Below, one piece after another: positions 1 through 64,000 of a stretch of 64,000 nucleotides of DNA (positions are counted from its first letter, which is position 1; every line of letters starts with the position of its first letter). Source of the stretch: Candidatus Eisenbacteria bacterium (GTDB lineage: Bacteria; Eisenbacteria; RBG-16-71-46); NCBI GenBank assembly GCA_020847735.1, contig JADLBL010000001.1, positions 248,001 through 312,000 of the forward strand, read 5' to 3'. The position numbers were made by a program, and so were the translations under genes. The notes beneath the pieces are model-generated. The model did no database searches and was not told the DNA's origin. It saw only the letters and a list, made by a program, of their open reading frames with translations.

Positions 1-1686
1 CAGGATGGCGGGCGGGACGAGGTCGGCCGCCACCTTCTTGAGTACGGCCTTCTCGTCGAGGCCCGCCAGCTTGAAGCGGTCCGGGAGCGAGTTGGCCAGC
101 GCCACCACCTCGCGGTCGAGGAACGGGAAGCGGCCCTCGACGGAGTTCGCCATCAGCATGCGGTCGCCCTGCGAGGAGAGCAGGTAGGCCGACAGAAGCG
201 TGCGGACCTCGAGGTACTGGTCCTGGGCGAGCGGGGTCCAGCGGGGGAAGGAGGAAGGCAGCTTCGCGATCTGCTCGGCGACCGGGTCGAAGCCGGAAAT
301 CGCGGCCTGCAGGTCGGCCGAGAGCAGGCGGCGCAGCGCGGCGGCGCCGCGCCAGCGCGTGCCGTGCCCGAACCCCGGCGAGCGCCAGGACGCGAGGTCC
401 TGGCCGAAGAACTGCCGGGCCATCGCCGCCTGCGCAACCGGCGAGCGCTCGAGGTAGGGATAGAGCCGCTCGAGCAGTCGCGGGCGTGCGGTGGACTGCG
501 GCTGGCGCGCCCAGAAGCGGCGCAGGCGGGCTTCACGAAAAAGATCGTAGCCGGCGAACATCTCGTCGGCGCCCTCGCCCGTGAGCACCACCTTGATGCC
601 CGTGTCGCGCACCAGACGCGACAGCAGGAACAGGGGCGCGGGCGCGGTGCGCAGGACCGGCCGCTCGGTGTGGGCGATCACCTCCGGGAAGACGCGGGCG
701 ATGTCCGCGCGCGAAACGACCACCTCGTGATGCCGGCTGCCGAGACGCTCGACCATGAGCCGCTGGAACTCCGTCTCGTCGTACTCGGCGTCCCGGAAGC
801 GCAGCGAGAAGGTCTGGAAGTTGCGGCCCATGGAGCGCAGGCCGAGAGCGGCGACGAGCGAGCTGTCGATGCCGCCCGAGAGGTAACTGCCCACCGGCAC
901 GTCCGAGCGCAGCATGCGCAGGCGCGTGGCCTCCTCGAGCGCCTCGCGCGTGGCTCCCGCCGCCGCTTCGAAGTCGCCGGCGAAGTCGTCCGATCCGGCT
1001 TCCGGATAACTCGGCTCCCAGAAGGCGCGGTCGGTGACGCGTCCCTCCACGTAGCAGCGCACGTGACCGGGTTCCAGCTCGCGAACGCCGGCGAAGACCG
1101 TGCGCGGGGGAACGGTGGACCAGAAGGTGAAGACCTCGGCGAGTCCCAGCGGATCGATCGCACGCGTCAGGGCCGGCTCGCCGGCGAACAGCGCCTTCAC
1201 CTCGCTCGCGAACCACAGGCGGCCGTCGTGCTCGGCGAAGTAGAGGGGCCGCACCCCCAGCGGGTCACGGGAGAGGACGAGCCGGCCGGCCTTTTCGTCC
1301 CACAGCGCGATCGCCCACTGGCCGTTGAAGCGCGCGAAGGCGCGCTCGCCCCAGGCCTCCCACGCGTGAACGATCACCTCGGTGTCGCTGCGCGTGCGAA
1401 AGGCGTGCCCCAGCGCCTCGAGCTCGGCGCGCAGCTCGACGTAGTTGAAGATCTCGCCGTTGAACGAAATCCACAGCGTGCCGTCTTCGTTGGCCAGGGG
1501 TTGCTGCCCCGTGGACAGGTCGATGATGGAAAGTCGCGTGTGCGCGAGCCCGGCGCGCCGCTCGCGGTAGGCGCCGCACTCGTCCGGCCCGCGGTGACGC
1601 AGCGCGGTCGCCATCCGGCCCAGCGCCTCGAGCTCGATCGGGGGCGCCCCGGCGCGGAGGTGGATCACGCCGGCGATGCCGCACAT
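1..1686 (-). CDS. asnB: Asparagine synthase (glutamine-hydrolysing), 3' end cut by window edge
   Basis: Makes asparagine from aspartate, ATP and glutamine in the cytoplasm. The protein begins MCGIAGV, so the N-terminal nucleophile of class II glutamine amidotransferases (Cys2) is present. The amidotransferase domain covers roughly residues 1-200, including RHRGPDE and the SFNGEIFNY motif. The synthetase domain follows, with the ATP-pyrophosphatase loop SGGIDSS and the LTGEGADEMFAGYD segment. 562 residues are visible; the family is usually 600-650, so only the C-terminal tail is missing. The ATG at 1686-1684 shares its A with the TGA of the upstream NAD synthase gene (TGATG), so the two are probably translated together. 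A specialised AsnB-like amidotransferase acting on another substrate cannot be excluded. Confidence 0.93.
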   Translation of the reverse strand, partial: MCGIAGVIHLRAGAPPIELEALGRMATALRHRGPDECGAYRERRAGLAHTRLSIIDLSTGQQPLANEDGTLWISFNGEIFNYVELRAELEALGHAFRTRSDTEVIVHAWEAWGERAFARFNGQWAIALWDEKAGRLVLSRDPLGVRPLYFAEHDGRLWFASEVKALFAGEPALTRAIDPLGLAEVFTFWSTVPPRTVFAGVRELEPGHVRCYVEGRVTDRAFWEPSYPEAGSDDFAGDFEAAAGATREALEEATRLRMLRSDVPVGSYLSGGIDSSLVAALGLRSMGRNFQTFSLRFRDAEYDETEFQRLMVERLGSRHHEVVVSRADIARVFPEVIAHTERPVLRTAPAPLFLLSRLVRDTGIKVVLTGEGADEMFAGYDLFREARLRRFWARQPQSTARPRLLERLYPYLERSPVAQAAMARQFFGQDLASWRSPGFGHGTRWRGAAALRRLLSADLQAAISGFDPVAEQIAKLPSSFPRWTPLAQDQYLEVRTLLSAYLLSSQGDRMLMANSVEGRFPFLDREVVALANSLPDRFKLAGLDEKAVLKKVAADLVPPAIL

Positions 1687-2666
1687 CAGTGCGAGATCTC
1701 CGCGACCGGATGGACGAGCATCGGGTGAAGCTGCAGGTAGCGGGTGCTGCGCCGTTTCTGGTCGATGTCGCGGTAGACGCGCTCGACCTGTTCGGCGGTC
1801 AGCCCGACGACGCCGGCCAGCTCCGCGGCCGGCACGCCGTGGTTGCGCCCGTAGAGGCACAGGTCCATGCGGTCGTAGGGAAGCGCGAAGTAAAACTCCT
1901 CCTGCGTCTGCGGCAGCGAGAACGTGTCGGTGGTCGGCGTGCGCCGGCGGATCTCGTCGGGAACCCCGAGGTGTTCCGCCAGCTGGAAGACCTGGGTCTT
2001 GTACAGGTGGGCGATCGGCTTGAAATCCGCCGCGCCGTCGCCCTGCTTCACGAAGAAGCCCTGGTCGTACTCGAGCCGGTTCGGAGTTCCCGCCACGGCG
2101 TAGTTGAGGCGATCCGCGTGGTAGTACTCCATCATCTTGCGGATCCGCTGCTTGAAGTTCGTCGCGGCGATCAACTGCAGGTACGGCTTGAGCGGCACCT
2201 TCGCCGTGCGGCTGGCGCCATCGGGCGACTGAACGGTCAGCTCGGAGACGTTGATCCGGTCGCCGTCGAGGATGGACGGCAGCGTGACCTTGAACTTCCA
2301 GCCGGACCGGTAGTCCGGGAACACCATGCGAATGGCCTCGTCCTGCCGCTCGTAACATCCCGCCGCCGCCACGATCGGGCCGATGTTCTCGACCAGCGTC
2401 GGAATGCCGAAGCGCGTGCCCAGCGCCCGGCCGAGTTCCAGCGAGGCGTCGGAGGAGTCCCGCTCCGGCATGAGCAGCGCCTGCACCCGCTCGCCGCCGA
2501 GGGCGCGGGCGCACAGAGCGGCCGTGACCGAGCTGTCAATGCCGCCGGAAACGCCGACCACCACGCCGCGGCGCTTGAGCGTGCCGAGCACCTGGCTGCG
2601 AATTGCTTCCTCGATCTCCGAGACGGCGGCCGCCGCGTCCAGGCGAAGGACGTCTTTCGTCAGCAT
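1686..2666 (-). CDS. nadE: NAD(+) synthase, short ammonia-dependent type
   Basis: Converts deamido-NAD to NAD using ATP and ammonia. The 326-residue protein has the PP-loop SGGIDSS at residues 40-46, the NAD-synthase motif GTPNRLEYDQGFF and a KQGDGAADFKPIAHLYKTQV segment. It lacks the nitrilase-type glutaminase domain of the long form. The reading frame is open further upstream, but the ATG at 2666 has AAAGGGG about 7 bases before it and begins the conserved part, so I chose it. The gene overlaps asnB by one base. That coupling to a glutamine-using enzyme is notable, although whether the amidotransferase supplies ammonia here is only a guess. A TGCTATTCT extended -10 lies 30 bases upstream. 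Confidence 0.93.
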   Translation of the reverse strand: MLTKDVLRLDAAAAVSEIEEAIRSQVLGTLKRRGVVVGVSGGIDSSVTAALCARALGGERVQALLMPERDSSDASLELGRALGTRFGIPTLVENIGPIVAAAGCYERQDEAIRMVFPDYRSGWKFKVTLPSILDGDRINVSELTVQSPDGASRTAKVPLKPYLQLIAATNFKQRIRKMMEYYHADRLNYAVAGTPNRLEYDQGFFVKQGDGAADFKPIAHLYKTQVFQLAEHLGVPDEIRRRTPTTDTFSLPQTQEEFYFALPYDRMDLCLYGRNHGVPAAELAGVVGLTAEQVERVYRDIDQKRRSTRYLQLHPMLVHPVAEISH

Positions 2667-2695
2667 CTGGGAATACCCCTTTCGGTTGGCCGGGG

Positions 2696-2704
2696 AGAAT
2701 AGCA
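2696..2704 (-). promoter_or_regulatory. Extended -10 element for nadE-asnB
   Basis: Reads TGCTATTCT on the minus strand, which matches an extended -10 (TGn plus TATTCT). It lies about 30 bases before the nadE start codon. No good -35 box is visible, as is allowed for extended -10 promoters. Confidence 0.45.
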
Positions 2705-2782
2705 TGCCCCGGTTCGGGCCCGCGATGCGCCGGGAGACGCCGCGTACGACCGCCGCAGCCCGCGCCCGCGAGCGGCGATCGC

Positions 2783-2812
2783 TTGTCGGGCGCGCGGCCG
2801 GCTCGCTACATT
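2783..2812 (+). promoter_or_regulatory. Candidate sigma-70-type promoter of the urate operon
   Basis: TTGTCG (2783-2788), an 18-base spacer and TACATT (2807-2812), in the context GCTACATT. It ends about 40 bases before the puuD start. Confidence 0.45.
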
Positions 2813-2851
2813 CCCGCATTCCCGCCGTGACGCTCCAATCCTTGGGGAACC

Positions 2852-4054
2852 ATGAACGCCTTCCTGCACGAGTGGCTGAACGTCCTGCTGCGCGTGGCCC
2901 ACGTGGTCGCGGCCATCATGTGGATCGGCGATTCGTTCCTGTTCATGTGGCTGGACTCCTCGCTCCGGCGCGGACGGGAGGATCGCCCCGGCGACGTGGC
3001 CGGCGAACTGTGGATGACGCATTCGGGCGGCTTCTACGAGGTCGTCAAGTACCGTTCGCTCGCGCGACTGCCGGAGCGGCTCTACTGGTTCATGTGGCAG
3101 AGCTATTCGACGTGGATCACCGGCGTGCTCCTGCTGGCCGTGGTCTTCGGACTCGGCGGCCGCGCGATGCTCCTCGGCCCGGATTCGACCCTGGCGCAGG
3201 GCTCCGCCGTCGCGATCGCCTTCGGCGTGCTGGTGGCGGGGTGGCTCGTCTACGAGGGACTGTGCCGGATCCCGGCGCTGCGCGGCCCGGCGTTCGCCGT
3301 CGCGGGCCTGGCCGTCGTCACCGCCGCCGCCTGGTGGCTCGGCCAGGTCTTCACGCCGCGGGCCGCGTTCCTGCTCACCGGGGCGGCGTGCGGCACGATC
3401 ATGACCGCCAACGTCTTCTTCGTGATCATCCCCGGGCAGTCGCGGATGGTCGCGGCCACCCGCGAGGGTCGCGCCGTGGACGTCTCGCACGGCCTGCGCG
3501 CCAAGGAGCGCTCGACGCACAACCACTACCTGACCCTGCCCGTGCTGCTGATGATGCTGTCGAACCACTTCCCGGCGCTTTACGGAGCGCCGCACGCCTG
3601 GGCGGTGCTCGGGTTGCTGTTCGTCTTCGGCGCCGGCGCCAAGCTGATGATGAACCGGCTCGCGGCGACGCCGTGGCCGGTCGTGGCGGGAACGCTCGCG
3701 AGCCTGGCCGGCGCGATCGCCTTCACGCTTCCGCCCGGTCCCGGCGCCGGGGTGCGCGCGCTCGCCGGTCACGCTCCGGTGGACGACGCGACGGCCCGGG
3801 CGATCGTGCAGGCGCGTTGCGCGAGCTGCCACGCGACGCATCCCGGCAACGAGGCCTTCACGGCGCCGCCCGCGGGCGTGGTGTTCGAGAGCCCCGAACA
3901 GATGCGCGCCTACGCCGACCGCATCCTGTTCCGGGTCGTCGAGACCAAGACCATGCCGCTCGGCAACCTGACGGGCATCACCGACGAGGAGCGCGTCACC
4001 CTCGGCGCCTGGGCCTGGCAGCAGACGCACGGCGGAGCCGGCTCCCGGCCGTGA
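2852..4054 (+). CDS. puuD: Urate hydroxylase PuuD: membrane urate oxidase domain plus cytochrome c domain
   Basis: Oxidises urate to 5-hydroxyisourate and is the first enzyme of this operon. The 400-residue protein has an N-terminal multi-helix membrane domain of the PuuD type (HVVAAIMWIGDSF near the start, the RSLARLPERLYWF region, and several hydrophobic segments up to about residue 300). A C-terminal class I cytochrome c domain carries the haem motif CASCH near residue 330 and a distal methionine in the KTMPLGN segment. This arrangement is known for the PuuD family, where electrons pass to the respiratory chain instead of making peroxide. Its TGA overlaps the GTG start of allB (GTGA). Membrane-bound. 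Confidence 0.94.
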   Translation: MNAFLHEWLNVLLRVAHVVAAIMWIGDSFLFMWLDSSLRRGREDRPGDVAGELWMTHSGGFYEVVKYRSLARLPERLYWFMWQSYSTWITGVLLLAVVFGLGGRAMLLGPDSTLAQGSAVAIAFGVLVAGWLVYEGLCRIPALRGPAFAVAGLAVVTAAAWWLGQVFTPRAAFLLTGAACGTIMTANVFFVIIPGQSRMVAATREGRAVDVSHGLRAKERSTHNHYLTLPVLLMMLSNHFPALYGAPHAWAVLGLLFVFGAGAKLMMNRLAATPWPVVAGTLASLAGAIAFTLPPGPGAGVRALAGHAPVDDATARAIVQARCASCHATHPGNEAFTAPPAGVVFESPEQMRAYADRILFRVVETKTMPLGNLTGITDEERVTLGAWAWQQTHGGAGSRP

Positions 4055-5436
4055 ACGACTCGTTCGTCCTTCGCGGTGCGCGGGTGCTCGTGGACGGCGC
4101 CGTGCGGCCCGCGGCGGTGCACGTGCGGGGGGGTCGGATCGCCGGCATCGGCGCCGCCGATGATTCGCCCCGCGGCGAAGCGTTGGTCGAGGCCGGCGAG
4201 CTGCTCGTCGCTCCGGGTGTCGTGGACGCGCACGTCCACGTCAACGAACCCGGGCGGACGGATTGGGAAGGCTGGTCGAGCGCGACCTCGGCCGCCGCGG
4301 CCGGCGGAGTGACGACGCTCGTCGAAATGCCGCTGAACGGCCTCCCGCCCACGACCGGCGAAGCGGGCGTTCGCGCCCGCCGCGAGGCGCTGGCCGGAAA
4401 GGCGCGCGTGGACGTCGCGCTGTGGGGCGGACTCGTTTCGGCCGAGCGCGCTCCGCTTTCGGAACTTGCGGCGCTCGGGGTGGCCGGCATCAAGTGCTTC
4501 CTGTGCCCCTCCGGCGTCCCCGAGTTCCCGCACGTCGGCGAAGCGGAGCTCGAGGCGACGCTGCCGCAGCTGCGCGACCTGGGAATGCCCCTGCTCGTGC
4601 ATGCGGAATCCCCGGCGGCGCTCGCGCGCGCGGCATCGGCCGCCACGGCGGGCGACCCGCGCGCGTATGCGACCTGGCTCGCCCTTCGCCCCCCGGAGGT
4701 GGAGGAGGAGGCGATCGATCTGCTGGTGCACCTCGCGCGGCGGCACCACGCCCACATCCATGTCGTGCATGTTTCGAGCCGGGGCGGCGCGGAGCGCATC
4801 GCGCGCGCCCGCGCCGAAGGCGTACCCATCACGGGGGAGACCTGTCCGCACTACCTGAGCTTCGTCGCCGGCGACGTTCCCGCCGGCGCCACCGAGTTCA
4901 AGTGCGCTCCGCCGCTTCGCGGCGCCGAGCATCGGCAGGCGCTGTGGGCCGCGCTCCTTTCGGGCGCGCTCGATCTGGTGGCGAGCGACCACTCGCCCTG
5001 CCCGCCGGAACTCAAGGACAGGGCCAGCGGCGATTTCCTGCTGGCCTGGGGTGGCATCGCCTCGCTGCAACTGCTGCTGCCCGCGGTCTGGACCGGCGCG
5101 GCCGCGCGCGGCGTCACGCCCGGACACCTGTTCCGCTGGCTCTCCTCGGCCCCTGCCGCGCTCGCCGGCCTCCAAGGCCGCAAGGGGAGTCTCGCGCCGG
5201 GGCGCGACGCCGATTTCGTGCTGTGGGACGATGCGGCCGAGTTCACGGTCGAACCCGGACACCTGCAGCACCGTCATCCCCTGTCGCCGTGGGCGGGACG
5301 CACGCTCCGCGGAGTCGTCCGGCAGACCTGGCTTCGCGGCCGGCTCGTCTATGATGCCGGCCGCGGCTTCGTCGAACCTCCCGGCGGGACTTACCTGCCG
5401 GTGCACCGGCGGCGCGGGACGCCCGCGCGCTCCTAG
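4051..5436 (+). CDS. allB: Allantoinase
   Basis: Hydrolyses allantoin to allantoate. The 461-residue cytoplasmic amidohydrolase shows the binuclear metal site: the DAHVHVNEPGRTDWEG motif, a likely carboxylated lysine in AGIKCF, and further ligands in HAES, HVVHVSS and ASDHSPCPPE. The length fits the family (about 450). The start is the GTG at 4051, which overlaps the puuD stop; the frame is open far upstream, but that part is only a shadow of the puuD frame. A related dihydropyrimidinase-type hydrolase is possible in principle, but the neighbours make allantoinase by far the best call. Confidence 0.95.
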   Translation: MNDSFVLRGARVLVDGAVRPAAVHVRGGRIAGIGAADDSPRGEALVEAGELLVAPGVVDAHVHVNEPGRTDWEGWSSATSAAAAGGVTTLVEMPLNGLPPTTGEAGVRARREALAGKARVDVALWGGLVSAERAPLSELAALGVAGIKCFLCPSGVPEFPHVGEAELEATLPQLRDLGMPLLVHAESPAALARAASAATAGDPRAYATWLALRPPEVEEEAIDLLVHLARRHHAHIHVVHVSSRGGAERIARARAEGVPITGETCPHYLSFVAGDVPAGATEFKCAPPLRGAEHRQALWAALLSGALDLVASDHSPCPPELKDRASGDFLLAWGGIASLQLLLPAVWTGAAARGVTPGHLFRWLSSAPAALAGLQGRKGSLAPGRDADFVLWDDAAEFTVEPGHLQHRHPLSPWAGRTLRGVVRQTWLRGRLVYDAGRGFVEPPGGTYLPVHRRRGTPARS

Positions 5437-5448
5437 AAAGGAAACGAC

Positions 5449-7044
5449 GTGCAGCCCCTTGCGACGCCCGAGGCGCTCGCCCACCTGACGGAACTCTCAC
5501 TGGATGCGACCGGTGCGTTCGTCCTGTTCGCGACCGACGACTATTTCGCTCCCAAGGAATCGCTGCTGCGTCCGCACGCGCCCGAGTGGCGCGAGGGGGC
5601 GTACACGGAACGTGGGAAATGGATGGACGGCTGGGAGTCCGCGCGGCGCCGCAGCCCGGGACACGACTGGGCCATCGTCCGTCTCGGCATCCCCGGGCGG
5701 ATCGAGGCGATCGTCTGCGACACGACGCACTTCAAGGGCAACGCTCCCCAGGAAGTCTCGCTCGAAGCGCTCGAGGCGCCGTCCGACACGTCCCTCGAGG
5801 AACTGCTCGCGATGCCACGAGCCCACGACGCCGCGGAGGCCGCGTCGCTCGCGGGCCGCGCCTGGGTCGAGTGCGTGCCGAGAACGGCGGTCCGCCCGGA
5901 TTCCGTCAACGTGCTCGCGGCCGCGGCGCCGCCCCGCGCCACCCACGTGCGGCTGCACATCCACCCCGACGGCGGCGTCGCCCGACTGCGCGTCTTCGGC
6001 CGCGTCCGTCCCGAAGCGGACGTCTTCCGGGGGCCGGGGTCGGTGGACCTCGCGGCCATCGAGAACGGCGGAACGATCGCGCTCGCGAGCGATTCGTTCT
6101 TCGGCCCGCCCGGCAACCTGCTGCTGCCGGGGCGTGGAACGAACATGGGTGATGGCTGGGAAACCCGGCGTCGCCGCACGCCCGGCTCGGACTGGTGCGT
6201 GATCCGGCTCGGCCGGCGGGGGCTGGTGCAGCATCTCGAGCTCGACACCCACTTCTTCAAGGGCAACGCGCCGCAGGCGGTCCGCATCGAGTGGCTCGAC
6301 GCCGGCGCGGAAGCGGGGGAGATGGATTCCAGCGAGGTGAAGGCAAGCCTCGCGTCCGAGTCCGCGTGGCGGACGCTGGTGGGACGGACGGTGGTCTCGC
6401 AGCACCGGCGGCACCGGTTGGTGCCGGCCTTCGGCCGCGTGGTCACGCACCTTCGCGTCCACATCCTTCCGCACGGCGGCGTGAACCGGCTGCGCGTTTT
6501 CGGCGAGGCCGCGGACTCCGCGGGCGAGCGCCGGGCGCTCGCCCATCTTCTCGAGCAGCCGCCGGCAGCGCGGCAGGAAACGCTGAGCGGCTTCGGGGCC
6601 TCGGCGGAGTTCGCCCGGGCTCTGGAGTCCCGCCTGCCCGTCGTCACGGTGCGGGAACTCCTCGCACAGGCGGCTGCGGCACTGGCGTCTCTTGGCGAGA
6701 CGGACTTGATCGCCGCCTTCTCGGCGCATCCGCGGCTCGGCGCCGCCCCGGTTGCGACCGACTCGACGCCGCACGCCGAATCCTCGCGCCGCGAGCAGGC
6801 GGCCCTGGGCGCCTCGGCTTCGGAGCTGCGCGAGCGGCTGTCCGCCGGCGGCGAAGCCTATGCCCGCAAGTTCGGCTTTCCATTCCTCGCCTTCGCGAGC
6901 GGTCGCGGGGCGCGCGAGCTGCTGGAGTTGCTCGAGGAGCGCCTCGAGAACGACCGGCCGGCGGAGATCTCGAACGCGTCGCTCGAGCTGGCGCGCATTG
7001 TCCGGCTGCGCATCGGGCGCTGGCTCGACGCGCACGCAGACTGA
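5449..7044 (+). CDS. Allantoicase fused to OHCU decarboxylase
   Basis: A bifunctional 531-residue protein. Residues about 15-350 hold the two repeated allantoicase halves (motifs WMDGWESARRR and GDGWETRRRRTPG, each followed by an HFKGNAPQ or HFFKGNAPQ segment), which cleave allantoate to ureidoglycolate and urea. Residues about 365-531 form an OHCU decarboxylase with the catalytic HPRLG, the following SRREQ and the KFGFPF motif, which makes (S)-allantoin from the HIU-hydrolase product. The two activities flank allantoinase in the pathway. The start is a GTG at 5449 with AAAGGA six bases before it, 12 bases after allB. Fusions of OHCU decarboxylase with HIU hydrolase are better known than this one. 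Confidence 0.92.
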   Translation: MQPLATPEALAHLTELSLDATGAFVLFATDDYFAPKESLLRPHAPEWREGAYTERGKWMDGWESARRRSPGHDWAIVRLGIPGRIEAIVCDTTHFKGNAPQEVSLEALEAPSDTSLEELLAMPRAHDAAEAASLAGRAWVECVPRTAVRPDSVNVLAAAAPPRATHVRLHIHPDGGVARLRVFGRVRPEADVFRGPGSVDLAAIENGGTIALASDSFFGPPGNLLLPGRGTNMGDGWETRRRRTPGSDWCVIRLGRRGLVQHLELDTHFFKGNAPQAVRIEWLDAGAEAGEMDSSEVKASLASESAWRTLVGRTVVSQHRRHRLVPAFGRVVTHLRVHILPHGGVNRLRVFGEAADSAGERRALAHLLEQPPAARQETLSGFGASAEFARALESRLPVVTVRELLAQAAAALASLGETDLIAAFSAHPRLGAAPVATDSTPHAESSRREQAALGASASELRERLSAGGEAYARKFGFPFLAFASGRGARELLELLEERLENDRPAEISNASLELARIVRLRIGRWLDAHAD

Positions 7045-7078
7045 GTCGCCAAAGCTTCTCTTGCAGCGGAGGTCGGTC

Positions 7079-7417
7079 TTGGGAATCAGCACGCACATCC
7101 TCGACACGGGTCGAGGCCGCCCGGCCGTCGGCATTCCGGTGACGCTCGAGGAACGCCGCGGGGACGCCTGGGTACCCATCGGCTCGGCCGAGAGCGACAC
7201 GGACGGCCGGGTGCGCTCGCTCGTGCCCGCGGGCCGCGAGGTGGCGGCGGGCACTCACCGGCTGCGCTTCGATCTGCAGGGGTGGAGTTCGGCGCAGGGT
7301 TCTCCGGGCTTCTTTCCCGTCGTCGAGATCACCTTCCGCGTGGACGATCCGGCCGGCCACTATCACGTCCCGCTGCTGCTCGGCGCCTTCGGCTACACGA
7401 CGTATCGGGGAACTTGA
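7079..7417 (+). CDS. uraH: 5-hydroxyisourate hydrolase (transthyretin-like)
   Basis: Hydrolyses 5-hydroxyisourate to OHCU. The small 112-residue protein has the family signatures STHILDTGRGRPA at the N terminus, HRLRFDL in the middle and a C-terminal YRGT, where most members end YRGS. The start is a TTG at 7079. It is supported by a clear GGAGG six bases upstream and by the conserved second residues (GISTHILD), and no ATG or GTG fits. The stop overlaps the allA start (TGATG). The terminal Thr for Ser is conservative and should be tolerated. Confidence 0.95.
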   Translation: MGISTHILDTGRGRPAVGIPVTLEERRGDAWVPIGSAESDTDGRVRSLVPAGREVAAGTHRLRFDLQGWSSAQGSPGFFPVVEITFRVDDPAGHYHVPLLLGAFGYTTYRGT

Positions 7418-7932
7418 TGGCCGCCCGGCCGCGCCGCGTCGTCGCGGCGCCGATGGATCGCGAGGCCTTCGCGCCGTTCGGCGAACTGCTCACCGCGCCG
7501 GCAGCATTCGCCCGCCGAGTGAACCTCGGCACCGCCGGCCGCGCCGATCGCCTCGCGACGCTCGAGAACACCCGCGAGTCGGCGCGCCCCAACGTCGCCC
7601 TGTTCCGTTGCGACGCGCAGACGCTGCCGCGGCGGATCACGCTGCTCGAGCGGCATCCACACTCGACGCAGCTCTTCGCGGCGTTGCGCGGCGGCGAGTG
7701 GCTGCTGGTCGTCGCTCCGAACCGGGCCGACGGCGGCCCGGACGAGGGCGCGTTGCGCGCCTTTCGGTGTCCCCCGGGCAGCGGCGTCAACCTGCGCCGC
7801 GGCGTCTGGCACCACCCCGTGCTGGCGATCGGGCAGGATGCCGAGCTGCTGATGCTGGCCTGGGAGGACGGCGGCGCGGGGGACTGCGAGGAGCGGCCAC
7901 TCGGCGAGCCCGTCGAAGTGTCGGCGGGCTGA
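7417..7932 (+). CDS. allA: Ureidoglycolate lyase
   Basis: Splits ureidoglycolate to glyoxylate and urea, the last step of the operon. The 171-residue cupin-like protein has the AllA signatures FAPFGELL near the N terminus, a HPHSTQLF motif and GVWHHPV near residue 125. The ATG at 7417 shares its A with the TGA of uraH. A GC hairpin follows. With puuD, allB, the fusion protein and uraH it completes the path from urate to glyoxylate. Confidence 0.92.
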   Translation: MAARPRRVVAAPMDREAFAPFGELLTAPAAFARRVNLGTAGRADRLATLENTRESARPNVALFRCDAQTLPRRITLLERHPHSTQLFAALRGGEWLLVVAPNRADGGPDEGALRAFRCPPGSGVNLRRGVWHHPVLAIGQDAELLMLAWEDGGAGDCEERPLGEPVEVSAG

Positions 7933-7965
7933 GGGCCGCGCCATACGAACGGGAGCGCGTCGGTC

Positions 7966-8002
7966 CGGGACCGCCTGGGCGATTGCGACCCGGGCGGTCC
8001 CG
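7966..8002. terminator. Hairpin between convergent allA and gltA
   Basis: Arms 7966-7979 and 7989-8002 pair over 14 positions with one mismatch around a 9-base loop. There is no U-tract. It sits between two convergent stop codons, so it probably serves both strands. Confidence 0.55.
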
Positions 8003-8012
8003 CGCGGGTCGC

Positions 8013-9311
<1,299 letters not shown>

Positions 9312-9449
9312 GAGTTCTCCTCCACGGGAACGGATCCGGCGGTTGCTCATGGCCCGCGAGCGACGCTCCGTTCCGGGGTCGTCGAGGCCTCGATGGGGCG
9401 GGTGGGTGCGGCGCGGACGGCGCGTGGCGCCGTCCGGCGCTGGCGGCGC

Positions 9450-9458
9450 AGTGTAGCA
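9450..9458 (-). promoter_or_regulatory. Extended -10 element for gltA
   Basis: Reads TGCTACACT on the minus strand. It implies a leader of about 130 bases before the gltA start. No clear -35 box is visible. Confidence 0.4.
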
Positions 9459-9539
9459 GGGAACGGTCCGGCGGGCGCGCCGCCGGGTCGGTGCATTCGG
9501 CGCTGGCCGGGGCTCGCACGCGCCCCTATGCTGCGCGCC

Positions 9540-10769
9540 ATGCTGAACTGGATCTGGGCCGCGTTCTTCCTCGTCGCCTTCGTGGCCGCGCTCGTGCCGG
9601 CCCTGGCCGGAGGAAAGCCGGAAGCGCTGCAGGCCGTCGTCTCCTCGCTGTTCGACTCCTCGAAGACCGGTTTCGAGATCGCGCTCGGTCTGACCGGCGT
9701 GATGAGCCTGTGGCTGGGCCTGATGCGCATCGCGGAGCGGGGCGGGATCACCGACCTGATCGCGACCATCGTCGGACCGCTCTTCCGGCGCCTGTTCCCG
9801 GGGATCCCCGCCGGGCACCCGGCCTCGGGCGCGATCGTCATGAACCGCTCCGCCAACATGCTGGGGCTCGACAACGCGGCCACGCCGCTCGGGTTGAAGG
9901 CCATGAAGGAGCTGCAGAGCCTCAATCCGTCGGCGGACACGGCCTCGAACGACATGGTGCTGTTCGTGGTCATGAACGCGTCCTCCGTGACGCTGGTTCC
10001 GATCTCCATCATGACCTTCCGGGCGCAGCTGGGCGCGGCGAACCCGGCCGACGTGTTCGTGCCAATCCTGATCGCGACCTACATCAGCGACGTGTTCGGC
10101 CTGCTGCTGGTCGCCGCGGTGCAGCGCCTGAACCTGTGGAACGGGGTCGTGCTCGGCTGGCTGGGGGTGCTCACCGCGGTCATGGGCGGTCTGGTCGCCT
10201 ACTTCTCGCGGCTCGACGCGGCGTCGGTGGCGGCCCAATCCGGCCTGCTGGCGAACGCGATCCTCGTCGGGCTGATCACCACGTTCCTCGTCGCCGGCGC
10301 CGTCCGCCGGGTGCCGCTGTACGAGACGTTCATCGAGGGTGCGAAGGAGGGATTCCAGGTCGCGGTCGGCATCGTGCCCTACCTGGTCGCGATCCTGGTC
10401 GCGGTCGGCGCGTTGCGGGCCAGCGGAGCTCTCGAGGCGTTCCTGGCCTGGGTCAAGTCCGGGGTCTCGAACCTCTCGCTGGACACGCGCTGGGTGGATG
10501 CGCTGCCGACCGCCCTCATCAAACCGCTCTCGGGCGGCGGTGCGCGCGGCATGATGGTCGAGACCATGAAGACCTACGGCGCCGACTCGTTCGCGGGCCG
10601 GCTGTCGTGCGTCATCCAGGGCAGCACGGAGACCACCTTTTACGTGCTGGCGGTCTACTTCGGCGCCGTGGGCGTGAGGAAGACCCGGCACGCGCTCGCC
10701 TGCGCGCTGGCGGCCGAGACCGTCGGCGTGATCGCGGCGGTGTTCATCGGCTACCTGTTCTTCGGCTGA
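9540..10769 (+). CDS. SpmA/SpmB-type fused nucleoside-recognition (gate) membrane protein
   Basis: An integral membrane protein of 409 residues with two homologous gate-type halves, like SpmA (N-terminal) and SpmB (C-terminal) of Bacillus fused together. Signatures are MNRSANMLGLDNAATP in the first half, GGGARGMM and a QGSTETTFY segment in the second, and many hydrophobic helices. In spore formers the pair is linked to spore-core dehydration; here its role, perhaps solute transport, is unknown. An ATG 12 bases earlier (9528) is also in frame. I prefer 9540 because the family begins MLNxIW and because a TATGCT at 9527-9532 would place a transcript start on that codon. Confidence 0.85.
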   Translation: MLNWIWAAFFLVAFVAALVPALAGGKPEALQAVVSSLFDSSKTGFEIALGLTGVMSLWLGLMRIAERGGITDLIATIVGPLFRRLFPGIPAGHPASGAIVMNRSANMLGLDNAATPLGLKAMKELQSLNPSADTASNDMVLFVVMNASSVTLVPISIMTFRAQLGAANPADVFVPILIATYISDVFGLLLVAAVQRLNLWNGVVLGWLGVLTAVMGGLVAYFSRLDAASVAAQSGLLANAILVGLITTFLVAGAVRRVPLYETFIEGAKEGFQVAVGIVPYLVAILVAVGALRASGALEAFLAWVKSGVSNLSLDTRWVDALPTALIKPLSGGGARGMMVETMKTYGADSFAGRLSCVIQGSTETTFYVLAVYFGAVGVRKTRHALACALAAETVGVIAAVFIGYLFFG

Positions 10770-10774
10770 TCCGG

Positions 10775-10793
10775 CCCGCCGCCCGAAGGCGGG
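10775..10793. terminator. Short hairpin at a convergent junction
   Basis: CCCGCC at 10775-10780 and GGCGGG at 10788-10793 pair around a 7-base loop, right after the stop of the membrane protein and before the convergent GH13 gene. It is weak, with no U-tract. Confidence 0.3.
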
Positions 10794-10851
10794 TGCCTCC
10801 GCCCGCGGTTCGCGTCGCGTGCGGGCCGCGACCTTCGGTGCACCACCGACT

Positions 10852-13353
10852 TCAGCGCAGGACGGCGAGACGCACGGTTCTCGCTTCGCCGTTCGCCCGC
10901 AATCTCACGAAGTAGATCCCGGGAGCGCAGGCGCGGCCCGCTCCGTCGGTGCCGTCCCAGCGCACGACGTGCTCGCCGGCATCGCGCTCTCCGCGATCCA
11001 GCTCCCGCACCAGCCGCCCCGAAAGGTCCAGCAGCGCGAGGGAGGTCGCGGCGCGCGACGGCAGGCTGAAGCGCAGCTCGGCGCCGCCGCGGGCCGGGTT
11101 CGGCCACGGCGCGCGCAGGGCCAGCGACCCGGGCGCGCGAGGCGTGGGGGCGACGCCGACATACGCGAGCGGCGCGAGAACCGTGAACGCCATCTTGGGC
11201 AGGGCCAGCACCAGCGACTGGGAGAAGCCGTCGTTGGGCGTCGCCTCGGCGGCCAGCGTGCCCGGATTGGCCGGGCCCGAACTACCGTAGGCCGGGTCCT
11301 GACTGTTCACGAGCTCGCGCCAGGCGCCGCTCCAGGGCACGCCGATCCGGTACGAGGCGTAGTCGCTGTTCGAGAAGTTCGCGACCACGACGACCGGATT
11401 GCCCGCCCCGTCGGTGCGCCGGAAGGCGATCACGTTGCCGCCCTCGTTGACGTGGAAGACGTGGGTCGCCGAGGAGGCCCGCAGCGCGGAGAGCGAGGTG
11501 CGCAGGCCGATCAGGCGCTGGTAGAAGCTGAACACGCCGGCATGGGTCGTCTTCTTCGACCAGTCGATCCGGCTGCTGCCGTCGGGGTTCCAGTCGTTCG
11601 ATTCCAGCCATTCGTCGCCCATCAGCATGGCCGGAATGCCCTGCGAGGTGAGCGTCAGCCCGAGGCCCAGCATCGTCCGCCCGCGCGCCCATTCATCGTC
11701 GTAGGGCGCCGTCGGGTCGATGGTCCTGACGAGCCGTTGTCCGCCGCTGGATGGCCAGGCCTCGTCGTGGAGCTGGATGTAGTTGAGCGCCCGCGTGCCG
11801 CTGATCCACGCACCGCTCCCGAGCAGCGCCGAGCGCACGTCGTTCATGCTCGGGTCTCCGAAGCCGGCCGCGAGGATCGCCGCCCGGATGTTGTCGCGGA
11901 ACAGCATCTGGTACTGCGCGTCGAAACCCGCGCCGCCGGAGGCGACCGGCATCGTGATCCAGTCGTTGTTGGGGAGCTGCTCGGCGATCGTGATCTTGTC
12001 CGCCCAGCGGTTCGCCTTCTCGGAGTTCAACCTCTGCATGAGCGCCCAGCCCGAGGCCGAGTGCACGCCGGGGTTCATGTAGCTCGTGGCGTCCATGCGG
12101 AAGCCGTCGAGGTGGTATTCCTGCAGCCAGTACTGGGCGCTGTTCGCGAAGTAATCGTCCACGGCGGGCCGCCCGAAGGCGGCCTGCGATCCCCACGGCG
12201 TCTGCACGTCCGGGGTCTCGAACCACTGCTGCGTGCCGTCGTACTCCCAGAGGAAGTTGTCGGTGGGCGAGAAGTGGTTCCAGACGATGTCGAGCAGCAC
12301 CGCGATGCCGTTCGCATGCAGCGCGTTCACCAGCGTCTTGAAGTCGTCGGGGGTGCCGTACTTCCACTCGGGCGCCCATTGCGTGATCGGGTTGTAGCCG
12401 GCAGAGAAGTCGTACGGGAACTCGGTCACGGGGTTCAGCATCACGCAGTTGACGCCCAGGCTCTTCAGGTGCCCGACACGGGCCGCGACGTCCGTGTACT
12501 TCGACGGGTTCTGCGTCGGCCCGAGCGGATCGTTGAGCCCCGCGAAGGACCCGACATGGAGCTGGTAGACCACCAGCCGGTCGAAGTCGGGGGTCGAGAA
12601 GTCACTGTCCGTCCAGCTGAACCGGAACGGGTTTTCGATGTACGAGTTGTAGCTGCCGCCGGAGTTGAACCCGCGCGCCCGCGGGTCGGGGGCGTAGCCC
12701 GAATCCGCGACCCGGGTGGGGAACCAGAACTTGTACTGCGAGCGGTCGGGCACGCCCGGGACCTTGGCGATGAAATAGTCCCCGACCTTCGTGAGCGCCG
12801 TGACACCCCAGGCATTGAAGGTCCCACGCACCGAGGCGGCCGCGACGGTCGGGGCCCAGACCTTGAAGACGCAGGCGCCCCCGTTCACGAGCGTCGCTCC
12901 GACGGGCGCGTGCGCGTAGGTGGTGAAGTCGAGCACGAATCCGCCATCCGCCGGCACGACATGCGACAAGCCCCCGACGCTGAGGTAATCGGTGAGCGCG
13001 CCATCCGTCAGCTCGATCCAGTAGCTTTCGCTGGCCTGCGCGGTGGCGGGCACGGTCGCGGCCCACACGTCGTAGGGCCCGCGGACGCCGATCTTCGAAG
13101 CGGGCACGTCGCTCGGAACCCCGCCCGCGACCACGTGCACCGACGCCGAGGTCAGGTCGTTTCGCCAGGTCTGGAAGCGCACCTGGAAGCTCTCGCCGCT
13201 GACGGGACAGACCGGACGGCGGTCCTGCCAGGCGAGGTGCGAGATGCCCGCCCACTCGACATTGCCGTCCGGTGAGGCCGCGGCCGCGGCGCAGGGCAGG
13301 AGCAGGCAGGAAACGAGCGGGAGGACCAGCAACGGGAGCCGTCTCGAGCGCAT
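10852..13353 (-). CDS. Secreted GH13 alpha-glucan enzyme with CBM48 and C-terminal FlgD-like sorting domain
   Basis: An 833-residue exported protein acting on starch or glycogen. A signal peptide covers residues 1-26. An N-terminal beta domain follows, then a CBM48-like module at about 160-215 (RGTFNAW, SQYKFWF). The GH13 barrel spans about 255-650, with region I DIVWNH, nucleophile D421 in GFRMDAT, acid/base E458 in TIAEQ and D530 in QLHDE. The segment GDEWLESNDWN resembles glucan branching enzymes. Residues about 745-833 form a FlgD/Por-type Ig domain that ends in Arg. The start was moved to the ATG at 13353, which fits the signal peptide and a GAGGA site; upstream in-frame ATGs exist. Hydrolase versus transglycosylase activity cannot be decided from sequence. 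Confidence 0.88.
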   Translation of the reverse strand: MRSRRLPLLVLPLVSCLLLPCAAAAASPDGNVEWAGISHLAWQDRRPVCPVSGESFQVRFQTWRNDLTSASVHVVAGGVPSDVPASKIGVRGPYDVWAATVPATAQASESYWIELTDGALTDYLSVGGLSHVVPADGGFVLDFTTYAHAPVGATLVNGGACVFKVWAPTVAAASVRGTFNAWGVTALTKVGDYFIAKVPGVPDRSQYKFWFPTRVADSGYAPDPRARGFNSGGSYNSYIENPFRFSWTDSDFSTPDFDRLVVYQLHVGSFAGLNDPLGPTQNPSKYTDVAARVGHLKSLGVNCVMLNPVTEFPYDFSAGYNPITQWAPEWKYGTPDDFKTLVNALHANGIAVLLDIVWNHFSPTDNFLWEYDGTQQWFETPDVQTPWGSQAAFGRPAVDDYFANSAQYWLQEYHLDGFRMDATSYMNPGVHSASGWALMQRLNSEKANRWADKITIAEQLPNNDWITMPVASGGAGFDAQYQMLFRDNIRAAILAAGFGDPSMNDVRSALLGSGAWISGTRALNYIQLHDEAWPSSGGQRLVRTIDPTAPYDDEWARGRTMLGLGLTLTSQGIPAMLMGDEWLESNDWNPDGSSRIDWSKKTTHAGVFSFYQRLIGLRTSLSALRASSATHVFHVNEGGNVIAFRRTDGAGNPVVVVANFSNSDYASYRIGVPWSGAWRELVNSQDPAYGSSGPANPGTLAAEATPNDGFSQSLVLALPKMAFTVLAPLAYVGVAPTPRAPGSLALRAPWPNPARGGAELRFSLPSRAATSLALLDLSGRLVRELDRGERDAGEHVVRWDGTDGAGRACAPGIYFVRLRANGEARTVRLAVLR

Positions 13354-13521
13354 GGGCAGGAAGTCCTCACGGGAAGTCATTTCGGGCACGGGCGCGTCGC
13401 TTGCGCTCATGAGGATGCGGCATGCGTTCCGTGCCGTCCAGCCATGGGCACCGGCGCGCTCGTGCTGTTAACCTGTGGCGTCGCGCCTCCGTCGCTCACG
13501 TTCCCGAACCCGGGGCCACTG

Positions 13522-14721
13522 GTGCTTTCGTCCGTTCCACGCCTTCGCGCCTTGTGCGGCATGCTCCTCGCGGTCCTCGTGGGCGCGAGCCATGCCCACG
13601 GCGCGGTCACCTTCGTCGTGAGGGCGCCCGCCTCGACGCCGCCCGGGGCCGTGCTGTGGATCTCGGGGGACCGCCCCGAACTGGGCGCCTGGAACGGCTC
13701 CGGGCTGCGACTCCGGCCCGATTCGTCCGGTGCCTGGACGGGGTCCTTCTCTCCGCCGACGGGCGCGGCGTTCGAATACAAGGTCACGCGCGGGAGCTGG
13801 GAGACGGTCGAGAAGGACGCTTCGGGAGGAGAACTCGCCAACCGAATCGGCATCGCCGGCGGGGCGGAAGACACGCTCCGGGTCACGGTCGCCGCGTGGC
13901 GGGACCAGACGGAAGCTCCCGTTGCCCGCTCGCACACGATCACCGGCGAAGTCCGCCGTCACGACGCATTCCCGTCGAAGTTCGTCAGGGCCCGCGACGT
14001 GCTGGTCTGGTTGCCCCCGGGCTACGAGACGCAGCCCGACCGCCGCTACCCGGTCGTCTACTTCTGCGATGGGCAGAACGTCTTCGATGGCGCGACCAGC
14101 TTCATTCCCGGGCAGGAGTGGAGGGCGGACGAGGCGGCCAACGCGCTGATCCGCTCACGCCGGCTCGGCCCCTTCCTCATGGTCGCGGTCGCCAACACCC
14201 CGGACCGGATGGCGGAGTACACCTCCGCGGCGGATTCCCGTCACGGCGGCGGTCGATCGTCGGACTATTTCCGCTTCCTGCTCGAGGAGCTGCAGCCGTT
14301 CGTGAACCGGGAGTACCGGACGCTGACGGACCCCGCGCACACCGCCATCGTCGGCTCATCGCTCGGCGGGCTGGCGGCGCTCGACCTCGGCCTCGCGCAC
14401 CCGGACCGCTTCGGCCTGATCGGCTGCATTTCGCCGGCCGTCTGGTGGGCGGACACCGAGATCGTCCGCCGGGTGCGCTCGGGAAGGAAGGAACCGCTCC
14501 GGATCTGGCTGGATATCGGGACCGCCGAAGGCTCGGGCCCGGCCGCCGGGTCCAACCCGGCGCTCGAGCAGGCGCGACTCCTTCGCGACGCGCTCGTCGC
14601 GAAGGGCTGGCGAGAGGGCGGGGACCTGCACTACGAGGAGATCCCGGGCGCACGGCACAACGAGGCCGCCTGGGCCGCGCGCATCGAGCGCGTGCTGGCG
14701 TACCTGCTCGCGACCCCCTGA
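13522..14721 (+). CDS. Secreted esterase with N-terminal starch-binding CBM20
   Basis: A 399-residue exported protein. After a signal peptide of about 27 residues comes a CBM20-type starch-binding domain (about 28-125; motif SGDRPELGAWN). An enterochelin-esterase/Esterase-D type alpha/beta hydrolase follows, with nucleophile S280 in VGSSLGG and a late His in GARHNEA. It may remove acyl groups from polysaccharide bound at the cell surface; the substrate is unknown. The start is uncertain: the GTG at 13522 gives the best signal peptide, while ATGs at 13444 and 13561 are alternatives. It is divergent from the GH13 gene and convergent with the glucan operon. Confidence 0.8.
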   Translation: MLSSVPRLRALCGMLLAVLVGASHAHGAVTFVVRAPASTPPGAVLWISGDRPELGAWNGSGLRLRPDSSGAWTGSFSPPTGAAFEYKVTRGSWETVEKDASGGELANRIGIAGGAEDTLRVTVAAWRDQTEAPVARSHTITGEVRRHDAFPSKFVRARDVLVWLPPGYETQPDRRYPVVYFCDGQNVFDGATSFIPGQEWRADEAANALIRSRRLGPFLMVAVANTPDRMAEYTSAADSRHGGGRSSDYFRFLLEELQPFVNREYRTLTDPAHTAIVGSSLGGLAALDLGLAHPDRFGLIGCISPAVWWADTEIVRRVRSGRKEPLRIWLDIGTAEGSGPAAGSNPALEQARLLRDALVAKGWREGGDLHYEEIPGARHNEAAWAARIERVLAYLLATP

Positions 14722-14746
14722 GTTCCCGTTCCTCGCGGGAAAGGTC

Positions 14747-14778
14747 CGGCCCCGTGGAGCGAGCGTTCCACGGGGCCG
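14747..14778. terminator. Hairpin between convergent esterase and glucan operon
   Basis: A perfect 12-base inverted repeat (CGGCCCCGTGGA at 14747-14758 and its complement at 14767-14778) around an 8-base loop, between two convergent stops. No U-tract. Confidence 0.65.
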
Positions 14779-14795
14779 ATTCCGAATCGCCCGGC

Positions 14796-17429
14796 TCAGC
14801 GGGAGAGGCGGAAGACGCGTCCCGAACTGGCAGGGATCGAGACGGTGGCCGTGCCGCTCCAGGCCTCCGGTGCGCCGCCGACGAGCGCGTCCACGGCGCT
14901 CGCGCGGCCCCCCCAGCGCGAACAATCGAGCTTCACGTCGGCGTCCTGCCGGCCGGCATTGATGACGACGACGAACGTCTCCTTGCCGTCGGTTCGCTCG
15001 AACGCGTAGCTCATACCGTCGGTCGCGAGCGTCCGGAACTCGCCGGTGCGAAGCGCCGCGTGCGCGAGCCGCAGGTTCGCCAGCCGCGTGTACCAGTCGT
15101 GCATCGCGGCGCGGCCGGCGTCCTTTTCCCAGTCCCACACGAACGGGCGCCGGCAATCGGGGTCGCGCTGGCCCTCCATGGCGATTTCGTCGCCGTAGTA
15201 GATGGCCGGCGCGCCCACGTAGGTCATCTGGAAGAGCGCGGCGAGCTTCAGACGGCTGGCGTCCCCGTTCGCCTGCGTCAGGTAACGCACCGTGTCGTGG
15301 CTGTCGATGAGATTCATCTGCACGGCCACCGACTGGCTCGGATAGGCGAGGCGGCCGGTGGCGAGCGACGCATCGAACTCCGCGGCCGTGCCCTGGCCCT
15401 GACAGAGAAACTTGAGCACCGGGTCGCGGAAGAAGGCGTAGTTCATGACCGCGTCGTACATGCCGGGACGGACGTAGTCGGAGGCGTTGCCCCACAACTC
15501 GCCGACGATGTAGGCGTCGGGCTTGATCTTCTTGACGCGCTGGTTGAAGAGCTTCCAGAACCAGTACGGCAGCTCGTTGGGCACGTCGAGCCGCACGCCG
15601 TCCACGTCGGCCGTCTTCAGCCAGTACTCCGTGGAGTCCAGCAGGTACTGCACCAGCGCGACGTTGGGCTGGGCGTCCTGGACGTCGCGGATGGGGATCT
15701 CGGCCTTGTCGTCCCGCGACAGGTCGAAGTTCAGGTCGGGCAGATCGCCGAAGTTCCACCAGCAGTAGTAGTAGTCCGACGGCTTCCAGGGATGGTTCAC
15801 CGCCGGCCAGCCGTCCGGAAGCGGCCAGCGCTTGAACTGGAACCAGCTCCAGTAGGGCGACTTCTCGCCCTTCTCGACCGCGTCGCGGAAGGCGAAGTTC
15901 GAGTTCCCGCAGTGATTGTAGACGATGTCGAGAATCACCCGGATGCCCTTCGTCTTCGCCGCCTTCACGAACGCGATGAACTCCTCGTTCGTGCCGAAGT
16001 GGGGGTCGATCTTGCGGTAGTCGGCCGCGTCGTACTTGTGGGTGGACTTCGCCTCGAAGACCGGATTGAAATAGATGATCGTCACACCGAGCGACTTCAG
16101 GTAGTCGAGCTTCTCGCGCACGCCGGCGATGTCGCCGCCGTAGAACGCCATCCAGTCCCGGTGGTCAGGCGTGTAGGGACACTGCGTGAGCGCCTGGTAG
16201 TCGTTCCAGTCGCGGACCAGGTGGTAATACTCCTGGTAGTCGGTGTTCAACTTGCCGTCGGGCGGCAGCGTGGTCTTGCCCTGGTAGTACCACTCCTTGA
16301 AATCCTGGTCGTTCGCCGGATTCCCGTTGCGGAACCGGTCGGGAAAGATCTGGTAGATGACGCCGTTCTTGACCCAGTCGGGCGTCTCGAACGCCGGAAA
16401 CTTCGCCGGATCGAAGGTGAAACGCTTCCCGCCGGTCGCGGAGAAGCCGTCCGGCCCGAGCCACTGCGGTGTTCCACCGTCGCGATAGCGGAATGCGTAC
16501 GGTGTCGCGCCCGCCAGCGTGACCTCGGCGCGGAAGTACTCGTAGACCTTGTCGGTCATGATCGACGGCATCGGCGTGACCGTCTCGCGGCCGGCGGGCC
16601 AGGTCACCAGGTCCACGCCCTCGACGTCGTCGAGGTGCGCCCGCGCCGTGAACTGGATCCTGCCGCCACCCAGCGGATTCAGTTCGCTCGCTCCCTGCGT
16701 GTGCTGGACGCCGTCGGCGAACACCCGCCCGTCGCCCTTGCGGACCTCGATCGCCGGGAAGCGTTCGTCCACGTTGCGGATCGAGTTCTTGCCCCCGAAG
16801 CCGTCGTCCACCTCGCCGTCCTGCCCGGCCTTGTCCTGCGTCCAGCCGTTGCTCCCGACCACGAACTTGTACGGGTAGGAACCGGCCGCCAGCAGGAGCG
16901 TGGCGGAGTACTCTCCGTCGCCGTCGGGGTCCGTCATCGGCGTCTTGCCGACCGTCCAGTCGTTGAACGAGCCGCACAGCCAGAGTTGATCGGGCTTCGA
17001 CGCGGGCCGGAACCTGAACGTCACCTGTCGCAGGCCCGCCTGGACCGGCGCGGCCTTCTTCACCGCCGCGCCGTAGCCGACGACCAGGGGCTTCTCGCCG
17101 ACGACCACCACGCTGTTCTGCCCGCCGAAGCCGTCCGATTCGAAGTCGGCCGCCCCCTCGTCGGTCATCCACTGGTCGCCGTTGACGACGAACTTGTAGG
17201 TCACCCGGCCGGCGGGGATCTCGACGTCCGCGGACCAGATGCCGTCCTTGTCCGGATCGGCGAGCGGGTTGGCCGTGGCGTTCCAGCCGTTGAAGCTGCC
17301 GGCGACGCTGACCGCGGTGACGCCGCCGATGACGGGCTGCCAGCGGAACGTGACCTTGGTCGCGAACGCGGGCGTTGCGAGCAGGATCAGGCCCGCGGAA
17401 AGTATCGCGAGCAGGGAGTTGCGCTTCAT
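14796..17429 (-). CDS. Exported neopullulanase/cyclomaltodextrinase-type GH13 with two glycogen-binding modules
   Basis: An 877-residue exported enzyme, last gene of the glucan operon. Signal peptide residues 1-23. Two AMPK-type CBM48 modules lie at about 25-110 and 133-220, each with GSFNxW, YKFVV and a DGFGGxNS signature. A linking beta domain follows, then the GH13 barrel from about 350: region I DIVYNH, nucleophile D615 in GVRLDVP, E644 in VGELWG and D712 in DSHDT. IYQIFPDRFRNGNP is typical of the cyclomaltodextrinase/neopullulanase subfamily, which hydrolyses maltodextrins, cyclodextrins and pullulan. The export signal differs from the usual cytoplasmic location of that subfamily. The gene follows a triple-module lipoprotein by 22 bases. 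Confidence 0.92.
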   Translation of the reverse strand: MKRNSLLAILSAGLILLATPAFATKVTFRWQPVIGGVTAVSVAGSFNGWNATANPLADPDKDGIWSADVEIPAGRVTYKFVVNGDQWMTDEGAADFESDGFGGQNSVVVVGEKPLVVGYGAAVKKAAPVQAGLRQVTFRFRPASKPDQLWLCGSFNDWTVGKTPMTDPDGDGEYSATLLLAAGSYPYKFVVGSNGWTQDKAGQDGEVDDGFGGKNSIRNVDERFPAIEVRKGDGRVFADGVQHTQGASELNPLGGGRIQFTARAHLDDVEGVDLVTWPAGRETVTPMPSIMTDKVYEYFRAEVTLAGATPYAFRYRDGGTPQWLGPDGFSATGGKRFTFDPAKFPAFETPDWVKNGVIYQIFPDRFRNGNPANDQDFKEWYYQGKTTLPPDGKLNTDYQEYYHLVRDWNDYQALTQCPYTPDHRDWMAFYGGDIAGVREKLDYLKSLGVTIIYFNPVFEAKSTHKYDAADYRKIDPHFGTNEEFIAFVKAAKTKGIRVILDIVYNHCGNSNFAFRDAVEKGEKSPYWSWFQFKRWPLPDGWPAVNHPWKPSDYYYCWWNFGDLPDLNFDLSRDDKAEIPIRDVQDAQPNVALVQYLLDSTEYWLKTADVDGVRLDVPNELPYWFWKLFNQRVKKIKPDAYIVGELWGNASDYVRPGMYDAVMNYAFFRDPVLKFLCQGQGTAAEFDASLATGRLAYPSQSVAVQMNLIDSHDTVRYLTQANGDASRLKLAALFQMTYVGAPAIYYGDEIAMEGQRDPDCRRPFVWDWEKDAGRAAMHDWYTRLANLRLAHAALRTGEFRTLATDGMSYAFERTDGKETFVVVINAGRQDADVKLDCSRWGGRASAVDALVGGAPEAWSGTATVSIPASSGRVFRLSR

Positions 17430-17451
17430 CGGTGCGTCTCCTCGGCCGGAG

Positions 17452-18597
17452 TCACTTCACGACGACGACGGAGTTCTTGCCCCCGAACCCGTCGTCCTGT
17501 GATTCGGAGTTGCCGTCGTCCGATTTCCAGGCGGTGCCGTCCACGAGGAACTTGTAGGCGTAGCGCCCCGGAGCGAGCTTGCGCGTCAACGACCACGAGC
17601 CGTCGGCCCGCTGGGTCATGGGGTCGGCGGTGGTGGCCCACGAGTTGAAGTCGCCGCACAGGGCGACCCCGGACTTCGCGGGACCGGCGTAGGTGAAGAC
17701 GACGCCGGCGGCCGTGGCTTCCGGGGCGCGCGGCTTCGCCGAGGCGGCCAGCGGGCGGACCGCAGGCGCCGAGGTCGCCGTCACCGGCGCCGCCGCGGCG
17801 GCGGGAGCGCCCGCCCCTGCGCCCACCACGACCACGCTGTTCTTGCCGCCGTATCCGTCGTCCACGAACTCGGCCGCGTTGGGATCTTCCTTCCACTGGG
17901 TGCCGTCCACGACGAACTTGTACGCGTAACGGCCCGGCGCCAGCGCCTTCGTGAGGGTGAAGGAGCCGTCGGGCGCCTTCGTCATCGGATCGGCGCTCGT
18001 GCTCCAGGCGTTGAACTCACCCGCGAGGTTCACCGTGTTCGCCGCGCCCGTGAAGCGGAAGACCACGCCCGCCGAACTCACCGCGGGGCCGGCTCCCCGC
18101 GCGGCCGTCGCCGCGGCCGTGGCCGCGGGCGGCGCACTGGCCGCGGCGGTCGCGCCCGTTCCCACGACCACCACGCTGTTCTTGCCTCCGAAGCCGTCGT
18201 CCACGCCCTCGCTCACGCCCGGATCCGGCTTCCAATTGGTGCCGTCCACGACGAACTTGTACGCGTACTTCCCGGCCGCCAGCTTCTTCTCGAGACGCCA
18301 CGAGCCGTCCGGCTGCTTCTTCATCGGATCGGCGGAGGTGCTCCAGGCGTTGAACTCGCCCGCCACGTTGACGGCGCTGCCTTCACCCTTCCAGACGAAC
18401 ACGACGCCGTCCGCGGTCGCATGGGTTCCCGCCGGCTGCGAGGCGGCGGCGGCGGGCGGCGGCGTGGCGGTCGCGGACGCGCCGTTGGCGGCCCATTCCG
18501 CGGGTGGCGCTCCGCCACGCCAGCCTCCGGCGCAACCGGCGATCAGGGTCAGCAGCAGCAGGGGAACGAGCGGGCGGGCGGGGAATTTCATCTTCAT
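17452..18597 (-). CDS. Lipoprotein with three tandem glycogen-binding (CBM48) modules
   Basis: A 381-residue lipoprotein built almost only of carbohydrate-binding modules. The lipobox LIAGC places the anchor at Cys22. Three AMPK-type modules follow at about 63-146, 176-258 and 297-381, each with GEFNAWST or GDFNSWAT, PDGSW or ADGSW, YAYKFVVDGT and a closing DDGFGGKNSVVVV. Linkers are rich in Ala, Pro and Thr. Repeat similarity is very high, so the copies arose by recent internal duplication or are kept alike. There is no enzyme domain, so its job is presumably to hold alpha-glucan at the membrane surface. It overlaps the upstream lipoprotein gene by four bases (ATGA). Confidence 0.9.
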   Translation of the reverse strand: MKMKFPARPLVPLLLLTLIAGCAGGWRGGAPPAEWAANGASATATPPPAAAASQPAGTHATADGVVFVWKGEGSAVNVAGEFNAWSTSADPMKKQPDGSWRLEKKLAAGKYAYKFVVDGTNWKPDPGVSEGVDDGFGGKNSVVVVGTGATAAASAPPAATAAATAARGAGPAVSSAGVVFRFTGAANTVNLAGEFNAWSTSADPMTKAPDGSFTLTKALAPGRYAYKFVVDGTQWKEDPNAAEFVDDGYGGKNSVVVVGAGAGAPAAAAAPVTATSAPAVRPLAASAKPRAPEATAAGVVFTYAGPAKSGVALCGDFNSWATTADPMTQRADGSWSLTRKLAPGRYAYKFLVDGTAWKSDDGNSESQDDGFGGKNSVVVVK

Positions 18598-19412
18598 CTC
18601 CGGGCGCCGGCGGTTGGGGCCGGCGGTATGAGTGCGATCGAGAATCGCTGGCGGCGTGCGTCGAGCCGAAACGCGTACTGCCCGGTTTGCGCGAAACGCA
18701 CGACCAGGTCCGTCGAGGGGCCGCTACCGTGCACCGTCGGCTGGCTCGCCAGCGGCGTCACCAGCGTTTCCGCGGGCGACCCGCCCCAGCCGATCAGGTT
18801 GCCGTCGTACGTGTTCTGGTCGTCGTCCACGAACTTGAGGCGGTACGTACCGGCCGGGATGTCGGTCGGCACGGCGAAGTCGCCGGGATAGGTGTGGATG
18901 CCGACGGTGTCCTGATTGCATTGCGTGGTGCCCATCTGCAGGTCGAGGAACGCGAAGCCCGGCATCGTGCCGACGATGTACACCGCGTGATTGACGGCCG
19001 ATTCGTTCAGGGTGAGCACCGTGCTTCCCGCGTCGAGCACGCCGTCGCGCACCGGAAGCCCGCCGCGCGAGACGGGGAGGAACGCGCTGGAGCGCACCAC
19101 CATGCTGTAGGTGCCCGCCGCGAGTCCGGTGAAGTGGTAATCGCGCGAGTCCGGTGCGAGCGAATCCACCGCGACCGAAACGCCACCGAGGAACAGCTCG
19201 ACGCGCGTTGGCGGAAAGGGCGGAAGAGCGAGGCCCGGGTCGCGATCGGAGTAGAAGTAGACCGATCCGGTCATCCCGCCCGGCCAGGTCTCCGGAGCCG
19301 GTCGGATTCCGGTCGGGACGAGCAGCAGCCCGGCCTTGTTGCGGCCGCAACCCGCCGGCGCGAGAGCCGCCAGCAGGAGCACCGCGGCGAGAAATCGGGG
19401 AAGGGGTCTCAT
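18594..19412 (-). CDS. Lipoprotein of unknown function in the glucan operon
   Basis: A 272-residue protein with a signal peptide and lipobox LAPAGC (Cys at about residue 22). I do not recognise a family. The mature part looks all-beta, with alternating hydrophobic strands, a RVELFLGG segment, a TYSMVVRSS segment and a YRLKFVDDDQNTYDGN stretch faintly like the module ends of its neighbours. The N-terminal half resembles a carboxypeptidase-regulatory or prealbumin-like fold only in pattern. It overlaps both neighbours by four bases (ATGA on each side), so it is a fixed member of the operon and probably works with the glycogen-binding lipoproteins. Confidence 0.75.
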   Translation of the reverse strand: MRPLPRFLAAVLLLAALAPAGCGRNKAGLLLVPTGIRPAPETWPGGMTGSVYFYSDRDPGLALPPFPPTRVELFLGGVSVAVDSLAPDSRDYHFTGLAAGTYSMVVRSSAFLPVSRGGLPVRDGVLDAGSTVLTLNESAVNHAVYIVGTMPGFAFLDLQMGTTQCNQDTVGIHTYPGDFAVPTDIPAGTYRLKFVDDDQNTYDGNLIGWGGSPAETLVTPLASQPTVHGSGPSTDLVVRFAQTGQYAFRLDARRQRFSIALIPPAPTAGARR

Positions 19413-19819
19413 CGGACGTCGATCAACGAGTTGAACCCGCCGTAGCCGTCGTCGGTCCGGTTGGGGTTGTTCGGGTCTTCCTTCCAGTTCACCCGGTCGA
19501 TCACGAACTTGTACTGGTAGCGCCCGGGGGCGAGACGCTGCGTTCTCGTCCAGATGCCGTCGCCATCCTCGTCCTTCATTTCGCCGACGAGGAAGCTGCC
19601 GGTCTGGGCCTGCCCCCGAAGCCAGTCGTTCTCCGGCCAGTTGCCCGCCAGCTGGACGATCCGCGCCGAGGGCGCCATGAAGCGGAACACCACGCCCTCC
19701 GGCGTCTGCGTGGGCGGCGGCAGACGGCGCTTGACGAAGTTGAGGCTGCTGCAGCCCGGCACCCCGAGGCCCGCGGAGAGGGCGAGCAGCAGCGTCAGGA
19801 GCGGAAGCGGACGACGCAT
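19409..19819 (-). CDS. Small lipoprotein with a single glycogen-binding module
   Basis: A 136-residue lipoprotein. Signal peptide with lipobox VPGC (Cys at about 23), a short linker rich in Pro and Thr, then one AMPK-type module from about 40 to the end. It shows VVFRFMAPSA, GNWPENDW in place of GxFNxW, YQYKFVIDR and a closing DDGYGGFNS. The ATG at 19819 is the first sensible start, 11 bases after the barrel gene. It overlaps the next gene by four bases. It is probably a surface or periplasmic glucan-binding subunit. Confidence 0.85.
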   Translation of the reverse strand: MRRPLPLLTLLLALSAGLGVPGCSSLNFVKRRLPPPTQTPEGVVFRFMAPSARIVQLAGNWPENDWLRGQAQTGSFLVGEMKDEDGDGIWTRTQRLAPGRYQYKFVIDRVNWKEDPNNPNRTDDGYGGFNSLIDVR

Positions 19820-19830
19820 TTCGGGCCCTT

Positions 19831-22197
19831 CTAGAAGTGAACCACGGCTTCGAGGTGCAGCCGGCGTTCGTTCTGCAGCGCCTTCTCGGCCGCCGAGATC
19901 TGCGGCGCGAGGCTCAGCCAGTTGGATTCGGCGATCCAGCCGTTGACGTTGCGGTCGTACAGATACTGCTCCCGGCCGATGTTGGCGAACTCGTTGGTCA
20001 CCGGGTCGAGCACGCGCGGCGAGACCCCCCAGCCCATGGCGACGTGGATGCCCTCGGCGATCCGGTAGTCGACCTGCGCGAAGTTGCTCACATAGGCCCG
20101 ATCCAGCTTCAGCGCCGGCGCGTCGTACTTGACCCAACGCGTGTCGTTCGAGAACCGCAGCGACCGCGTCAGGTCGAAGCCGAGCTGGAAGACGTTTTCC
20201 GCGTAACGCGGCCGCAGCCCGAGCTTCACGCCGGTGAAGTCTCCACGCCAGTGGAAATCCACGTTGCGTGCCCGGCGGATCGGCACCTCGAGCGAGGGCG
20301 TCAGCCGGTAGGCATGGTCCTCGCACAGCAGCGTCAGCCGGTCCACGCCGACGACCTGGCCGTCCTGCTGCAGCCACATGTTCCCGGTCGGGAACCACAT
20401 CTGGTACTCCCACGCGGTGCGTGCATCGTAGCGGAAGTCCGTCAGTTCGAGCCCGACCGAGGTGCGGACCTCGCGTCCGAGGTAGTAACGCCAGTTGCGA
20501 TCCCAGCGCAGCCGCCATTCGGTCATGCGATTCTCGAGATCGGACTGGCCCACGTAGGTCCCACGCTGGAAGTCCACGTTCTCGAAGCGGGGATGATCCG
20601 TGTTCGCGAGGCCCGCCGGCGCGACCGGCGGCATCGCCCACGCGGGGTAGGTGTGCGTCTGCCGCTCGAACTCGGCGGTCAGCACGACGTCACCCCCGGC
20701 CAGCGACCACGTGCCGCCGGCGATCAGCCGCGCGCTCTCGTCGAGGTTGAAGTGCTGGCCCATCGGCGTCGTCAGGTTCACCACGCGAATCGCGGAGGGC
20801 CCGGTGCCGGTGATGCCGGTCGCGACGAAGTCCACGCGCGTGCCGCGGTCCATCATGTCGAGCCTGCGGGCGCCCTGCAGGTACTCGCCCCACACGGACG
20901 AACCGTTCCTCAGCGGCAGGCGGGCCTCCCCACCGCCGGCGAAGGACTGCTGTTCGGTCTGACCGAACCACAGGATGCCGGTGGAATCCGACGTCACCCG
21001 GGTCAGCGAGAGGCGCCCGAGGTGGAAGCCGCGGTCCGTTCGACCCAGCACGCCCAGCCGCAGGCCGTTCGCCAGCGTCCGACGCAGCGACGTGGCGAAG
21101 ACGTCCGAGGCGCCGTCGCCGAACCCGAAGCCCGCGCCGCCGTCGCCGATGTCGGTGGCCGTCAGCTTCGAGAACTGGTCCTGCACGAGCGCGAACGTGA
21201 CCGAGTCGCGTCGCACGGTGCGCAGTTGCTTCCAGGCCGCGCTGATCGGATCCGCCTCGAAGACGAACTGCCGATTCGTGCCGCGATTGATCGAGAAGTC
21301 CATGGACTGGATGGGGAAGCGGCCCCCGAAGAGCGTGGTGTCGGACTTGTTGGTGCCGGGGAACTCGGTGCCGCCGGTGGCGCTGTTGTCCGCGTACAGG
21401 AGCTGTCCGTCGAAGCCGAACTTCGTGGCGCCGAGCAGGAACCCGTCGCGCTGGTAGCCGAAGGGATGCGCGTAGATGCCGACGTCGCCGACCAGCCGCG
21501 CCGGGTCGTCCCACGTCGGGATCGTCTCGCTGCTGAAGGCGAACAGCTTCAGTCCCGGCTGCGCGAAGTCCATCGAGCCGCGCTTGAAGTTCAGGCGGGA
21601 CCGGTAGTCCTGCACGTCCTCCTTCTGCGGATCGATGTTCGTGAGCACCCGCGCCTTCAGCAGGTCCGAGATCCGGATCCCGAATCCGAGGTCCACGTCG
21701 AAGGTCGGGCGCACGATCTCGTAACGCGAGTAGACGGGGTCGAACGCGACGTAGGTCAGACTGTGGACCCGCCCGTCGATCGTGATCTTCGGGCTGTAGG
21801 CGGTGTTCGAGGTGGCCGCCTGTTTCACCAGCGCACCGTCCTCGCCGACGCGGACGACGCTGTTTCCGAACTCGCCCACGGTGACCGGGTTCTCGGGGTC
21901 GGCGAACCACTGGCCGTCCACCACGAACTTGTACGGGTGCTCGCCCGCCTTGAGCGGGATCACCACGGACCACACCCCGCCATCACCCTTCGTGAGGGGG
22001 TTGGCCGATGGGGACCACGCGTTGAACTCGCCCGCCCACGCGACGGTGTTCGCGTTCGGCGCGGAATAGGTGAAGCGGATGCCGCCCGCCACGGCCTGCG
22101 GCGCGGCGGCGGCCGGCGCCGGCCCGAGCGCGAAGGCCGCCAGGGCGGTCGCCAGCGCGAGGTGCCGCGCGGAGCGGAGAGGGATCTGGAATGCCAT
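19831..22197 (-). CDS. Outer-membrane beta-barrel-like protein with N-terminal glycogen-binding module
   Basis: A 788-residue exported protein (signal peptide about 1-32). Residues about 38-120 form an AMPK-type CBM48 module (WAGEFNAWS, HPYKFVVDGQW, EFGNSVVRV). From about 130 to the end the sequence looks like a large outer-membrane barrel: many strands with alternating aromatic and polar residues, long Gly/Asn/Asp-rich loops, and a final ERRLHLEAVVHF with a C-terminal Phe, as expected for barrel insertion. It is not a recognisable SusC/TonB receptor; no plug domain or TonB box is visible. Its ATG at 22197 shares its A with the stop of the upstream barrel gene. Likely role: capture and passage of glucan at the outer membrane. 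Confidence 0.82.
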   Translation of the reverse strand: MAFQIPLRSARHLALATALAAFALGPAPAAAAPQAVAGGIRFTYSAPNANTVAWAGEFNAWSPSANPLTKGDGGVWSVVIPLKAGEHPYKFVVDGQWFADPENPVTVGEFGNSVVRVGEDGALVKQAATSNTAYSPKITIDGRVHSLTYVAFDPVYSRYEIVRPTFDVDLGFGIRISDLLKARVLTNIDPQKEDVQDYRSRLNFKRGSMDFAQPGLKLFAFSSETIPTWDDPARLVGDVGIYAHPFGYQRDGFLLGATKFGFDGQLLYADNSATGGTEFPGTNKSDTTLFGGRFPIQSMDFSINRGTNRQFVFEADPISAAWKQLRTVRRDSVTFALVQDQFSKLTATDIGDGGAGFGFGDGASDVFATSLRRTLANGLRLGVLGRTDRGFHLGRLSLTRVTSDSTGILWFGQTEQQSFAGGGEARLPLRNGSSVWGEYLQGARRLDMMDRGTRVDFVATGITGTGPSAIRVVNLTTPMGQHFNLDESARLIAGGTWSLAGGDVVLTAEFERQTHTYPAWAMPPVAPAGLANTDHPRFENVDFQRGTYVGQSDLENRMTEWRLRWDRNWRYYLGREVRTSVGLELTDFRYDARTAWEYQMWFPTGNMWLQQDGQVVGVDRLTLLCEDHAYRLTPSLEVPIRRARNVDFHWRGDFTGVKLGLRPRYAENVFQLGFDLTRSLRFSNDTRWVKYDAPALKLDRAYVSNFAQVDYRIAEGIHVAMGWGVSPRVLDPVTNEFANIGREQYLYDRNVNGWIAESNWLSLAPQISAAEKALQNERRLHLEAVVHF

Positions 22198-23756
22198 CAG
22201 AAGTTCCCCTTCAGGATGAGCTTGACGATGTCCCGCTGGTCGCCGCCACCGTTGAGGTTGCCCTCGTCCACCGGCATGGAGCCGCCGCCGATGTAGTCGG
22301 GTCCGTACTGCAGGAACATCTCCATGTTCCCGGTCGGACGGTACTGAAGCTGGGTGAAGATGCCCTTGCGCAGGATGCTGGGGTCGTTTCCGAACGCGAA
22401 GCGGTTGTACACCTTGGTCCTGGCCGAAAGGTTGATGGAGTTCTCGACGACGAACAGCTCCTTGCGGTCGGGAGTCCCGATGTCGCGGACCTTCGACTGC
22501 ACGCGCAGCCAGGCGAGGCGGCTCTCGACCTGCAGTTCGTTGAACCAGTCGAGATGCGTCTCGCGCGTCGCGCCCCGCGCGGTCGGACGGTAGATGTCCC
22601 TGCGCTTGTAGGCGGTCTTGCCGGTGAACCCGTTGATGAACTCGATGTAGAGCTCGTTGTAGAGCTCCCGGGTCCGCGTCCGGCCGTAGGCCCTCGGTCC
22701 GTACCAGAGCAGGTTGTTCGTGTACGTCATCGCCCGCTCGGGAAACAGGTAGTAGGTGTTCAGGAAGAAGCCCGTTTCGTCGGAGCCGGGTCCGCCGAGG
22801 GCGTTGTTGTACTTCGGCCCCCGGCTCCACCAGCCCGGGGTGGTGTTGACGTAACCCGTGCGCGCGGTGCCGAGCTTGAAGGACCGGATCTCGGCCTGAA
22901 CGACCGACGCGTCGTCGAGGCGGAAGCCGAGCGGATGCTTGAACGCGGTCACGACCGGTGCGCGCACCGAATCCGGGCGCGGGATCCGGTCGAAGCTCTG
23001 GCCGTACTCGACCGACACGTCGGCGCCGCGAATCCGCCATCTGAGGTCCACGGCGGCCACCGAACTCCACGGCGCGGGGCCGGACGTGCTGTCCAGTCCG
23101 GTCCAGCCCTCGAAGCGATTCCAGGTGACGCCGGTCCGCAGCGCATCGTCGGCCAGGAAGCTGCGCCGCAGGCGCAGGACCCAGGCATCGGACGTGCGCC
23201 GAATGCGCTGGGCGGCGATCGAATCGCGGGGCTGGTGCGGCACGTCCGGGAAGTTGGCCGGGTTGAACTCGCCGCTGCGGTCCGAGGCGATGAGGGTGGC
23301 GTAGGTCTTGTTCCAGCCCCACGTGTCCACGCGCACACCCTGGGCGTCTCCGCGGCCGTAAACCCACGGCACGAGATGCCAGTCAACGTAGAAGCGGTCC
23401 TGGCGGGAGAACACGTAGGCGTCCACGCCCCGCCGGCCGAACTCCCTGCGGAAGCGCAGGTGTCCCTCGCGCCACTGGAATTCGGGCGCAGGGTTGTTGT
23501 TGTCCGTCGGGTTGTACGCCGCCTCGAACTTGAGGAACGACTCGATGCCGGGCGCCGGCTGCGAGAACAGCCGGAACTGGATGTTGTCGAAGACGTCGAA
23601 GGAGTTGGAATCGAAGTCCCACAGGAAGGGACGGTCCCACTTGCGGGTCTCCAGCATCAGCTGATAGTCGCCCTCGAGCTTGGTCGCGGCCGGCGCAGCG
23701 GGGGAGAGGGACGCGAGCAGCAGGAGCGTCGCGAGGGCGCGGGCGCGGAACGTCAT
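22197..23756 (-). CDS. Outer-membrane beta-barrel-like protein, porin-like
   Basis: A 519-residue exported protein with a signal peptide of about 23 residues. The rest shows barrel-type alternation with aromatic girdles and Arg/Asp/Asn-rich turns (for example EGHLRFRREFG, YVFSRQDRFYVDW) and a C-terminal Phe (IVKLILKGNF). I see no catalytic motif and no plug domain, so a porin or barrel partner of the next gene is the best reading. It overlaps the PorV-like gene upstream by four bases and the CBM48-barrel gene downstream by one base, so the three are likely translated in concert. Confidence 0.75.
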   Translation of the reverse strand: MTFRARALATLLLLASLSPAAPAATKLEGDYQLMLETRKWDRPFLWDFDSNSFDVFDNIQFRLFSQPAPGIESFLKFEAAYNPTDNNNPAPEFQWREGHLRFRREFGRRGVDAYVFSRQDRFYVDWHLVPWVYGRGDAQGVRVDTWGWNKTYATLIASDRSGEFNPANFPDVPHQPRDSIAAQRIRRTSDAWVLRLRRSFLADDALRTGVTWNRFEGWTGLDSTSGPAPWSSVAAVDLRWRIRGADVSVEYGQSFDRIPRPDSVRAPVVTAFKHPLGFRLDDASVVQAEIRSFKLGTARTGYVNTTPGWWSRGPKYNNALGGPGSDETGFFLNTYYLFPERAMTYTNNLLWYGPRAYGRTRTRELYNELYIEFINGFTGKTAYKRRDIYRPTARGATRETHLDWFNELQVESRLAWLRVQSKVRDIGTPDRKELFVVENSINLSARTKVYNRFAFGNDPSILRKGIFTQLQYRPTGNMEMFLQYGPDYIGGGSMPVDEGNLNGGGDQRDIVKLILKGNF

Positions 23757-24676
23757 TGCGCCCCTCCGCCCTGACCGCGGAAGCGGAGGGTGACGCGGTA
23801 CGAGGCGCCCAGCTCGTGGTGCGTCCCGGCGGCCGCGTCGATGTACACGCCGCGATGAAAGACGCCGAATCCGCCACTGAACTGCAGGTCGTTCGGCGAC
23901 GCCGTGGACTCGTACGTGCTGGAAATGTTGGACAATCCGGAGCGGATCGCGAACACGTCGAAGAACAGGATCTCGAGTCCGGCACTGAGCGTCGCGGCCC
24001 CGCTCGCGGTCTGCGCCCAGCCGACGCTGATCGTGGACTCGCGGTTCCAGCGGAAGGCCGCGGCCAGTTCCTGCCGCGTCGCGAGCCGGTCGCCTCCGCT
24101 GCCCGACTGGAACTCGTAGCGGGGCTGGAGGAGGTCCCGGCCCACCCAGGACAGGTCCACGCTCCAGGGCGAACGCCAGCGCAGCCCGGCGTCGAACGAA
24201 CCCTTCGAGACCACGCCGTAGTCCTGCGCGATCCCCCCCGGATCCGTGAACGGCTGGAACGCCGCGGTGCCGAAGACGAACGTCGCGCCCGCGTCCAGCC
24301 GCGAGTCCGCCGCGCCGCGCAACAACGTGCGCCCCGCGGCGGCGCAGAACTGGTCCTCGGAGTAGATGTCGGTCACCGAGACGCGATGCCAGCCCAGGGC
24401 CCAGCCCGTGCCCCAGCGCCGGGTCCCGAGCGCGAGCGCGCTTTCGTTGAGGTTGTCCACGCCGTAGGGCTTCGCGACGTCCATCAGCGCTTCGGGACCG
24501 GTCAGCGAGGTGAGCGCCGCCGGGTTCCAGCGATACGCCGACACATCGTCCACCAGGCCCATCGCGGACGGTCCGAGGGCGATCACCCGGGCGCCGACGC
24601 CGGTCAGCTCGAAGTAGGCCTGCGCCGGAGCCGACCACATCAGCGCGGCAAGGCAAAGAAGCGCGACGCGCCTCAC
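23753..24676 (-). CDS. PorV/PorQ-type outer-membrane protein
   Basis: A 307-residue exported protein. After the signal peptide (about 1-20) it has the start typical of the PorV/PorQ (UPF0164) barrels: GVGARVIALGPSAMGLVDDVSAYRWNPAAL. Barrel-like strands follow, ending in YRVTLRFRG. In Bacteroidetes, PorV shuttles type IX cargo to the surface; other members are simple outer-membrane proteins of unknown role. Its presence beside a gene whose product has a FlgD-like C-terminal domain is suggestive. The start codon is a GTG that overlaps the previous stop (GTGA). Confidence 0.78.
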   Translation of the reverse strand: MRRVALLCLAALMWSAPAQAYFELTGVGARVIALGPSAMGLVDDVSAYRWNPAALTSLTGPEALMDVAKPYGVDNLNESALALGTRRWGTGWALGWHRVSVTDIYSEDQFCAAAGRTLLRGAADSRLDAGATFVFGTAAFQPFTDPGGIAQDYGVVSKGSFDAGLRWRSPWSVDLSWVGRDLLQPRYEFQSGSGGDRLATRQELAAAFRWNRESTISVGWAQTASGAATLSAGLEILFFDVFAIRSGLSNISSTYESTASPNDLQFSGGFGVFHRGVYIDAAAGTHHELGASYRVTLRFRGQGGGAQ

Positions 24677-25959
24677 CGCGCCACCACGAACGCGCGGGTC
24701 GCCCGATCGAGGTTCGGCTCGATCGTCACGCGCAGGATGTAGATCCCCGGCTCCACGAAACGCCCCGCGTCGTCCCGTCCGTCCCAGCGTGCCTTGCCGG
24801 TGGCGTTCAGCTCCTCGTCGGCGCGAATGGCCTGGACGTTCTCGCTGGCGAACAGCTGACGCACCCGGCGGCCGCCGGCATCGTAGACGCTCGCCGAGAA
24901 CACCGCCCTGCGGGCGACGTCAATGGGCTCGTCGGGATTCAGCGGCGGCGCAAGTCCGACATGAAAGCGAACGCCTTCGCCGAGGTCCGGTTTGAAGGCG
25001 CCACGATCGAGCGCCAGGCTGCCGATCGAGAAGCGCACGGCCGTGATGGGAGGGGCGTACCGGAAGCTGATCCGTTCGGAGGGCGACACGTCCCAGTCCG
25101 GAATGCCGTCCGGTCCGCCGCGGCCGAGCCCCGTGTCGTCGTTCCGGTCGAGATCAATGGTCGCGTAGTTGTCGAGGATGACGTTCGCGTTGCCGTCGTC
25201 CACGTGCCCGCGCAGGTTGTCGGGGGCGGAGTCCGGACCGCCGCTGCCGTCCCAGCCACCGGTCACGAACGCGGCGATCTTGATCGAATGCACGCCGACC
25301 GGCATGCGGTGCAGCGTATCGCTCGTTCCGCCGACCGTGAGGAACGTGTCCCGCGTGCCGCCGCCACCGAGCCCCGCGAACACGTTGCGCCACGGAATCG
25401 CGAACTCCATCGCGCGCCCGTCGTTTCCCTGGTCGAATGTCGCGGAAGCCCGGAACTCGGGGCCGACCAGATGATCGTCCACCTGGTTGCCCGACACCTG
25501 CGTCAGCAGCCGCGGGTCCGTGTTCGTGTCCCACGTCGCCCCGAAGACGTCCGGCATGAACTCGTCTCCGGGGAAGCGGCCGAAGGTGTCGAAGTTCACG
25601 TTCCGTCGCCACGAGTTGAGGGAGGTCATGTCCCCGAGTCCCCGACTGGGCATGCTGTCGAAGAACAGGATCATGTTGTTGCCCCAGATCTTTCCGTCCA
25701 CGGCGATGTAGAGGTATTGCGCGTCCCATGTGACGTGGATCTGGTAGATCTCGTTGTTCTGCCACTTCGAGTCGTCCCGGGCCTCCTGCGGCACCCCGCC
25801 GGCCGTGAGGCCGAAGACGTCCTCGTCCGCCGGAATGAAGTCCGACGAGTAGCCGTCCACGCGCATGCGGGCGCCGAGGTCGCGGGCGGTGCGCGCGGAC
25901 GCCGGGATCGCGGGAAGCAAGCCGAACACAGCGAGCGCAAGGGCAGTGAGGAGGCGCAC
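24673..25959 (-). CDS. Exported glucan-operon leader protein with CBM9/DOMON-like domain and FlgD-like C terminus
   Basis: A 428-residue exported protein, first gene of the operon. Signal peptide about 1-22. Residues about 30-300 resemble the CBM9/DOMON-like beta sandwich seen in secreted amylolytic proteins (VTWDAQYLYIAVDGK, NNMILFFDS, AMEFAIPW). Residues about 340-428 form a FlgD-like Ig domain (ARWDGRDDAGRFVEPGIY) that ends FVVAR. No catalytic residues are seen. The frame is open 171 codons further upstream; I chose the GTG at 25959 because it begins the signal peptide and lies 48 bases from a good promoter. Possibly a secreted or surface-attached glucan-binding protein. Confidence 0.8.
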   Translation of the reverse strand: MRLLTALALAVFGLLPAIPASARTARDLGARMRVDGYSSDFIPADEDVFGLTAGGVPQEARDDSKWQNNEIYQIHVTWDAQYLYIAVDGKIWGNNMILFFDSMPSRGLGDMTSLNSWRRNVNFDTFGRFPGDEFMPDVFGATWDTNTDPRLLTQVSGNQVDDHLVGPEFRASATFDQGNDGRAMEFAIPWRNVFAGLGGGGTRDTFLTVGGTSDTLHRMPVGVHSIKIAAFVTGGWDGSGGPDSAPDNLRGHVDDGNANVILDNYATIDLDRNDDTGLGRGGPDGIPDWDVSPSERISFRYAPPITAVRFSIGSLALDRGAFKPDLGEGVRFHVGLAPPLNPDEPIDVARRAVFSASVYDAGGRRVRQLFASENVQAIRADEELNATGKARWDGRDDAGRFVEPGIYILRVTIEPNLDRATRAFVVAR

Positions 25960-26013
25960 GGCGCGGTCCGATCCGTCGAAAGTCGTGAGGTAGGGGCGAA
26001 AATGCCGGGCCGC

Positions 26014-26042
26014 ATCATGCGGGCGCACCCGGAGGGGGTCAA
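26014..26042 (-). promoter_or_regulatory. Promoter of the glucan operon
   Basis: On the minus strand: TTGACC (26042-26037), a 17-base spacer and CATGAT (26019-26014). The predicted start is near 26007, giving a leader of about 48 bases before the GTG at 25959. Confidence 0.55.
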
Positions 26043-26114
26043 GGCGCCAGCGCCCGCGGACGATTCGGCGGATGAAACAGGCACCGCCTGACCCCGGACC
26101 GTCTCGATGCTTCA

Positions 26115-26143
26115 TTGCGCACGTCCGAACGCGCCCGTACAAT
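26115..26143 (+). promoter_or_regulatory. Promoter of the divergent secreted binding protein
   Basis: TTGCGC (26115-26120), a 17-base spacer and TACAAT (26138-26143). The predicted leader is about 117 bases and contains a small hairpin. Confidence 0.55.
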
Positions 26144-26266
26144 TCCGCCGACTTCGAGGGATTGCGCGCGGGACGGCCGGATCGGCCGCCCATCCGCGGG
26201 TGCTTCGGGCCGAGCCTGCAGCGTGCGTCTTCCCCGTACTTCGACCCGGCCTGGAGAGACCGCCCC

Positions 26267-28735
26267 ATGCGAAAGCTTGCGACTCCGCTTCTCGCGCTGC
26301 TCCTGACGCTTGTGACCAGCCCGGTGCTCGCGGCGATCCCGCAGACGATCGTCGTGGACGGCGTCAACGACTTCGACCCGTCCAACCTGCTCGGGGACGA
26401 CACGAACGACACCCAGCCCGGTTGCGCACCCGTCGCCCTGCCGATGGATCTCGGGAAGATCTTCGTCACCAACGACGCGAACTTCCTCTACATCGGCATC
26501 GAGTTCTCGCGCAGTTGCTACTGCGACATGAACCTCGGCATCGCCCTCGACGTGGGCACGGCCGGCGGCGGCACCACCGATCCGTTCGGCCGCAAGATCG
26601 GCTGGACGAACGTGCCGTTCAAGCCCGACTTCGTCATTTACGACGTCACCCCGACGAGCTGCAACAGCTTCAACTACGAGGTCCTTTACAAGGACACGCT
26701 CGCGACCTGGCAGAACCGTTCGACCTCGATCAATCCGGCCTGGGGCTCCGGAGCCAACGGGTTGGGCATCGTGGACAGCGTCACGTTCAAGGAGCTGAAG
26801 ATCCCGCTTTCGGTCCTCGGCGTCGGGAGCGGGACGAACATGAACCTCGAGTTCTGGGTCACGCAGGAGGGCTCCACCAAGGGACCGCTCGACGCCTTCT
26901 GCAGCGACGACGTGCAGATGTCGCGCGGCAGCCAGACCACCTACGACACGACCGCGGTCGTCCAGATGACGTGCATGACGCCCTACACGGTCCAGAACGC
27001 CGTGGATAACGCGCCGCCCACCGTGCAGTCGGCGCAGGCCGTCAACTTCACCGTCCTGGCCAACCGCCAGTTCAGCCTGCTCACGAACAAGATCGACGTG
27101 CAGTTCAACGAGCCGGTCGAACTCGCGAGCGCGCAGACGCCGGGCAACTACGCGATCGGCGGGCCGCTGTCCCGAACGGTGGTGAGCGCGGTGCGCGACG
27201 GCGCGTCCTCGAGCCTCGTGCACCTGACGCTGAACTCGGCGATCAACGCGAACGCGACCGCCTACACGGTCACCGTCACGGGGGTGGACGACGCCGCCAG
27301 CAACACGATCGTCGCGAACGGCACCACCAACGTCGCCGGCTTCTTCCTCCAGAACGTCACCTTCAACGCCGACCTCGCCCTGCCGCTGTGCGCGGGAACC
27401 TTCGCCGCCTCCGACACGTTCGCCGTCGAGGGCAGCGTCGCGCCGCTGAGCTTCGCGCTCTGCGACAACGGCCTGATGTACGACGCCAACCTGGACTCGG
27501 TCTACACCGTCACGGTGCCGTTCTGCCTGGCGCGCGACCCCGGCACCAGCAAGGGCTCGGCTTCGCTCGAGTGGAAGCTGACGGCGAAGTGCAACACGTA
27601 CGAGAGCTTCCCGGGCAATCGCGTCTACGACCTGAGCAGCGACAACGGCGCGGGCGTCACGCTCAACGTCGCCTGGAGCAACGAGGACCCGGCGAGTTAC
27701 ACGGCCCATCCGGTGGACGTCGTCTTCCGCGTGGACGCCTCGCTCTTCAATCCGACGGGCAGCGACGTCATCACGCTCGTCGGCGGTGCGCTGCCGCTGA
27801 CGTTCAATCAACCGGGCGTGCCGATGCTCGACGGCGGCGTCGCTCCGGATGCGACCGCCGGAGACAAGATCTACACGGCGCGTGTTTCGTTCCCGGCCTG
27901 CACGCCCAAGAACTTCGGCTGGAAGGTGGACTTCAACGGCGTCTACGAGTGCGCGGGGCAGGGCGATCGCGGGGTCTACCTCGACGACGCGCTGTACAGC
28001 GCCTCCACGCCGCTGATCCTGCCGGCGCGCGGCATCGACCGCTGCGACGTCACCGACAAGCCGGTCACCGTGCTCTTCCGCGTGAACATGGATCCGTTCG
28101 ACCCGGTGCCCGCGGACCCCGAGACGCTGGCGGTCATGGGCGATCGCGCGCCGCTGTCGTTCGACCACCGCGAGGCGGCGTCGGTGCTGCGCAACGACGG
28201 CGTCTTCCCCGACGCCGCGGCGGGGGACGCGTTCTTCGGCCGGGCGATCACCTTCCCGGATTCCACCCCGTTCCGTGTCGAGTACAAGTACTGGCTCGAC
28301 GGCACGTTCGAGTGCGAGGCCATGGGCAATCGAGTTCTGACGCTGGACGACGTCAACTACTCGACCGGCAACCCGCAGGTCAACCTCGGCACGAAGTGGA
28401 ACTACTGCACCGACGCCACGGACGTTCCCGTCACGCCCGTCGGCCGTGCCGGCGAGTTGTTCGCCTCGCTCCGTCCGGTGATGCCGAACCCGGTGGTGCG
28501 CGGCGCCCGCTTCTCGTTCGAGCTCTTCCGGGCGGGCCGGGTGGCCCTGCGGATCTACGACGTCTCGGGCCGCCGGGTCGCCAGTGTCGTGGACCGGGAC
28601 CTCGCCCCGGGGCAGCACACGATCGCCTGGGACGGCCGGGGCGACGACGGTGTCCGCCTTCGCAGCGGCGTGTACCTGTACGAGTTGTCGCTCGACGGAC
28701 AGCGCGCCGCACGTCGGATGGTGCTCGCGCGCTGA
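26267..28735 (+). CDS. Large exported multi-module beta protein, probable glucan-binding, with FlgD-like C terminus
   Basis: An 822-residue exported protein (signal peptide about 1-23). The N-terminal part (about 25-245) is DOMON/CBM9-like (NDANFLYIGIEFSRS). A Big_5-type Ig domain follows (about 250-365). Then come three repeated beta modules (about 365-480, 485-595 and 600-715), the last two starting VVFRVD or VLFRVN and all with paired cysteines and charged, Asp-rich loops; they recall starch-binding modules but I cannot name the family. Residues 735-822 form a FlgD-like domain ending RRMVLAR. The ATG at 26267 has GGAGAG eight bases upstream. It is divergent from the glucan operon and probably co-regulated with it. 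Confidence 0.78.
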   Translation: MRKLATPLLALLLTLVTSPVLAAIPQTIVVDGVNDFDPSNLLGDDTNDTQPGCAPVALPMDLGKIFVTNDANFLYIGIEFSRSCYCDMNLGIALDVGTAGGGTTDPFGRKIGWTNVPFKPDFVIYDVTPTSCNSFNYEVLYKDTLATWQNRSTSINPAWGSGANGLGIVDSVTFKELKIPLSVLGVGSGTNMNLEFWVTQEGSTKGPLDAFCSDDVQMSRGSQTTYDTTAVVQMTCMTPYTVQNAVDNAPPTVQSAQAVNFTVLANRQFSLLTNKIDVQFNEPVELASAQTPGNYAIGGPLSRTVVSAVRDGASSSLVHLTLNSAINANATAYTVTVTGVDDAASNTIVANGTTNVAGFFLQNVTFNADLALPLCAGTFAASDTFAVEGSVAPLSFALCDNGLMYDANLDSVYTVTVPFCLARDPGTSKGSASLEWKLTAKCNTYESFPGNRVYDLSSDNGAGVTLNVAWSNEDPASYTAHPVDVVFRVDASLFNPTGSDVITLVGGALPLTFNQPGVPMLDGGVAPDATAGDKIYTARVSFPACTPKNFGWKVDFNGVYECAGQGDRGVYLDDALYSASTPLILPARGIDRCDVTDKPVTVLFRVNMDPFDPVPADPETLAVMGDRAPLSFDHREAASVLRNDGVFPDAAAGDAFFGRAITFPDSTPFRVEYKYWLDGTFECEAMGNRVLTLDDVNYSTGNPQVNLGTKWNYCTDATDVPVTPVGRAGELFASLRPVMPNPVVRGARFSFELFRAGRVALRIYDVSGRRVASVVDRDLAPGQHTIAWDGRGDDGVRLRSGVYLYELSLDGQRAARRMVLAR

Positions 28736-28750
28736 TCCCCGGCAGCCCGG

Positions 28751-28799
28751 ACCAGACGGACATGGCGTCCACCCACGGTGGACGCCGTGTTCGTTTGGT
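28751..28799 (+). terminator. Long perfect stem-loop after the binding-protein gene
   Basis: Arms 28751-28773 and 28777-28799 pair over all 23 positions (three G-U wobbles) around a CAC loop. The final bases are T-rich (TTTGGT). It starts 15 bases after the stop codon, so it is a strong terminator. The inner 10 pairs are perfect GC-rich Watson-Crick pairs. Confidence 0.75.
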
Positions 28800-28925
28800 C
28801 CGGTTAAACGGCCGGCCGGGCTGGCCGGGCGATCGGGCGATTTCACCCGGCCCTCCGCGCGGGGCGAGACCGCGGCAGTGCTCCCGCCCATCCCACAATC
28901 CTCCGTGCATGCGACCGAGAGGGGA

Positions 28926-28934
28926 TGCTAGGCT
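28926..28934 (+). promoter_or_regulatory. Extended -10 element
   Basis: TGCTAGGCT, about 80 bases before the ATG at 29014. No clear -35 box is visible. Confidence 0.4.
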
Positions 28935-29013
28935 TGTTGCAGACGTTTCGACGGCCCCGACCCCCGGCGGCCGCGCGCTTCACGCACCATGCTCGACAGG
29001 AGGCACGTTCCAC

Positions 29014-29721
29014 ATGAAGAAGATGGTTACGACGATGATCGCGCTGGCGCTGCTCGGCGCCGGCGTCGCGCTCGCCGCCGGGCCCGGACCGTTCTACGGC
29101 CGCGGCGGCTATTACGACGCCGCGTGGAGCGCGGACAGCGGCAACCTGCTGACGCTGTCGGCGGGCGTGTGGACCGGCGCGGCGACCTCGCCGATGGCCG
29201 CCGGCTACTACGAAGGCAAGATCGCGGTCGCGGACTGGTCGGAGAGCTACCCGAACAGCAACCAGCCCGTGTTCATCAGCGGCCCCGGCGACATCGTGCA
29301 CTGGACGCTGGACACGAACGTGTACTCCGATGGCTGGTCGCCCTCGACGAACATCGCCTACAACGACCACATGGTCGCGCCGGGCACGACGTTCGAAGTC
29401 ATCGGTTCGGCGCCCGAGACCGGGGCCTGGAGCACCGGTGTCGCGGCCACGCTGGTCGGCGACATCTGGGGCGTCGAGATTCCGATCGCGGCGGCCGGCA
29501 GCTACGAGGTGAAGTTCCGCAAGACCGGCGACTGGTCCATCAACGCCGGCGCGGACGGCTACGGCACGAACAGCGGCAACCTCGCCTACACCACGCTCGT
29601 GCCCAACGAGCCGGTGCTGTTCCAGTTCAACCAGGTGACGGGCCGGGTGCGCGCGGTCGTCGGCGGTGTCACGCCGACGCATTCGGGCACCTGGGGCCGG
29701 CTCAAGTCGCTGTACCGCTAG
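29014..29721 (+). CDS. Small exported beta protein resembling a pullulanase X25-type module
   Basis: A 235-residue exported protein. Signal peptide about 1-22 (MKKMVTTMIALALLGAG). The C-terminal half (about 125-215) resembles the X25/CBM module found in bacterial pullulanases and starch proteins: FEVIGSAPETGAW, YEVKFRKTGDW, then INAGADGYGTNSGN and a VLFQFNQVTGRV strand. The N-terminal half looks related in pattern (AAWSADSG, YYEGKIAVADWSES). There is no enzyme motif. It ends GRLKSLYR. The start ATG has AGGAGG ten bases upstream. It lies between a secreted glucan-binding gene and the sugar importer, so a glucan-binding role is likely but inferred. Confidence 0.75.
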   Translation: MKKMVTTMIALALLGAGVALAAGPGPFYGRGGYYDAAWSADSGNLLTLSAGVWTGAATSPMAAGYYEGKIAVADWSESYPNSNQPVFISGPGDIVHWTLDTNVYSDGWSPSTNIAYNDHMVAPGTTFEVIGSAPETGAWSTGVAATLVGDIWGVEIPIAAAGSYEVKFRKTGDWSINAGADGYGTNSGNLAYTTLVPNEPVLFQFNQVTGRVRAVVGGVTPTHSGTWGRLKSLYR

Positions 29722-29741
29722 TCGCGGAATCGAAGCACCGG

Positions 29742-29770
29742 GCGGGCGGCTCCCCAGCGGGGCCGCCCGC
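29742..29770. terminator. Hairpin between convergent X25-like gene and malG
   Basis: A 12-pair GC stem (GCGGGCGG plus CCCC on one side, GGGG plus CCGCCCGC on the other) with a two-base bulge and an AGC loop, between convergent stops. Confidence 0.6.
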
Positions 29771-29799
29771 TTCGCATGCGCGCGTGACGCGTTCCGCGG

Positions 29800-30642
29800 T
29801 CAGCCCTTCACGCCCCCGAGACTGAGGCCACCGACGATCCAGCGGTTCAGCGCGACGAACAGGACCATCACCGGAATGCAGATGAGCAGGCTCCCGGCGG
29901 CGTAGTTCGCCCATTCCGTCTGGAACTGCCCGGCCAGGCTCTCGAGCCCGAGCGGCAGCGTGTAGAGCTGCTGCTGCGAGATCACGATGCGGGCGACGAG
30001 GAACTCCGACCACGCCGCCATGAACGAGAACAGCGCCGTGATGGCCAGCGCCGGGGACGCGAGCGGCAGGGTGACGCGGGTGAACGCCTGCAGCGGCGTG
30101 CAGCCGTCGATCATCGCCGCCTGCTCCAGCTCGACCGGAATCGTGTCGTAGTAGCCGCGCATGGTCCAGACGCAGAAGGGGAGCGCGGTCGCCGTGTAGG
30201 CGACGATCAGGCCCGCGAACGTGTCGAGCAGGTGCAGCGCCTTGAGCAGCACGTACAGCGGCAGCATGAGCATCGTGGCGGGAAACATCTGCGTCATCAG
30301 GAACAGGTACAGGCCCTGCTGGCGGCCGGGAAAGCGGAAGCGCGAGAACGCGTAGGCCGCGGTCGAGGCGAGGGTGACCCCGAGCAGCGTGACCGCCATC
30401 GAGACGACGAACGAGTTGCGCAGCCACAGCAGGAACGGCCTTTCGAACAGCATCGTGCGGTACGCCCGCAGCGTCGCGCCGTCGGGAACGAGCGCCAGCG
30501 AGGTCGAGTAGAGCTGGTCGGACGGACGCAGGGAGATCGTCACGATCTGCAGGATCGGAAACACCGTTCCGAGCGTGAAGAAAACGAGGAACGCGTGCAC
30601 GAGCACGCGGCCCGGCGTCCAGCGCGTCCGCCGCCCGCTCAC
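29800..30642 (-). CDS. malG: Maltose/maltodextrin-type ABC permease, MalG-like
   Basis: A 280-residue inner-membrane permease of the carbohydrate uptake-1 family with six predicted helices. The ATPase-contact EAA loop is seen as EQAAMIDGCTPLQAFTRVTLP. The GTG start at 30642 overlaps the stop of the MalF-like gene (GTGA). With MalF and MalE homologues it forms an importer; no ATPase (MalK) is in the window, so a shared multi-sugar ATPase elsewhere is assumed. Sugar specificity is inferred from the glucan genes around it. Confidence 0.88.
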   Translation of the reverse strand: MSGRRTRWTPGRVLVHAFLVFFTLGTVFPILQIVTISLRPSDQLYSTSLALVPDGATLRAYRTMLFERPFLLWLRNSFVVSMAVTLLGVTLASTAAYAFSRFRFPGRQQGLYLFLMTQMFPATMLMLPLYVLLKALHLLDTFAGLIVAYTATALPFCVWTMRGYYDTIPVELEQAAMIDGCTPLQAFTRVTLPLASPALAITALFSFMAAWSEFLVARIVISQQQLYTLPLGLESLAGQFQTEWANYAAGSLLICIPVMVLFVALNRWIVGGLSLGGVKG

Positions 30643-31520
30643 GCCGGCCGCTCCGGCGGCGACGTGCGCCGCATGACGTAGACGACGAACGCGAGGAGCA
30701 CCAGAAAGACGATCACCGAGAACGCGGCGGCGTAGGAGTAGCGCGAGTAGGTGAACGCCACCTTGTAGATGTAGGTCACCAGGATGTGCGTCGAATCCGC
30801 CGGCTGGCCGCCGTTCGAGACCAGCCAGATGACCAGCGTGCTGTTGAACGTCCAGATCGTGCCCAGCAGGATCGCCGGCACGAGGACCGGCATGAGCGAG
30901 GGCAGCGTGATGAGCCGGAACTTCTCCCAGCCGTTGGCGCCGTCCAGATCGGCCGCCTCGTACATCTCGCCGGGAATGGACGTCAGCCCGCCCAGCGCGA
31001 CGACCATCATGAACGGGAAGCCGAGCCAGACGTTGGTGAGGATCGGCGCCACGAACGCCCAGAACGGATCCGAGAGCCACGGGATCGCGGGCAGGTGCAG
31101 CCACTGCCGGAGCATCAGGTTGATGGCGCCGTACTCGTAGTTGAACATCCCGCGCCAGGTGAGCGCCGAGATGTATTGCGGCATCGCCCACGGCAGGATG
31201 AGCAGCGTGCGGAACAGTCCCCGGCCGACCACGGGGCCGTTGAGCAGCATGGCGAGCAGGATTCCCAGGCCGACGTGCAGCGAGACGTTGACCACCGTCC
31301 AGATCACCGACTTGGCGAACAGCGCGTAGAACACCGGCTCCGAGAGGATCAGCCGGAACTGTTCCAGCCCGACGAACTCCGGATTCCGGAAGTGGTAGAG
31401 GCTCATGTTCCGGAACGCGAGCCAGAAGCTGTAGCCGAGCGGGAAGAGCACCACCGCCAGCATCACGAGCACGGCCGGCAGCAGCAGCGCGTAGGGAAAC
31501 GTGCGGCCGGCGCGGAGCAT
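30639..31520 (-). CDS. malF: Maltose/maltodextrin-type ABC permease, MalF-like
   Basis: A 293-residue inner-membrane permease with six predicted helices and the EAA loop YEAADLDGANGWEKFRLITLP. It lacks the extra periplasmic P2 loop of E. coli MalF, so it is nearer to the shorter LacF/MalF-type permeases. It starts seven bases after the binding-protein gene and overlaps malG by four bases. Partner of the MalG-like and MalE-like proteins. Confidence 0.88.
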   Translation of the reverse strand: MLRAGRTFPYALLLPAVLVMLAVVLFPLGYSFWLAFRNMSLYHFRNPEFVGLEQFRLILSEPVFYALFAKSVIWTVVNVSLHVGLGILLAMLLNGPVVGRGLFRTLLILPWAMPQYISALTWRGMFNYEYGAINLMLRQWLHLPAIPWLSDPFWAFVAPILTNVWLGFPFMMVVALGGLTSIPGEMYEAADLDGANGWEKFRLITLPSLMPVLVPAILLGTIWTFNSTLVIWLVSNGGQPADSTHILVTYIYKVAFTYSRYSYAAAFSVIVFLVLLAFVVYVMRRTSPPERPA

Positions 31521-31527
31521 GACCGGG

Positions 31528-32748
31528 CTACTTCTTCATGCCGGCGATCTGCTGCACGGCGTCCGCCTGCATCTTCTTCGCGGCGGCCGCGGGGCTCGTG
31601 GACCCGTTCATGACCGCCTGCAGCCCCGGGCGCATGACGTCCCACAGCACGCGCATCTCCGGCACGACCGGCATGCGCCTTCCCAGCTCGAAACCACGGC
31701 GGGACGCCTGCAGGATCGGGTCGGACTGGATGCGAGGATCGTCGTAGGCGGCCTTGTTGCTGGGAAGCACGCCGAGCGTGTCGGCGGCGAGCAGCTCCGC
31801 TTCCGGGGAGGTGCAGTACGTGACGAATTCGATGACGGCGGGAAGCTGCGACTTCGGGCAGTTGACGTTGATCGAGAATCCCTTGCTCGCGATCATCGGC
31901 GTCGCGCGGCCACCGCCAGGCAGCGTCCACAACGGCGCGATGCCGAGGTCGATGCCGGCCTTCCGGTAGTCGGCCCACGACCACGGCCCGTTGACGATCA
32001 TCGCCGCCTTGCCTTCCTGGAAGAGCGTATGCGCGTTCTGGTAGTTGGACTCGCGCGGCATGATGCCCTCGGAGTTCTTGAGGTCGGCGAGGTAGGCGAG
32101 CGCCCGCCGCATCGCCGGCGTGTCGAGCGTCGGCTGCTGCCGCGCGTCCATCACCCAGCCGCCGAAGCCGGCGAGGAACGGCACCAGCCAGTACGGCTCG
32201 GTCGTCTCCATCACGAAGCCGTAGCGCCCGTCGCGTGTCTGCTGTTTCGCCAGGGCGAGGAACTCGTCGTGGGTGGCCGGCGGGGTGCCGACGTACTTGC
32301 GGTTGTAGACGAGCATGAGGTGGTTGCCCACCTGGTCCGGCGCCTGCCAGATGTGACCGTCCAGGGTGTCGAGCGCCATCGGCACGAAGCGGTCGAAGAA
32401 GCCCGCGGGCAGGGTCTCGTCGAGCGGCAGCAGCAGCTCGAGCAGCGACAGCGGTCCGACCTGGTCCGAGGGGCCGAAGATGAGCTGCGGCCCGCCTCCG
32501 CCGGCCGCGGCCGTCTGGAACTGCTGGCGCAGGTTCTCGGTGTCGTACGGCACGACCTGGAACGACGAACCGGGATGAACGGCCTGGTAGGCGGCGACGT
32601 TGCGCTCGAAACGGCCGCGCTCCTGCGGGTCCATCTGGCACCAGACGACGATCGGGCCGTCGCCTTTTCTTGCCGGCGCGCAGCCGGCGGACAGCGTGAG
32701 CAGGGCGGCGCAGAGCGCCGCGAGAGCCGGTCCATGCGAGCGGAACAT
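31528..32748 (-). CDS. malE: Sugar-binding lipoprotein of the ABC importer, MalE-like
   Basis: A 406-residue solute-binding protein of the maltose/oligosaccharide cluster. It has a signal peptide with lipobox LSAGC (Cys at about 21), so it is lipid-anchored, unlike the free MalE of E. coli. Family features include VVWCQMDPQE at the start, LVYNRKYVGTPPATHDEFLALAKQ, and the GKAAMIVNGPWSWADYRKAG segment typical of maltodextrin-binding proteins. I chose the ATG at 32748 because CGGAGG sits six bases upstream; an ATG two codons earlier overlaps that site. First gene of the importer operon. Confidence 0.88.
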   Translation of the reverse strand: MFRSHGPALAALCAALLTLSAGCAPARKGDGPIVVWCQMDPQERGRFERNVAAYQAVHPGSSFQVVPYDTENLRQQFQTAAAGGGGPQLIFGPSDQVGPLSLLELLLPLDETLPAGFFDRFVPMALDTLDGHIWQAPDQVGNHLMLVYNRKYVGTPPATHDEFLALAKQQTRDGRYGFVMETTEPYWLVPFLAGFGGWVMDARQQPTLDTPAMRRALAYLADLKNSEGIMPRESNYQNAHTLFQEGKAAMIVNGPWSWADYRKAGIDLGIAPLWTLPGGGRATPMIASKGFSINVNCPKSQLPAVIEFVTYCTSPEAELLAADTLGVLPSNKAAYDDPRIQSDPILQASRRGFELGRRMPVVPEMRVLWDVMRPGLQAVMNGSTSPAAAAKKMQADAVQQIAGMKK

Positions 32749-33073
32749 GACCATCCTCCGGCCGCCGCCCGTCGCGAGCGAGGCCCGTGCGCGCGCGCCC
32801 CAGCCCTTCCGGCGCGCCGAATCGGTCGAACCCGGTGGTCGTCTCGTCGGAGGAGCCGGGCCCCGCCGACGGTTCGAGTGAGAAGCGCGCGGCGAAAGTC
32901 GCACGAAGCCGAGGCGGGGCGCAAGGATGTCCGGGCCCGGACGGTTCGGTCGCCCTGCTTGCCGCGCTCGTCGTCCGACGACCGTTCGCGACGATGCGGA
33001 GGGTGCGCCGCGGGCCGCCCTTCGCTAGGGTGCTCGCGATTCGAAGCCGTCACTCCAACCGGGGATGCCCACC
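32749..33073. other. Intergenic region between malE and the M13 peptidase
   Basis: A 325-base divergent region, very GC-rich, with no gene that I can support. The only TA step is in GCTAGGGT (TAGGGT at 33026-33031), a -10-like element for the plus-strand peptidase. I see no recognisable promoter or operator for the importer genes. Confidence 0.5.
33026..33031 (+). promoter_or_regulatory. -10-like element for the M13 peptidase
   Basis: TAGGGT in the context GCTAGGGT, giving a leader of about 36 bases. No -35 box is apparent. Confidence 0.35.
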
Positions 33074-35119
33074 ATGAAGCGTGCCTTCCTGCTGATCCTT
33101 GCGGCGCTGACGCTCACTTCCGCGGGACCGGCGGAGAAGCCCGCCGCGCCCGTCACCGCGGCCAACTACCTCGACCAGTTCATCGATCCGACGGTGGACC
33201 CGCGCCAGGACTTCTTCGACTACTCGGTCGGCAGATGGCTGAAGGCCAATCCCATCCCGCCGGCTGAACGGTCGTGGGGCATCGCCAAGGTCGTGCAGGA
33301 GGAGACCTACGAGCGCCTTCTCGGCATCACCGCCGCCGCCGCGGCGAACCGGAACGCGGCGCGCGGCAGCAACGCGCAGAAGATCGGTGACTTCTGGCAG
33401 GCGGGCCTGGACACGGCCGCGATCGAGCGGCAGGGCTACACCCCGATCGCCTCCGAGTTCGATCGCATCGCCGCGGTGACGGACCTCTCCGGTCTGCTCG
33501 CCGCCGCGTCGCACCTTCAGTACATCGGCGTCAACTGCCTGTTCTCGCCGGCGATCTTCCAGGACGAGAAGAACAGCGACCGCACCGTCCTGCACCTGTA
33601 CCAGGGCGGCCTCGGACTTCCGAACCGCGACTACTACTCGGACACCGACGACCGCTCGAAGTCGCTCCGCAGCGAGTACGTCGTGCACGTGAGCCGGATG
33701 TTCGGCCTGCTGGGCGAGGATTCCGCCGCCGCGCGCGCCGACGCGGGCGTCGTCATGGCGATCGAGACCGAGTTGGCCGCCGCCTCACGCAAGCTCGAGC
33801 AGCTGCGCGACCCGCAGGCCAACTACAACCGCATGTCACTCGCCGAAGTGGGCGGACTCGCGCCGTCCGTGCCGTGGCGCGACTATCTCGCGCTCCAGAA
33901 CATTCGCGGCGTGGACACCGTCGTGGTCGGTCAGCCCGAGTTCTACCGCCAGATCGAGAAGTCGCTCGGCACGCACTCCATCGCCGAGTGGAAGACCTAC
34001 CTGCGATGGCACCTCGCCACGACCTTCGCCGCGGACGCCGGCGGCGCCTTCGACGCCGAGAATTTCCGCTTCTTCGGCACGATCCTCAACGGTACGCCGG
34101 TCCAGCGGCCACGCTGGAAGCGCGTCCTCGACGCGACCGAGGGCTACCTCGGCGACGCGCTCGGGCAGCTCTACGTGGAGAAGTACTTCTCGCCACGCAC
34201 CAAGCAGCGCTACGTGAAGCTCACGGACGACATCTTCGCCGCGTTTCGCGACCGGATCGCGAAGCTCGACTGGATGAGCCAGGCGACGAAGGACCGCGCG
34301 CTGCGCAAGCTCAACTCCGTCACGCGCAAGATCGGCTACCCCGAAAAGTGGCGCGACTACTCCACGTTCGAGGTCTCCCGCGATTCGTACCTGGGCAACG
34401 TCGTGCGCGGCAACGTCTGGGAGAGCGAGTACCTGATCGCCAAGCTGCACAGGCCGGTGGACCGCACCGAGTGGGACATGACGCCGCAGACCTACAACGC
34501 GTACTACAACCCCTCGAACAACGAGATCGTGCTGCCGGCGGCGATCTTCATCCTTCCGGGGATCGCCGATTCGCTCGTGGACGACGCGATCGTGTACGCG
34601 TACGCGGGGGGCACGACGATCGGCCACGAGATCACCCACGGCTTCGACGACGAGGGCCGGCAGTTCGACGAGCACGGCAATCTCGAGAACTGGTGGACAC
34701 CGCGCGACGAGGAGGAGTTCAAGCGTCGCGCGCAGGGGATCGTCCGGCAGTTCGACGCCTACATCGCGACCGGCGACCTGCACGTCAACGGCGCGGCGAC
34801 CGCGGGCGAGAACATCGCCGACCTGGGAGGCATCGTTCTCGGCTGGGAGGCCTTCCAGAAGACGGAGGAGTATCGCAAGGGCGCGAAGCTCGGAGGCCTG
34901 ACCCCCGCGCAACGCTACTTCGTCGGCTGGTCCCTGGGCTGGATGAACCAGCTTCGGCCCGAGAACATCGCGATGCGCGTCAAGACGGACGTGCACGCGC
35001 CGAGCTTCCTGCGCGTGATCGGTCCCGTCAGCAACCTGCCGCAGTTCTACCAGGCCTTCGGTGTCCGCCCCGGCGACAGGATGTACCGCGCTCCCGCCGA
35101 CCGCGTGAAGATCTGGTGA
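33074..35119 (+). CDS. M13-family zinc metallopeptidase (neprilysin/PepO type), exported
   Basis: A 681-residue exported endopeptidase (signal peptide about 1-18). The zinc site is complete: HEITH in the GHEITHGFDDEG motif near residue 515, and the third ligand Glu in GENIADLGG about 60 residues later. NAYYNPSNNEIVLPA, which shapes the substrate cleft, is also present. Length matches the family (about 680). An ATG nine bases earlier (33065) is in frame; I prefer 33074 because GGGG lies nine bases before it. Likely degrades peptides in the periplasm. It is not in an operon. Confidence 0.93.
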   Translation: MKRAFLLILAALTLTSAGPAEKPAAPVTAANYLDQFIDPTVDPRQDFFDYSVGRWLKANPIPPAERSWGIAKVVQEETYERLLGITAAAAANRNAARGSNAQKIGDFWQAGLDTAAIERQGYTPIASEFDRIAAVTDLSGLLAAASHLQYIGVNCLFSPAIFQDEKNSDRTVLHLYQGGLGLPNRDYYSDTDDRSKSLRSEYVVHVSRMFGLLGEDSAAARADAGVVMAIETELAAASRKLEQLRDPQANYNRMSLAEVGGLAPSVPWRDYLALQNIRGVDTVVVGQPEFYRQIEKSLGTHSIAEWKTYLRWHLATTFAADAGGAFDAENFRFFGTILNGTPVQRPRWKRVLDATEGYLGDALGQLYVEKYFSPRTKQRYVKLTDDIFAAFRDRIAKLDWMSQATKDRALRKLNSVTRKIGYPEKWRDYSTFEVSRDSYLGNVVRGNVWESEYLIAKLHRPVDRTEWDMTPQTYNAYYNPSNNEIVLPAAIFILPGIADSLVDDAIVYAYAGGTTIGHEITHGFDDEGRQFDEHGNLENWWTPRDEEEFKRRAQGIVRQFDAYIATGDLHVNGAATAGENIADLGGIVLGWEAFQKTEEYRKGAKLGGLTPAQRYFVGWSLGWMNQLRPENIAMRVKTDVHAPSFLRVIGPVSNLPQFYQAFGVRPGDRMYRAPADRVKIW

Positions 35120-35130
35120 CGCCGCGCGGC

Positions 35131-35171
35131 GCGTTCCCCGGCAGGGCCGACCCGCCCGTGACGGGGAACGC
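35131..35171. terminator. Stem-loop between convergent peptidase and TPR genes
   Basis: GCGTTCCCCG (35131-35140) pairs perfectly with CGGGGAACGC (35162-35171) around a 21-base loop. It begins 11 bases after one stop and ends 12 bases before the other. Confidence 0.45.
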
Positions 35172-35183
35172 GACGCCCGCGCT

Positions 35184-36830
35184 TCAGTTCCAGACCTGGC
35201 AGTAGCAGGTGCTCTCGAGCGAGACGTCCGCCCGCTTCCAGGCCTTGCGGAAGCGGGCCTGCACGGCGTCCGCCTCGGCGAGCTTTTCCTGGGCGCGCAG
35301 CGAGCGCGAAAGCCCCCACAGCGCCCAGCCGTTCTCCGGATTCTTCACCAGGTCGGCCCGATAAACGGCTTCCGCCTCAGGCCAGCGCCTGGCGCGCACG
35401 AGCACCGCACCGAGCGCATGGCGCACCGGCAGCAGCCAGTCCGGCGATTCGTCGTAGCGCAGCGAGTCCTCGATGCGCACCCCTTCGCCGAGCTCGCGCA
35501 CCGCCGTCTCGACGTCGCCCCTGCGGTTCGCGATCTCGCCGGCGAGCTGGTGATCGGCGATGGACAGCACGAGCCGACCCGGGTTGTTGCCGACGATCAT
35601 CTCCTCGCTCACCCCGCCCATCGCGTCACGAAACGCCGACTGCTCGCGCCCGGCGTCCTCCAGGTTGCCGAGCGCGGCGTACGCGGTGCCCCGGGCGAAA
35701 CGCCGGAAGGCGCGGGTGATCGGCAGGTAGTCGGGACCTTCCGGAATCGCGAGAAGCTCGTCCCAGCGTCCGAAGCGCATGAGCGTTTCCAGCTCGATCG
35801 TCATGAAGCCGTCGGCGAAGAACGACGACTCACGCACGAAGTCGGGCGGGAGGTTCGCGAGCATCTCGCGTGAAGCCCGCAGCGCCTCGGCGGAGCGGCC
35901 CTCCATCTGCGACGCCCACGACAGGAAGTGGCGGTTGTGGGCCATGTAGACGCTGTAGAAGCCCTGCCGGGGCGAGAGCGCCCGGTAGCGCCGGTCCACC
36001 GCGATCGCGCGCTCGTTGGCCGCCGCAGCGTCGGCCCAGCGCCCGACGCGGCTGTAGATGTGCGCCGGCATGTGCACCATGTGCCCGGCGGCCGGCACGA
36101 GCGTCCGCAGGCGGTTCGCGGCGGCCAGCGCGCGCTCGGGGTGGGGCGAGGCCTCCACGGCGTGCACCCACAGATGATTCGCGAGCGGATGGTCCGGCGC
36201 CTGCTTCAGCACCTGTTCGAGGGTGGCGAGGATCTCGTCGGTGCCGGGCTGCGGCGAGCCGTCCGCCTGCCAGAGGTCCCAGGGACGCAGGTCCATGAGC
36301 GCCTCGGCGAACAGGGCTCCCGCGTCCGCATCCGCGGGGTGGCGCTTCCACACGTCGCGCATCGCGTCCGCATACGCCTGGTCGAGCCCGTGGCGGTCGG
36401 ACGGCGGTGCTTCCGCGTAGCGCGCGGCGAGCGCCGAGATCAGCGCCTGCTCGACCGGCGAGGCGCTCGCGACCGAGGCCTTGGCCCGGGCGATCGCCTT
36501 CCAGGCCGCCTGAGACTGTTCGGGCGACATGGCGGGATTGTTGATGTGGGGTCCGTTCGCGAGCGCCACACCCCACCAGGCCATCGCACAGCCCGTGTCG
36601 AGCCGCGCCGCCTCGGTGAAGGAGCGGATCGCTTCGTCGTGGTTGAACGACATCACCCACACGAGGCCCTGGTCGAACCAGCGCTGAGCCTCGCGCGACG
36701 AGGTCGAGACGGTCCGATGATGGCGGCCCATGCCGTCGAACAGGCGGGCGGCGCCGCAGTCCGGCGCGAGGGAGGCGAGGAACAGCGAAGCGAGAAGGAG
36801 GGGCGACGACAGGCGGTGCGGCCGCAACAT
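35184..36830 (-). CDS. Exported tetratricopeptide-repeat protein
   Basis: A 548-residue exported protein with a signal peptide (about 1-25; MLRPHRLSSPLLLASLFLAS). The rest is helical with TPR-like repeats, for example WFDQGLVWVMSFNHDEAIRSFTEAARLDTGCAMAW split over two helices, and several later pairs up to about residue 535. The motif GHMVHMPAHIYSRVGRW is typical of a widespread family of TPR proteins in soil bacteria whose function is unknown. The ATG at 36830 has AAAGGAG seven bases upstream. A TAGAGT -10-like box lies about 120 bases before the start. Probably a periplasmic scaffold. Confidence 0.82.
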   Translation of the reverse strand: MLRPHRLSSPLLLASLFLASLAPDCGAARLFDGMGRHHRTVSTSSREAQRWFDQGLVWVMSFNHDEAIRSFTEAARLDTGCAMAWWGVALANGPHINNPAMSPEQSQAAWKAIARAKASVASASPVEQALISALAARYAEAPPSDRHGLDQAYADAMRDVWKRHPADADAGALFAEALMDLRPWDLWQADGSPQPGTDEILATLEQVLKQAPDHPLANHLWVHAVEASPHPERALAAANRLRTLVPAAGHMVHMPAHIYSRVGRWADAAAANERAIAVDRRYRALSPRQGFYSVYMAHNRHFLSWASQMEGRSAEALRASREMLANLPPDFVRESSFFADGFMTIELETLMRFGRWDELLAIPEGPDYLPITRAFRRFARGTAYAALGNLEDAGREQSAFRDAMGGVSEEMIVGNNPGRLVLSIADHQLAGEIANRRGDVETAVRELGEGVRIEDSLRYDESPDWLLPVRHALGAVLVRARRWPEAEAVYRADLVKNPENGWALWGLSRSLRAQEKLAEADAVQARFRKAWKRADVSLESTCYCQVWN

Positions 36831-37232
36831 GCGGAGGCTCCTTTCGTGGACGGAAACCGGATCGCGCGCCCGTGAGCGGGAGCGCGACCGCGCGGGCGTC
36901 GTGCCTCTCCGAAGCCATGGTGGGGGTCGGCCCGGGTCCCGAGGCCGGCACTCTATCGGGCCGGCCGGCCGGCCACCATCCTTTCCCGGTCGGGCCCGCC
37001 CGCGCGACATCGAGACCCGGCTCGAGCGAGGCTCGCCACGGCCTCCCCGTTCAGCCGCCCGCGCCGCCGCGTTCGTCACTCTTCACCGTGCGGCCGCCGG
37101 GGTCCGCTCTGCCGTTGCGGTATACATCGGCGCGTCGCGCCGCACGGCGGGCCGTCCCGACCGCGGCGGCCCACGGTGGTTCTCCGGGGCGTTCCGGACG
37201 AGCCCGCGCGTTCCCCCCTCGCAGGAGAGGTC
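36831..37232. other. Divergent intergenic region upstream of the TPR and tricorn genes
   Basis: A 402-base stretch with no gene that I can support. It holds TAGAGT (36955-36950, minus) as a -10 candidate for the TPR gene, a self-complementary run of four GGCC units at 36959-36974 just upstream of it, and TATACA (37121-37126, plus) as a -10 candidate for the tricorn gene. Confidence 0.5.
36959..36974. repeat. Four tandem GGCC units
   Basis: A 16-base, fully self-complementary (GGCC)4 run. It falls in the spacer and -35 zone of the candidate TPR-gene promoter. Confidence 0.8.
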
Positions 37233-40200
37233 ATGTCGAAGTTCGCACGAAGCATCGTCCGGGCGGCGGGCGTCGTGATGGCGCTCGCGCTCGTGGTCCC
37301 CGCTCCGGCCGTCGCGGTCGAACGCGGTCTGTGGATGCGCTACCCCTCGATCTCGCCGGACGGACACAGCATCGCCTTCAGCTACAAGGGCAACCTGTGG
37401 AAGGTCGCCGCCACCGGCGGCATCGCGACGGCGCTCACGGTCGGGGCCTCCCACAACACCATGCCCGTGTGGTCGCCGGACGGCTCGAAGATCGCCTTCG
37501 CCTCCGACCGCGACGGCAACTTCGACGTGTTCGTGATGCCGTCCGAAGGCGGGGAAGCCACGCGCCTGACGTTCCACTCCAGCGACGAGACCCCGACCAG
37601 CTTCGCCCCGGACGGCCGTTCCGTGCTGTTCACGGCCTCGGTGCTCGACGCCGCCTCCAACGCGCAGTTCCCGAGCCCGGCCCAGCCGGAGCTCTACCGC
37701 GTCGGCCTGGACGGCGGCATGCCCGTGCAGGTGCTGACGACGCCCGCTCTCTACGCAGCCTTCGATCGCACCGGCAGGCGGCTCGCCTACTCCGACCAGC
37801 GCGGCTTCGAGATGGAATGGCGAAAGCACGACCATTCCGCCTTCGCGCGCGACGTCTGGCTGTGGGACGTGGCGGCCAACCGCCACACGCGCCTGACCGA
37901 GTTCGGCAACGACAATCGCCAGCCCGTCTGGGGCCCGGACGGCAACTCGCTGTTCTTCCTTTCCGAGCGCAGCGGCTCCTTCAACGTCTGGAAGCTCGAT
38001 CTGGCGAACCCGAAGACGCCGGTCCAGGTCACTTCACACCGCACGCATCCCGTGCGCTTCCTGTCGGCGTCGAACGGCGGCGACCTGTGCTACGCGTTCG
38101 ACGGCGAGTTGTGGGTGCGGCCGGCCGCGACCGGCGAACCGCGCAAGCTCGAGGTGCTGATCGCGGCCGACCGCCGGGATCGCGAAACCGCCTCCGTGGA
38201 CGTGACGGCGCAGATCAGCGAGTTCGAGGTGTCGCCGGACGGCGGCGAAATCGCGTTCATCGCCCGTGGCGAGGTGTTCGTCGCCTCGACCGAACATGGC
38301 ACCACGCGCCGGATCACGAACACACCCGAGCAGGAGCGCTCGGTCAGTTTCTCTCCCGACGGCCGCAGCCTGATCTACGCCTCGGAGCGCGGCTCGAGCT
38401 GGAAGCTTTACCGCACCGATCTCACCGACAAGGACGAACCCAACTTCTTCAACGCGACCGCCTTCAAGGAGACCCCGGTACTCGAGGCCGAGACCGAGGC
38501 GTTCCAGCCGCGCTTCTCCCCGGACGGGCAGGAGGTCGCCTACCTGGAGGAGCGCACGACGCTCAAGGTGCTCAACCTGAAGACGCGCGCCATCCGCACG
38601 ATCCTCCCGGGCGACATGAACTACTCGTACATCGACGGCGACCAGTGGTTCGAATGGTCGCCCGACGGAAAGTGGTTCGCCGTCAACTTCCTCAGCCCGA
38701 CGCGCTGGTCGAGTGAGGTGGGACTGATTCCCTCGTCCGGAACGGGCAAGCTCGTGAACGTGACGCACAGCGGCTACGAGGACGAACAACCGCGATTCGC
38801 GCGCAAAGGTGAAGTGTTGTTCTGGCGCACCGATCGCAACGGGCTTCGCTCGCACGCCAATCAGGGCCGCGAGATGGACGTGTACGCCGCCTTCCTGACG
38901 ACCCGGGCCTGGGACCGGTTCCGGCTCGACGAAGCCGCGTTCGATCAGCTCAAGGCGAAGGAGAAGGACCAGGACAAGGGCAAGCCCGCGGTGGCGACGA
39001 GCGCAAAGGGAAAGGCGAGCGCCGAACCGGCGGGGCCGAAGGCGGCCGAGCCGGTGGCGATCGAGTTCGGCAACCTCGACGACCGGATCGTGCGGCTGTC
39101 GCTCAACTCGGCCAGCCTCGGGGGCGCCGCGCTGTCGCCGGATGGCGAGAAGCTCTACTACCTCGCGCGCTTCGAGAAGGGATTCGACCTGTGGCGGTAC
39201 ACCCCGCGCGAGAAGGAGGCCAAGCTCGTCGCCAAGCTCGGTGCCGACGACGCGGCGTTCGAGCTCGACAAGGACGGCAAGAAGGCCTTCGTGCTCGCGA
39301 ACGGGCGACTCTCGACGGTGGACCTGGAATCCGGCAAGAGCACGCCGGTCGCCGCCTCGGCGCGCATGGATCTCGACGCCTCGGCCGAACGCGCCTACAT
39401 GTTCGAGCATGTCTGGCGCCAGACGCTGAAGAAGTTCCACGACCCGGCCATGCACGGGGTGGACTGGGTCGCGATGAAGCGGACCTACGCCCGGTTCCTG
39501 CCGGCGATCGACAACAGCCGCGACTTCGCGGACCTGATCTCCGAGATGCAGGGCGAGCTGAACGCCTCGCACAGCGGCGGCCGCTACCGGCCGATGCGCA
39601 CGGACGGCGACCAGACCGCCGCGCTCGGGTTCTTCCCGGACCCGAAGCACGCCGGGGACGGCGTCGGGATCCTCGAGGTCCTCGAAGGAGGCCCGCTGCA
39701 GCAGTCGGGCTCGCGGATCGCCGCCGGCGTCGTCCTCGAGGCGATCGACGGCGCCCCCATTCCCGCGGGCTCGAACTGGTACCGCCTGCTGAATCGCAAG
39801 GCCGACACGCGCGTGCGACTGGCGCTGAGGGACCCCCGCAGCGGCGCGCGCTGGGACGAGACCGTGACGCCGATCAGCTGGGGCGCGCAGTCCCGGTTGC
39901 TGTACCTGCGCTGGCTCAAGCAGCGCCGGGAACTCGTCGAGCGGTTGTCGGGCGGCCGGCTCGGCTACGCGCACATCCGCGGCATGAACGACGGCGCCTA
40001 CCGCGAGATGTACGAGGAGGTCTTCGGCAGGTCGGCGGACAAGGAAGCCATCGTGCTCGACACGCGCTTCAATGGCGGCGGCAATCTCGTCGAAGCGCTG
40101 ACGGTCTTCCTGAGCGGCAAGGAGTACGCGCGCAACGCCCCGCGCGGAAGGCAGATCGGGAGCGAGCCGTCGAACCGCTGGACCAAACCCTCCATCGTGG

Positions 40201-40514
40201 TGATGAGCGAGGGCAACTACTCCGACGCTCACTGCTTCCCGATGGCCTACACGCAGCTCGGACTCGGCCAGACGGTCGGCATGCCGGTGCCTGGCACGTG
40301 CACGTCCGTCTGGTGGGAGCGGCTGCAGAATCGCGACCTGGTCTTCGGCATTCCCGAGGTCTCGCTCATCGACATGGCCGGGGACGTCATGGAGAACAAG
40401 CAGCTCGAGCCGGACTACGAGGTCGAGCCGGACCCGGCGCTGTGGGCCGCCGGACGCGACCAGCAGCTCGAGAAGGCCGTCGAGGTGCTGCTCGCGAAAC
40501 TGCCGAAGAAGTGA
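37233..40514 (+). CDS. Exported tricorn-type protease (S41 family)
   Basis: A 1,093-residue protein with an N-terminal signal peptide (about 1-29). Residues about 30-680 form two beta-propellers (repeats with SPDGxxIAF, WSPDGSKIAF, FSPDGRSLIY). A PDZ-like domain follows (about 790-885; GVGILEVLEGGPLQQSG). The S41 catalytic domain (about 890-1080) has VLDTRFNGGGNLVE and the nucleophile region EGNYSDAHCF. Archaeal tricorn trims peptides leaving the proteasome in the cytoplasm; this homologue is exported, so it more likely digests peptides outside the cytoplasm. ATG 37233 has GGAGAGG in front. Confidence 0.92.
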   Translation: MSKFARSIVRAAGVVMALALVVPAPAVAVERGLWMRYPSISPDGHSIAFSYKGNLWKVAATGGIATALTVGASHNTMPVWSPDGSKIAFASDRDGNFDVFVMPSEGGEATRLTFHSSDETPTSFAPDGRSVLFTASVLDAASNAQFPSPAQPELYRVGLDGGMPVQVLTTPALYAAFDRTGRRLAYSDQRGFEMEWRKHDHSAFARDVWLWDVAANRHTRLTEFGNDNRQPVWGPDGNSLFFLSERSGSFNVWKLDLANPKTPVQVTSHRTHPVRFLSASNGGDLCYAFDGELWVRPAATGEPRKLEVLIAADRRDRETASVDVTAQISEFEVSPDGGEIAFIARGEVFVASTEHGTTRRITNTPEQERSVSFSPDGRSLIYASERGSSWKLYRTDLTDKDEPNFFNATAFKETPVLEAETEAFQPRFSPDGQEVAYLEERTTLKVLNLKTRAIRTILPGDMNYSYIDGDQWFEWSPDGKWFAVNFLSPTRWSSEVGLIPSSGTGKLVNVTHSGYEDEQPRFARKGEVLFWRTDRNGLRSHANQGREMDVYAAFLTTRAWDRFRLDEAAFDQLKAKEKDQDKGKPAVATSAKGKASAEPAGPKAAEPVAIEFGNLDDRIVRLSLNSASLGGAALSPDGEKLYYLARFEKGFDLWRYTPREKEAKLVAKLGADDAAFELDKDGKKAFVLANGRLSTVDLESGKSTPVAASARMDLDASAERAYMFEHVWRQTLKKFHDPAMHGVDWVAMKRTYARFLPAIDNSRDFADLISEMQGELNASHSGGRYRPMRTDGDQTAALGFFPDPKHAGDGVGILEVLEGGPLQQSGSRIAAGVVLEAIDGAPIPAGSNWYRLLNRKADTRVRLALRDPRSGARWDETVTPISWGAQSRLLYLRWLKQRRELVERLSGGRLGYAHIRGMNDGAYREMYEEVFGRSADKEAIVLDTRFNGGGNLVEALTVFLSGKEYARNAPRGRQIGSEPSNRWTKPSIVVMSEGNYSDAHCFPMAYTQLGLGQTVGMPVPGTCTSVWWERLQNRDLVFGIPEVSLIDMAGDVMENKQLEPDYEVEPDPALWAAGRDQQLEKAVEVLLAKLPKK

Positions 40515-40520
40515 CGCGGA

Positions 40521-40546
40521 CGGGCGGGCCCGTGCGGGCCCACCCG
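40521..40546. terminator. Hairpin between convergent tricorn and CBS genes
   Basis: Arms 40521-40531 and 40536-40546 pair over 11 positions with one mismatch around a GTGC loop, between two convergent stops. Confidence 0.55.
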
Positions 40547-40550
40547 ATCC

Positions 40551-40985
40551 TCACAACCGGCCGCTGATGTAGTCCGTCAGGTAGCGGACCTCGACCTCGC
40601 GCTCGGCCGACAGGTGCTTGACCACGTCGCCGATCGAGACCACGCCGACCAGCCGGCCGTCGTCCACGACGGGCAGGTGCCGGAAGCGCTGCCGCGTCAT
40701 GATCGCCATGCAGTCCGCGATGGGGCGCGACGGCTCGACGCACACGATGCGCGACGTCATGACGTCGCCGACGCGCGTCGCGCGCGGGTCGAGGTCCTGC
40801 AGCAGGACGCGCCTGAGGTAGTCCCGCTCGGTGAAGATGCCGACGATCGCGTCGCCCTCGGTGACGAGCAACGAGCCGATGCCCTGGGCCAGCATCTCGG
40901 CGATCGCGGCGTAGGCGGTGGTTTCCGGACTCGTGCGGCGCACGTGGCCGCCCTTCGAGGCGAGAATCTCGGCGACTCGGGCCAT
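40551..40985 (-). CDS. Protein of two CBS domains
   Basis: A 144-residue cytoplasmic protein made only of a CBS pair (Bateman module). The first CBS is about residues 8-65 (GSLLVTEGDAIVGIFTERDYLRR). The second is about 73-130 (RHLPVVDDGRLVGVVSIGDVV). Such stand-alone proteins bind adenosyl ligands such as AMP or NAD and regulate unknown partners. The ATG at 40985 has GAGGAGG close upstream. Single gene. Confidence 0.92.
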   Translation of the reverse strand: MARVAEILASKGGHVRRTSPETTAYAAIAEMLAQGIGSLLVTEGDAIVGIFTERDYLRRVLLQDLDPRATRVGDVMTSRIVCVEPSRPIADCMAIMTRQRFRHLPVVDDGRLVGVVSIGDVVKHLSAEREVEVRYLTDYISGRL

Positions 40986-41162
40986 GGCTGCCTCCTCAGG
41001 TGGGGAAGGATTCCCGGGGGCTCGCATCGCGGGCGCCCGCGCACCCGCATGGCTCCATGGTGATCCCGCGGGGGCGGCCCGATCAACCGGAACTTCACGC
41101 CGCGAGGGCCGGTGAGGCATCCTGCCCCGGTCGCCGGACCTGGCCGGCGAAAGGAGGGTGCG

Positions 41163-42020
41163 ATGCGCTGGAAGGGACGCGAGCAGAGCGGAAACGTCGA
41201 CGACCGCCGTGGCGCCCGCCCGGGCGGGCTGATCGTGGGCGGGGGGCTGGGGACGGTCGTGCTGGTCGTGGCGTTCCTGCTGCTCGGCGGGGACCCGAGG
41301 CAGCTGCTGCAGCTCGCCGGGCAGTCGCAGGTGACGACCGGCGCGCCCGCGAGCCCGGGAGCGCCGGCGAACGCGCCGGACGAGGGCCGGGAGTTCGTGG
41401 CGGTCGTGCTCAAGGACACAGAGGACGTCTGGGGGGACCTGTTCCGGCAGGCCGGAAGGACGTATGAGCCGCCGACGCTCGTCCTGTTCAGGGACCAGGT
41501 CGAATCGGGGTGCGGCGTCGCGGGATCCTCGACCGGGCCGTTCTACTGCCCCGCGGACCGGCGCGTCTACGTGGATCTCGCCTTCTACGACGAGCTGCGC
41601 GACCGTTTCGGCGCCCCCGGCGATTTCGCGCAGGCCTACGTCGTCGCCCACGAGGTGGGTCACCACGTTCAGAACCTGCTCGGCATCTCGGAACGGGTTG
41701 CCGGGGCGCGCGGCCGTGTCTCGCAGGAGGAGTTCAACCGCCTGTCGGTCCGGCTTGAACTGCAGGCGGACTTCTTCGCAGGCGTCTGGGCGCATCACGC
41801 CGAGCGGGCGAAGCAGATCCTCGAAGCCGGCGACCTCGAGGAGGCGTTGAACGCGGCCAGCGCGATCGGCGACGACCGGCTGCAGCGTCAGGCGACCGGC
41901 ACCGTGACCCCCGACTCGTTCACGCACGGCACTTCCGCCCAGCGCGCGCGCTGGTTCCGCAAGGGTTTTGAGACGGGAGATCTGTCGCAGGGCGACACAT
42001 TCTCCGCCGCAACGCTCTGA
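41163..42020 (+). CDS. YpfJ-type neutral zinc metallopeptidase, membrane-anchored
   Basis: A 285-residue protein of the YpfJ/neutral zinc metallopeptidase family. A short cytoplasmic start (MRWKGREQSGNVDDRR) is followed by one membrane segment (about 20-42). The catalytic domain has the zinc motif HEVGHH in VVAHEVGHHVQNLLG and the LELQADFFAGVWAHH segment that supplies the third ligand. The C-terminal TSAQRARWFRKGFETGD is conserved in the family. ATG 41163 has AAAGGAGG upstream; an earlier in-frame start (41112) lacks one. The physiological substrate is unknown. Confidence 0.93.
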   Translation: MRWKGREQSGNVDDRRGARPGGLIVGGGLGTVVLVVAFLLLGGDPRQLLQLAGQSQVTTGAPASPGAPANAPDEGREFVAVVLKDTEDVWGDLFRQAGRTYEPPTLVLFRDQVESGCGVAGSSTGPFYCPADRRVYVDLAFYDELRDRFGAPGDFAQAYVVAHEVGHHVQNLLGISERVAGARGRVSQEEFNRLSVRLELQADFFAGVWAHHAERAKQILEAGDLEEALNAASAIGDDRLQRQATGTVTPDSFTHGTSAQRARWFRKGFETGDLSQGDTFSAATL

Positions 42021-42034
42021 CGGGCGGGCGCGGT

Positions 42035-42063
42035 TTGCTCCCGGTCTGCCCCCGGACTAGGGT
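42035..42063 (+). promoter_or_regulatory. Promoter of the cupin gene
   Basis: TTGCTC (42035-42040), a 17-base spacer and TAGGGT (42058-42063). The leader would be about 42 bases. Confidence 0.5.
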
Positions 42064-42111
42064 GGCGGCGTGGCCGGGCGCGAACCGCACCGGCGCGACA
42101 AGGAGAAGACG

Positions 42112-42543
42112 ATGTCGGACAAACCCGGTGAGGCGGGCCGGCTTCAGCCCCAGGTCAGCCTCAGTGCGACTCGGCCGTCCCGCCCGCTGGCGGACCCCGT
42201 GCTCCAATTCGATTTCGCCGAGGAGGCGGCGCGCCTGCGGCGCGAAGGACCATGGGTTCAGCACGGCCGCAACGCGGTGACGCTGGTCAAGCATCCCGAC
42301 CTGCGCGTCGTCTTCATGGTGATGAAGGCCGGGACGAACCTGCGCGAACACCACACCAGCGGGCGCATCTCGGTGCAGACGGTGACCGGGGCCGTGCGCG
42401 TGAAGCTCGCGGACCGGCTCGTGGAGCTGCCCGCGGGCCACCTGCTCGCCCTCGATCACGACCTGCCCCACGACGTGGAGGCCGTCGAGGAGAGCACGGT
42501 GCTCCTCACGATCGCCTGGCCGAAGGACGCCGGCGGAAGCTGA
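42112..42543 (+). CDS. Cupin-domain protein
   Basis: A 143-residue cytoplasmic protein with a single cupin barrel (about 65-138): a metal-site-like LREHHTSGRISVQTVTG, the GAVRVKLAD strand and LALDHDLPHDVEAVEES, which supplies the second motif. Such small cupins often sense or bind metals or oxidised ligands; the substrate is unknown. ATG 42112 has AAGGAG upstream. The gene is short, with its own promoter, and convergent with the PPTase gene. Confidence 0.85.
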   Translation: MSDKPGEAGRLQPQVSLSATRPSRPLADPVLQFDFAEEAARLRREGPWVQHGRNAVTLVKHPDLRVVFMVMKAGTNLREHHTSGRISVQTVTGAVRVKLADRLVELPAGHLLALDHDLPHDVEAVEESTVLLTIAWPKDAGGS

Positions 42544-42573
42544 CGGAGCACGAGTGAAACCGCGCCTTTCGCC

Positions 42574-43257
42574 TCAGCGGGGGAGCGGGCTCCTCGCGCG
42601 CACGCGTGCGAGCGTCCACGATTCGCCCTCCGACGCCACCGCGGCCGCGCAGCCTTCGATGCCGGCGAGGTCGCGCACCGAGTAGCTCGCGCCGTCGCCG
42701 GCATCCGCGGCCGTCGCGATTCCCCGCCCGCACGCCTTGGCCAGGGCCTCGCGGCGAACCCAGGCGCGGAAGAACGCCTCGCGCCGGCGCGCGCCGGCGA
42801 GCAATGCCAGTTGCGCGCGCACCGCCGCTCCGAGCACGAGTCCCGCAACGGCGGGCTCGTCCACGTCGCCCCGCACCCGTTCGACGTCCACACCCACGTT
42901 TCGCCCCGGCCGGAGTGCGATGAGCGCGACGCCATCGGTGTGCGACAGGCTGAAGCGCAGGTCCAGACCGTGGCCCGGGGCGAGTCGCGGACGCCCTGCC
43001 GCATCCACACCGAACGTCAGGGCGCGCGGCTCGACCCCGAGAGATTGACCGAGAACGGCGCGCAGCGCCGCACGGGCCGCCGCCCACGAGGCGGCCCCGT
43101 GGCGCAGGCGCTTCGCGTGCGCTCGCTCCGCCGCGTCGAGGAACGGGTGCGTCAGGTCGCCGCCCTTCCCGTCCGCCGTGAGCGCGACCCGCCAGACCTC
43201 CACGCGATCGCACGCGGCGGCGGCCGGCGCGGGCGAATCGAGCATGCGCGTGCTCAT
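42574..43257 (-). CDS. Sfp-type 4'-phosphopantetheinyl transferase
   Basis: A 227-residue protein that attaches the phosphopantetheine arm of CoA to carrier domains. Family motifs are FSLSHTDGVALIAL, the Mg-binding GVDVERV and FFRAWVRREALAKACG (the usual W-KEA-K motif, here WVRREALAK). Length is normal for the Sfp/Gsp type. It overlaps the end of the peptide-synthetase gene by four bases (ATGA), which strongly suggests that the carrier domain of that protein is its substrate. Confidence 0.92.
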   Translation of the reverse strand: MSTRMLDSPAPAAAACDRVEVWRVALTADGKGGDLTHPFLDAAERAHAKRLRHGAASWAAARAALRAVLGQSLGVEPRALTFGVDAAGRPRLAPGHGLDLRFSLSHTDGVALIALRPGRNVGVDVERVRGDVDEPAVAGLVLGAAVRAQLALLAGARRREAFFRAWVRREALAKACGRGIATAADAGDGASYSVRDLAGIEGCAAAVASEGESWTLARVRARSPLPR

Positions 43258-46200
43258 CGCCCTGCGCCAATGCCCGCGGGTCGCGTTGGACAGCCCACGT
43301 AGCCGACCTGCGGCAGGAGCCGCTCGCGCTTCATGACGACGCTGTTCTCGGCCACCGCCGCACCCTCGCCGATGTCCGCGCCATAGAGCAGCACCGCGCC
43401 ACGCCCGACATCGGCCCCGGCGCGGATTCGGACGGGCGCGAGCTTGAGCACGCGGTCCTCGAAGCTGTGCGACTGCAGGTGACACGAGACGGTCGCGCCG
43501 TCGCCGACCTCGAGCATGTCGGGGTCCACGACCTGCAGGAACGGCCCGCCGAAGACCACGCCACGCCCGACCCGGCAGCCCATCGCGCGCAGCCAGAAGG
43601 CGAGAAACGGCGTGCCCTCGAACGCGGCGACGACCGGCACCGCCCACGCCGCCCAGACCTCGAACAGCACGTCCCAGCGGCAGCACCAGCACGACCAGAG
43701 GGCGTGCCGCCCCTCCCGAATCGGTCCCATCACGAACCACTTGACGAGCACCACCAGCGACAGCAGGGCGGCGCCGAGCGCGACCAGCGATGCGGGGAGC
43801 GCGAGAAGCAGGAAGGCGGGAAGCGGGAGCGCGTCACGCCACGATGGCACCGCGCGGAACCAGCTCCAGGCGAGGGCCAGCGGCACCAGCGGCAGCACCA
43901 GCCGAACCGATTCGAACACGACGCGCGTCAGGAGGCGGTCCCAGGTCGGATCGTGGGTCAGCTCACGTTCGCTCGCCGACACCTCGCGGCGCGGCAGCTC
44001 GAGTGGCGGATTGCCGAACCAGGAGGAGCCGGACCGGATGGTCCCGGGGTCCGCCACCGTGCAGACGCCGAGCAGGATGTCCGGGGGCAACTCGGCGCCC
44101 GCCGGCACGACGACGTGGTTGCCGAGGAAGGTGTTCCGCGAAAGGCGAGTCCGTCGGCACTCCGCGAAGCCGCGGTGGAGCCGCGGGCGCCCGAGATAGA
44201 TGCCGTCGGCGAGGAAGCACTCGTCGCCGATCTCCAGCAGCTCGGGCACCGACTCCATGATCGTGCTGATCTCGCACTTGCGGCCGACCTTCGCGCCCGC
44301 CGAACGCAGCCACCACGGCCAGAGCAGCGTTCCACTGAGCGCCCCGTTCGCCGTTTCGAGAGCGCGCTCCTTCATCGCCAGCGCGATGCCCATCGCTCCC
44401 CGAAGGCGGTGGTCCCCCTCGCGCACGCGACCGAAGGCGCGTGCGAGCAGGGCCTCGGCCGGCAGCGAAAGAGCGTAGCCGGCGACCAGCAGCAGAGGCG
44501 CAAGCGCGATCGGCAGGTCGCGAAGCGGCGCCGGCAGCAGCCCGGTGCCGGGCGCCGCGGGCGAGAGGCAGACGGCCGCGAGCAGCAATCCGGGCAGAAG
44601 CGGCACCCACGCGAACAGCGCCCGCGCGCCGATCAGAGCCGCGGCGTGCAGCGCGGCGGGCCACGGCGCGGAACGGGTGGCTTCCGCGCTGGCGGCGGGC
44701 GCGGCTCCGACGCGCTCGGCCGGCACGCCGGCCCAGCATTCACCCGCGGGCAACGTCTCGCCTTCGGCCAGCAGGGAGAGGCAGCCGAGGTAGCCGTCGC
44801 GCCCGAGCCGGGCGCCGCCCGCGACGTGCGCGCGGGTGTCGAGCGTTGCCCCGGACTCGATCGTGACGGGCGCCAGCACAAGTTCCCGCGAGTGGTACTC
44901 GGCGACGCCGAGCGAAGCGTCCCTGCCGAGCGTCGCGCCGTCGCCCAGGTCCATCAGGTCCCATCCGCCGCCCATCAGGTCCACGCCCCGGTGCACGTGC
45001 ACGTTCCGCCCGATGCGCGCACCCAGCGCCCGCAGGCAGGCGTTGCCGAGCTCGCTGCCCTGCACCAGAGGCCATGGAATCGTGCGCGCGAGGTGGACCA
45101 CGATCCAGTGGCGGACGTGGAAGCTGCCCAGCCAGCGGTGCCGGCCGGGCCGGTAGCGCCCGATCAGCAGCGTCTTGGCCAGGACCGTGAGGCCGAGCGA
45201 GACCGGAAGCCACGCCAGCTCCGCCGCGAACCCCACGAGGGGCAGGAGCAGCAGGAGCGTGAGCGTTCCCAGCGCGCGCTCCAGCGCCGGCAGCAGGGCA
45301 AACACGGCCACGAAGGCGAACGCCGAGACCGGCACGAGCGTGGCCGCGATCCAGCCCAGCTGCGCGAGCGCGCCGGCCGAGCCCGCGCCGGCAACCGAGG
45401 CGAGCGCGGTCCGCCCGGCCGCCGAAGCGTCCGCTGCTTCGGGCGCGGGTCTCGCACGCGCCGCGAGCGCCGCGGCGGTGCGCGCCTCGTACAGGTCCCG
45501 CATGGTCAGCGAGGAGGTCGCCGGGTCGCCGCGTAGCGTCGAGACGACCTGTGCCGCGACCAGCGAATTGCCACCCAGGTCGAGGAAGAAGTCGTCCGCG
45601 AGCCCGATGGACCCGGCGTGCGGGACGTGCCGGGCGAATGCGGCGAGCACGGCGCGCTCGATCGCCGTCGCGCCGGTCTCGGCCGGGTCCGCCGCACCCG
45701 CACCCGGCCGTCCCGCGCGACCGAGATCGGGCAGCGCGGAGCGATCGAGCTTGCCGCTGGCGTCGCGCGTCGGCAGCGACGCCACGAGGGCGTAGTGCAC
45801 GGGCTGCATGTAGTCGGGGACCGTCGCGCGCATGCGCTCTCGAACGAGCGACAGGTCGGCGGGATGCGCGGCGTCGGTGACCAGGAACGCCGACAGCTCG
45901 CGCGCCGGCGCATCGCCCTGCAGCGCGCAGGCCGCGGCGATCACGCCTTCGCAGTCACAGAGCTGCGCCTCGATCGCGCTCAACTCGACGCGGTGTCCGC
46001 GAATCTTGACCTGCGAGTCCGAGCGGCCGAGGTAGGCGAGCGCGCCGCCGGCCCGCTGCTGGACCAGGTCGCCGGTGCGGTAGAGCCGGCCGAAGCGTGG
46101 ATGCTCGATGAACCGCTCGGCGGTGAGCGCCGGCTGCCGCAGGTAGCCGCGCGCCAGCCCCGGCCCTCCGATGCACAGTTCGCCGGAGGCGCCGGGTTCG

Positions 46201-47303
46201 ACCTCCTTCAGGTCCTCGTCGAGCACGTAGGCCCGGTTTCCCTCGACGGGCCAGCCGATCAGGACCGGCTCGCCCGCCCGCACCGGCGTGCGCACGACCG
46301 TGACCGAACATTCCGTCGGGCCGTAGCCGTTTTCGAGCCGCCGGCCCGGGGCCCAGCGCGCGGCGACGTCCGCCGGCAGTTCCTCGCCCCCCACATAAAG
46401 GAGCCTCAGCCGCGGAAGCGCCGCCCGCGGATCCTCGCAGGCGGTCATGCGCAGCAGGGTGGGGGGCGGGCAGAACACGCTGATCTCCTCGTCCTTCAGC
46501 CAGCCCACGAGATCGGGCCCGAGACGGACCGCGTCGTCGTCCATGAGCACGAGCGTCGCGCCCGAACCGAAAGCGAGCCAGATCTCCTCGACCGACGAAT
46601 CGTAGGCGCAGGAGGAACTCTGCGCGACGCGGTCGCCGGGCCCGAGATCGAAGTAGCGCCGGTCGGACTCGACGAGGTTCACGATGCCGCGGTGTTCGAT
46701 CATCACGCCCTTCGGCCGGCCCGAAGTGCCCGAGGTGTAGATCACGTAAGCAAGCGAGGCGGGATCCGGCGTCCGATGTCCGGCCGCGTCGTTGCCGTTC
46801 GTGGAGTTCCCGAGCGGGGCGCCGTCCTCGTCCACCTCGATGATCCGCTCCCGCGGAACTCCGAGGGACGCGAGCCATGCGATTTCGCGCGCGCGTGCGA
46901 TCACCGCCACGGCTTCGCAGTCCTCGAGCAGGAAGCGGGCGCGCTCGGGCGGGAGCGCGGGGTCCACGACCGTGTACGCGCCGCCCGCAGTCATCACGGC
47001 CAGTTGCGCGACGTAGATCGCCGCGGAGTCGCGCGGCAGTGCGAGCGCGACGATGCTTTCGTCGCGCACCCGGGACGCGAGCCGCGCACCGAGCACCGCG
47101 ACCCGTTCGCTGACCTGCGCGTAGGTGAGCCGTCTTCGTCCGGGGCGGCGCGGGCCGGGCGGAATTTCGATCGCTGCGGCCGCGGCGTGCGCGAGCGCGG
47201 TTCGCTCGAACACGGCGTGCAGGAGCGCGGGGCCATCGGCGCGCTGGGCCTGTGGAAGGTCGGGAGCGACCAGACCTCCGTGTCGGGTGGCATCGGGCGG
47301 CAC
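43254..47303 (-). CDS. Pls/PosA-type single-module non-ribosomal peptide synthetase, membrane-bound (poly-amino-acid synthetase-like)
   Basis: A 1,349-residue protein. Residues about 55-530 form an adenylation domain (YTSGTSGRPKGV, YDSSVEEIW with the Asp that holds the substrate amino group, NGYGPTE, YRTGD, and the catalytic Lys in GKLDRSALP). A carrier domain follows, with Ser580 in DLGGNSL. The C-terminal 700 residues hold six membrane segments and three soluble hexapeptide-like domains (MDLGDGATLGRDASLG, LEIGDECFLADGIYLG, LEVGDGATVSC). This is the layout of epsilon-poly-lysine synthetase and related enzymes, which polymerise a basic amino acid without a condensation domain. The start is uncertain; GTG 47303 begins the conserved part. 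The exact monomer cannot be read from sequence by eye. Confidence 0.9.
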   Translation of the reverse strand: MPPDATRHGGLVAPDLPQAQRADGPALLHAVFERTALAHAAAAAIEIPPGPRRPGRRRLTYAQVSERVAVLGARLASRVRDESIVALALPRDSAAIYVAQLAVMTAGGAYTVVDPALPPERARFLLEDCEAVAVIARAREIAWLASLGVPRERIIEVDEDGAPLGNSTNGNDAAGHRTPDPASLAYVIYTSGTSGRPKGVMIEHRGIVNLVESDRRYFDLGPGDRVAQSSSCAYDSSVEEIWLAFGSGATLVLMDDDAVRLGPDLVGWLKDEEISVFCPPPTLLRMTACEDPRAALPRLRLLYVGGEELPADVAARWAPGRRLENGYGPTECSVTVVRTPVRAGEPVLIGWPVEGNRAYVLDEDLKEVEPGASGELCIGGPGLARGYLRQPALTAERFIEHPRFGRLYRTGDLVQQRAGGALAYLGRSDSQVKIRGHRVELSAIEAQLCDCEGVIAAACALQGDAPARELSAFLVTDAAHPADLSLVRERMRATVPDYMQPVHYALVASLPTRDASGKLDRSALPDLGRAGRPGAGAADPAETGATAIERAVLAAFARHVPHAGSIGLADDFFLDLGGNSLVAAQVVSTLRGDPATSSLTMRDLYEARTAAALAARARPAPEAADASAAGRTALASVAGAGSAGALAQLGWIAATLVPVSAFAFVAVFALLPALERALGTLTLLLLLPLVGFAAELAWLPVSLGLTVLAKTLLIGRYRPGRHRWLGSFHVRHWIVVHLARTIPWPLVQGSELGNACLRALGARIGRNVHVHRGVDLMGGGWDLMDLGDGATLGRDASLGVAEYHSRELVLAPVTIESGATLDTRAHVAGGARLGRDGYLGCLSLLAEGETLPAGECWAGVPAERVGAAPAASAEATRSAPWPAALHAAALIGARALFAWVPLLPGLLLAAVCLSPAAPGTGLLPAPLRDLPIALAPLLLVAGYALSLPAEALLARAFGRVREGDHRLRGAMGIALAMKERALETANGALSGTLLWPWWLRSAGAKVGRKCEISTIMESVPELLEIGDECFLADGIYLGRPRLHRGFAECRRTRLSRNTFLGNHVVVPAGAELPPDILLGVCTVADPGTIRSGSSWFGNPPLELPRREVSASERELTHDPTWDRLLTRVVFESVRLVLPLVPLALAWSWFRAVPSWRDALPLPAFLLLALPASLVALGAALLSLVVLVKWFVMGPIREGRHALWSCWCCRWDVLFEVWAAWAVPVVAAFEGTPFLAFWLRAMGCRVGRGVVFGGPFLQVVDPDMLEVGDGATVSCHLQSHSFEDRVLKLAPVRIRAGADVGRGAVLLYGADIGEGAAVAENSVVMKRERLLPQVGYVGCPTRPAGIGAGR

Positions 47304-47366
47304 GAACGCATTGTGCCGTGCCGTGCGCGCACAAACAACGCAGATGTGAGGTCCGGTCCTCTGCGC

Positions 47367-47372
47367 TACCTT
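47367..47372 (+). promoter_or_regulatory. -10-like element for the BNR protein
   Basis: TACCTT in the context GCTACCTT, 37 bases before the ATG at 47409. No -35 box is clear. Confidence 0.35.
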
Positions 47373-47408
47373 TCGGCGACGGCGAAACAACGGATCCAGG
47401 GAGGTGAC

Positions 47409-50400
47409 ATGGAAGAGCCTGCGTCGGTCCAACGCCGATTCGCGAGCAGCGGCACCCTCTCGTCCCTCGCCTTCCTGATGATGGTGACGGGCGCCTGCTG
47501 GGCTCACTCCGACACGGCCTCACCGCTGCCGATGCCCGACGTGAGCTGGCGGCAGGTCGGCCCGTTCCGCGCCGGCTGGGCGACCGCGGTGACCGGGGTT
47601 TCCGGCGATCCGCTCACCTTTTACTTTGGCGGCGCTGGTGGCGGGGTCTGGAAGACCACGGACGCCGGGCGCACCTGGCGGGCCAGCCTGCAGGCGGAGC
47701 GCGCCTCCTCCATCGGTGCGCTGGCCGTCGCGCCCTCCGATGCTCGCGTCCTCTATGCCGGAACCGGTCAGGCGACGACCCGCTTCGACATCATGTCGGG
47801 CGAAGGTGTCTACCGCTCCGACGACGCGGGCACGACGTGGCGTCCGGTCGGGCTGTCGAACACCGCGCACATCGGCGACCTGCTGGTGCACCCGCGGGAT
47901 CCGAACCGGGTGATCGTGGCGGCTCTCGGCCACGTTTTCGGCCCGGGCCCCGAACGCGGCGTCTACCTGACGCGCGACGGGGGACGGACCTGGCGGCGGA
48001 CGCTCGCGACACCCGACTCGGTCGGTGCGGTGGACCTCGCATGGGACCCGCTGCAGCCGTCGGTGGTGTACGCCGCCACCTGGCAGATCCGCATGCACCC
48101 GTGGCTCGACTACTTCATGCCGATGGGGGGCCGCGGCTCGGCGGTATGGAAGAGCACCGATGGCGGCGAGAGCTGGCGGCGACTCGCGGGCGGACTGCCC
48201 GAGGGACAGGTGGGGCGCATCGGCGTCGCCGTTCCGCGCGGCAGCGCCGGCCGCACGGTCTATGCGTTGGTCCAGGTGTACTCGGCGACCGGTGCCGCCG
48301 GGCGCCCGGCGGGAAGCGGCCTCTACCGCAGCGACGACGCGGGCGACTCGTGGCGACTCGTCAACCCGGACGGAAGCCTGGCGAGCGGCTACTTCGGCCG
48401 GCTCTGGGTGTCGCCGCGGGACCCGCGGCGCATCTGGCTCTCGGGACAGTCCCTGCGCGAGTCCCGCGACGCCGGGGCGACGTTCGTCGTCGCTCGCGGG
48501 TCTCCAGGAGGTGACGACTACCACGCGCTGTGGGTGGATCCCGCGGACGACCGGCGCCTGATCACCGGCGCCGATCAGGGAGCCGCGGTCAGCCTGAACG
48601 GCGGCGAAAGCTGGTCCAGCTGGTACAACCAGCCCACCGGGCAGTTCTATCACCTCGCGGCCGACGACCGGTTTCCCTATCACATCTACAGCGGCCAGCA
48701 GGACAACGGCACGGTCGCAATCGCCAGCCGGGGCGCTTACGGCGTGATCGAGGAGCGCGACTGGCACCCGGTGGGCGGGGACGAGCGCGACTACATGGTG
48801 CCCAAGCCCGGCGACCCGCGGACCGTTTTCGGCAGCGGACTGGGAGGGGGCGTGTCACGCTTCGACGCCGAAACGCGACAGAGCGCCAACGTCTCGGCGT
48901 GGCCGCTCAGCACCTATGGCGCCGACCCGACGAAGGTGAAGTATCGCTACACCTGGATCACTCCGCTCGTCCTTTCGCCGCTTCCTCCGCACGCGATGTA
49001 CCTGGGCGCCCAGTGCCTGTTCCGCTCGCTGGACGATGGCCGCCACTGGGACGTGGTGAGCCCCGACCTGAGCGGCCGCGAGGAGGGCGCGGGACCGTGC
49101 GCCGACCCCGCGCTCGACCAGGCCCGGCGCTGCGGCTACGGCGTGATCTACAGCATCGCTCCCTCGCCGCTCGATTCCGCGGTGGTCTGGGTCGGCACGG
49201 ACGACGGACTCGTGAAGAAGACGCGCGACGGCGGCGCCAGCTGGCGGGACGTGACCCCGCCGGGGCTGCCGGCGTGGGGAACCATCGCCTCGGTGGACCT
49301 TTCGCCGCTCGATCCCGCCGTTGCCTACATCGCCGTGGACACCCACCGGCTCGACCGCTTCGCGCCGCTCGCCTACGCGACGGACGACGGGGGCGAGCGC
49401 TGGCGTGAGATCGGCCACGGCCTGCCGGCGGACGAGTTCGTTTCGGTCGTGCGCTGCGACCGCCGAACGCCCGGACTGCTTTACGCCGGGACCAACCGCA
49501 GCGTGTACGTGTCCTTCGACGACGGCGAACGATGGCAACCGCTCGCGAACGGCTTCCCGACGACGTGGGTGCGCGACCTGCTCGCGCACGGCGACGACCT
49601 GCTCGCCGCGACCCAGGGGCGCGCCATCTGGTCGTTCGACGACGTGACGCCGCTGCGCGGCATCGCCTCGGGAGCGACGCTCGAGCCCGTGCATCTGTTC
49701 GCTCCCGCGCCCGCCGTGCGCATGCGGGCCAGCGAGAACCGAGACACGCCACCGCCGCCCGAGACCCCGCTCGGCGAGAATCCGCCGACCGGCGCGGTGC
49801 TCGATTACTGGCTCGCCCCCGGCACGGAAGGCCCCGTGACCCTGACCGTCGAGGACGCCGCCGGCCGGATCGTGCGGCGATTTCGCAGTGACGCCAAACC
49901 CGAATCGCTGGGCGCGCGCGCCTACTTCGAGCAGGACTGGATCGGGACGGCTTCTCGGCCGCCGGCCGGTCCCGGCATGCACCGATTCGTGTGGAATCTG
50001 CAGTTTCCACGCCCGGCCGTTCGGTCGTTCCGCTATTCGATCGCGGCGGTCAGGACACGCGGCACTCCGATCCTGCCCGGTGGCGCGTTCGTGCTCCCCG
50101 GTCGTTACCGGGTGACGCTCGAAGCCGGAGGAAGGCGCGTTTCGCAGCCGCTCGAGGTCAGGCTCGACCCCCGTCTCTCGGTGCCGATGGCGGGACTCGA
50201 GGAACAACTCGCCCTCTCCCGGTCCCTCGATTCGACGTTGCAGGAGGTGTGGTCGGCGCACGACCTGATCCTGCGCACCCTGAACGAGGCCGGAGACGCG
50301 ATCGACCCGGCCACGGCCGATTCGCTGCGCGCGATCGCCGGGCGCGGGGAAGCGAGCCTCTCGGGTATGGCCGGCTCGCTCGGCTCGTTGTTCACGACCG

Positions 50401-50543
50401 TGCAATCCGCCGACAGCGAGCCGACCCAGGGAGCGAAGGACGCGTGGCGGGCCTGCCGGCGGCGCATCGACGGCCTGCTCGAGCGCTGGCATCGGATCGC
50501 TTCCGGCCTGACCCCTCGGACACGTTCGATCCCCAGCCCGTGA
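47409..50543 (+). CDS. Exported BNR/VPS10-type beta-propeller protein
   Basis: A 1,044-residue exported protein. The N terminus has a hydrophobic signal (about 13-32). Residues about 45-740 contain many Asp-box/BNR repeats of sortilin (VPS10) type: VWKTTDAGRTW, VYRSDDAGTTW, VYLTRDGGRTW, VWKSTDGGESW, LYRSDDAGDSW, RSLDDGRHW and others. The C-terminal third (about 780-1035) has a FlgD-like beta domain (TVEDAAGRIVRRFRS) and a helical tail. The family is common in soil and gut bacteria and is often annotated as glycosyl hydrolase, but I see no catalytic residues. GGAGGTGAC precedes the start. Function unknown; export is likely. Confidence 0.85.
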   Translation: MEEPASVQRRFASSGTLSSLAFLMMVTGACWAHSDTASPLPMPDVSWRQVGPFRAGWATAVTGVSGDPLTFYFGGAGGGVWKTTDAGRTWRASLQAERASSIGALAVAPSDARVLYAGTGQATTRFDIMSGEGVYRSDDAGTTWRPVGLSNTAHIGDLLVHPRDPNRVIVAALGHVFGPGPERGVYLTRDGGRTWRRTLATPDSVGAVDLAWDPLQPSVVYAATWQIRMHPWLDYFMPMGGRGSAVWKSTDGGESWRRLAGGLPEGQVGRIGVAVPRGSAGRTVYALVQVYSATGAAGRPAGSGLYRSDDAGDSWRLVNPDGSLASGYFGRLWVSPRDPRRIWLSGQSLRESRDAGATFVVARGSPGGDDYHALWVDPADDRRLITGADQGAAVSLNGGESWSSWYNQPTGQFYHLAADDRFPYHIYSGQQDNGTVAIASRGAYGVIEERDWHPVGGDERDYMVPKPGDPRTVFGSGLGGGVSRFDAETRQSANVSAWPLSTYGADPTKVKYRYTWITPLVLSPLPPHAMYLGAQCLFRSLDDGRHWDVVSPDLSGREEGAGPCADPALDQARRCGYGVIYSIAPSPLDSAVVWVGTDDGLVKKTRDGGASWRDVTPPGLPAWGTIASVDLSPLDPAVAYIAVDTHRLDRFAPLAYATDDGGERWREIGHGLPADEFVSVVRCDRRTPGLLYAGTNRSVYVSFDDGERWQPLANGFPTTWVRDLLAHGDDLLAATQGRAIWSFDDVTPLRGIASGATLEPVHLFAPAPAVRMRASENRDTPPPPETPLGENPPTGAVLDYWLAPGTEGPVTLTVEDAAGRIVRRFRSDAKPESLGARAYFEQDWIGTASRPPAGPGMHRFVWNLQFPRPAVRSFRYSIAAVRTRGTPILPGGAFVLPGRYRVTLEAGGRRVSQPLEVRLDPRLSVPMAGLEEQLALSRSLDSTLQEVWSAHDLILRTLNEAGDAIDPATADSLRAIAGRGEASLSGMAGSLGSLFTTVQSADSEPTQGAKDAWRACRRRIDGLLERWHRIASGLTPRTRSIPSP

Positions 50544-50592
50544 GTCCCCGGGGGAAGCATCCAGGTCGCCTTCGACACGCACCCCTCACACC

Positions 50593-50601
50593 TGCTAGCA
50601 T
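50593..50601 (+). promoter_or_regulatory. Extended -10 element
   Basis: TGCTAGCAT, about 120 bases before the secreted metallo-beta-lactamase gene. No -35 box is clear. Confidence 0.4.
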
Positions 50602-50723
50602 TTCGCGCCAGTTTCAGCACCCTCGGGACTCCTGCCCGGCCTTCGACCGGAGGCGGGAGGGAGTTCCGGACCAGCACGGCACCGTAAACGCCCCCGAAGC
50701 GTCTCCGGCGCCCGAGAGACGCG

Positions 50724-52847
50724 ATGCCCCCGATCCGAGCCTTCCGCAGCACCGGCGCGGCGCTGCTGGTCGCGGCCTGCCTCGCCGCCCCCGCCACCGC
50801 CGTCACCCCCAACGGCCGTCTTCAGATCATCCACCTCGATGTCGGCCAGGGCGACGGGGCGGTGCTCATCAGCCCGCTCGGGCAGGTCGTCATGATCGAC
50901 GACGGCGTGTACGGCAACCCCACGCCCGCGAGCGGCGTGAAGGTTCCGCAGCAGCTGCAGGCGCTGGGCGTCACGCACGTGGACTACCATTTCGCGAGCC
51001 ACTACCACGCCGACCACATCGGCCTGTTCGGCACGATCTTCGGGGCGGGAGGCGTCGCGACGCTGGGCTACGCCTGGGATCGCGGCGGCTCGTACTCCTC
51101 CGGAACCTACACGACCTACGTCAACACCGCCGGCAGCAAGCGCCGCACGCTCGTGAAGAACCAGGTCCTCACGCTCGATTCGCTGTCGGCGCACCCGGTC
51201 TTCATCAAGGTCATCGACCTCAACGGCGCCGGCGTGCCCGGAGCGTCGGGCGACGAGAACTCCTCGTCGCTGCAGCTCAAGGTCAGCTACGGCGAGTTCG
51301 ACATGTCGTTTGGCGGTGACACGCCCGGGGCCAACTCCGGGAGCTACCGGAACGTCGAGTCCCCGGAAGCTCCGGCGATGGGGCCGATCGAGGTGTACAA
51401 GGTCCACCATCACGGCTCGGCCACCTCGAGCCTGACCGATTGGCTCAACGCGACCCAGCCCAAGGTCGCCGTGGTGTCGTGCGGCAACGGCAACAGCTAC
51501 GGCCACCCGACCGCCTCGGCCATCGGGCGGCTGCACAACGCCGGAACCCATACCTACTGGACCGAAACCGGCGCGGGCGTCGCGCCGCTCGCCGGCTGGG
51601 ACAAGGTCTCGGGCGGCCAGGTCGTCATCTCCGCGACGTGGGAGCCCGGCGGCGTGGACACGATTCGCGGCAACGGCTTCGCCGACACGTTCACGAACTC
51701 CGGCACGCCGGGCGGCGACGTGCAGGCGCCGGTCGCCAGCCTCACTTCGCCGGTCGGCGGAGAGACCTGGAAGGTCGGCTCGTCCCACACACTGACCTGG
51801 ACCGCGAGCGACAACACCGGCGTCACCGGCGTGGACCTCGCGTGGTCCGTGGACGACGGCTCCTCCTGGCTGCCCATCGCCGCTTCCGCCCCCAACACCG
51901 GCTCCTATGCGTGGGTCGTGCCGGCGACGGCGACGACCGAGGCCCGCGTGCGCGTGGTTGCCCGCGACGCCGCGGGCAATCTCGGCGCCGACTCGAGCTT
52001 CAGCTCGTTCACGGTCGACTGGTGGACGGTCGCGGCCAGCGCGGAGGTCGGGGGCACGATCACGCCCTCGGGTGTCGTCGGCGTGTCCGAGGGCGCCAGT
52101 GCGACTTTCAACATTTCGCCGGGCACCGGCTTCACGATCGGCGACGTGCTCGTGGACGGCGTGCCGGCGGGTGCGATCTCCAGCTACACCTTCGACGCGG
52201 TCGCCGCCGACCATGCCATCGCGGCCACGTTCCTCGACGTCGCGGCGCCGGTCGTCGCGGTCACGGCCCCGGCGGGGGGTGAGACCTGGGCCCAGGGCAG
52301 CCTGCACGACATCACATGGACCGCCACGGACAACCTCGCGGTCGCCACCATCACCATCGAGTACTCGGCCCACGGCGACGCCGGCCCCTGGGAGCCGGTG
52401 GCGAGCGGACTCGACAACAGCGGCACCTACGCGTGGACCGTTCCGGCCGTCGAGACGGACAGCGCGCGCGTGCGGGTGACCGCCTACGACCCCGGCGCCA
52501 ACAGCGGGACGGCCGCCAGCGCGGCGCTGTTCCGCATCGGCAGCGGCACGACGGCGGTGGACGCCGGCCCGCTCGTGCTCGCGCTCTCGAGCCCTTCGCC
52601 CAATCCGAGCGCGGGTGAAGCTCGGATCGCCTTCACGTTGCCGGCGGCGGGTGAGGTGCGACTCGAGATCTTCGATCTCTCGGGCCGCCGCGTGTGGTCG
52701 GACGAAGGGATGATGTCCGCCGGAGCGCACGCGCGGTCGTGGAACGGCACGACGCTCGACGGCCGCCACGCGGGCGGCGGGCTCTACTTCGTACGGCTCG
52801 TCACGCCGTGGGGCACGCGCGGCGAACGGCTCGTTCGAATCCGCTGA
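50724..52847 (+). CDS. Exported ComEC-like metallo-beta-lactamase with Ig repeats and FlgD-like C terminus
   Basis: A 707-residue exported protein (signal peptide about 1-26). Residues about 30-305 form a metallo-beta-lactamase fold of the ComEC/Rec2 soluble type: HLDVGQGDGAVLI, the metal motif HYHADHIG, then KVHHHGSATSS and SYGHPTAS. Two Ig-like modules (about 330-440 and 510-615) with GGETWKVGS or GGETWAQGS frame a TPSGVVGVSEG domain. The end (about 620-707) is a FlgD-like domain (ARSWNGTTLDGRHAGGGLYFVRL) ending LVRIR. In ComEC this fold is linked to DNA handling, so an extracellular nuclease or phosphodiesterase is a fair guess. Confidence 0.85.
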   Translation: MPPIRAFRSTGAALLVAACLAAPATAVTPNGRLQIIHLDVGQGDGAVLISPLGQVVMIDDGVYGNPTPASGVKVPQQLQALGVTHVDYHFASHYHADHIGLFGTIFGAGGVATLGYAWDRGGSYSSGTYTTYVNTAGSKRRTLVKNQVLTLDSLSAHPVFIKVIDLNGAGVPGASGDENSSSLQLKVSYGEFDMSFGGDTPGANSGSYRNVESPEAPAMGPIEVYKVHHHGSATSSLTDWLNATQPKVAVVSCGNGNSYGHPTASAIGRLHNAGTHTYWTETGAGVAPLAGWDKVSGGQVVISATWEPGGVDTIRGNGFADTFTNSGTPGGDVQAPVASLTSPVGGETWKVGSSHTLTWTASDNTGVTGVDLAWSVDDGSSWLPIAASAPNTGSYAWVVPATATTEARVRVVARDAAGNLGADSSFSSFTVDWWTVAASAEVGGTITPSGVVGVSEGASATFNISPGTGFTIGDVLVDGVPAGAISSYTFDAVAADHAIAATFLDVAAPVVAVTAPAGGETWAQGSLHDITWTATDNLAVATITIEYSAHGDAGPWEPVASGLDNSGTYAWTVPAVETDSARVRVTAYDPGANSGTAASAALFRIGSGTTAVDAGPLVLALSSPSPNPSAGEARIAFTLPAAGEVRLEIFDLSGRRVWSDEGMMSAGAHARSWNGTTLDGRHAGGGLYFVRLVTPWGTRGERLVRIR

Positions 52848-52894
52848 TCGGAGCAGGCGGGGTGCGGGCCCCGCGGTCCGCGCGCGGCGAACTG

Positions 52895-52928
52895 GAAGGG
52901 CCCGTGGGCGGACGCCCACGGGCCCTTC
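52895..52928. terminator. Perfect 15-pair hairpin between convergent genes
   Basis: Arms 52895-52909 and 52914-52928 are perfect complements (core GGGCCCGTGGGC) around a GGAC loop. It lies between the secreted lactamase-fold gene and the convergent methyltransferase gene. Confidence 0.8.
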
Positions 52929-52961
52929 GGACGCATCTAGGCGCGAGGCCGGACCGTGCGA

Positions 52962-53795
52962 TCAGACCTTGGTCGCGCGGGTCATCAGGTACGACTGTCG
53001 CATCCCGTTGGACTCGAAGTAGCTCGAGGCCAGCTCGTCGCTCTCGCGGCGGTACTCGGCCAGTTTTGCCGGGTCGCTTTTCTCGAGCGACTCGACCAGT
53101 TTCAGAACCGGGCCGGCGGTTCGCTCGGTGGCGTACCGAAGATGCTGAGGGCTCAGGGTGTTGACCAGCATGAGGTCGCGTTCGAAAACGATCTCCCGCA
53201 CCGCGGCCCCGAGGCGCTCCCGGACGACTCCCGGGTCGCCCCACTGCACCGGCGGCGCGACGCCCGGCGGCGGAGGGGGCGCGTAGCGTGCGGTGAGCGC
53301 GAACAGGCGGCCCACGAACTGGTCCGGCGGCCAGGTCGAAAACGCGATCGTGCCACCGGGCCGCAGCACGCGCAGCATCTGGGCGATCGCGAGATCCGGC
53401 CGCGGCGCGAACATGTGACCGAACTGGCTGAGCACGACGTCGAACTGCGCATCCGCGAACGGCAACGCCTCGACGTCGGCTTCGTGCCAGTCCACCGCCA
53501 CCCCGGCGATCTCCGCGTTGTGGCGCGCCTGATCGATCAACTCCGGCGTGAGGTCCGCGGCGGTCACTTTCGCCCCGAGCCGCGCCGCCGTCACCGCGAC
53601 GACGCCCGTGCCCGACCCCACGTCGAGCACACGCTGTCCGGGCTGCACGCCCGCGAAGCGCACCAGCCGCGCCGCCGACGGGGTCGTGAAGACCGCCAGG
53701 GGACCGAAGTGCGCCCACGACGCACGCTGATTCGCCTTGAACTTCTCGAACGGATCGGACGTCGCCGCGTCGGATGACGAACTGGTTTGGCTCAC
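52962..53795 (-). CDS. Class I SAM-dependent methyltransferase
   Basis: A 277-residue cytoplasmic methyltransferase of the UbiE/Methyltransf_11 type. Motif I is LDVGSGTGVVAVTAARLG; the acidic end of strand 2 is AADLTPELI; later motifs are DVEALPFADAQFDVVLSQFG and LRVLRPGGTIAFSTW. A C-terminal extension of about 100 residues is typical of small-molecule methyltransferases. The substrate is unknown. The start is a GTG at 53795 with AGGAGG five bases upstream; the frame is open further but without a better site. Confidence 0.88.
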   Translation of the reverse strand: MSQTSSSSDAATSDPFEKFKANQRASWAHFGPLAVFTTPSAARLVRFAGVQPGQRVLDVGSGTGVVAVTAARLGAKVTAADLTPELIDQARHNAEIAGVAVDWHEADVEALPFADAQFDVVLSQFGHMFAPRPDLAIAQMLRVLRPGGTIAFSTWPPDQFVGRLFALTARYAPPPPPGVAPPVQWGDPGVVRERLGAAVREIVFERDLMLVNTLSPQHLRYATERTAGPVLKLVESLEKSDPAKLAEYRRESDELASSYFESNGMRQSYLMTRATKV

Positions 53796-54015
53796 GAACC
53801 CTCCTGATGGACTTCGCCAGCGGCCTTCGAAACGAGCCCGCGTCCCGGGCCGGGCGCCCTGCGTGCGCTGTCGCAAGGCAGGTTCGGCGAAGCTATCGGC
53901 TGGCCCGCGGCGCCTCAACGACAATCTCGGTCCGGCGCGGGACGCGACCGCGAGGGACCGCCCGGTCGGGGCTCGCGCCTCGCGATCCGGCCTCAGGCGT
54001 CCCCGACGCCGAGCG

Positions 54016-55053
54016 TCACTTTCGCGCGCCGGTCGGAGCGCCCCAGCCGAGTTGAACCACTTCGAAGTCGTCCGCCGTCAGGCTCGCGAAGGCGGGATTC
54101 AGCACGTCGTTGTTCCAGCGCGCATCCATCGTTCCCGAAACGAACAAATCACTACCATTGTCCGCGACGATCAGGCCGTGGGTCTTCATCGCCTGGAAGA
54201 TGCGCTGGACCTGCGGCGTGAAGCCGCTCAGGTCCACGCCCGGCTTGAGGCGCAACCGCGCGCCCATGGGGAGCGCACCGGCGGTGTTGCCCGCGACGTG
54301 TGATGCCGGCCAGACGCTGCCGTTGGTCGCGCGCACGGTGACCCTGAACGCGTGCCCGATCGCCGCCCCCGAGACGGATTCGTCCCAGCGCACGAGCCCC
54401 GGCAGGATCGCCAGCCCGGCGGCGTCGGCGGAAGTCCAGCCGTCCGGTCGGCGGGCGTTCGAGGAGAGGTCGAACGTCGCCCCGGAGCCCGCCTCCCATC
54501 GGGCAGCCGACGAGTTCCAGCGCGTGGCCCAGGTTTCGAAGAGCAGGCGCCGGGATCGATCCACGATCAACAGGTGCCGGTCACCGCTCGAACCGCCACC
54601 CGCGATCGCGCCCTCGATGTACCCGGCTTGCGTGCGCGCGATCGCGGGAATCGGGTAGCCGGCCGGGCGTCCGGGAGCTCCCGCGTCGCTCTGGCTGCCG
54701 TACGGCGAGAATGTGACCGGAACGAGCGGCTGGTTCGCCCCGACCACGACGTAGGGCATTCCGAAAGGTGGCGGCCCGAAGTCGGGGTGCATGGAGCGCG
54801 TGGCCGTCGGGTTGCCCGGGGTGCGGCCGCTGACGAAATCAATGAACGCGGCGGAGCCCGGGTCCACGGGCGCGGAGGAGATGTCGAGGTTCCACCAGTT
54901 GTCCACGGGGAATAGCGGCAGGTCGGTGAGATCGGGCACGAGCGCGACACTGTCCGCGCCCGCGCCTCCCGGGGCGGTGGGCGAGGCGCCACTGCCGCAG
55001 CCGGCGAGCGTCGCGAGGCCGAGGCAGAGCGTGGCGGCACGAAGCGCGTTCAT
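54016..55053 (-). CDS. Lipoprotein of unknown function
   Basis: A 345-residue protein with signal peptide and lipobox LAGC (Cys19). I do not recognise a named family. Visible features: DNWWNLDISSAPVDPGS near residue 50, HPDFGPPPFGMPYVVV, GGSSGDRHLLIVDR, LFETWATRW, and a C-terminal LRLKPGVDLSGFTPQVQRI with MKTHGLIVADNGS. The pattern of aromatic residues and Asp suggests a secreted beta-rich enzyme or binding protein acting on a cell-surface polymer. It stands alone, followed by a 220-base gap with nothing I can identify. Confidence 0.7.
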   Translation of the reverse strand: MNALRAATLCLGLATLAGCGSGASPTAPGGAGADSVALVPDLTDLPLFPVDNWWNLDISSAPVDPGSAAFIDFVSGRTPGNPTATRSMHPDFGPPPFGMPYVVVGANQPLVPVTFSPYGSQSDAGAPGRPAGYPIPAIARTQAGYIEGAIAGGGSSGDRHLLIVDRSRRLLFETWATRWNSSAARWEAGSGATFDLSSNARRPDGWTSADAAGLAILPGLVRWDESVSGAAIGHAFRVTVRATNGSVWPASHVAGNTAGALPMGARLRLKPGVDLSGFTPQVQRIFQAMKTHGLIVADNGSDLFVSGTMDARWNNDVLNPAFASLTADDFEVVQLGWGAPTGARK

Positions 55054-55174
55054 GGCGGCGACGTGTAGCGCCCCGCGTGCGGGACCGCAAGCGACGCGTG
55101 GCGGCCCCCGGCACGGGCCACATCGCTTTCAGGGTCACGCCCCCGCGGACGCGGTCGCCGGGAGCCGCCGGGCC

Positions 55175-56332
55175 TCACTCGCTCGCGAGGCGGCGGAGAA
55201 GCACGATCGTCGTGTCGTCCTCCCGCGGTCTGCCTCCGGCATGCCGGTCGAGCCGGACCAGCAGCTCGCATTGGACCTCCGCGAGGTCCGCCGCCGCCGT
55301 GGACGCCAGGCTCGCGCGGAGGCGTTCGAGGCCGAACAGTTCGTTCGAGGCGTTCATCGTTTCGGTGACCCCGTCGGTGAACATCACCAGCGTGTCGCCG
55401 GGATCCAGAAGTTCCTCGCCGGCCACGTACCGGCGATCCGGAAAGGGACCCAGCGGCAGGCCCGCGCGATCCTCGAGCGGCGCGACGCTTCGGTCGCGGG
55501 CGCGCACGATGAGGGGTGGGTCGTGGCCCGCCAACGCGTACTCGAACCGGCCGCTCCCGGGATCGAGGGTCAGGTAGGCCGCGGTCAGGAACCAGCCGGG
55601 AGGGAGCATCCTTCCCAGTTGCTGGTTCAGCCGCTCGAGCACTTCGGCCGGATGAGACATGGCCGAGGGCTGTGCGCCGAGCAGCGCGCGGCCCATCGCC
55701 ATCAGGACCGCCGCGGGAGCGCCATGTCCGGTCGCATCGGCGACGACCACGCCCACGCGTCCGTCCTGCAGACGGAATCCGTCATAGTAGTCGCCGCCCG
55801 CCCGGGTGCTGGTCGCGTAGTGCACCTCCCATGCGTAACCGGGCATGCGGGGAAGCTCCCGGGGCAGGAGTCCACGTTGCAACTGGCCGACCGCGAGGAA
55901 CTCCCGGTCGAGCGCCTCGCGGGCCTCGTTCGCGTGCGCCGTGAGCCGGCGCTGCAGATCCGCGTCGGCCGCGACGCGCGAGACCGTCCAGGCGGTTCCG
56001 AAGTAGATCGCAAGCTCCGCGGCGGCGTTGGCGAACAGGATCCCGGGCCTCGAGAAGGGCATGCCGCCGACGCGCTGGCAGACGAGCCACGCGGCGGCGC
56101 TCATGACCGCGACGCCCATGCCCCGTGCCCGACCCGTGAACCACGCCGCGTACGCGACGGGAATGATGTAGAAGAGCGACGAGGAAAGCTCGTACCCGGT
56201 CTGCAGGTCGGCGAAGCAGGCTCCGGCCAGCAGGACGAGCGCCACCAGATCGGATCGCGCGGTGGTGACGCCGTCGCTTCTCGACCGCCGAGCTTCCGAC
56301 TGCCGGGGCAAATCGCGCTTCAGGGTGTACAT
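55175..56332 (-). CDS. Membrane-bound SpoIIE/PP2C-type serine phosphatase
   Basis: A 385-residue protein. Three or four membrane helices occupy about 25-125 (VALVLLAGACFADL, LFYIIPVAYAAWF, MGVAVMSAAAWLV, LAIYFGTAWTVS). A short coiled linker leads to the SpoIIE domain (about 165-385), with metal-binding Asp in GGDYYDGF, VVVADATGHG, FTDGVTET and EDDTTIVLLRR. The hydrophobic part may sense a membrane signal; the phosphatase would act on an anti-sigma-factor antagonist, as in partner-switching systems. No such partner is in the window. ATG 56332 has GAGGG upstream. Divergent from the P450 gene. Confidence 0.88.
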   Translation of the reverse strand: MYTLKRDLPRQSEARRSRSDGVTTARSDLVALVLLAGACFADLQTGYELSSSLFYIIPVAYAAWFTGRARGMGVAVMSAAAWLVCQRVGGMPFSRPGILFANAAAELAIYFGTAWTVSRVAADADLQRRLTAHANEAREALDREFLAVGQLQRGLLPRELPRMPGYAWEVHYATSTRAGGDYYDGFRLQDGRVGVVVADATGHGAPAAVLMAMGRALLGAQPSAMSHPAEVLERLNQQLGRMLPPGWFLTAAYLTLDPGSGRFEYALAGHDPPLIVRARDRSVAPLEDRAGLPLGPFPDRRYVAGEELLDPGDTLVMFTDGVTETMNASNELFGLERLRASLASTAAADLAEVQCELLVRLDRHAGGRPREDDTTIVLLRRLASE

Positions 56333-56573
56333 TCCGCACCCTCGATTGGGACGCGCGGCGATGCTCGACGAGCCTTCGGTCCTTCGACGGGCCCGTTCGC
56401 CGCGCACTCCACCAGGATGGACGCACGTGCGCGTACCCGGGGTCCGACCGAAGACCCGGCTCGTGATCACGCTCCGTCAAGTCCTGCGGTGCGCGCGACG
56501 ACCCTATTGCGACGACGCGCCCCGGCCGCGGGACACGAGACTCCAGAACCTCACGCCGATCGCATGGAGACGC

Positions 56574-57671
56574 ATGAGCACTTCCGATCCGAACGCGGGT
56601 CCGGCAGGCCCGACCGGGACGTCCGTTCCCGCGGACGCCGTGACGGTCAGCGGGCACGCCGAAGTCGTCCGGGTCGCCACAGACCCGGTTCGTTTCTCTA
56701 ATGCCGCCTCCCGCTTTCTTCAGATCCCGAACGGACTCGACGGCGCGGAGCACGACCGATTCCGTGCGCTCGTGGACCGGTACTTCACCCCCGGGGCGCT
56801 TGCGGAGTTCGAGCCGGCCTGTCGGCGGGTGGCTTGCGAACTCACGGGGTCGATCCGCCCCGGAGAGGTCTTCGACGCGGTGGGCGGACTCGGCGGCCGC
56901 TTCGCGGTCCGGGCGCAGGTCGCCTGGCTGGGCTGGACGCCCGCGCTCGAGGAGCCGTTGCTGGAGTGGTTGAAGGACAAGTTCGAGAGCATGAGAAGCG
57001 GTGACCCTGCGCACGCCGAGGACGCGGCGCGCCGGTTCGACGCGCTCGTCCTGCCGCTGCTCGAGGAGCGCCGGGACTCGGACGGTTCGCGGGACGTCAC
57101 CGACCGGCTGCTGCACGACACGAGCGCCGGGCGCCCGCTGACCGATGCGGAGGTCGTTTCGATCCTGCGCAACTGGACGGGCGGAGACCTCGCGTCGATC
57201 GCCCAGTGCGTGGGTGTCATCGTCCACGACCTCGCGGCGCACGAGTGCATCGACCGGCGCCTGCGGGACGAGTCGTCGGATCCGCGGTTCGACGAAGGTC
57301 TCGAGGAACTCCTGCGCCGGAACGATCCGTTCACCTCGAGCCGCCGGGTCGCCACCTGTCCCGTCGAGGCCGGTGGCTCCCGGGTGCGAACCGGTCAGCG
57401 CGTCACGCTGGACTGGCGCGCCGCGAATCGGGATCCGGGGGTTTTCAGGGACCCCGACGCCTTCGACCCGCATGGCAACGCCGCGCACAACCTCGTCTAC
57501 GGCGTCGGCCCGCACGTCTGCCCGGGACGACCGCTCGTTCGCATGGAGCTGCGCGAACTCGTGCGGGCGCTTCATTCCGACTTTCGCCGGCTGGTCCTGG
57601 CGGGCGCACCCGTCGAGGAACGTCCTCCGATGGGCGGGTTCCGCTCGGTTCCCGTTCGCGCGCTCGCCTGA
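56574..57671 (+). CDS. Cytochrome P450, short form
   Basis: A 365-residue haem monooxygenase-like protein, shorter than the usual 400 or so. The haem-binding loop is YGVGPHVCPGRPLVRMEL with the Cys ligand, the K-helix EELLR gives the ExxR pair, and the I-helix reads NWTGGDLASIA. In the I-helix the acidic residue is present, but the following Thr that normally helps proton delivery is replaced, so it may use peroxide or have altered activity. ATG 56574 has GGAG five bases upstream. Neither a ferredoxin nor a reductase gene is nearby. The substrate is unknown. Confidence 0.85.
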   Translation: MSTSDPNAGPAGPTGTSVPADAVTVSGHAEVVRVATDPVRFSNAASRFLQIPNGLDGAEHDRFRALVDRYFTPGALAEFEPACRRVACELTGSIRPGEVFDAVGGLGGRFAVRAQVAWLGWTPALEEPLLEWLKDKFESMRSGDPAHAEDAARRFDALVLPLLEERRDSDGSRDVTDRLLHDTSAGRPLTDAEVVSILRNWTGGDLASIAQCVGVIVHDLAAHECIDRRLRDESSDPRFDEGLEELLRRNDPFTSSRRVATCPVEAGGSRVRTGQRVTLDWRAANRDPGVFRDPDAFDPHGNAAHNLVYGVGPHVCPGRPLVRMELRELVRALHSDFRRLVLAGAPVEERPPMGGFRSVPVRALA

Positions 57672-57677
57672 ACTCCG

Positions 57678-57695
57678 GCGCGGCGGGTGCCGCGC
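57678..57695. terminator. Short hairpin between convergent P450 and antiporter genes
   Basis: GCGCGGC (57678-57684) pairs with GCCGCGC (57689-57695) around a GGGT loop, filling the gap between the two stops. Confidence 0.4.
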
Positions 57696-58880
57696 TCAGG
57701 ATCGGCCGACCTCGGGCCCCGGCCCCACCGCGGGCGCGTGAAGCTCGAAGCCATCCGGCAGGGGGCGCCGCAGGAAGAAGCTGGGCAGCATCGTGGTCAC
57801 GATCGTGTACAGGATCACGCCGCCGAAGATCTCGGCCCGGACGCCGAAGCGGTCGCGCAGGATCTCGGCGATGACGAGCCCGAAGACGAGGGTCGGAAGC
57901 ATCGCCACCGCCACGCGCAGTCCGGTGCGTGGCGACTCGTGCAGTGCCAGCCATCGGTGCAGGACGACCGCGCCGGCCCGCAGCGGAACCATCGAGGCGA
58001 GGAACACGGCTCCGTACGCGAGCGCACCCACGGACAGATCCTCGCGGCGCAACTGCAGGCCGGCCCCCAGGAAGTAGAAGGGCACGAAGAACGAGGCGAA
58101 CATCTCGACCGCGTGGATCATCTGCTCCGAGGCGATCGCCGGCAGCCGTTCGCGGAAGCGCTGCGCGGACATGCCCACGACGAACGCGCCGACCAGGTAG
58201 TACACCCCCAGCTCGCGCGTCACGAACGAGCAGACGACCGCCATCATGAGCAGGAATGCGAACTCCGAGCGGGGCGCGAACGGCACGACGACCGAAGCGA
58301 AGGCGCGGAACAGCAGCGGCAGCAGGGCGATCATGCCCAGCAGCACCACGGTCGAGACGGCGAAACGTTCGATCGTCGTGGATTGCAGGGCCGCGAACAT
58401 GACGAGCAGTGCGAGAAGTTCGGTCGCGATCGCCTTGGCCTTGACCCAGCGCTTCTCGACGTCCGCGAGGCCGAATTGGCCGATCGAATCGAGGATGAAC
58501 CCGGTGGAGGGAGTCAGGAGTCCGAGGGCCAGCAGGGTCGCAGCTCTCGGCTCGAGTTCCAGAAGGCGCGCCACCGCGAACGCCACTCCTGCGAGCAGCG
58601 CGGTACGGACCGCGAGGTGCTGGGAGAGCACTCCCGCGTTCGCCCGCAATTCGCGGACGTCCACCTCGAGTCCGGCGAACAGGAAGAGCGCCGAGATGCC
58701 GAACGCCGAGAGCAGGTGAATCGTCGTGTCGTGCTGGTACAGCCCGAAGCCGATCCCCGCGGCGACGCCGAGGGCGAGGCTGGTGATCGCCGGCGGAACG
58801 GCGAACCGTTGCAGGGCTCGCGGGATCACGAACAGCGCGAACAGGACGCCGACGTAACCGATCTCCGGCGAGAAGGTCAC
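57696..58880 (-). CDS. Monovalent cation:proton antiporter, CPA2 type
   Basis: A 394-residue inner-membrane protein with about 12 helices of the Na+/H+ exchanger (KefB/CPA2) family. LFLFAGLEVDVRELRAN, the LLTPSTGFILDSIGQFGLAD region and the GAFVVGMSAQRFRE segment match the conserved core. There is no C-terminal TrkA-N regulatory domain, so it is a bare carrier of short length. It is the upstream partner of no operon that I can see; the next gene starts ten bases away on the same strand. Likely exchanges K+ or Na+ for protons. Confidence 0.9.
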   Translation of the reverse strand: MTFSPEIGYVGVLFALFVIPRALQRFAVPPAITSLALGVAAGIGFGLYQHDTTIHLLSAFGISALFLFAGLEVDVRELRANAGVLSQHLAVRTALLAGVAFAVARLLELEPRAATLLALGLLTPSTGFILDSIGQFGLADVEKRWVKAKAIATELLALLVMFAALQSTTIERFAVSTVVLLGMIALLPLLFRAFASVVVPFAPRSEFAFLLMMAVVCSFVTRELGVYYLVGAFVVGMSAQRFRERLPAIASEQMIHAVEMFASFFVPFYFLGAGLQLRREDLSVGALAYGAVFLASMVPLRAGAVVLHRWLALHESPRTGLRVAVAMLPTLVFGLVIAEILRDRFGVRAEIFGGVILYTIVTTMLPSFFLRRPLPDGFELHAPAVGPGPEVGRS

Positions 58881-58889
58881 GGTCCGGGA

Positions 58890-59693
58890 TCAGCTCCGCG
58901 TCCGGCGGCGGCGGCGGGCGGGAGCTTCGCTGGCGACGCTCACCACCATCCACGTGCCGCTGCGCTCGTCCTTTCGGATCTGGACGAGGCCCGCGTCCTG
59001 CGCGTCCTCGAGCAGTTCGCTGAAGCTGCCGTAACCGAGGGCCGCCTCGCTGAATGCCGGCCGCTTGCGCTTCATCGTGTCCTTCACCAGCGATGCCTGG
59101 ATGACGTCGAAGTTCTCGCGCTGGAGCGCACGCACCGTGTCGGCCAGCAGCCGGAAGGCGGAATCGCGTCCCTGCGCCGGCCGCTCGTCGGCTTCGGCCG
59201 GCTCGTGGGCCTGCTCGAGGTCCTCGTAGTAGATGAACTCGTCGCAGGCGTTGGCCAGCAGCGGCGAGGTGGACTTCTTCATGCCGAGTCCGATCACGTG
59301 CCGGCCGTTCTCCTTGAGCTTGGCGACCAGGGGGGAGAAGTCGCTGTCGCCCGAGACGATCACGAACGTGTCGATGTGCTCCTTGCTCCAGCACAGGTCC
59401 ATCGCGTCCACGACCAAACGGATGTCGGCGGAGTTCTTGCCGGTGGTTTCGCGCCGTGGGATCTCGATCAGCTCGATGCCGTTCTCGTGCAGGCTCCGGG
59501 TGTGATTGCGGAACCGGTTCCAGTCCGCGTAGGCGACCTTGACGATGACGCGGCCCTTCTCGAGCAGGCGGTCGAGGATGCGGCGCACCTCGAAGGGCGA
59601 GGAGGGGTCGCGCAGCCCGAGGGCGATGTTCTCGAAGTCGATGAACATCGCGATGCTCAACTGCTGGCCGACAGGCGGGGGGGAAGCCTTCAC
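58890..59693 (-). CDS. NYN-domain protein with C-terminal OST-HTH (LOTUS) domain
   Basis: A 267-residue protein. The N-terminal NYN/PIN-like nuclease domain (about 12-160) shows the acidic residues in MFIDFENIALG, KNSADIRLVVDAMDL and IVSGDSDFSPLV. The C-terminal domain (about 180-255) is OST-HTH/LOTUS-like (KRKRPAFSEAALGYGSFSELLEDAQDAGLVQIR), which in other proteins binds RNA. The pair is known as a bacterial LabA/DUF88 architecture and suggests an RNA-processing endonuclease. GTG 59693 has AAAGG seven bases upstream. It ends ten bases before the antiporter gene. Confidence 0.9.
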   Translation of the reverse strand: MKASPPPVGQQLSIAMFIDFENIALGLRDPSSPFEVRRILDRLLEKGRVIVKVAYADWNRFRNHTRSLHENGIELIEIPRRETTGKNSADIRLVVDAMDLCWSKEHIDTFVIVSGDSDFSPLVAKLKENGRHVIGLGMKKSTSPLLANACDEFIYYEDLEQAHEPAEADERPAQGRDSAFRLLADTVRALQRENFDVIQASLVKDTMKRKRPAFSEAALGYGSFSELLEDAQDAGLVQIRKDERSGTWMVVSVASEAPARRRRRTRS

Positions 59694-59887
59694 GCGGTTG
59701 CCTTTCTGAAGGAGCGGGACGCTTCGGGGTCCGGGCATGCTAGGGCGCGGCCGGTAATGGCGCCACACTCCGCGTCGGGCAATCCGGGGAGGGCGAACAC
59801 CTCGCCCGCTTGACAGCCGGTCGGCCCATCATGTTGAGTAGGCTTCACTGTGTTCGTTGGCCTCAACTAGCCGAGTCGGAGATCCAC

Positions 59888-60514
59888 GTGGTCTGTCCCT
59901 TTGCGAGCCTGCTGGGTGTCGGTGCCGCGGCCGCGGGCACGAAACGGTTGTTCGTTCGTGACTACCGTTACCGGGCCTACACATGGTCGGTGACCGCCCT
60001 GCTGACCGCGGGCTGGCTCTTCTACTTTCTCGCCATGAGGCGTCCCGGCCTTCGCATCACGCTCGAGGTGGCCAGTGTCCTCGCCCTCGTGATCGGCGCG
60101 CTCCGGGTGCGCACGCTGGTCCGCAGCGGGCAGGTCGCGCCGCTGACCGCGGGCGCCTTCGGCCGGGTGCTCGCGGCCTTCGGTTACGCGGTGCGCTCGC
60201 CCTGGGTGGCGGGAGCCAAGGCATGGCTGTTCGCCATGCTCGTCTTCGAGTGGCTCGGTCGGGCGCATTTCACCGCGCTCGAGTACGCCGTCAGCGTCGC
60301 CGTCGTGCTCGCCCTGCTCACCGTCCGATTGATGCGCCGGCCTGTGGGCACCCGCTTCGAGTCCCTCGAACGCTTCGGCGCCGGCGCGACCGCCTCCACG
60401 TGCCCACTCGGTTTCGGCTGCGCGGTGGGCGGGCCGCCGTCCGCGAGGGACCCGGGCGAAGGTTCGCCCCGCGAGGCGGAAGCGGTGACGTTCGCGGCGG
60501 GCGCCGAATCATGA
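59888..60514 (+). CDS. Membrane protein of unknown function, coupled to heme oxygenase
   Basis: A 208-residue protein with about four membrane segments (ALLTAGWLFYFLAM, ITLEVASVLALVIGAL, AWLFAMLVFEWLG, AVSVAVVLALLTVRL) and a Gly/Pro-rich, probably soluble tail. No family is recognised. I chose GTG 59888, with GGAG six bases upstream; in-frame ATG and TTG starts lie nearer a TTGACA box at 59810-59815. Its stop overlaps the heme oxygenase start (ATGA), so the two are made together. Confidence 0.65.
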   Translation: MVCPFASLLGVGAAAAGTKRLFVRDYRYRAYTWSVTALLTAGWLFYFLAMRRPGLRITLEVASVLALVIGALRVRTLVRSGQVAPLTAGAFGRVLAAFGYAVRSPWVAGAKAWLFAMLVFEWLGRAHFTALEYAVSVAVVLALLTVRLMRRPVGTRFESLERFGAGATASTCPLGFGCAVGGPPSARDPGEGSPREAEAVTFAAGAES

Positions 60515-61221
60515 GCGGCGTCGCCCACGAAGCCGTTCCCGCCGTCACGCCGCTCTCGGCGCGCCTGCGCGCCGAAACGCGCGAACGGCACGACCAGGTC
60601 GAGCACGCCGCGGTCATCAACCGCTTCGTGGTCGTCCGGGTTCCCGCTCCGGGCTCGGCGCCGGAGGGCGCGGAGCGGGACGCCCGCCAACGCGCGCTCG
60701 CGGACTACCGCGAGGTCTACCGGCTCTTCCTGCTCGCGTCGCACGGCTTCGAGGCCGCGGTGCTCGACCGCCTCGCCGGATCGTCCGTCCACGAAGGTGC
60801 GCGCGAGAGCGGCTGGTCGGACGAGGACGTGCCCGCGCCCCTCCTCATCCGCGACGACCTGCGGCAGGTCTTCGGTCCCGACGCGATCGGTTCGCTTCCC
60901 GGCATGGAAGGCCTGCCCGAGGTCCGCTCGCTCGCGGAGTATGCGGGCATGGAGTACGTGCGCCGCGGCTCGCGCGCGGGCGGCGCCGTGATCGGCGCGG
61001 TGGTGGCCCACAACCTGGGCTTCACGCGCGAGCACGGGGCGTCGTTCCTGCTGCAGTACGGGCGCGACACCCGGCGCGTCATGGTCGCGTTCAAGGAATG
61101 GGTGGACTCGCTGCCCTTCTCCGAGGCCGAAGCCCGGGATGCGGTCGCCTCCGCGAACGCGACGTTCCTGGCGGTCGAGCGCTGGCATCGGCATCTCGAG
61201 CGGACGCTGATCCGGCGCTGA
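60511..61221 (+). CDS. Heme oxygenase (biliverdin-producing type)
   Basis: A 236-residue cytoplasmic protein of the bacterial heme oxygenase fold. It has the N-terminal helix with the likely proximal His in RAETRERHDQVE, then YREVYRLFLLASHGFEAAV and, as the distal helix, EYAGMEYVRRGSRAGGAVIGA, followed by NLGFTREHGASFLLQYG. It would open heme to biliverdin and release iron and CO. It overlaps the upstream membrane-protein gene by four bases. The family is diverse, so electron donor and exact product are not certain. Confidence 0.85.
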   Translation: MSGVAHEAVPAVTPLSARLRAETRERHDQVEHAAVINRFVVVRVPAPGSAPEGAERDARQRALADYREVYRLFLLASHGFEAAVLDRLAGSSVHEGARESGWSDEDVPAPLLIRDDLRQVFGPDAIGSLPGMEGLPEVRSLAEYAGMEYVRRGSRAGGAVIGAVVAHNLGFTREHGASFLLQYGRDTRRVMVAFKEWVDSLPFSEAEARDAVASANATFLAVERWHRHLERTLIRR

Positions 61222-61281
61222 CCGGGCCTGCTTCCGCGATGGAGCGGAATCGGGAGTTCTTGCCGGCACGCGCGGGGGCAT

Positions 61282-61290
61282 GCTACACGG
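61282..61290 (+). promoter_or_regulatory. -10-like element for the MFS gene
   Basis: TGCTACACG, 18 bases after a TTGCCG (61261-61266). The leader would be about 40 bases. Weak -10 match. Confidence 0.35.
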
Positions 61291-61333
61291 GAGGCGCTCA
61301 CGGACGAGAAGTCCCACCCGGGTGGCCCATCCC

Positions 61334-62617
61334 ATGACCGACGCGCGCACCGGCAGCCGCTCACCGCTCGCCTGGATCCCGTCGCTCTACCTCGCCGAAG
61401 GCCTGCCGTACGTCGTGGTGATGACCGTCTCGGTCATCATGTACAAGGGCCTCGGGATCTCGAACACCGACATCGGGCTGTACACGAGCCTTCTCTACCT
61501 TCCGTGGGTGGTGAAACCGCTCTGGTCGCCGGTCGTGGACCTGATCTCGACGCGCCGGCGGTGGATCTGGGCCATGCAGCTGCTGATCGCGGCGGGCCTC
61601 GCGGGTGTGGCGATCACCGTCCCGATGTCCGGATTCTTCGCCTGGACGCTGGCGTGTTTCTGGCTGCTGGCCTTCACCTCGGCCACCCACGACATCGCGG
61701 CCGACGGCTTCTACATGCTCGCGACCGACGAACGGGAACAGGCGCTGTACGTCGGCGTGCGCAACCTGTTCTATCGCGTCGCGATGATCGCCGGGCAGGG
61801 GCTGCTGGTGTGGCTGGCCGGCCGGCTCCAGGAGCGTCTCGGCGTGCCGAAGGCCTGGTCGCTGACCTTCAGCCTGCTGGCGGGAGCCTTCGTCGTCTTC
61901 GCCGTGTGGCACCGCTTCGCGCTTCCCCGAGCGGCCGCCGACCATCCCGGCGAGGCGAAGCGCATTCCGGAGTTCCTGCGCGAGTTCTTCGTCACCTTTG
62001 GATCGTTCTTCCGCAAGCCGCGCATCTTCGTCTCGGTGACGTTCCTGCTCCTCTACCGTCTGGGCGAAGCGCAGCTGGTCAAGATGGTCGCGCCCTTCCT
62101 GCTGGATCCGCGCGCCAGGGGCGGACTCGGACTCTCGACGGAAATGGTGGGGATCGTCTACGGCACGGTCGGCATCGTCGCGTTGACGCTGGGCGGCATC
62201 GTCGGCGGCTGGGCGGCCTCGCGCCACGGCCTGAAGGCGTGGCTCTGGCCCATGCTGTTCGCGATCCACCTGCCGGACGCGGTGTTTCTCTACCTGGCCT
62301 ACGCGCAGCCGCACAGCATCGCGATCATCCAGGCCTGCGTCGTCATCGAGCAGTTCGGCTATGGCTTCGGCTTCACCGCGATGCTGCTCTACATGATGTA
62401 CATCGCACGTGGCGAGCACCGGACCGCGCATTACGCCATCTGCACCGGCTTCATGGCGCTCGGCATGATGCTTCCGGGCATGTGGAGCGGGGCGCTCGAG
62501 GACCTGATCGGCTACCGGCATTTCTTCCTGGTCGTGATTCTCGCCACGATCCCCAGCTTCCTCGTCGCGCTCGCCATTCCGCTCGAAGGCGACTACGGCC
62601 GGAAGGTCGCCGGCTGA
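61334..62617 (+). CDS. MFS transporter, AmpG-like
   Basis: A 427-residue inner-membrane carrier with 12 predicted helices. The start IPSLYLAEGLPYVVVMTVSVIMYKGLGISNTDIG split over helix 1 and its loop, YLPWVVKPLWSPVVD and ATHDIAADGFYM are typical of the AmpG-like MFS branch, which imports anhydromuropeptides in enterobacteria. Other members carry sugars, so the substrate here is open. ATG 61334 begins MTDARTGSRSPLAW; an earlier in-frame ATG (61280) overlaps the promoter candidate. Single gene, convergent with the lamin-tail gene. Confidence 0.88.
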   Translation: MTDARTGSRSPLAWIPSLYLAEGLPYVVVMTVSVIMYKGLGISNTDIGLYTSLLYLPWVVKPLWSPVVDLISTRRRWIWAMQLLIAAGLAGVAITVPMSGFFAWTLACFWLLAFTSATHDIAADGFYMLATDEREQALYVGVRNLFYRVAMIAGQGLLVWLAGRLQERLGVPKAWSLTFSLLAGAFVVFAVWHRFALPRAAADHPGEAKRIPEFLREFFVTFGSFFRKPRIFVSVTFLLLYRLGEAQLVKMVAPFLLDPRARGGLGLSTEMVGIVYGTVGIVALTLGGIVGGWAASRHGLKAWLWPMLFAIHLPDAVFLYLAYAQPHSIAIIQACVVIEQFGYGFGFTAMLLYMMYIARGEHRTAHYAICTGFMALGMMLPGMWSGALEDLIGYRHFFLVVILATIPSFLVALAIPLEGDYGRKVAG

Positions 62618-62650
62618 GAGCCGCACCCGCCGTCCGGCCCTTGGACCGGA

Positions 62651-62688
62651 CGAGCCGCGGCCACCCCGGGCGGGGTGGCCGTGGCTCG
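62651..62688. terminator. Seventeen-pair hairpin between convergent MFS and lamin-tail genes
   Basis: Arms 62651-62667 and 62672-62688 pair over all 17 positions (one G-U wobble) around a GGGC loop. Probably a two-way terminator. Confidence 0.75.
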
Positions 62689-62719
62689 TGAAGCGGCAGC
62701 GGATGAAGCGAGCGCGGCC

Positions 62720-64000
62720 CTAGCGCATCAGGACCACGTTGCGCGCGAAGCGGTGCCCCGGAGCCTCGAATCGCACGAAGTACAGGCCCGGCGGCGCCGG
62801 ACCGCCGTCGGCGACGCCGTTCCAGACCACTTCGTGACGCCCCGCGGGCAGGACGCCGTCCACGAGGTTCGCCAGCACCCGTCCCTGGAGGTCCATGACG
62901 CTCAACCGCACGCGCGACGGCGCCGGCAGCGCGAACGCGATGCGGGAGGCGCCACGGGTCGGGTTCGGCGCCGGCGGCGACAGCGAGAAGTCCGTCACCG
63001 CCTGCGGTCCCGCGCCGAGCCAGATGTCGCAAACGTGAATCGGCGAGGCCGTATTGCGCGGCGTCGGCGCGGCCGTGGAGAAGTCGGCCGAGTTGTCGTT
63101 CGTCTCGTCGCAGCCGTCGTGGTTGCGATGCGACGCGCTCAGGTTGTCGGTCGCCGGCGCCGGTGCCGTCTCCGCGCACGTGGCGGGCCCGTAGCCGACG
63201 AAGTCCACGATCGCCGCGCTGCCCGGACAGGCCCCGCTCAGGACGACGTTGTCGCTGCACAGCGCCACCTTGCCGTCCGAGGAGCCCATGTTGATGACCC
63301 CGATGCCGTCCGGGGCCGGCAGGTCGCTCGAGCCGCCCGGGCCCTGCGCTTCCTGCACGAGGTAGTAGCCGCCCGGTTGCACGGTGCCGACGAGCGTGGT
63401 GGTCGCCCAGGTCACGCCGTCCTGGGCGGCGTACTGAATGGACCAGCCGGTGAGGTCCACCGTCACGTTGCCGCGGTTGAACAGCTCGACGAAGTCGTTC
63501 TTGTACGTGGCGCCGCCGTTGCCACCACCGCCATACACCTGGCTGATGACGACCTCGCCGGAGAGCGCGTTGGCGACGAAGTGGGCGGTGACGGCCAAGT
63601 CGGCATTCATGACGAGCGACAGGGGATTGGCGCTCCCCGTCGCTCCGCCCGACCAGTGGTCGAAATGCCAGCCACTCACGGGGGTCGCCGTGAGCTGGAC
63701 CACGGCTCCGTTCGCGTACCCGGGCTGATCCGGGGATTTGCCGACCGAGCCGGATGCGGGAGGATCGGAGGCCACCGTCAGCGCGAACAGGCAGTCGTTC
63801 GCGGGTGACGAGCTGTTGCGTGGTGTCGGCCCGCTCGACGAGACGTCCAGCGAGTTGTTGTCGGTGTCGTCGCACCCGTTGCTGTTGCGGTGTGCCGCCG
63901 TCGTGTTCCCGAGCCCGCCCGCCGGACTGGTCTCGGAGCAGTTGGCGGCACCGTACCCGATCAGGTCCTCGATCTCGGGGCCGGCGGGACACGAGCCGGT
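62720..64000 (-). CDS. Lamin-tail-domain exported protein with FlgD-like C terminus, 5' end beyond window
   Basis: At least 426 residues are visible and the frame is open to the edge. The part near the edge contains the end of one lamin-tail domain (SSSGPTPRNSSSP). A short linker (ANDCLFALTVASDPPASG) and a repeat of beta strands follow, then a second lamin-tail domain (GEVVISQVYGGGGNGG, NDFVELFNRGN, STAAPTPRNTASP). The last 90 residues form a FlgD-like domain (HEVVWNGVADGGPAPPGLYFVRF) ending RNVVLMR. Such proteins are secreted or surface-bound in the FCB group; some link to extracellular nucleases. The stop is a TAG at 62720. Confidence 0.85.
   Translation of the reverse strand, partial: TGSCPAGPEIEDLIGYGAANCSETSPAGGLGNTTAAHRNSNGCDDTDNNSLDVSSSGPTPRNSSSPANDCLFALTVASDPPASGSVGKSPDQPGYANGAVVQLTATPVSGWHFDHWSGGATGSANPLSLVMNADLAVTAHFVANALSGEVVISQVYGGGGNGGATYKNDFVELFNRGNVTVDLTGWSIQYAAQDGVTWATTTLVGTVQPGGYYLVQEAQGPGGSSDLPAPDGIGVINMGSSDGKVALCSDNVVLSGACPGSAAIVDFVGYGPATCAETAPAPATDNLSASHRNHDGCDETNDNSADFSTAAPTPRNTASPIHVCDIWLGAGPQAVTDFSLSPPAPNPTRGASRIAFALPAPSRVRLSVMDLQGRVLANLVDGVLPAGRHEVVWNGVADGGPAPPGLYFVRFEAPGHRFARNVVLMR

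Follow-up and report, generated by a model that had tools for sequence, protein, structure and literature searches.

The enterobacterial maltose system pairs the ABC importer MalEFGK with the outer-membrane channel LamB, and draws no energy from TonB. The locus described here would share with it a maltodextrin ABC importer and an outer-membrane channel that works without TonB energy, but its two predicted barrels, C and D, are larger (modelled at about 24-26 strands versus 18) and unrelated to LamB. D also bears its own carbohydrate-binding module (CBM), and extra lipoproteins carry polymer-binding modules. LamB itself (PF02264, an 18-strand porin) has no match in the genome, while the E. coli control was positive. 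The Ruminococcus bromii amylosome is a Gram-positive, cohesin/dockerin-based assembly. It has in common with the locus that starch-active proteins are assembled at the cell surface (PMC5814915), but parts homologous to it were not seen in the operon. In the SusCDEFG system and the SusCD utilisomes of Bacteroidota, too, one operon encodes an outer-membrane barrel together with glucan-binding lipoproteins and an amylase (PMC7618045). Here, in contrast, neither barrel is a TonB receptor or has a plug, SusD is absent from the genome, the binding units are AMPK-type CBM48 modules rather than SusD, SusE or SusF, and an ABC transporter is linked.

The glycogen-binding domain of AMPK beta belongs to the same fold family as these modules and has the same contact residues, W100, K126 and W133. 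Here, the modules sit not on a kinase or a glycogen enzyme but on outer-membrane barrels and lipoproteins. We found no description of this gene set in the open-access literature searched; the Effluviviacota genome paper mentions starch-degrading enzymes, and SusC, CBM48 and the outer membrane are absent from its text (PMC11323493). The operon is probably a TonB-independent system for alpha-glucan (starch, glycogen or maltodextrin) capture at the outer membrane and for maltodextrin import, analogous but not homologous to Sus.

Gene layout and CBM48 modules

The operon lies on the minus strand at 14796-25959 of the window (the whole 64-kb stretch of DNA that was analysed), where gene calls give eight genes, A to H:

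A, 24673-25959, minus strand: secreted leader protein, 428 aa, GTG start
B, 23753-24676, minus strand: outer-membrane protein, 307 aa, probable remote member of the PorV/PorQ family
C, 22197-23756, minus strand: predicted outer-membrane beta-barrel, 519 aa
D, 19831-22197, minus strand: CBM48 at the N-terminus (residues 34-117) followed by a predicted large outer-membrane barrel, 788 aa
E, 19409-19819, minus strand: small predicted lipoprotein with one CBM48, 136 aa
F, 18594-19412, minus strand: predicted lipoprotein, 272 aa
G, 17452-18597, minus strand: predicted lipoprotein with three CBM48, 381 aa
H, 14796-17429, minus strand: secreted GH13 enzyme with two CBM48 at the N-terminus, 877 aa

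The neighbouring genes are:

X, 10852-13410, minus strand: secreted GH13 (branching-enzyme/TreZ-like) with CBM48 and a T9SS sorting domain
Y, 13444-14721, plus strand: secreted esterase with CBM20
Z, 26072-28735, plus strand: divergent secreted protein with a T9SS sorting domain (TIGR04183, 23.7 bits, cut-off 23)
29014-29721, plus strand: small secreted protein with an X25 (pullulanase-type) module (PF22058, 1.2e-6, above cut-off)
29800-30642, minus strand: MalG-like permease (best NCBIfam MalG, 3.3e-52, below cut-off)
30639-31520, minus strand: MalF-like permease (best NCBIfam MalF, 5.1e-50, below cut-off)
31528-32904, minus strand: MalE-like maltose/maltodextrin-binding protein (best NCBIfam MalE, 1.4e-41, below cut-off; SBP_bac_8, 1.7e-38)

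Five of the seven junctions within the operon overlap, as the initial annotation had said of most of them, by four bases at A/B, B/C, E/F and F/G and by one base at C/D; gaps of 11 and 22 bases separate D from E and G from H. Promoter and terminator scans gave no signal above shuffles, so co-transcription is argued from gene overlap only. Searches for RNA families and tRNAs returned none in the 64-kb window.

The initial annotation had counted seven AMPK-type CBM48 modules in four proteins, and the Pfam AMPK1_CBM/CBM48 model finds the same seven: one in barrel D (1.2e-12), one in E (3.9e-6), three in G (1.6e-41) and two in H (1.1e-15), each protein above the curated cut-off of PF16561. A further match in F is sub-threshold (0.0068). 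A search of the whole 3.66 Mb genome with PF16561 gives exactly these seven matches, and the clustering of all of them in one operon is far beyond chance. The residues through which AMPK beta makes contact are retained across module copies (W100 in 221/223, K126 in 209/219 and W133 in 208/218), and the W-K-W set is present in all seven modules of the window. The nearest solved structures in the PDB are the AMPK beta CBMs, which holds for the CBM48 of D as well. Some relatives of D carry two to four CBM48, and in one other (L152) two CBM20 starch-binding domains replace CBM48.

Secreted pullulanases also bear CBM48, so its occurrence outside the cytoplasm is not in itself new. The view that CBM48 is normally an accessory of intracellular enzymes needs correcting, since the module is not restricted to them; the novelty lies in finding it on outer-membrane barrels and stand-alone lipoproteins. 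E, F and G have N-termini of lipoprotein type, in agreement with the small CBM48 lipoprotein, the further lipoprotein and the three-CBM48 lipoprotein first proposed. The lipobox of E reads ...VPGC, followed by SSLNFVKR, and that of G reads TLIAGC in the sequence; a simple pattern search recovers a lipobox in 52 of 71 E-type ORFs. F has weak similarity to CarboxypepD_reg and AMPK1_CBM/X25, and a relative of 1,498 aa contains an X25 module above the Pfam cut-off. The GH13 catalytic domain of H (Pfam, 9.4e-65) is cyclomaltodextrinase/maltodextrin-glucosidase-like and contains the Asp-Glu-Asp motifs GVRLDVPNE, GELWG and DSHD.

The predicted barrels and the PorV-like protein

Both genes initially read as barrels, C and the CBM48-bearing D, are predicted barrels. 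An AlphaFold model of C (pLDDT 78, pTM 0.70) has about 24 strands and no plug, and the protein has no Pfam match, no NCBIfam family and no PDB relative by sequence. Foldseek aligns it with generic barrels and ushers, the best match being an usher (TM 0.53). The barrel of D is predicted to have about 26 strands, again with no plug; its family is absent from Pfam and NCBIfam, no PDB barrel is related by sequence, and Foldseek finds a loose likeness to known barrels (TM about 0.3). Confidence in the barrel models is moderate (pTM 0.70), and their likeness to known barrels is loose. A C-terminal aromatic residue is found in 64 of 68 relatives of C, and 61 of 63 relatives of D end in Phe. As modelled, a plug-less 24-strand pore would be leaky unless gated.

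The possibility that C and D are standard TonB receptors was ruled out, as Pfam detects no plug or TonB domain in either and the Foldseek likeness of D to TonB receptors is generic (TM about 0.3). The genome has 12 matches to the TonB-dependent receptor barrel PF00593, none on this contig, and no match to SusD/RagB (PF07980), for which the Bacteroides control was positive; the early observation that neither SusC nor SusD is visible is therefore upheld.

The reading of B as PorV-like is probable, with B as a remote member: all 19 members of its family match PorV_fam (best 5.5e-26), with the B of the window below the curated cut-offs, and the family profile matches the solved PorV 6h3i (1.7e-4). 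A combines a conserved N-terminal domain of unknown family, the 300 residues of which are recognised by no Pfam, NCBIfam or PDB profile, with a weak C-terminal FlgD_ig/T9SS-type domain. The suggestion that A is CBM9/DOMON-like is not confirmed, as no such match occurs in 15 A members and none in the PDB by profile. At least 31 loci have A at this place in the gene order. In other lineages it is enlarged to about 1,400-2,100 aa, and the enlarged proteins that were scanned contain a Glucodextran_C module; A was rejected as a Glucodextran_C homologue, with no detectable similarity between the two, and the enlarged proteins hold Glucodextran_C as a separate module.

Type IX components resemble the locus in B and in the T9SS-like C-terminal domains of A, X and Z, whereas here B has a set place among the genes of a glucan operon and other T9SS machinery is not seen in the cluster. 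The probable PorV-family membership of B, these C-terminal domains, the T9SS translocon SprA encoded in the genome and the usher secretion pores among the top Foldseek matches of C would fit a surface-display or secretion module, in which B and the barrels form a T9SS-derived export or attachment complex that places amylases and A on the cell surface, while maltodextrins cross at other sites by ordinary diffusion. We consider this unlikely, given that D itself carries glucan-binding modules (CBM20 instead in L152), that profile searches found no sorting domain in H, and that in two loci (L157 and L158) C-D-E adjoins the Mal genes directly, in the order MalFGE before C-D-E, with neither B nor A in view.

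Conserved core and linked transporter

The conserved core runs A-PorV-C-D-E and keeps this order in dozens of MAGs of uncultured bacteria, drawn from this phylum (Eisenbacteria) and no fewer than three further phyla. A-B-C-D-E is found in 31/53 loci and B-C-D-E in 38/53, many others being cut by contig ends; the gene set is present in 17/47 genomes of this phylum and 41/80 of another. Of the eight-gene order sought in related genomes, the core A-E recurs; the border at eight genes is a feature of this lineage alone.

In the window, the MalE/F/G-like genes (29800-32904), all of which match below curated equivalog cut-offs, are parted from A by two plus-strand genes, and the MalF-like permease is the best MalF match of the genome. 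Z is a conserved neighbour of the operon, the X25 gene stays beside MalG in relatives, and Y is also a neighbour in L060, L061 and L073. Mal genes occur in 29/53 loci; in L052, L054, L067, L075, L076, L078 and L124 they follow soon after E on the same strand, whether or not an enzyme gene intervenes, while the core stands without visible Mal genes in L127, L128 and L131-L135. A GH13- or GH57-type enzyme, exchangeable in the same slot, is found in 29 loci. The real conserved unit is the core A-E together with MalEFG and an amylase.

That a single operon encodes an amylase and so many binding modules could also point to a complex for starch adhesion and digestion only, its barrels anchoring the binding proteins and nothing being transported through them. 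Two large conserved barrels tightly linked to a putative inner-membrane maltose transporter, in a genome without LamB to carry the products, make this quite improbable. Still harder to credit is that the operon exports or maintains the cell's own alpha-glucan at the surface (capsule-like glycogen) rather than importing it; the branching-enzyme-like secreted GH13 X would suit such a role, but the linked transporters are predicted binding-protein-dependent importers, the linked enzymes are of the GH57 and GH13 families, and a scan of genes close to the operon turned up neither a synthase nor an exporter.

A proposed route for alpha-glucans

Evidence beyond that of the initial annotation supports its proposal of an alpha-glucan capture system that is Sus-like but arose independently: the MalE/F/G linkage, the alternation of GH13 and GH57, the swap of CBM20 for CBM48 and the conserved glucan-contact residues, as well as a genome that lacks SusD and LamB and two barrels that are not TonB receptors. 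The assignment of alpha-glucan as the substrate class is well supported, while the direction of import, channel activity, topology, complex formation and the role of B are inferred.

In the proposed route, the CBM48 modules of E, G and probably F would be held at the outer membrane, presumably exposed at the surface, and grip alpha-glucan chains, which a GH13 or GH57 enzyme (here H) would cut. C and/or D, as large barrels without a plug, would then let maltodextrins across. Since CBM48 precedes the barrel in D, this module should lie at the periplasmic mouth or in the lumen, where binding of the incoming chain would confer selectivity, and MalE/F/G would complete import. For A, its T9SS-type C-terminal domain and the presence of the PorV-like B point to export and surface retention by the type IX pathway.

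More tentatively, and with somewhat less than even expectation, these loci may represent a class of their own among outer-membrane polysaccharide importers, independent of TonB, widespread across at least four phyla and the counterpart there of SusCD, with two large paired barrels C and D, a built-in periplasmic or lumenal starch-binding gate on D, a PorV-family partner and CBM lipoproteins, all coupled to an ABC pump. Little is known of how glucan polymers pass the outer membrane in Gram-negatives beyond Bacteroidota and Proteobacteria, and the gene set would explain how these lineages use starch or glycogen with neither SusCD nor LamB. The module by which AMP-kinase grips glycogen would here be reused as an outer-membrane receptor module, and the C and D families would provide an annotation marker for an uptake locus that is missed when PULs are found by SusCD pairs.

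Operon layout and CBM48 modules

The operon occupies the minus strand from 25959 to 14796, with eight genes in the order A-B-C-D-E-F-G-H:

A, 428 aa, minus strand, leader protein
B, 307 aa, minus strand, PorV-like protein
C, 519 aa, minus strand, predicted barrel
D, 788 aa, minus strand, predicted barrel with CBM48
E, 136 aa, minus strand, putative lipoprotein with CBM48
F, 272 aa, minus strand, putative lipoprotein
G, 381 aa, minus strand, putative lipoprotein with CBM48
H, 877 aa, minus strand, GH13 enzyme with CBM48

The seven AMPK-type CBM48 modules placed in four of these proteins by the initial annotation are confirmed by Pfam (one in D, one in E, three in G and two in H, beside its GH13 catalytic domain), and the exactly seven matches to PF16561 across the whole 3.66 Mb assembly all lie inside the operon. 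Most junctions had been described as overlapping by 1 or 4 bases, which is true of five of seven (4 bases at four, 1 base at one), with gaps of 11 and 22 bases at the remaining two.

The closest solved relatives of the modules are the AMPK beta CBMs. Residues matching W100, K126 and W133, the glycogen contacts of AMPK beta, are conserved in 221/223, 209/219 and 208/218 module copies, respectively, a set that includes close relatives and whose copies are not independent. The second secreted GH13 (X; 10852-13410, minus strand) keeps the first two contact residues and is missing the Trp at the third place.

Judged from their N-termini, E and G are lipoproteins. In F, a Cys follows a hydrophobic signal, and there is a weak X25/CBM similarity that reaches significance in one longer relative. 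H carries a signal peptide together with the Asp-Glu-Asp motifs of GH13. E-type lipoproteins (e.g., 19409-19819) share a recurrent C-S-x-L-x-F-[IV]-K-[KR] motif directly after the lipid Cys, replaced in one clade by C-S-Y-x-[RK]-[IV]-L-R-N, which is perhaps a sorting signal or a barrel-docking peptide.

Upstream of the operon, beyond two plus-strand secreted genes, and on its 3′ side (Pfam), the window contains:

29800-32904, minus strand (that of the operon), MalE-, MalF- and MalG-like genes
13444-14721, plus strand, CBM20 secreted esterase
10852-13410, minus strand, X
2852-7044, plus strand, purine degradation cluster

The best NCBIfam matches of the Mal-like genes are the maltose proteins, with scores that fall short of the strict cut-offs, and the MalF-like gene is the best MalF match of the genome. 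The esterase recurs at several related loci; could its substrate be acylated glucans? In the purine cluster, a urate oxidase carries a weak cytochrome-c-like stretch at its C-terminus, and allantoicase is joined to OHCU decarboxylase.

The predicted barrels C and D

Pfam and NCBIfam contain no barrel family that matches C or D. A PDB search with the C profile finds no sequence relative at E <= 1, and the PDB relatives of D are limited to its CBM48 part. AlphaFold models from 22-row alignments predict C to be an all-beta, plug-less barrel of about 24 strands (pLDDT 78, pTM 0.70), and D to consist of a signal peptide, the CBM48 (34-117), some 26 strands and, at the C-terminal end, a short helix (pLDDT 79, pTM 0.70); the strand numbers are those we read off the DSSP strings. 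By Foldseek the models resemble known outer-membrane barrels only generically, among them pilus ushers, TonB receptors and porins. Of 68 C relatives, 64 end in Phe, Tyr or Trp, and of 63 D relatives, 61 end in Phe; such an aromatic terminus is the usual mark of BAM-assembled proteins.

A TonB-receptor identity was considered and rejected, as Pfam detects neither plug nor TonB domain in C or D and none of the 12 PF00593 matches in the genome is on this contig. SusD and LamB are absent across the whole genome; the initial annotation likewise saw no SusC or SusD in the operon.

Conservation and a possible T9SS connection

We examined 53 related loci, many interrupted by contig ends, with approximate gene labels derived from profile hits on ORFs. 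The A-B-C-D-E order recurs throughout, contiguous on one strand in 31/53 loci (B-C-D-E in 38/53); Mal genes and a GH13/GH57-type enzyme are each found in 29/53. Of the eight-gene order it is this core that recurs, and the enzyme slot is filled by GH13 or GH57. C is present in 17/47 genomes of this phylum, 41/80 of a second and 2/3 of a third, and in further families beyond these lists, which brings the total to at least four phyla as the tool classifies them. Several lineages have the ABC transporter inside the operon itself:

L052, L054, L075: E-enzyme-MalE-MalF-MalG
L076, L078, L149: E-MalF-MalG-MalE-enzyme
L157, L158: MalF-MalG-MalE-C-D-E

D relatives carry one to four CBM48, and in one D-type barrel (L152:6065-8581) two CBM20 starch-binding domains replace the N-terminal CBM48. 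Enlarged A proteins of other lineages carry a Glucodextran_C module. Together with the in-operon transporter and the GH13/GH57 slot, these modules point to alpha-glucans. At the A position of L078 (3649-9021), L115 (2096-8095) and L117 (11602-16896), the proteins reach about 1,765-2,000 aa and combine Glucodextran_C with Ig-like (invasin/Big_1) domains; that of L078 has a T9SS/FlgD_ig C-terminus. A diverged second B-C-D-E core type (L131, L132, L133, L134 and L135, in G128, G132, G179, G114 and G126) has one or two small CBM48 proteins, with neither Mal genes nor GH13 visible. In G114 it occurs alongside the alpha-glucan type, and it has possibly been retargeted to another substrate.

All 19 B relatives match the PorV/PorQ family and the B profile matches the solved PorV structure, but B of this window itself scores below the curated cut-off; by sequence, B is probably a remote member of that family, in line with the PorV-like assignment. 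The N-terminal domain of A is well conserved and recognised by none of the libraries searched, its C-terminus has weak FlgD_ig/T9SS-like similarity, and the T9SS translocon SprA is present in the genome. B and A point to a possible T9SS-linked surface component. The strongest rival to import takes B, C and D as parts of a surface-display complex that exports or anchors proteins; this accounts for a PorV-family B and the sorting domains, but leaves unexplained the binding modules on a barrel and the loci where C-D-E adjoins MalFGE with neither A nor B beside them.

A proposed route for glucan import

In the import model, glucan would be held at the outer membrane by E, G and F and cut by H or its equivalents, with products passing inward via C and/or D and import completed by MalEFG. 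Since the CBM48 of D lies N-terminal to a barrel that should have its ends in the periplasm, it may act inside the lumen or at the barrel's inner mouth. The direction of transport, the activity of the barrels as pores, the topology and the assembly into a complex are all inferred. The likeness to Sus is in this mode of working, whereas both defining Sus features tested, a SusC-type barrel and SusD, are missing; a putative ABC importer is shared with the enterobacterial maltose system, but LamB of the latter is not found here. No published description of this gene set was found in the open-access literature searched. We class the locus with those for glycan utilisation at the outer membrane, with two unrecognised barrel families as its building blocks; it may possibly represent a categorically new class of importer.
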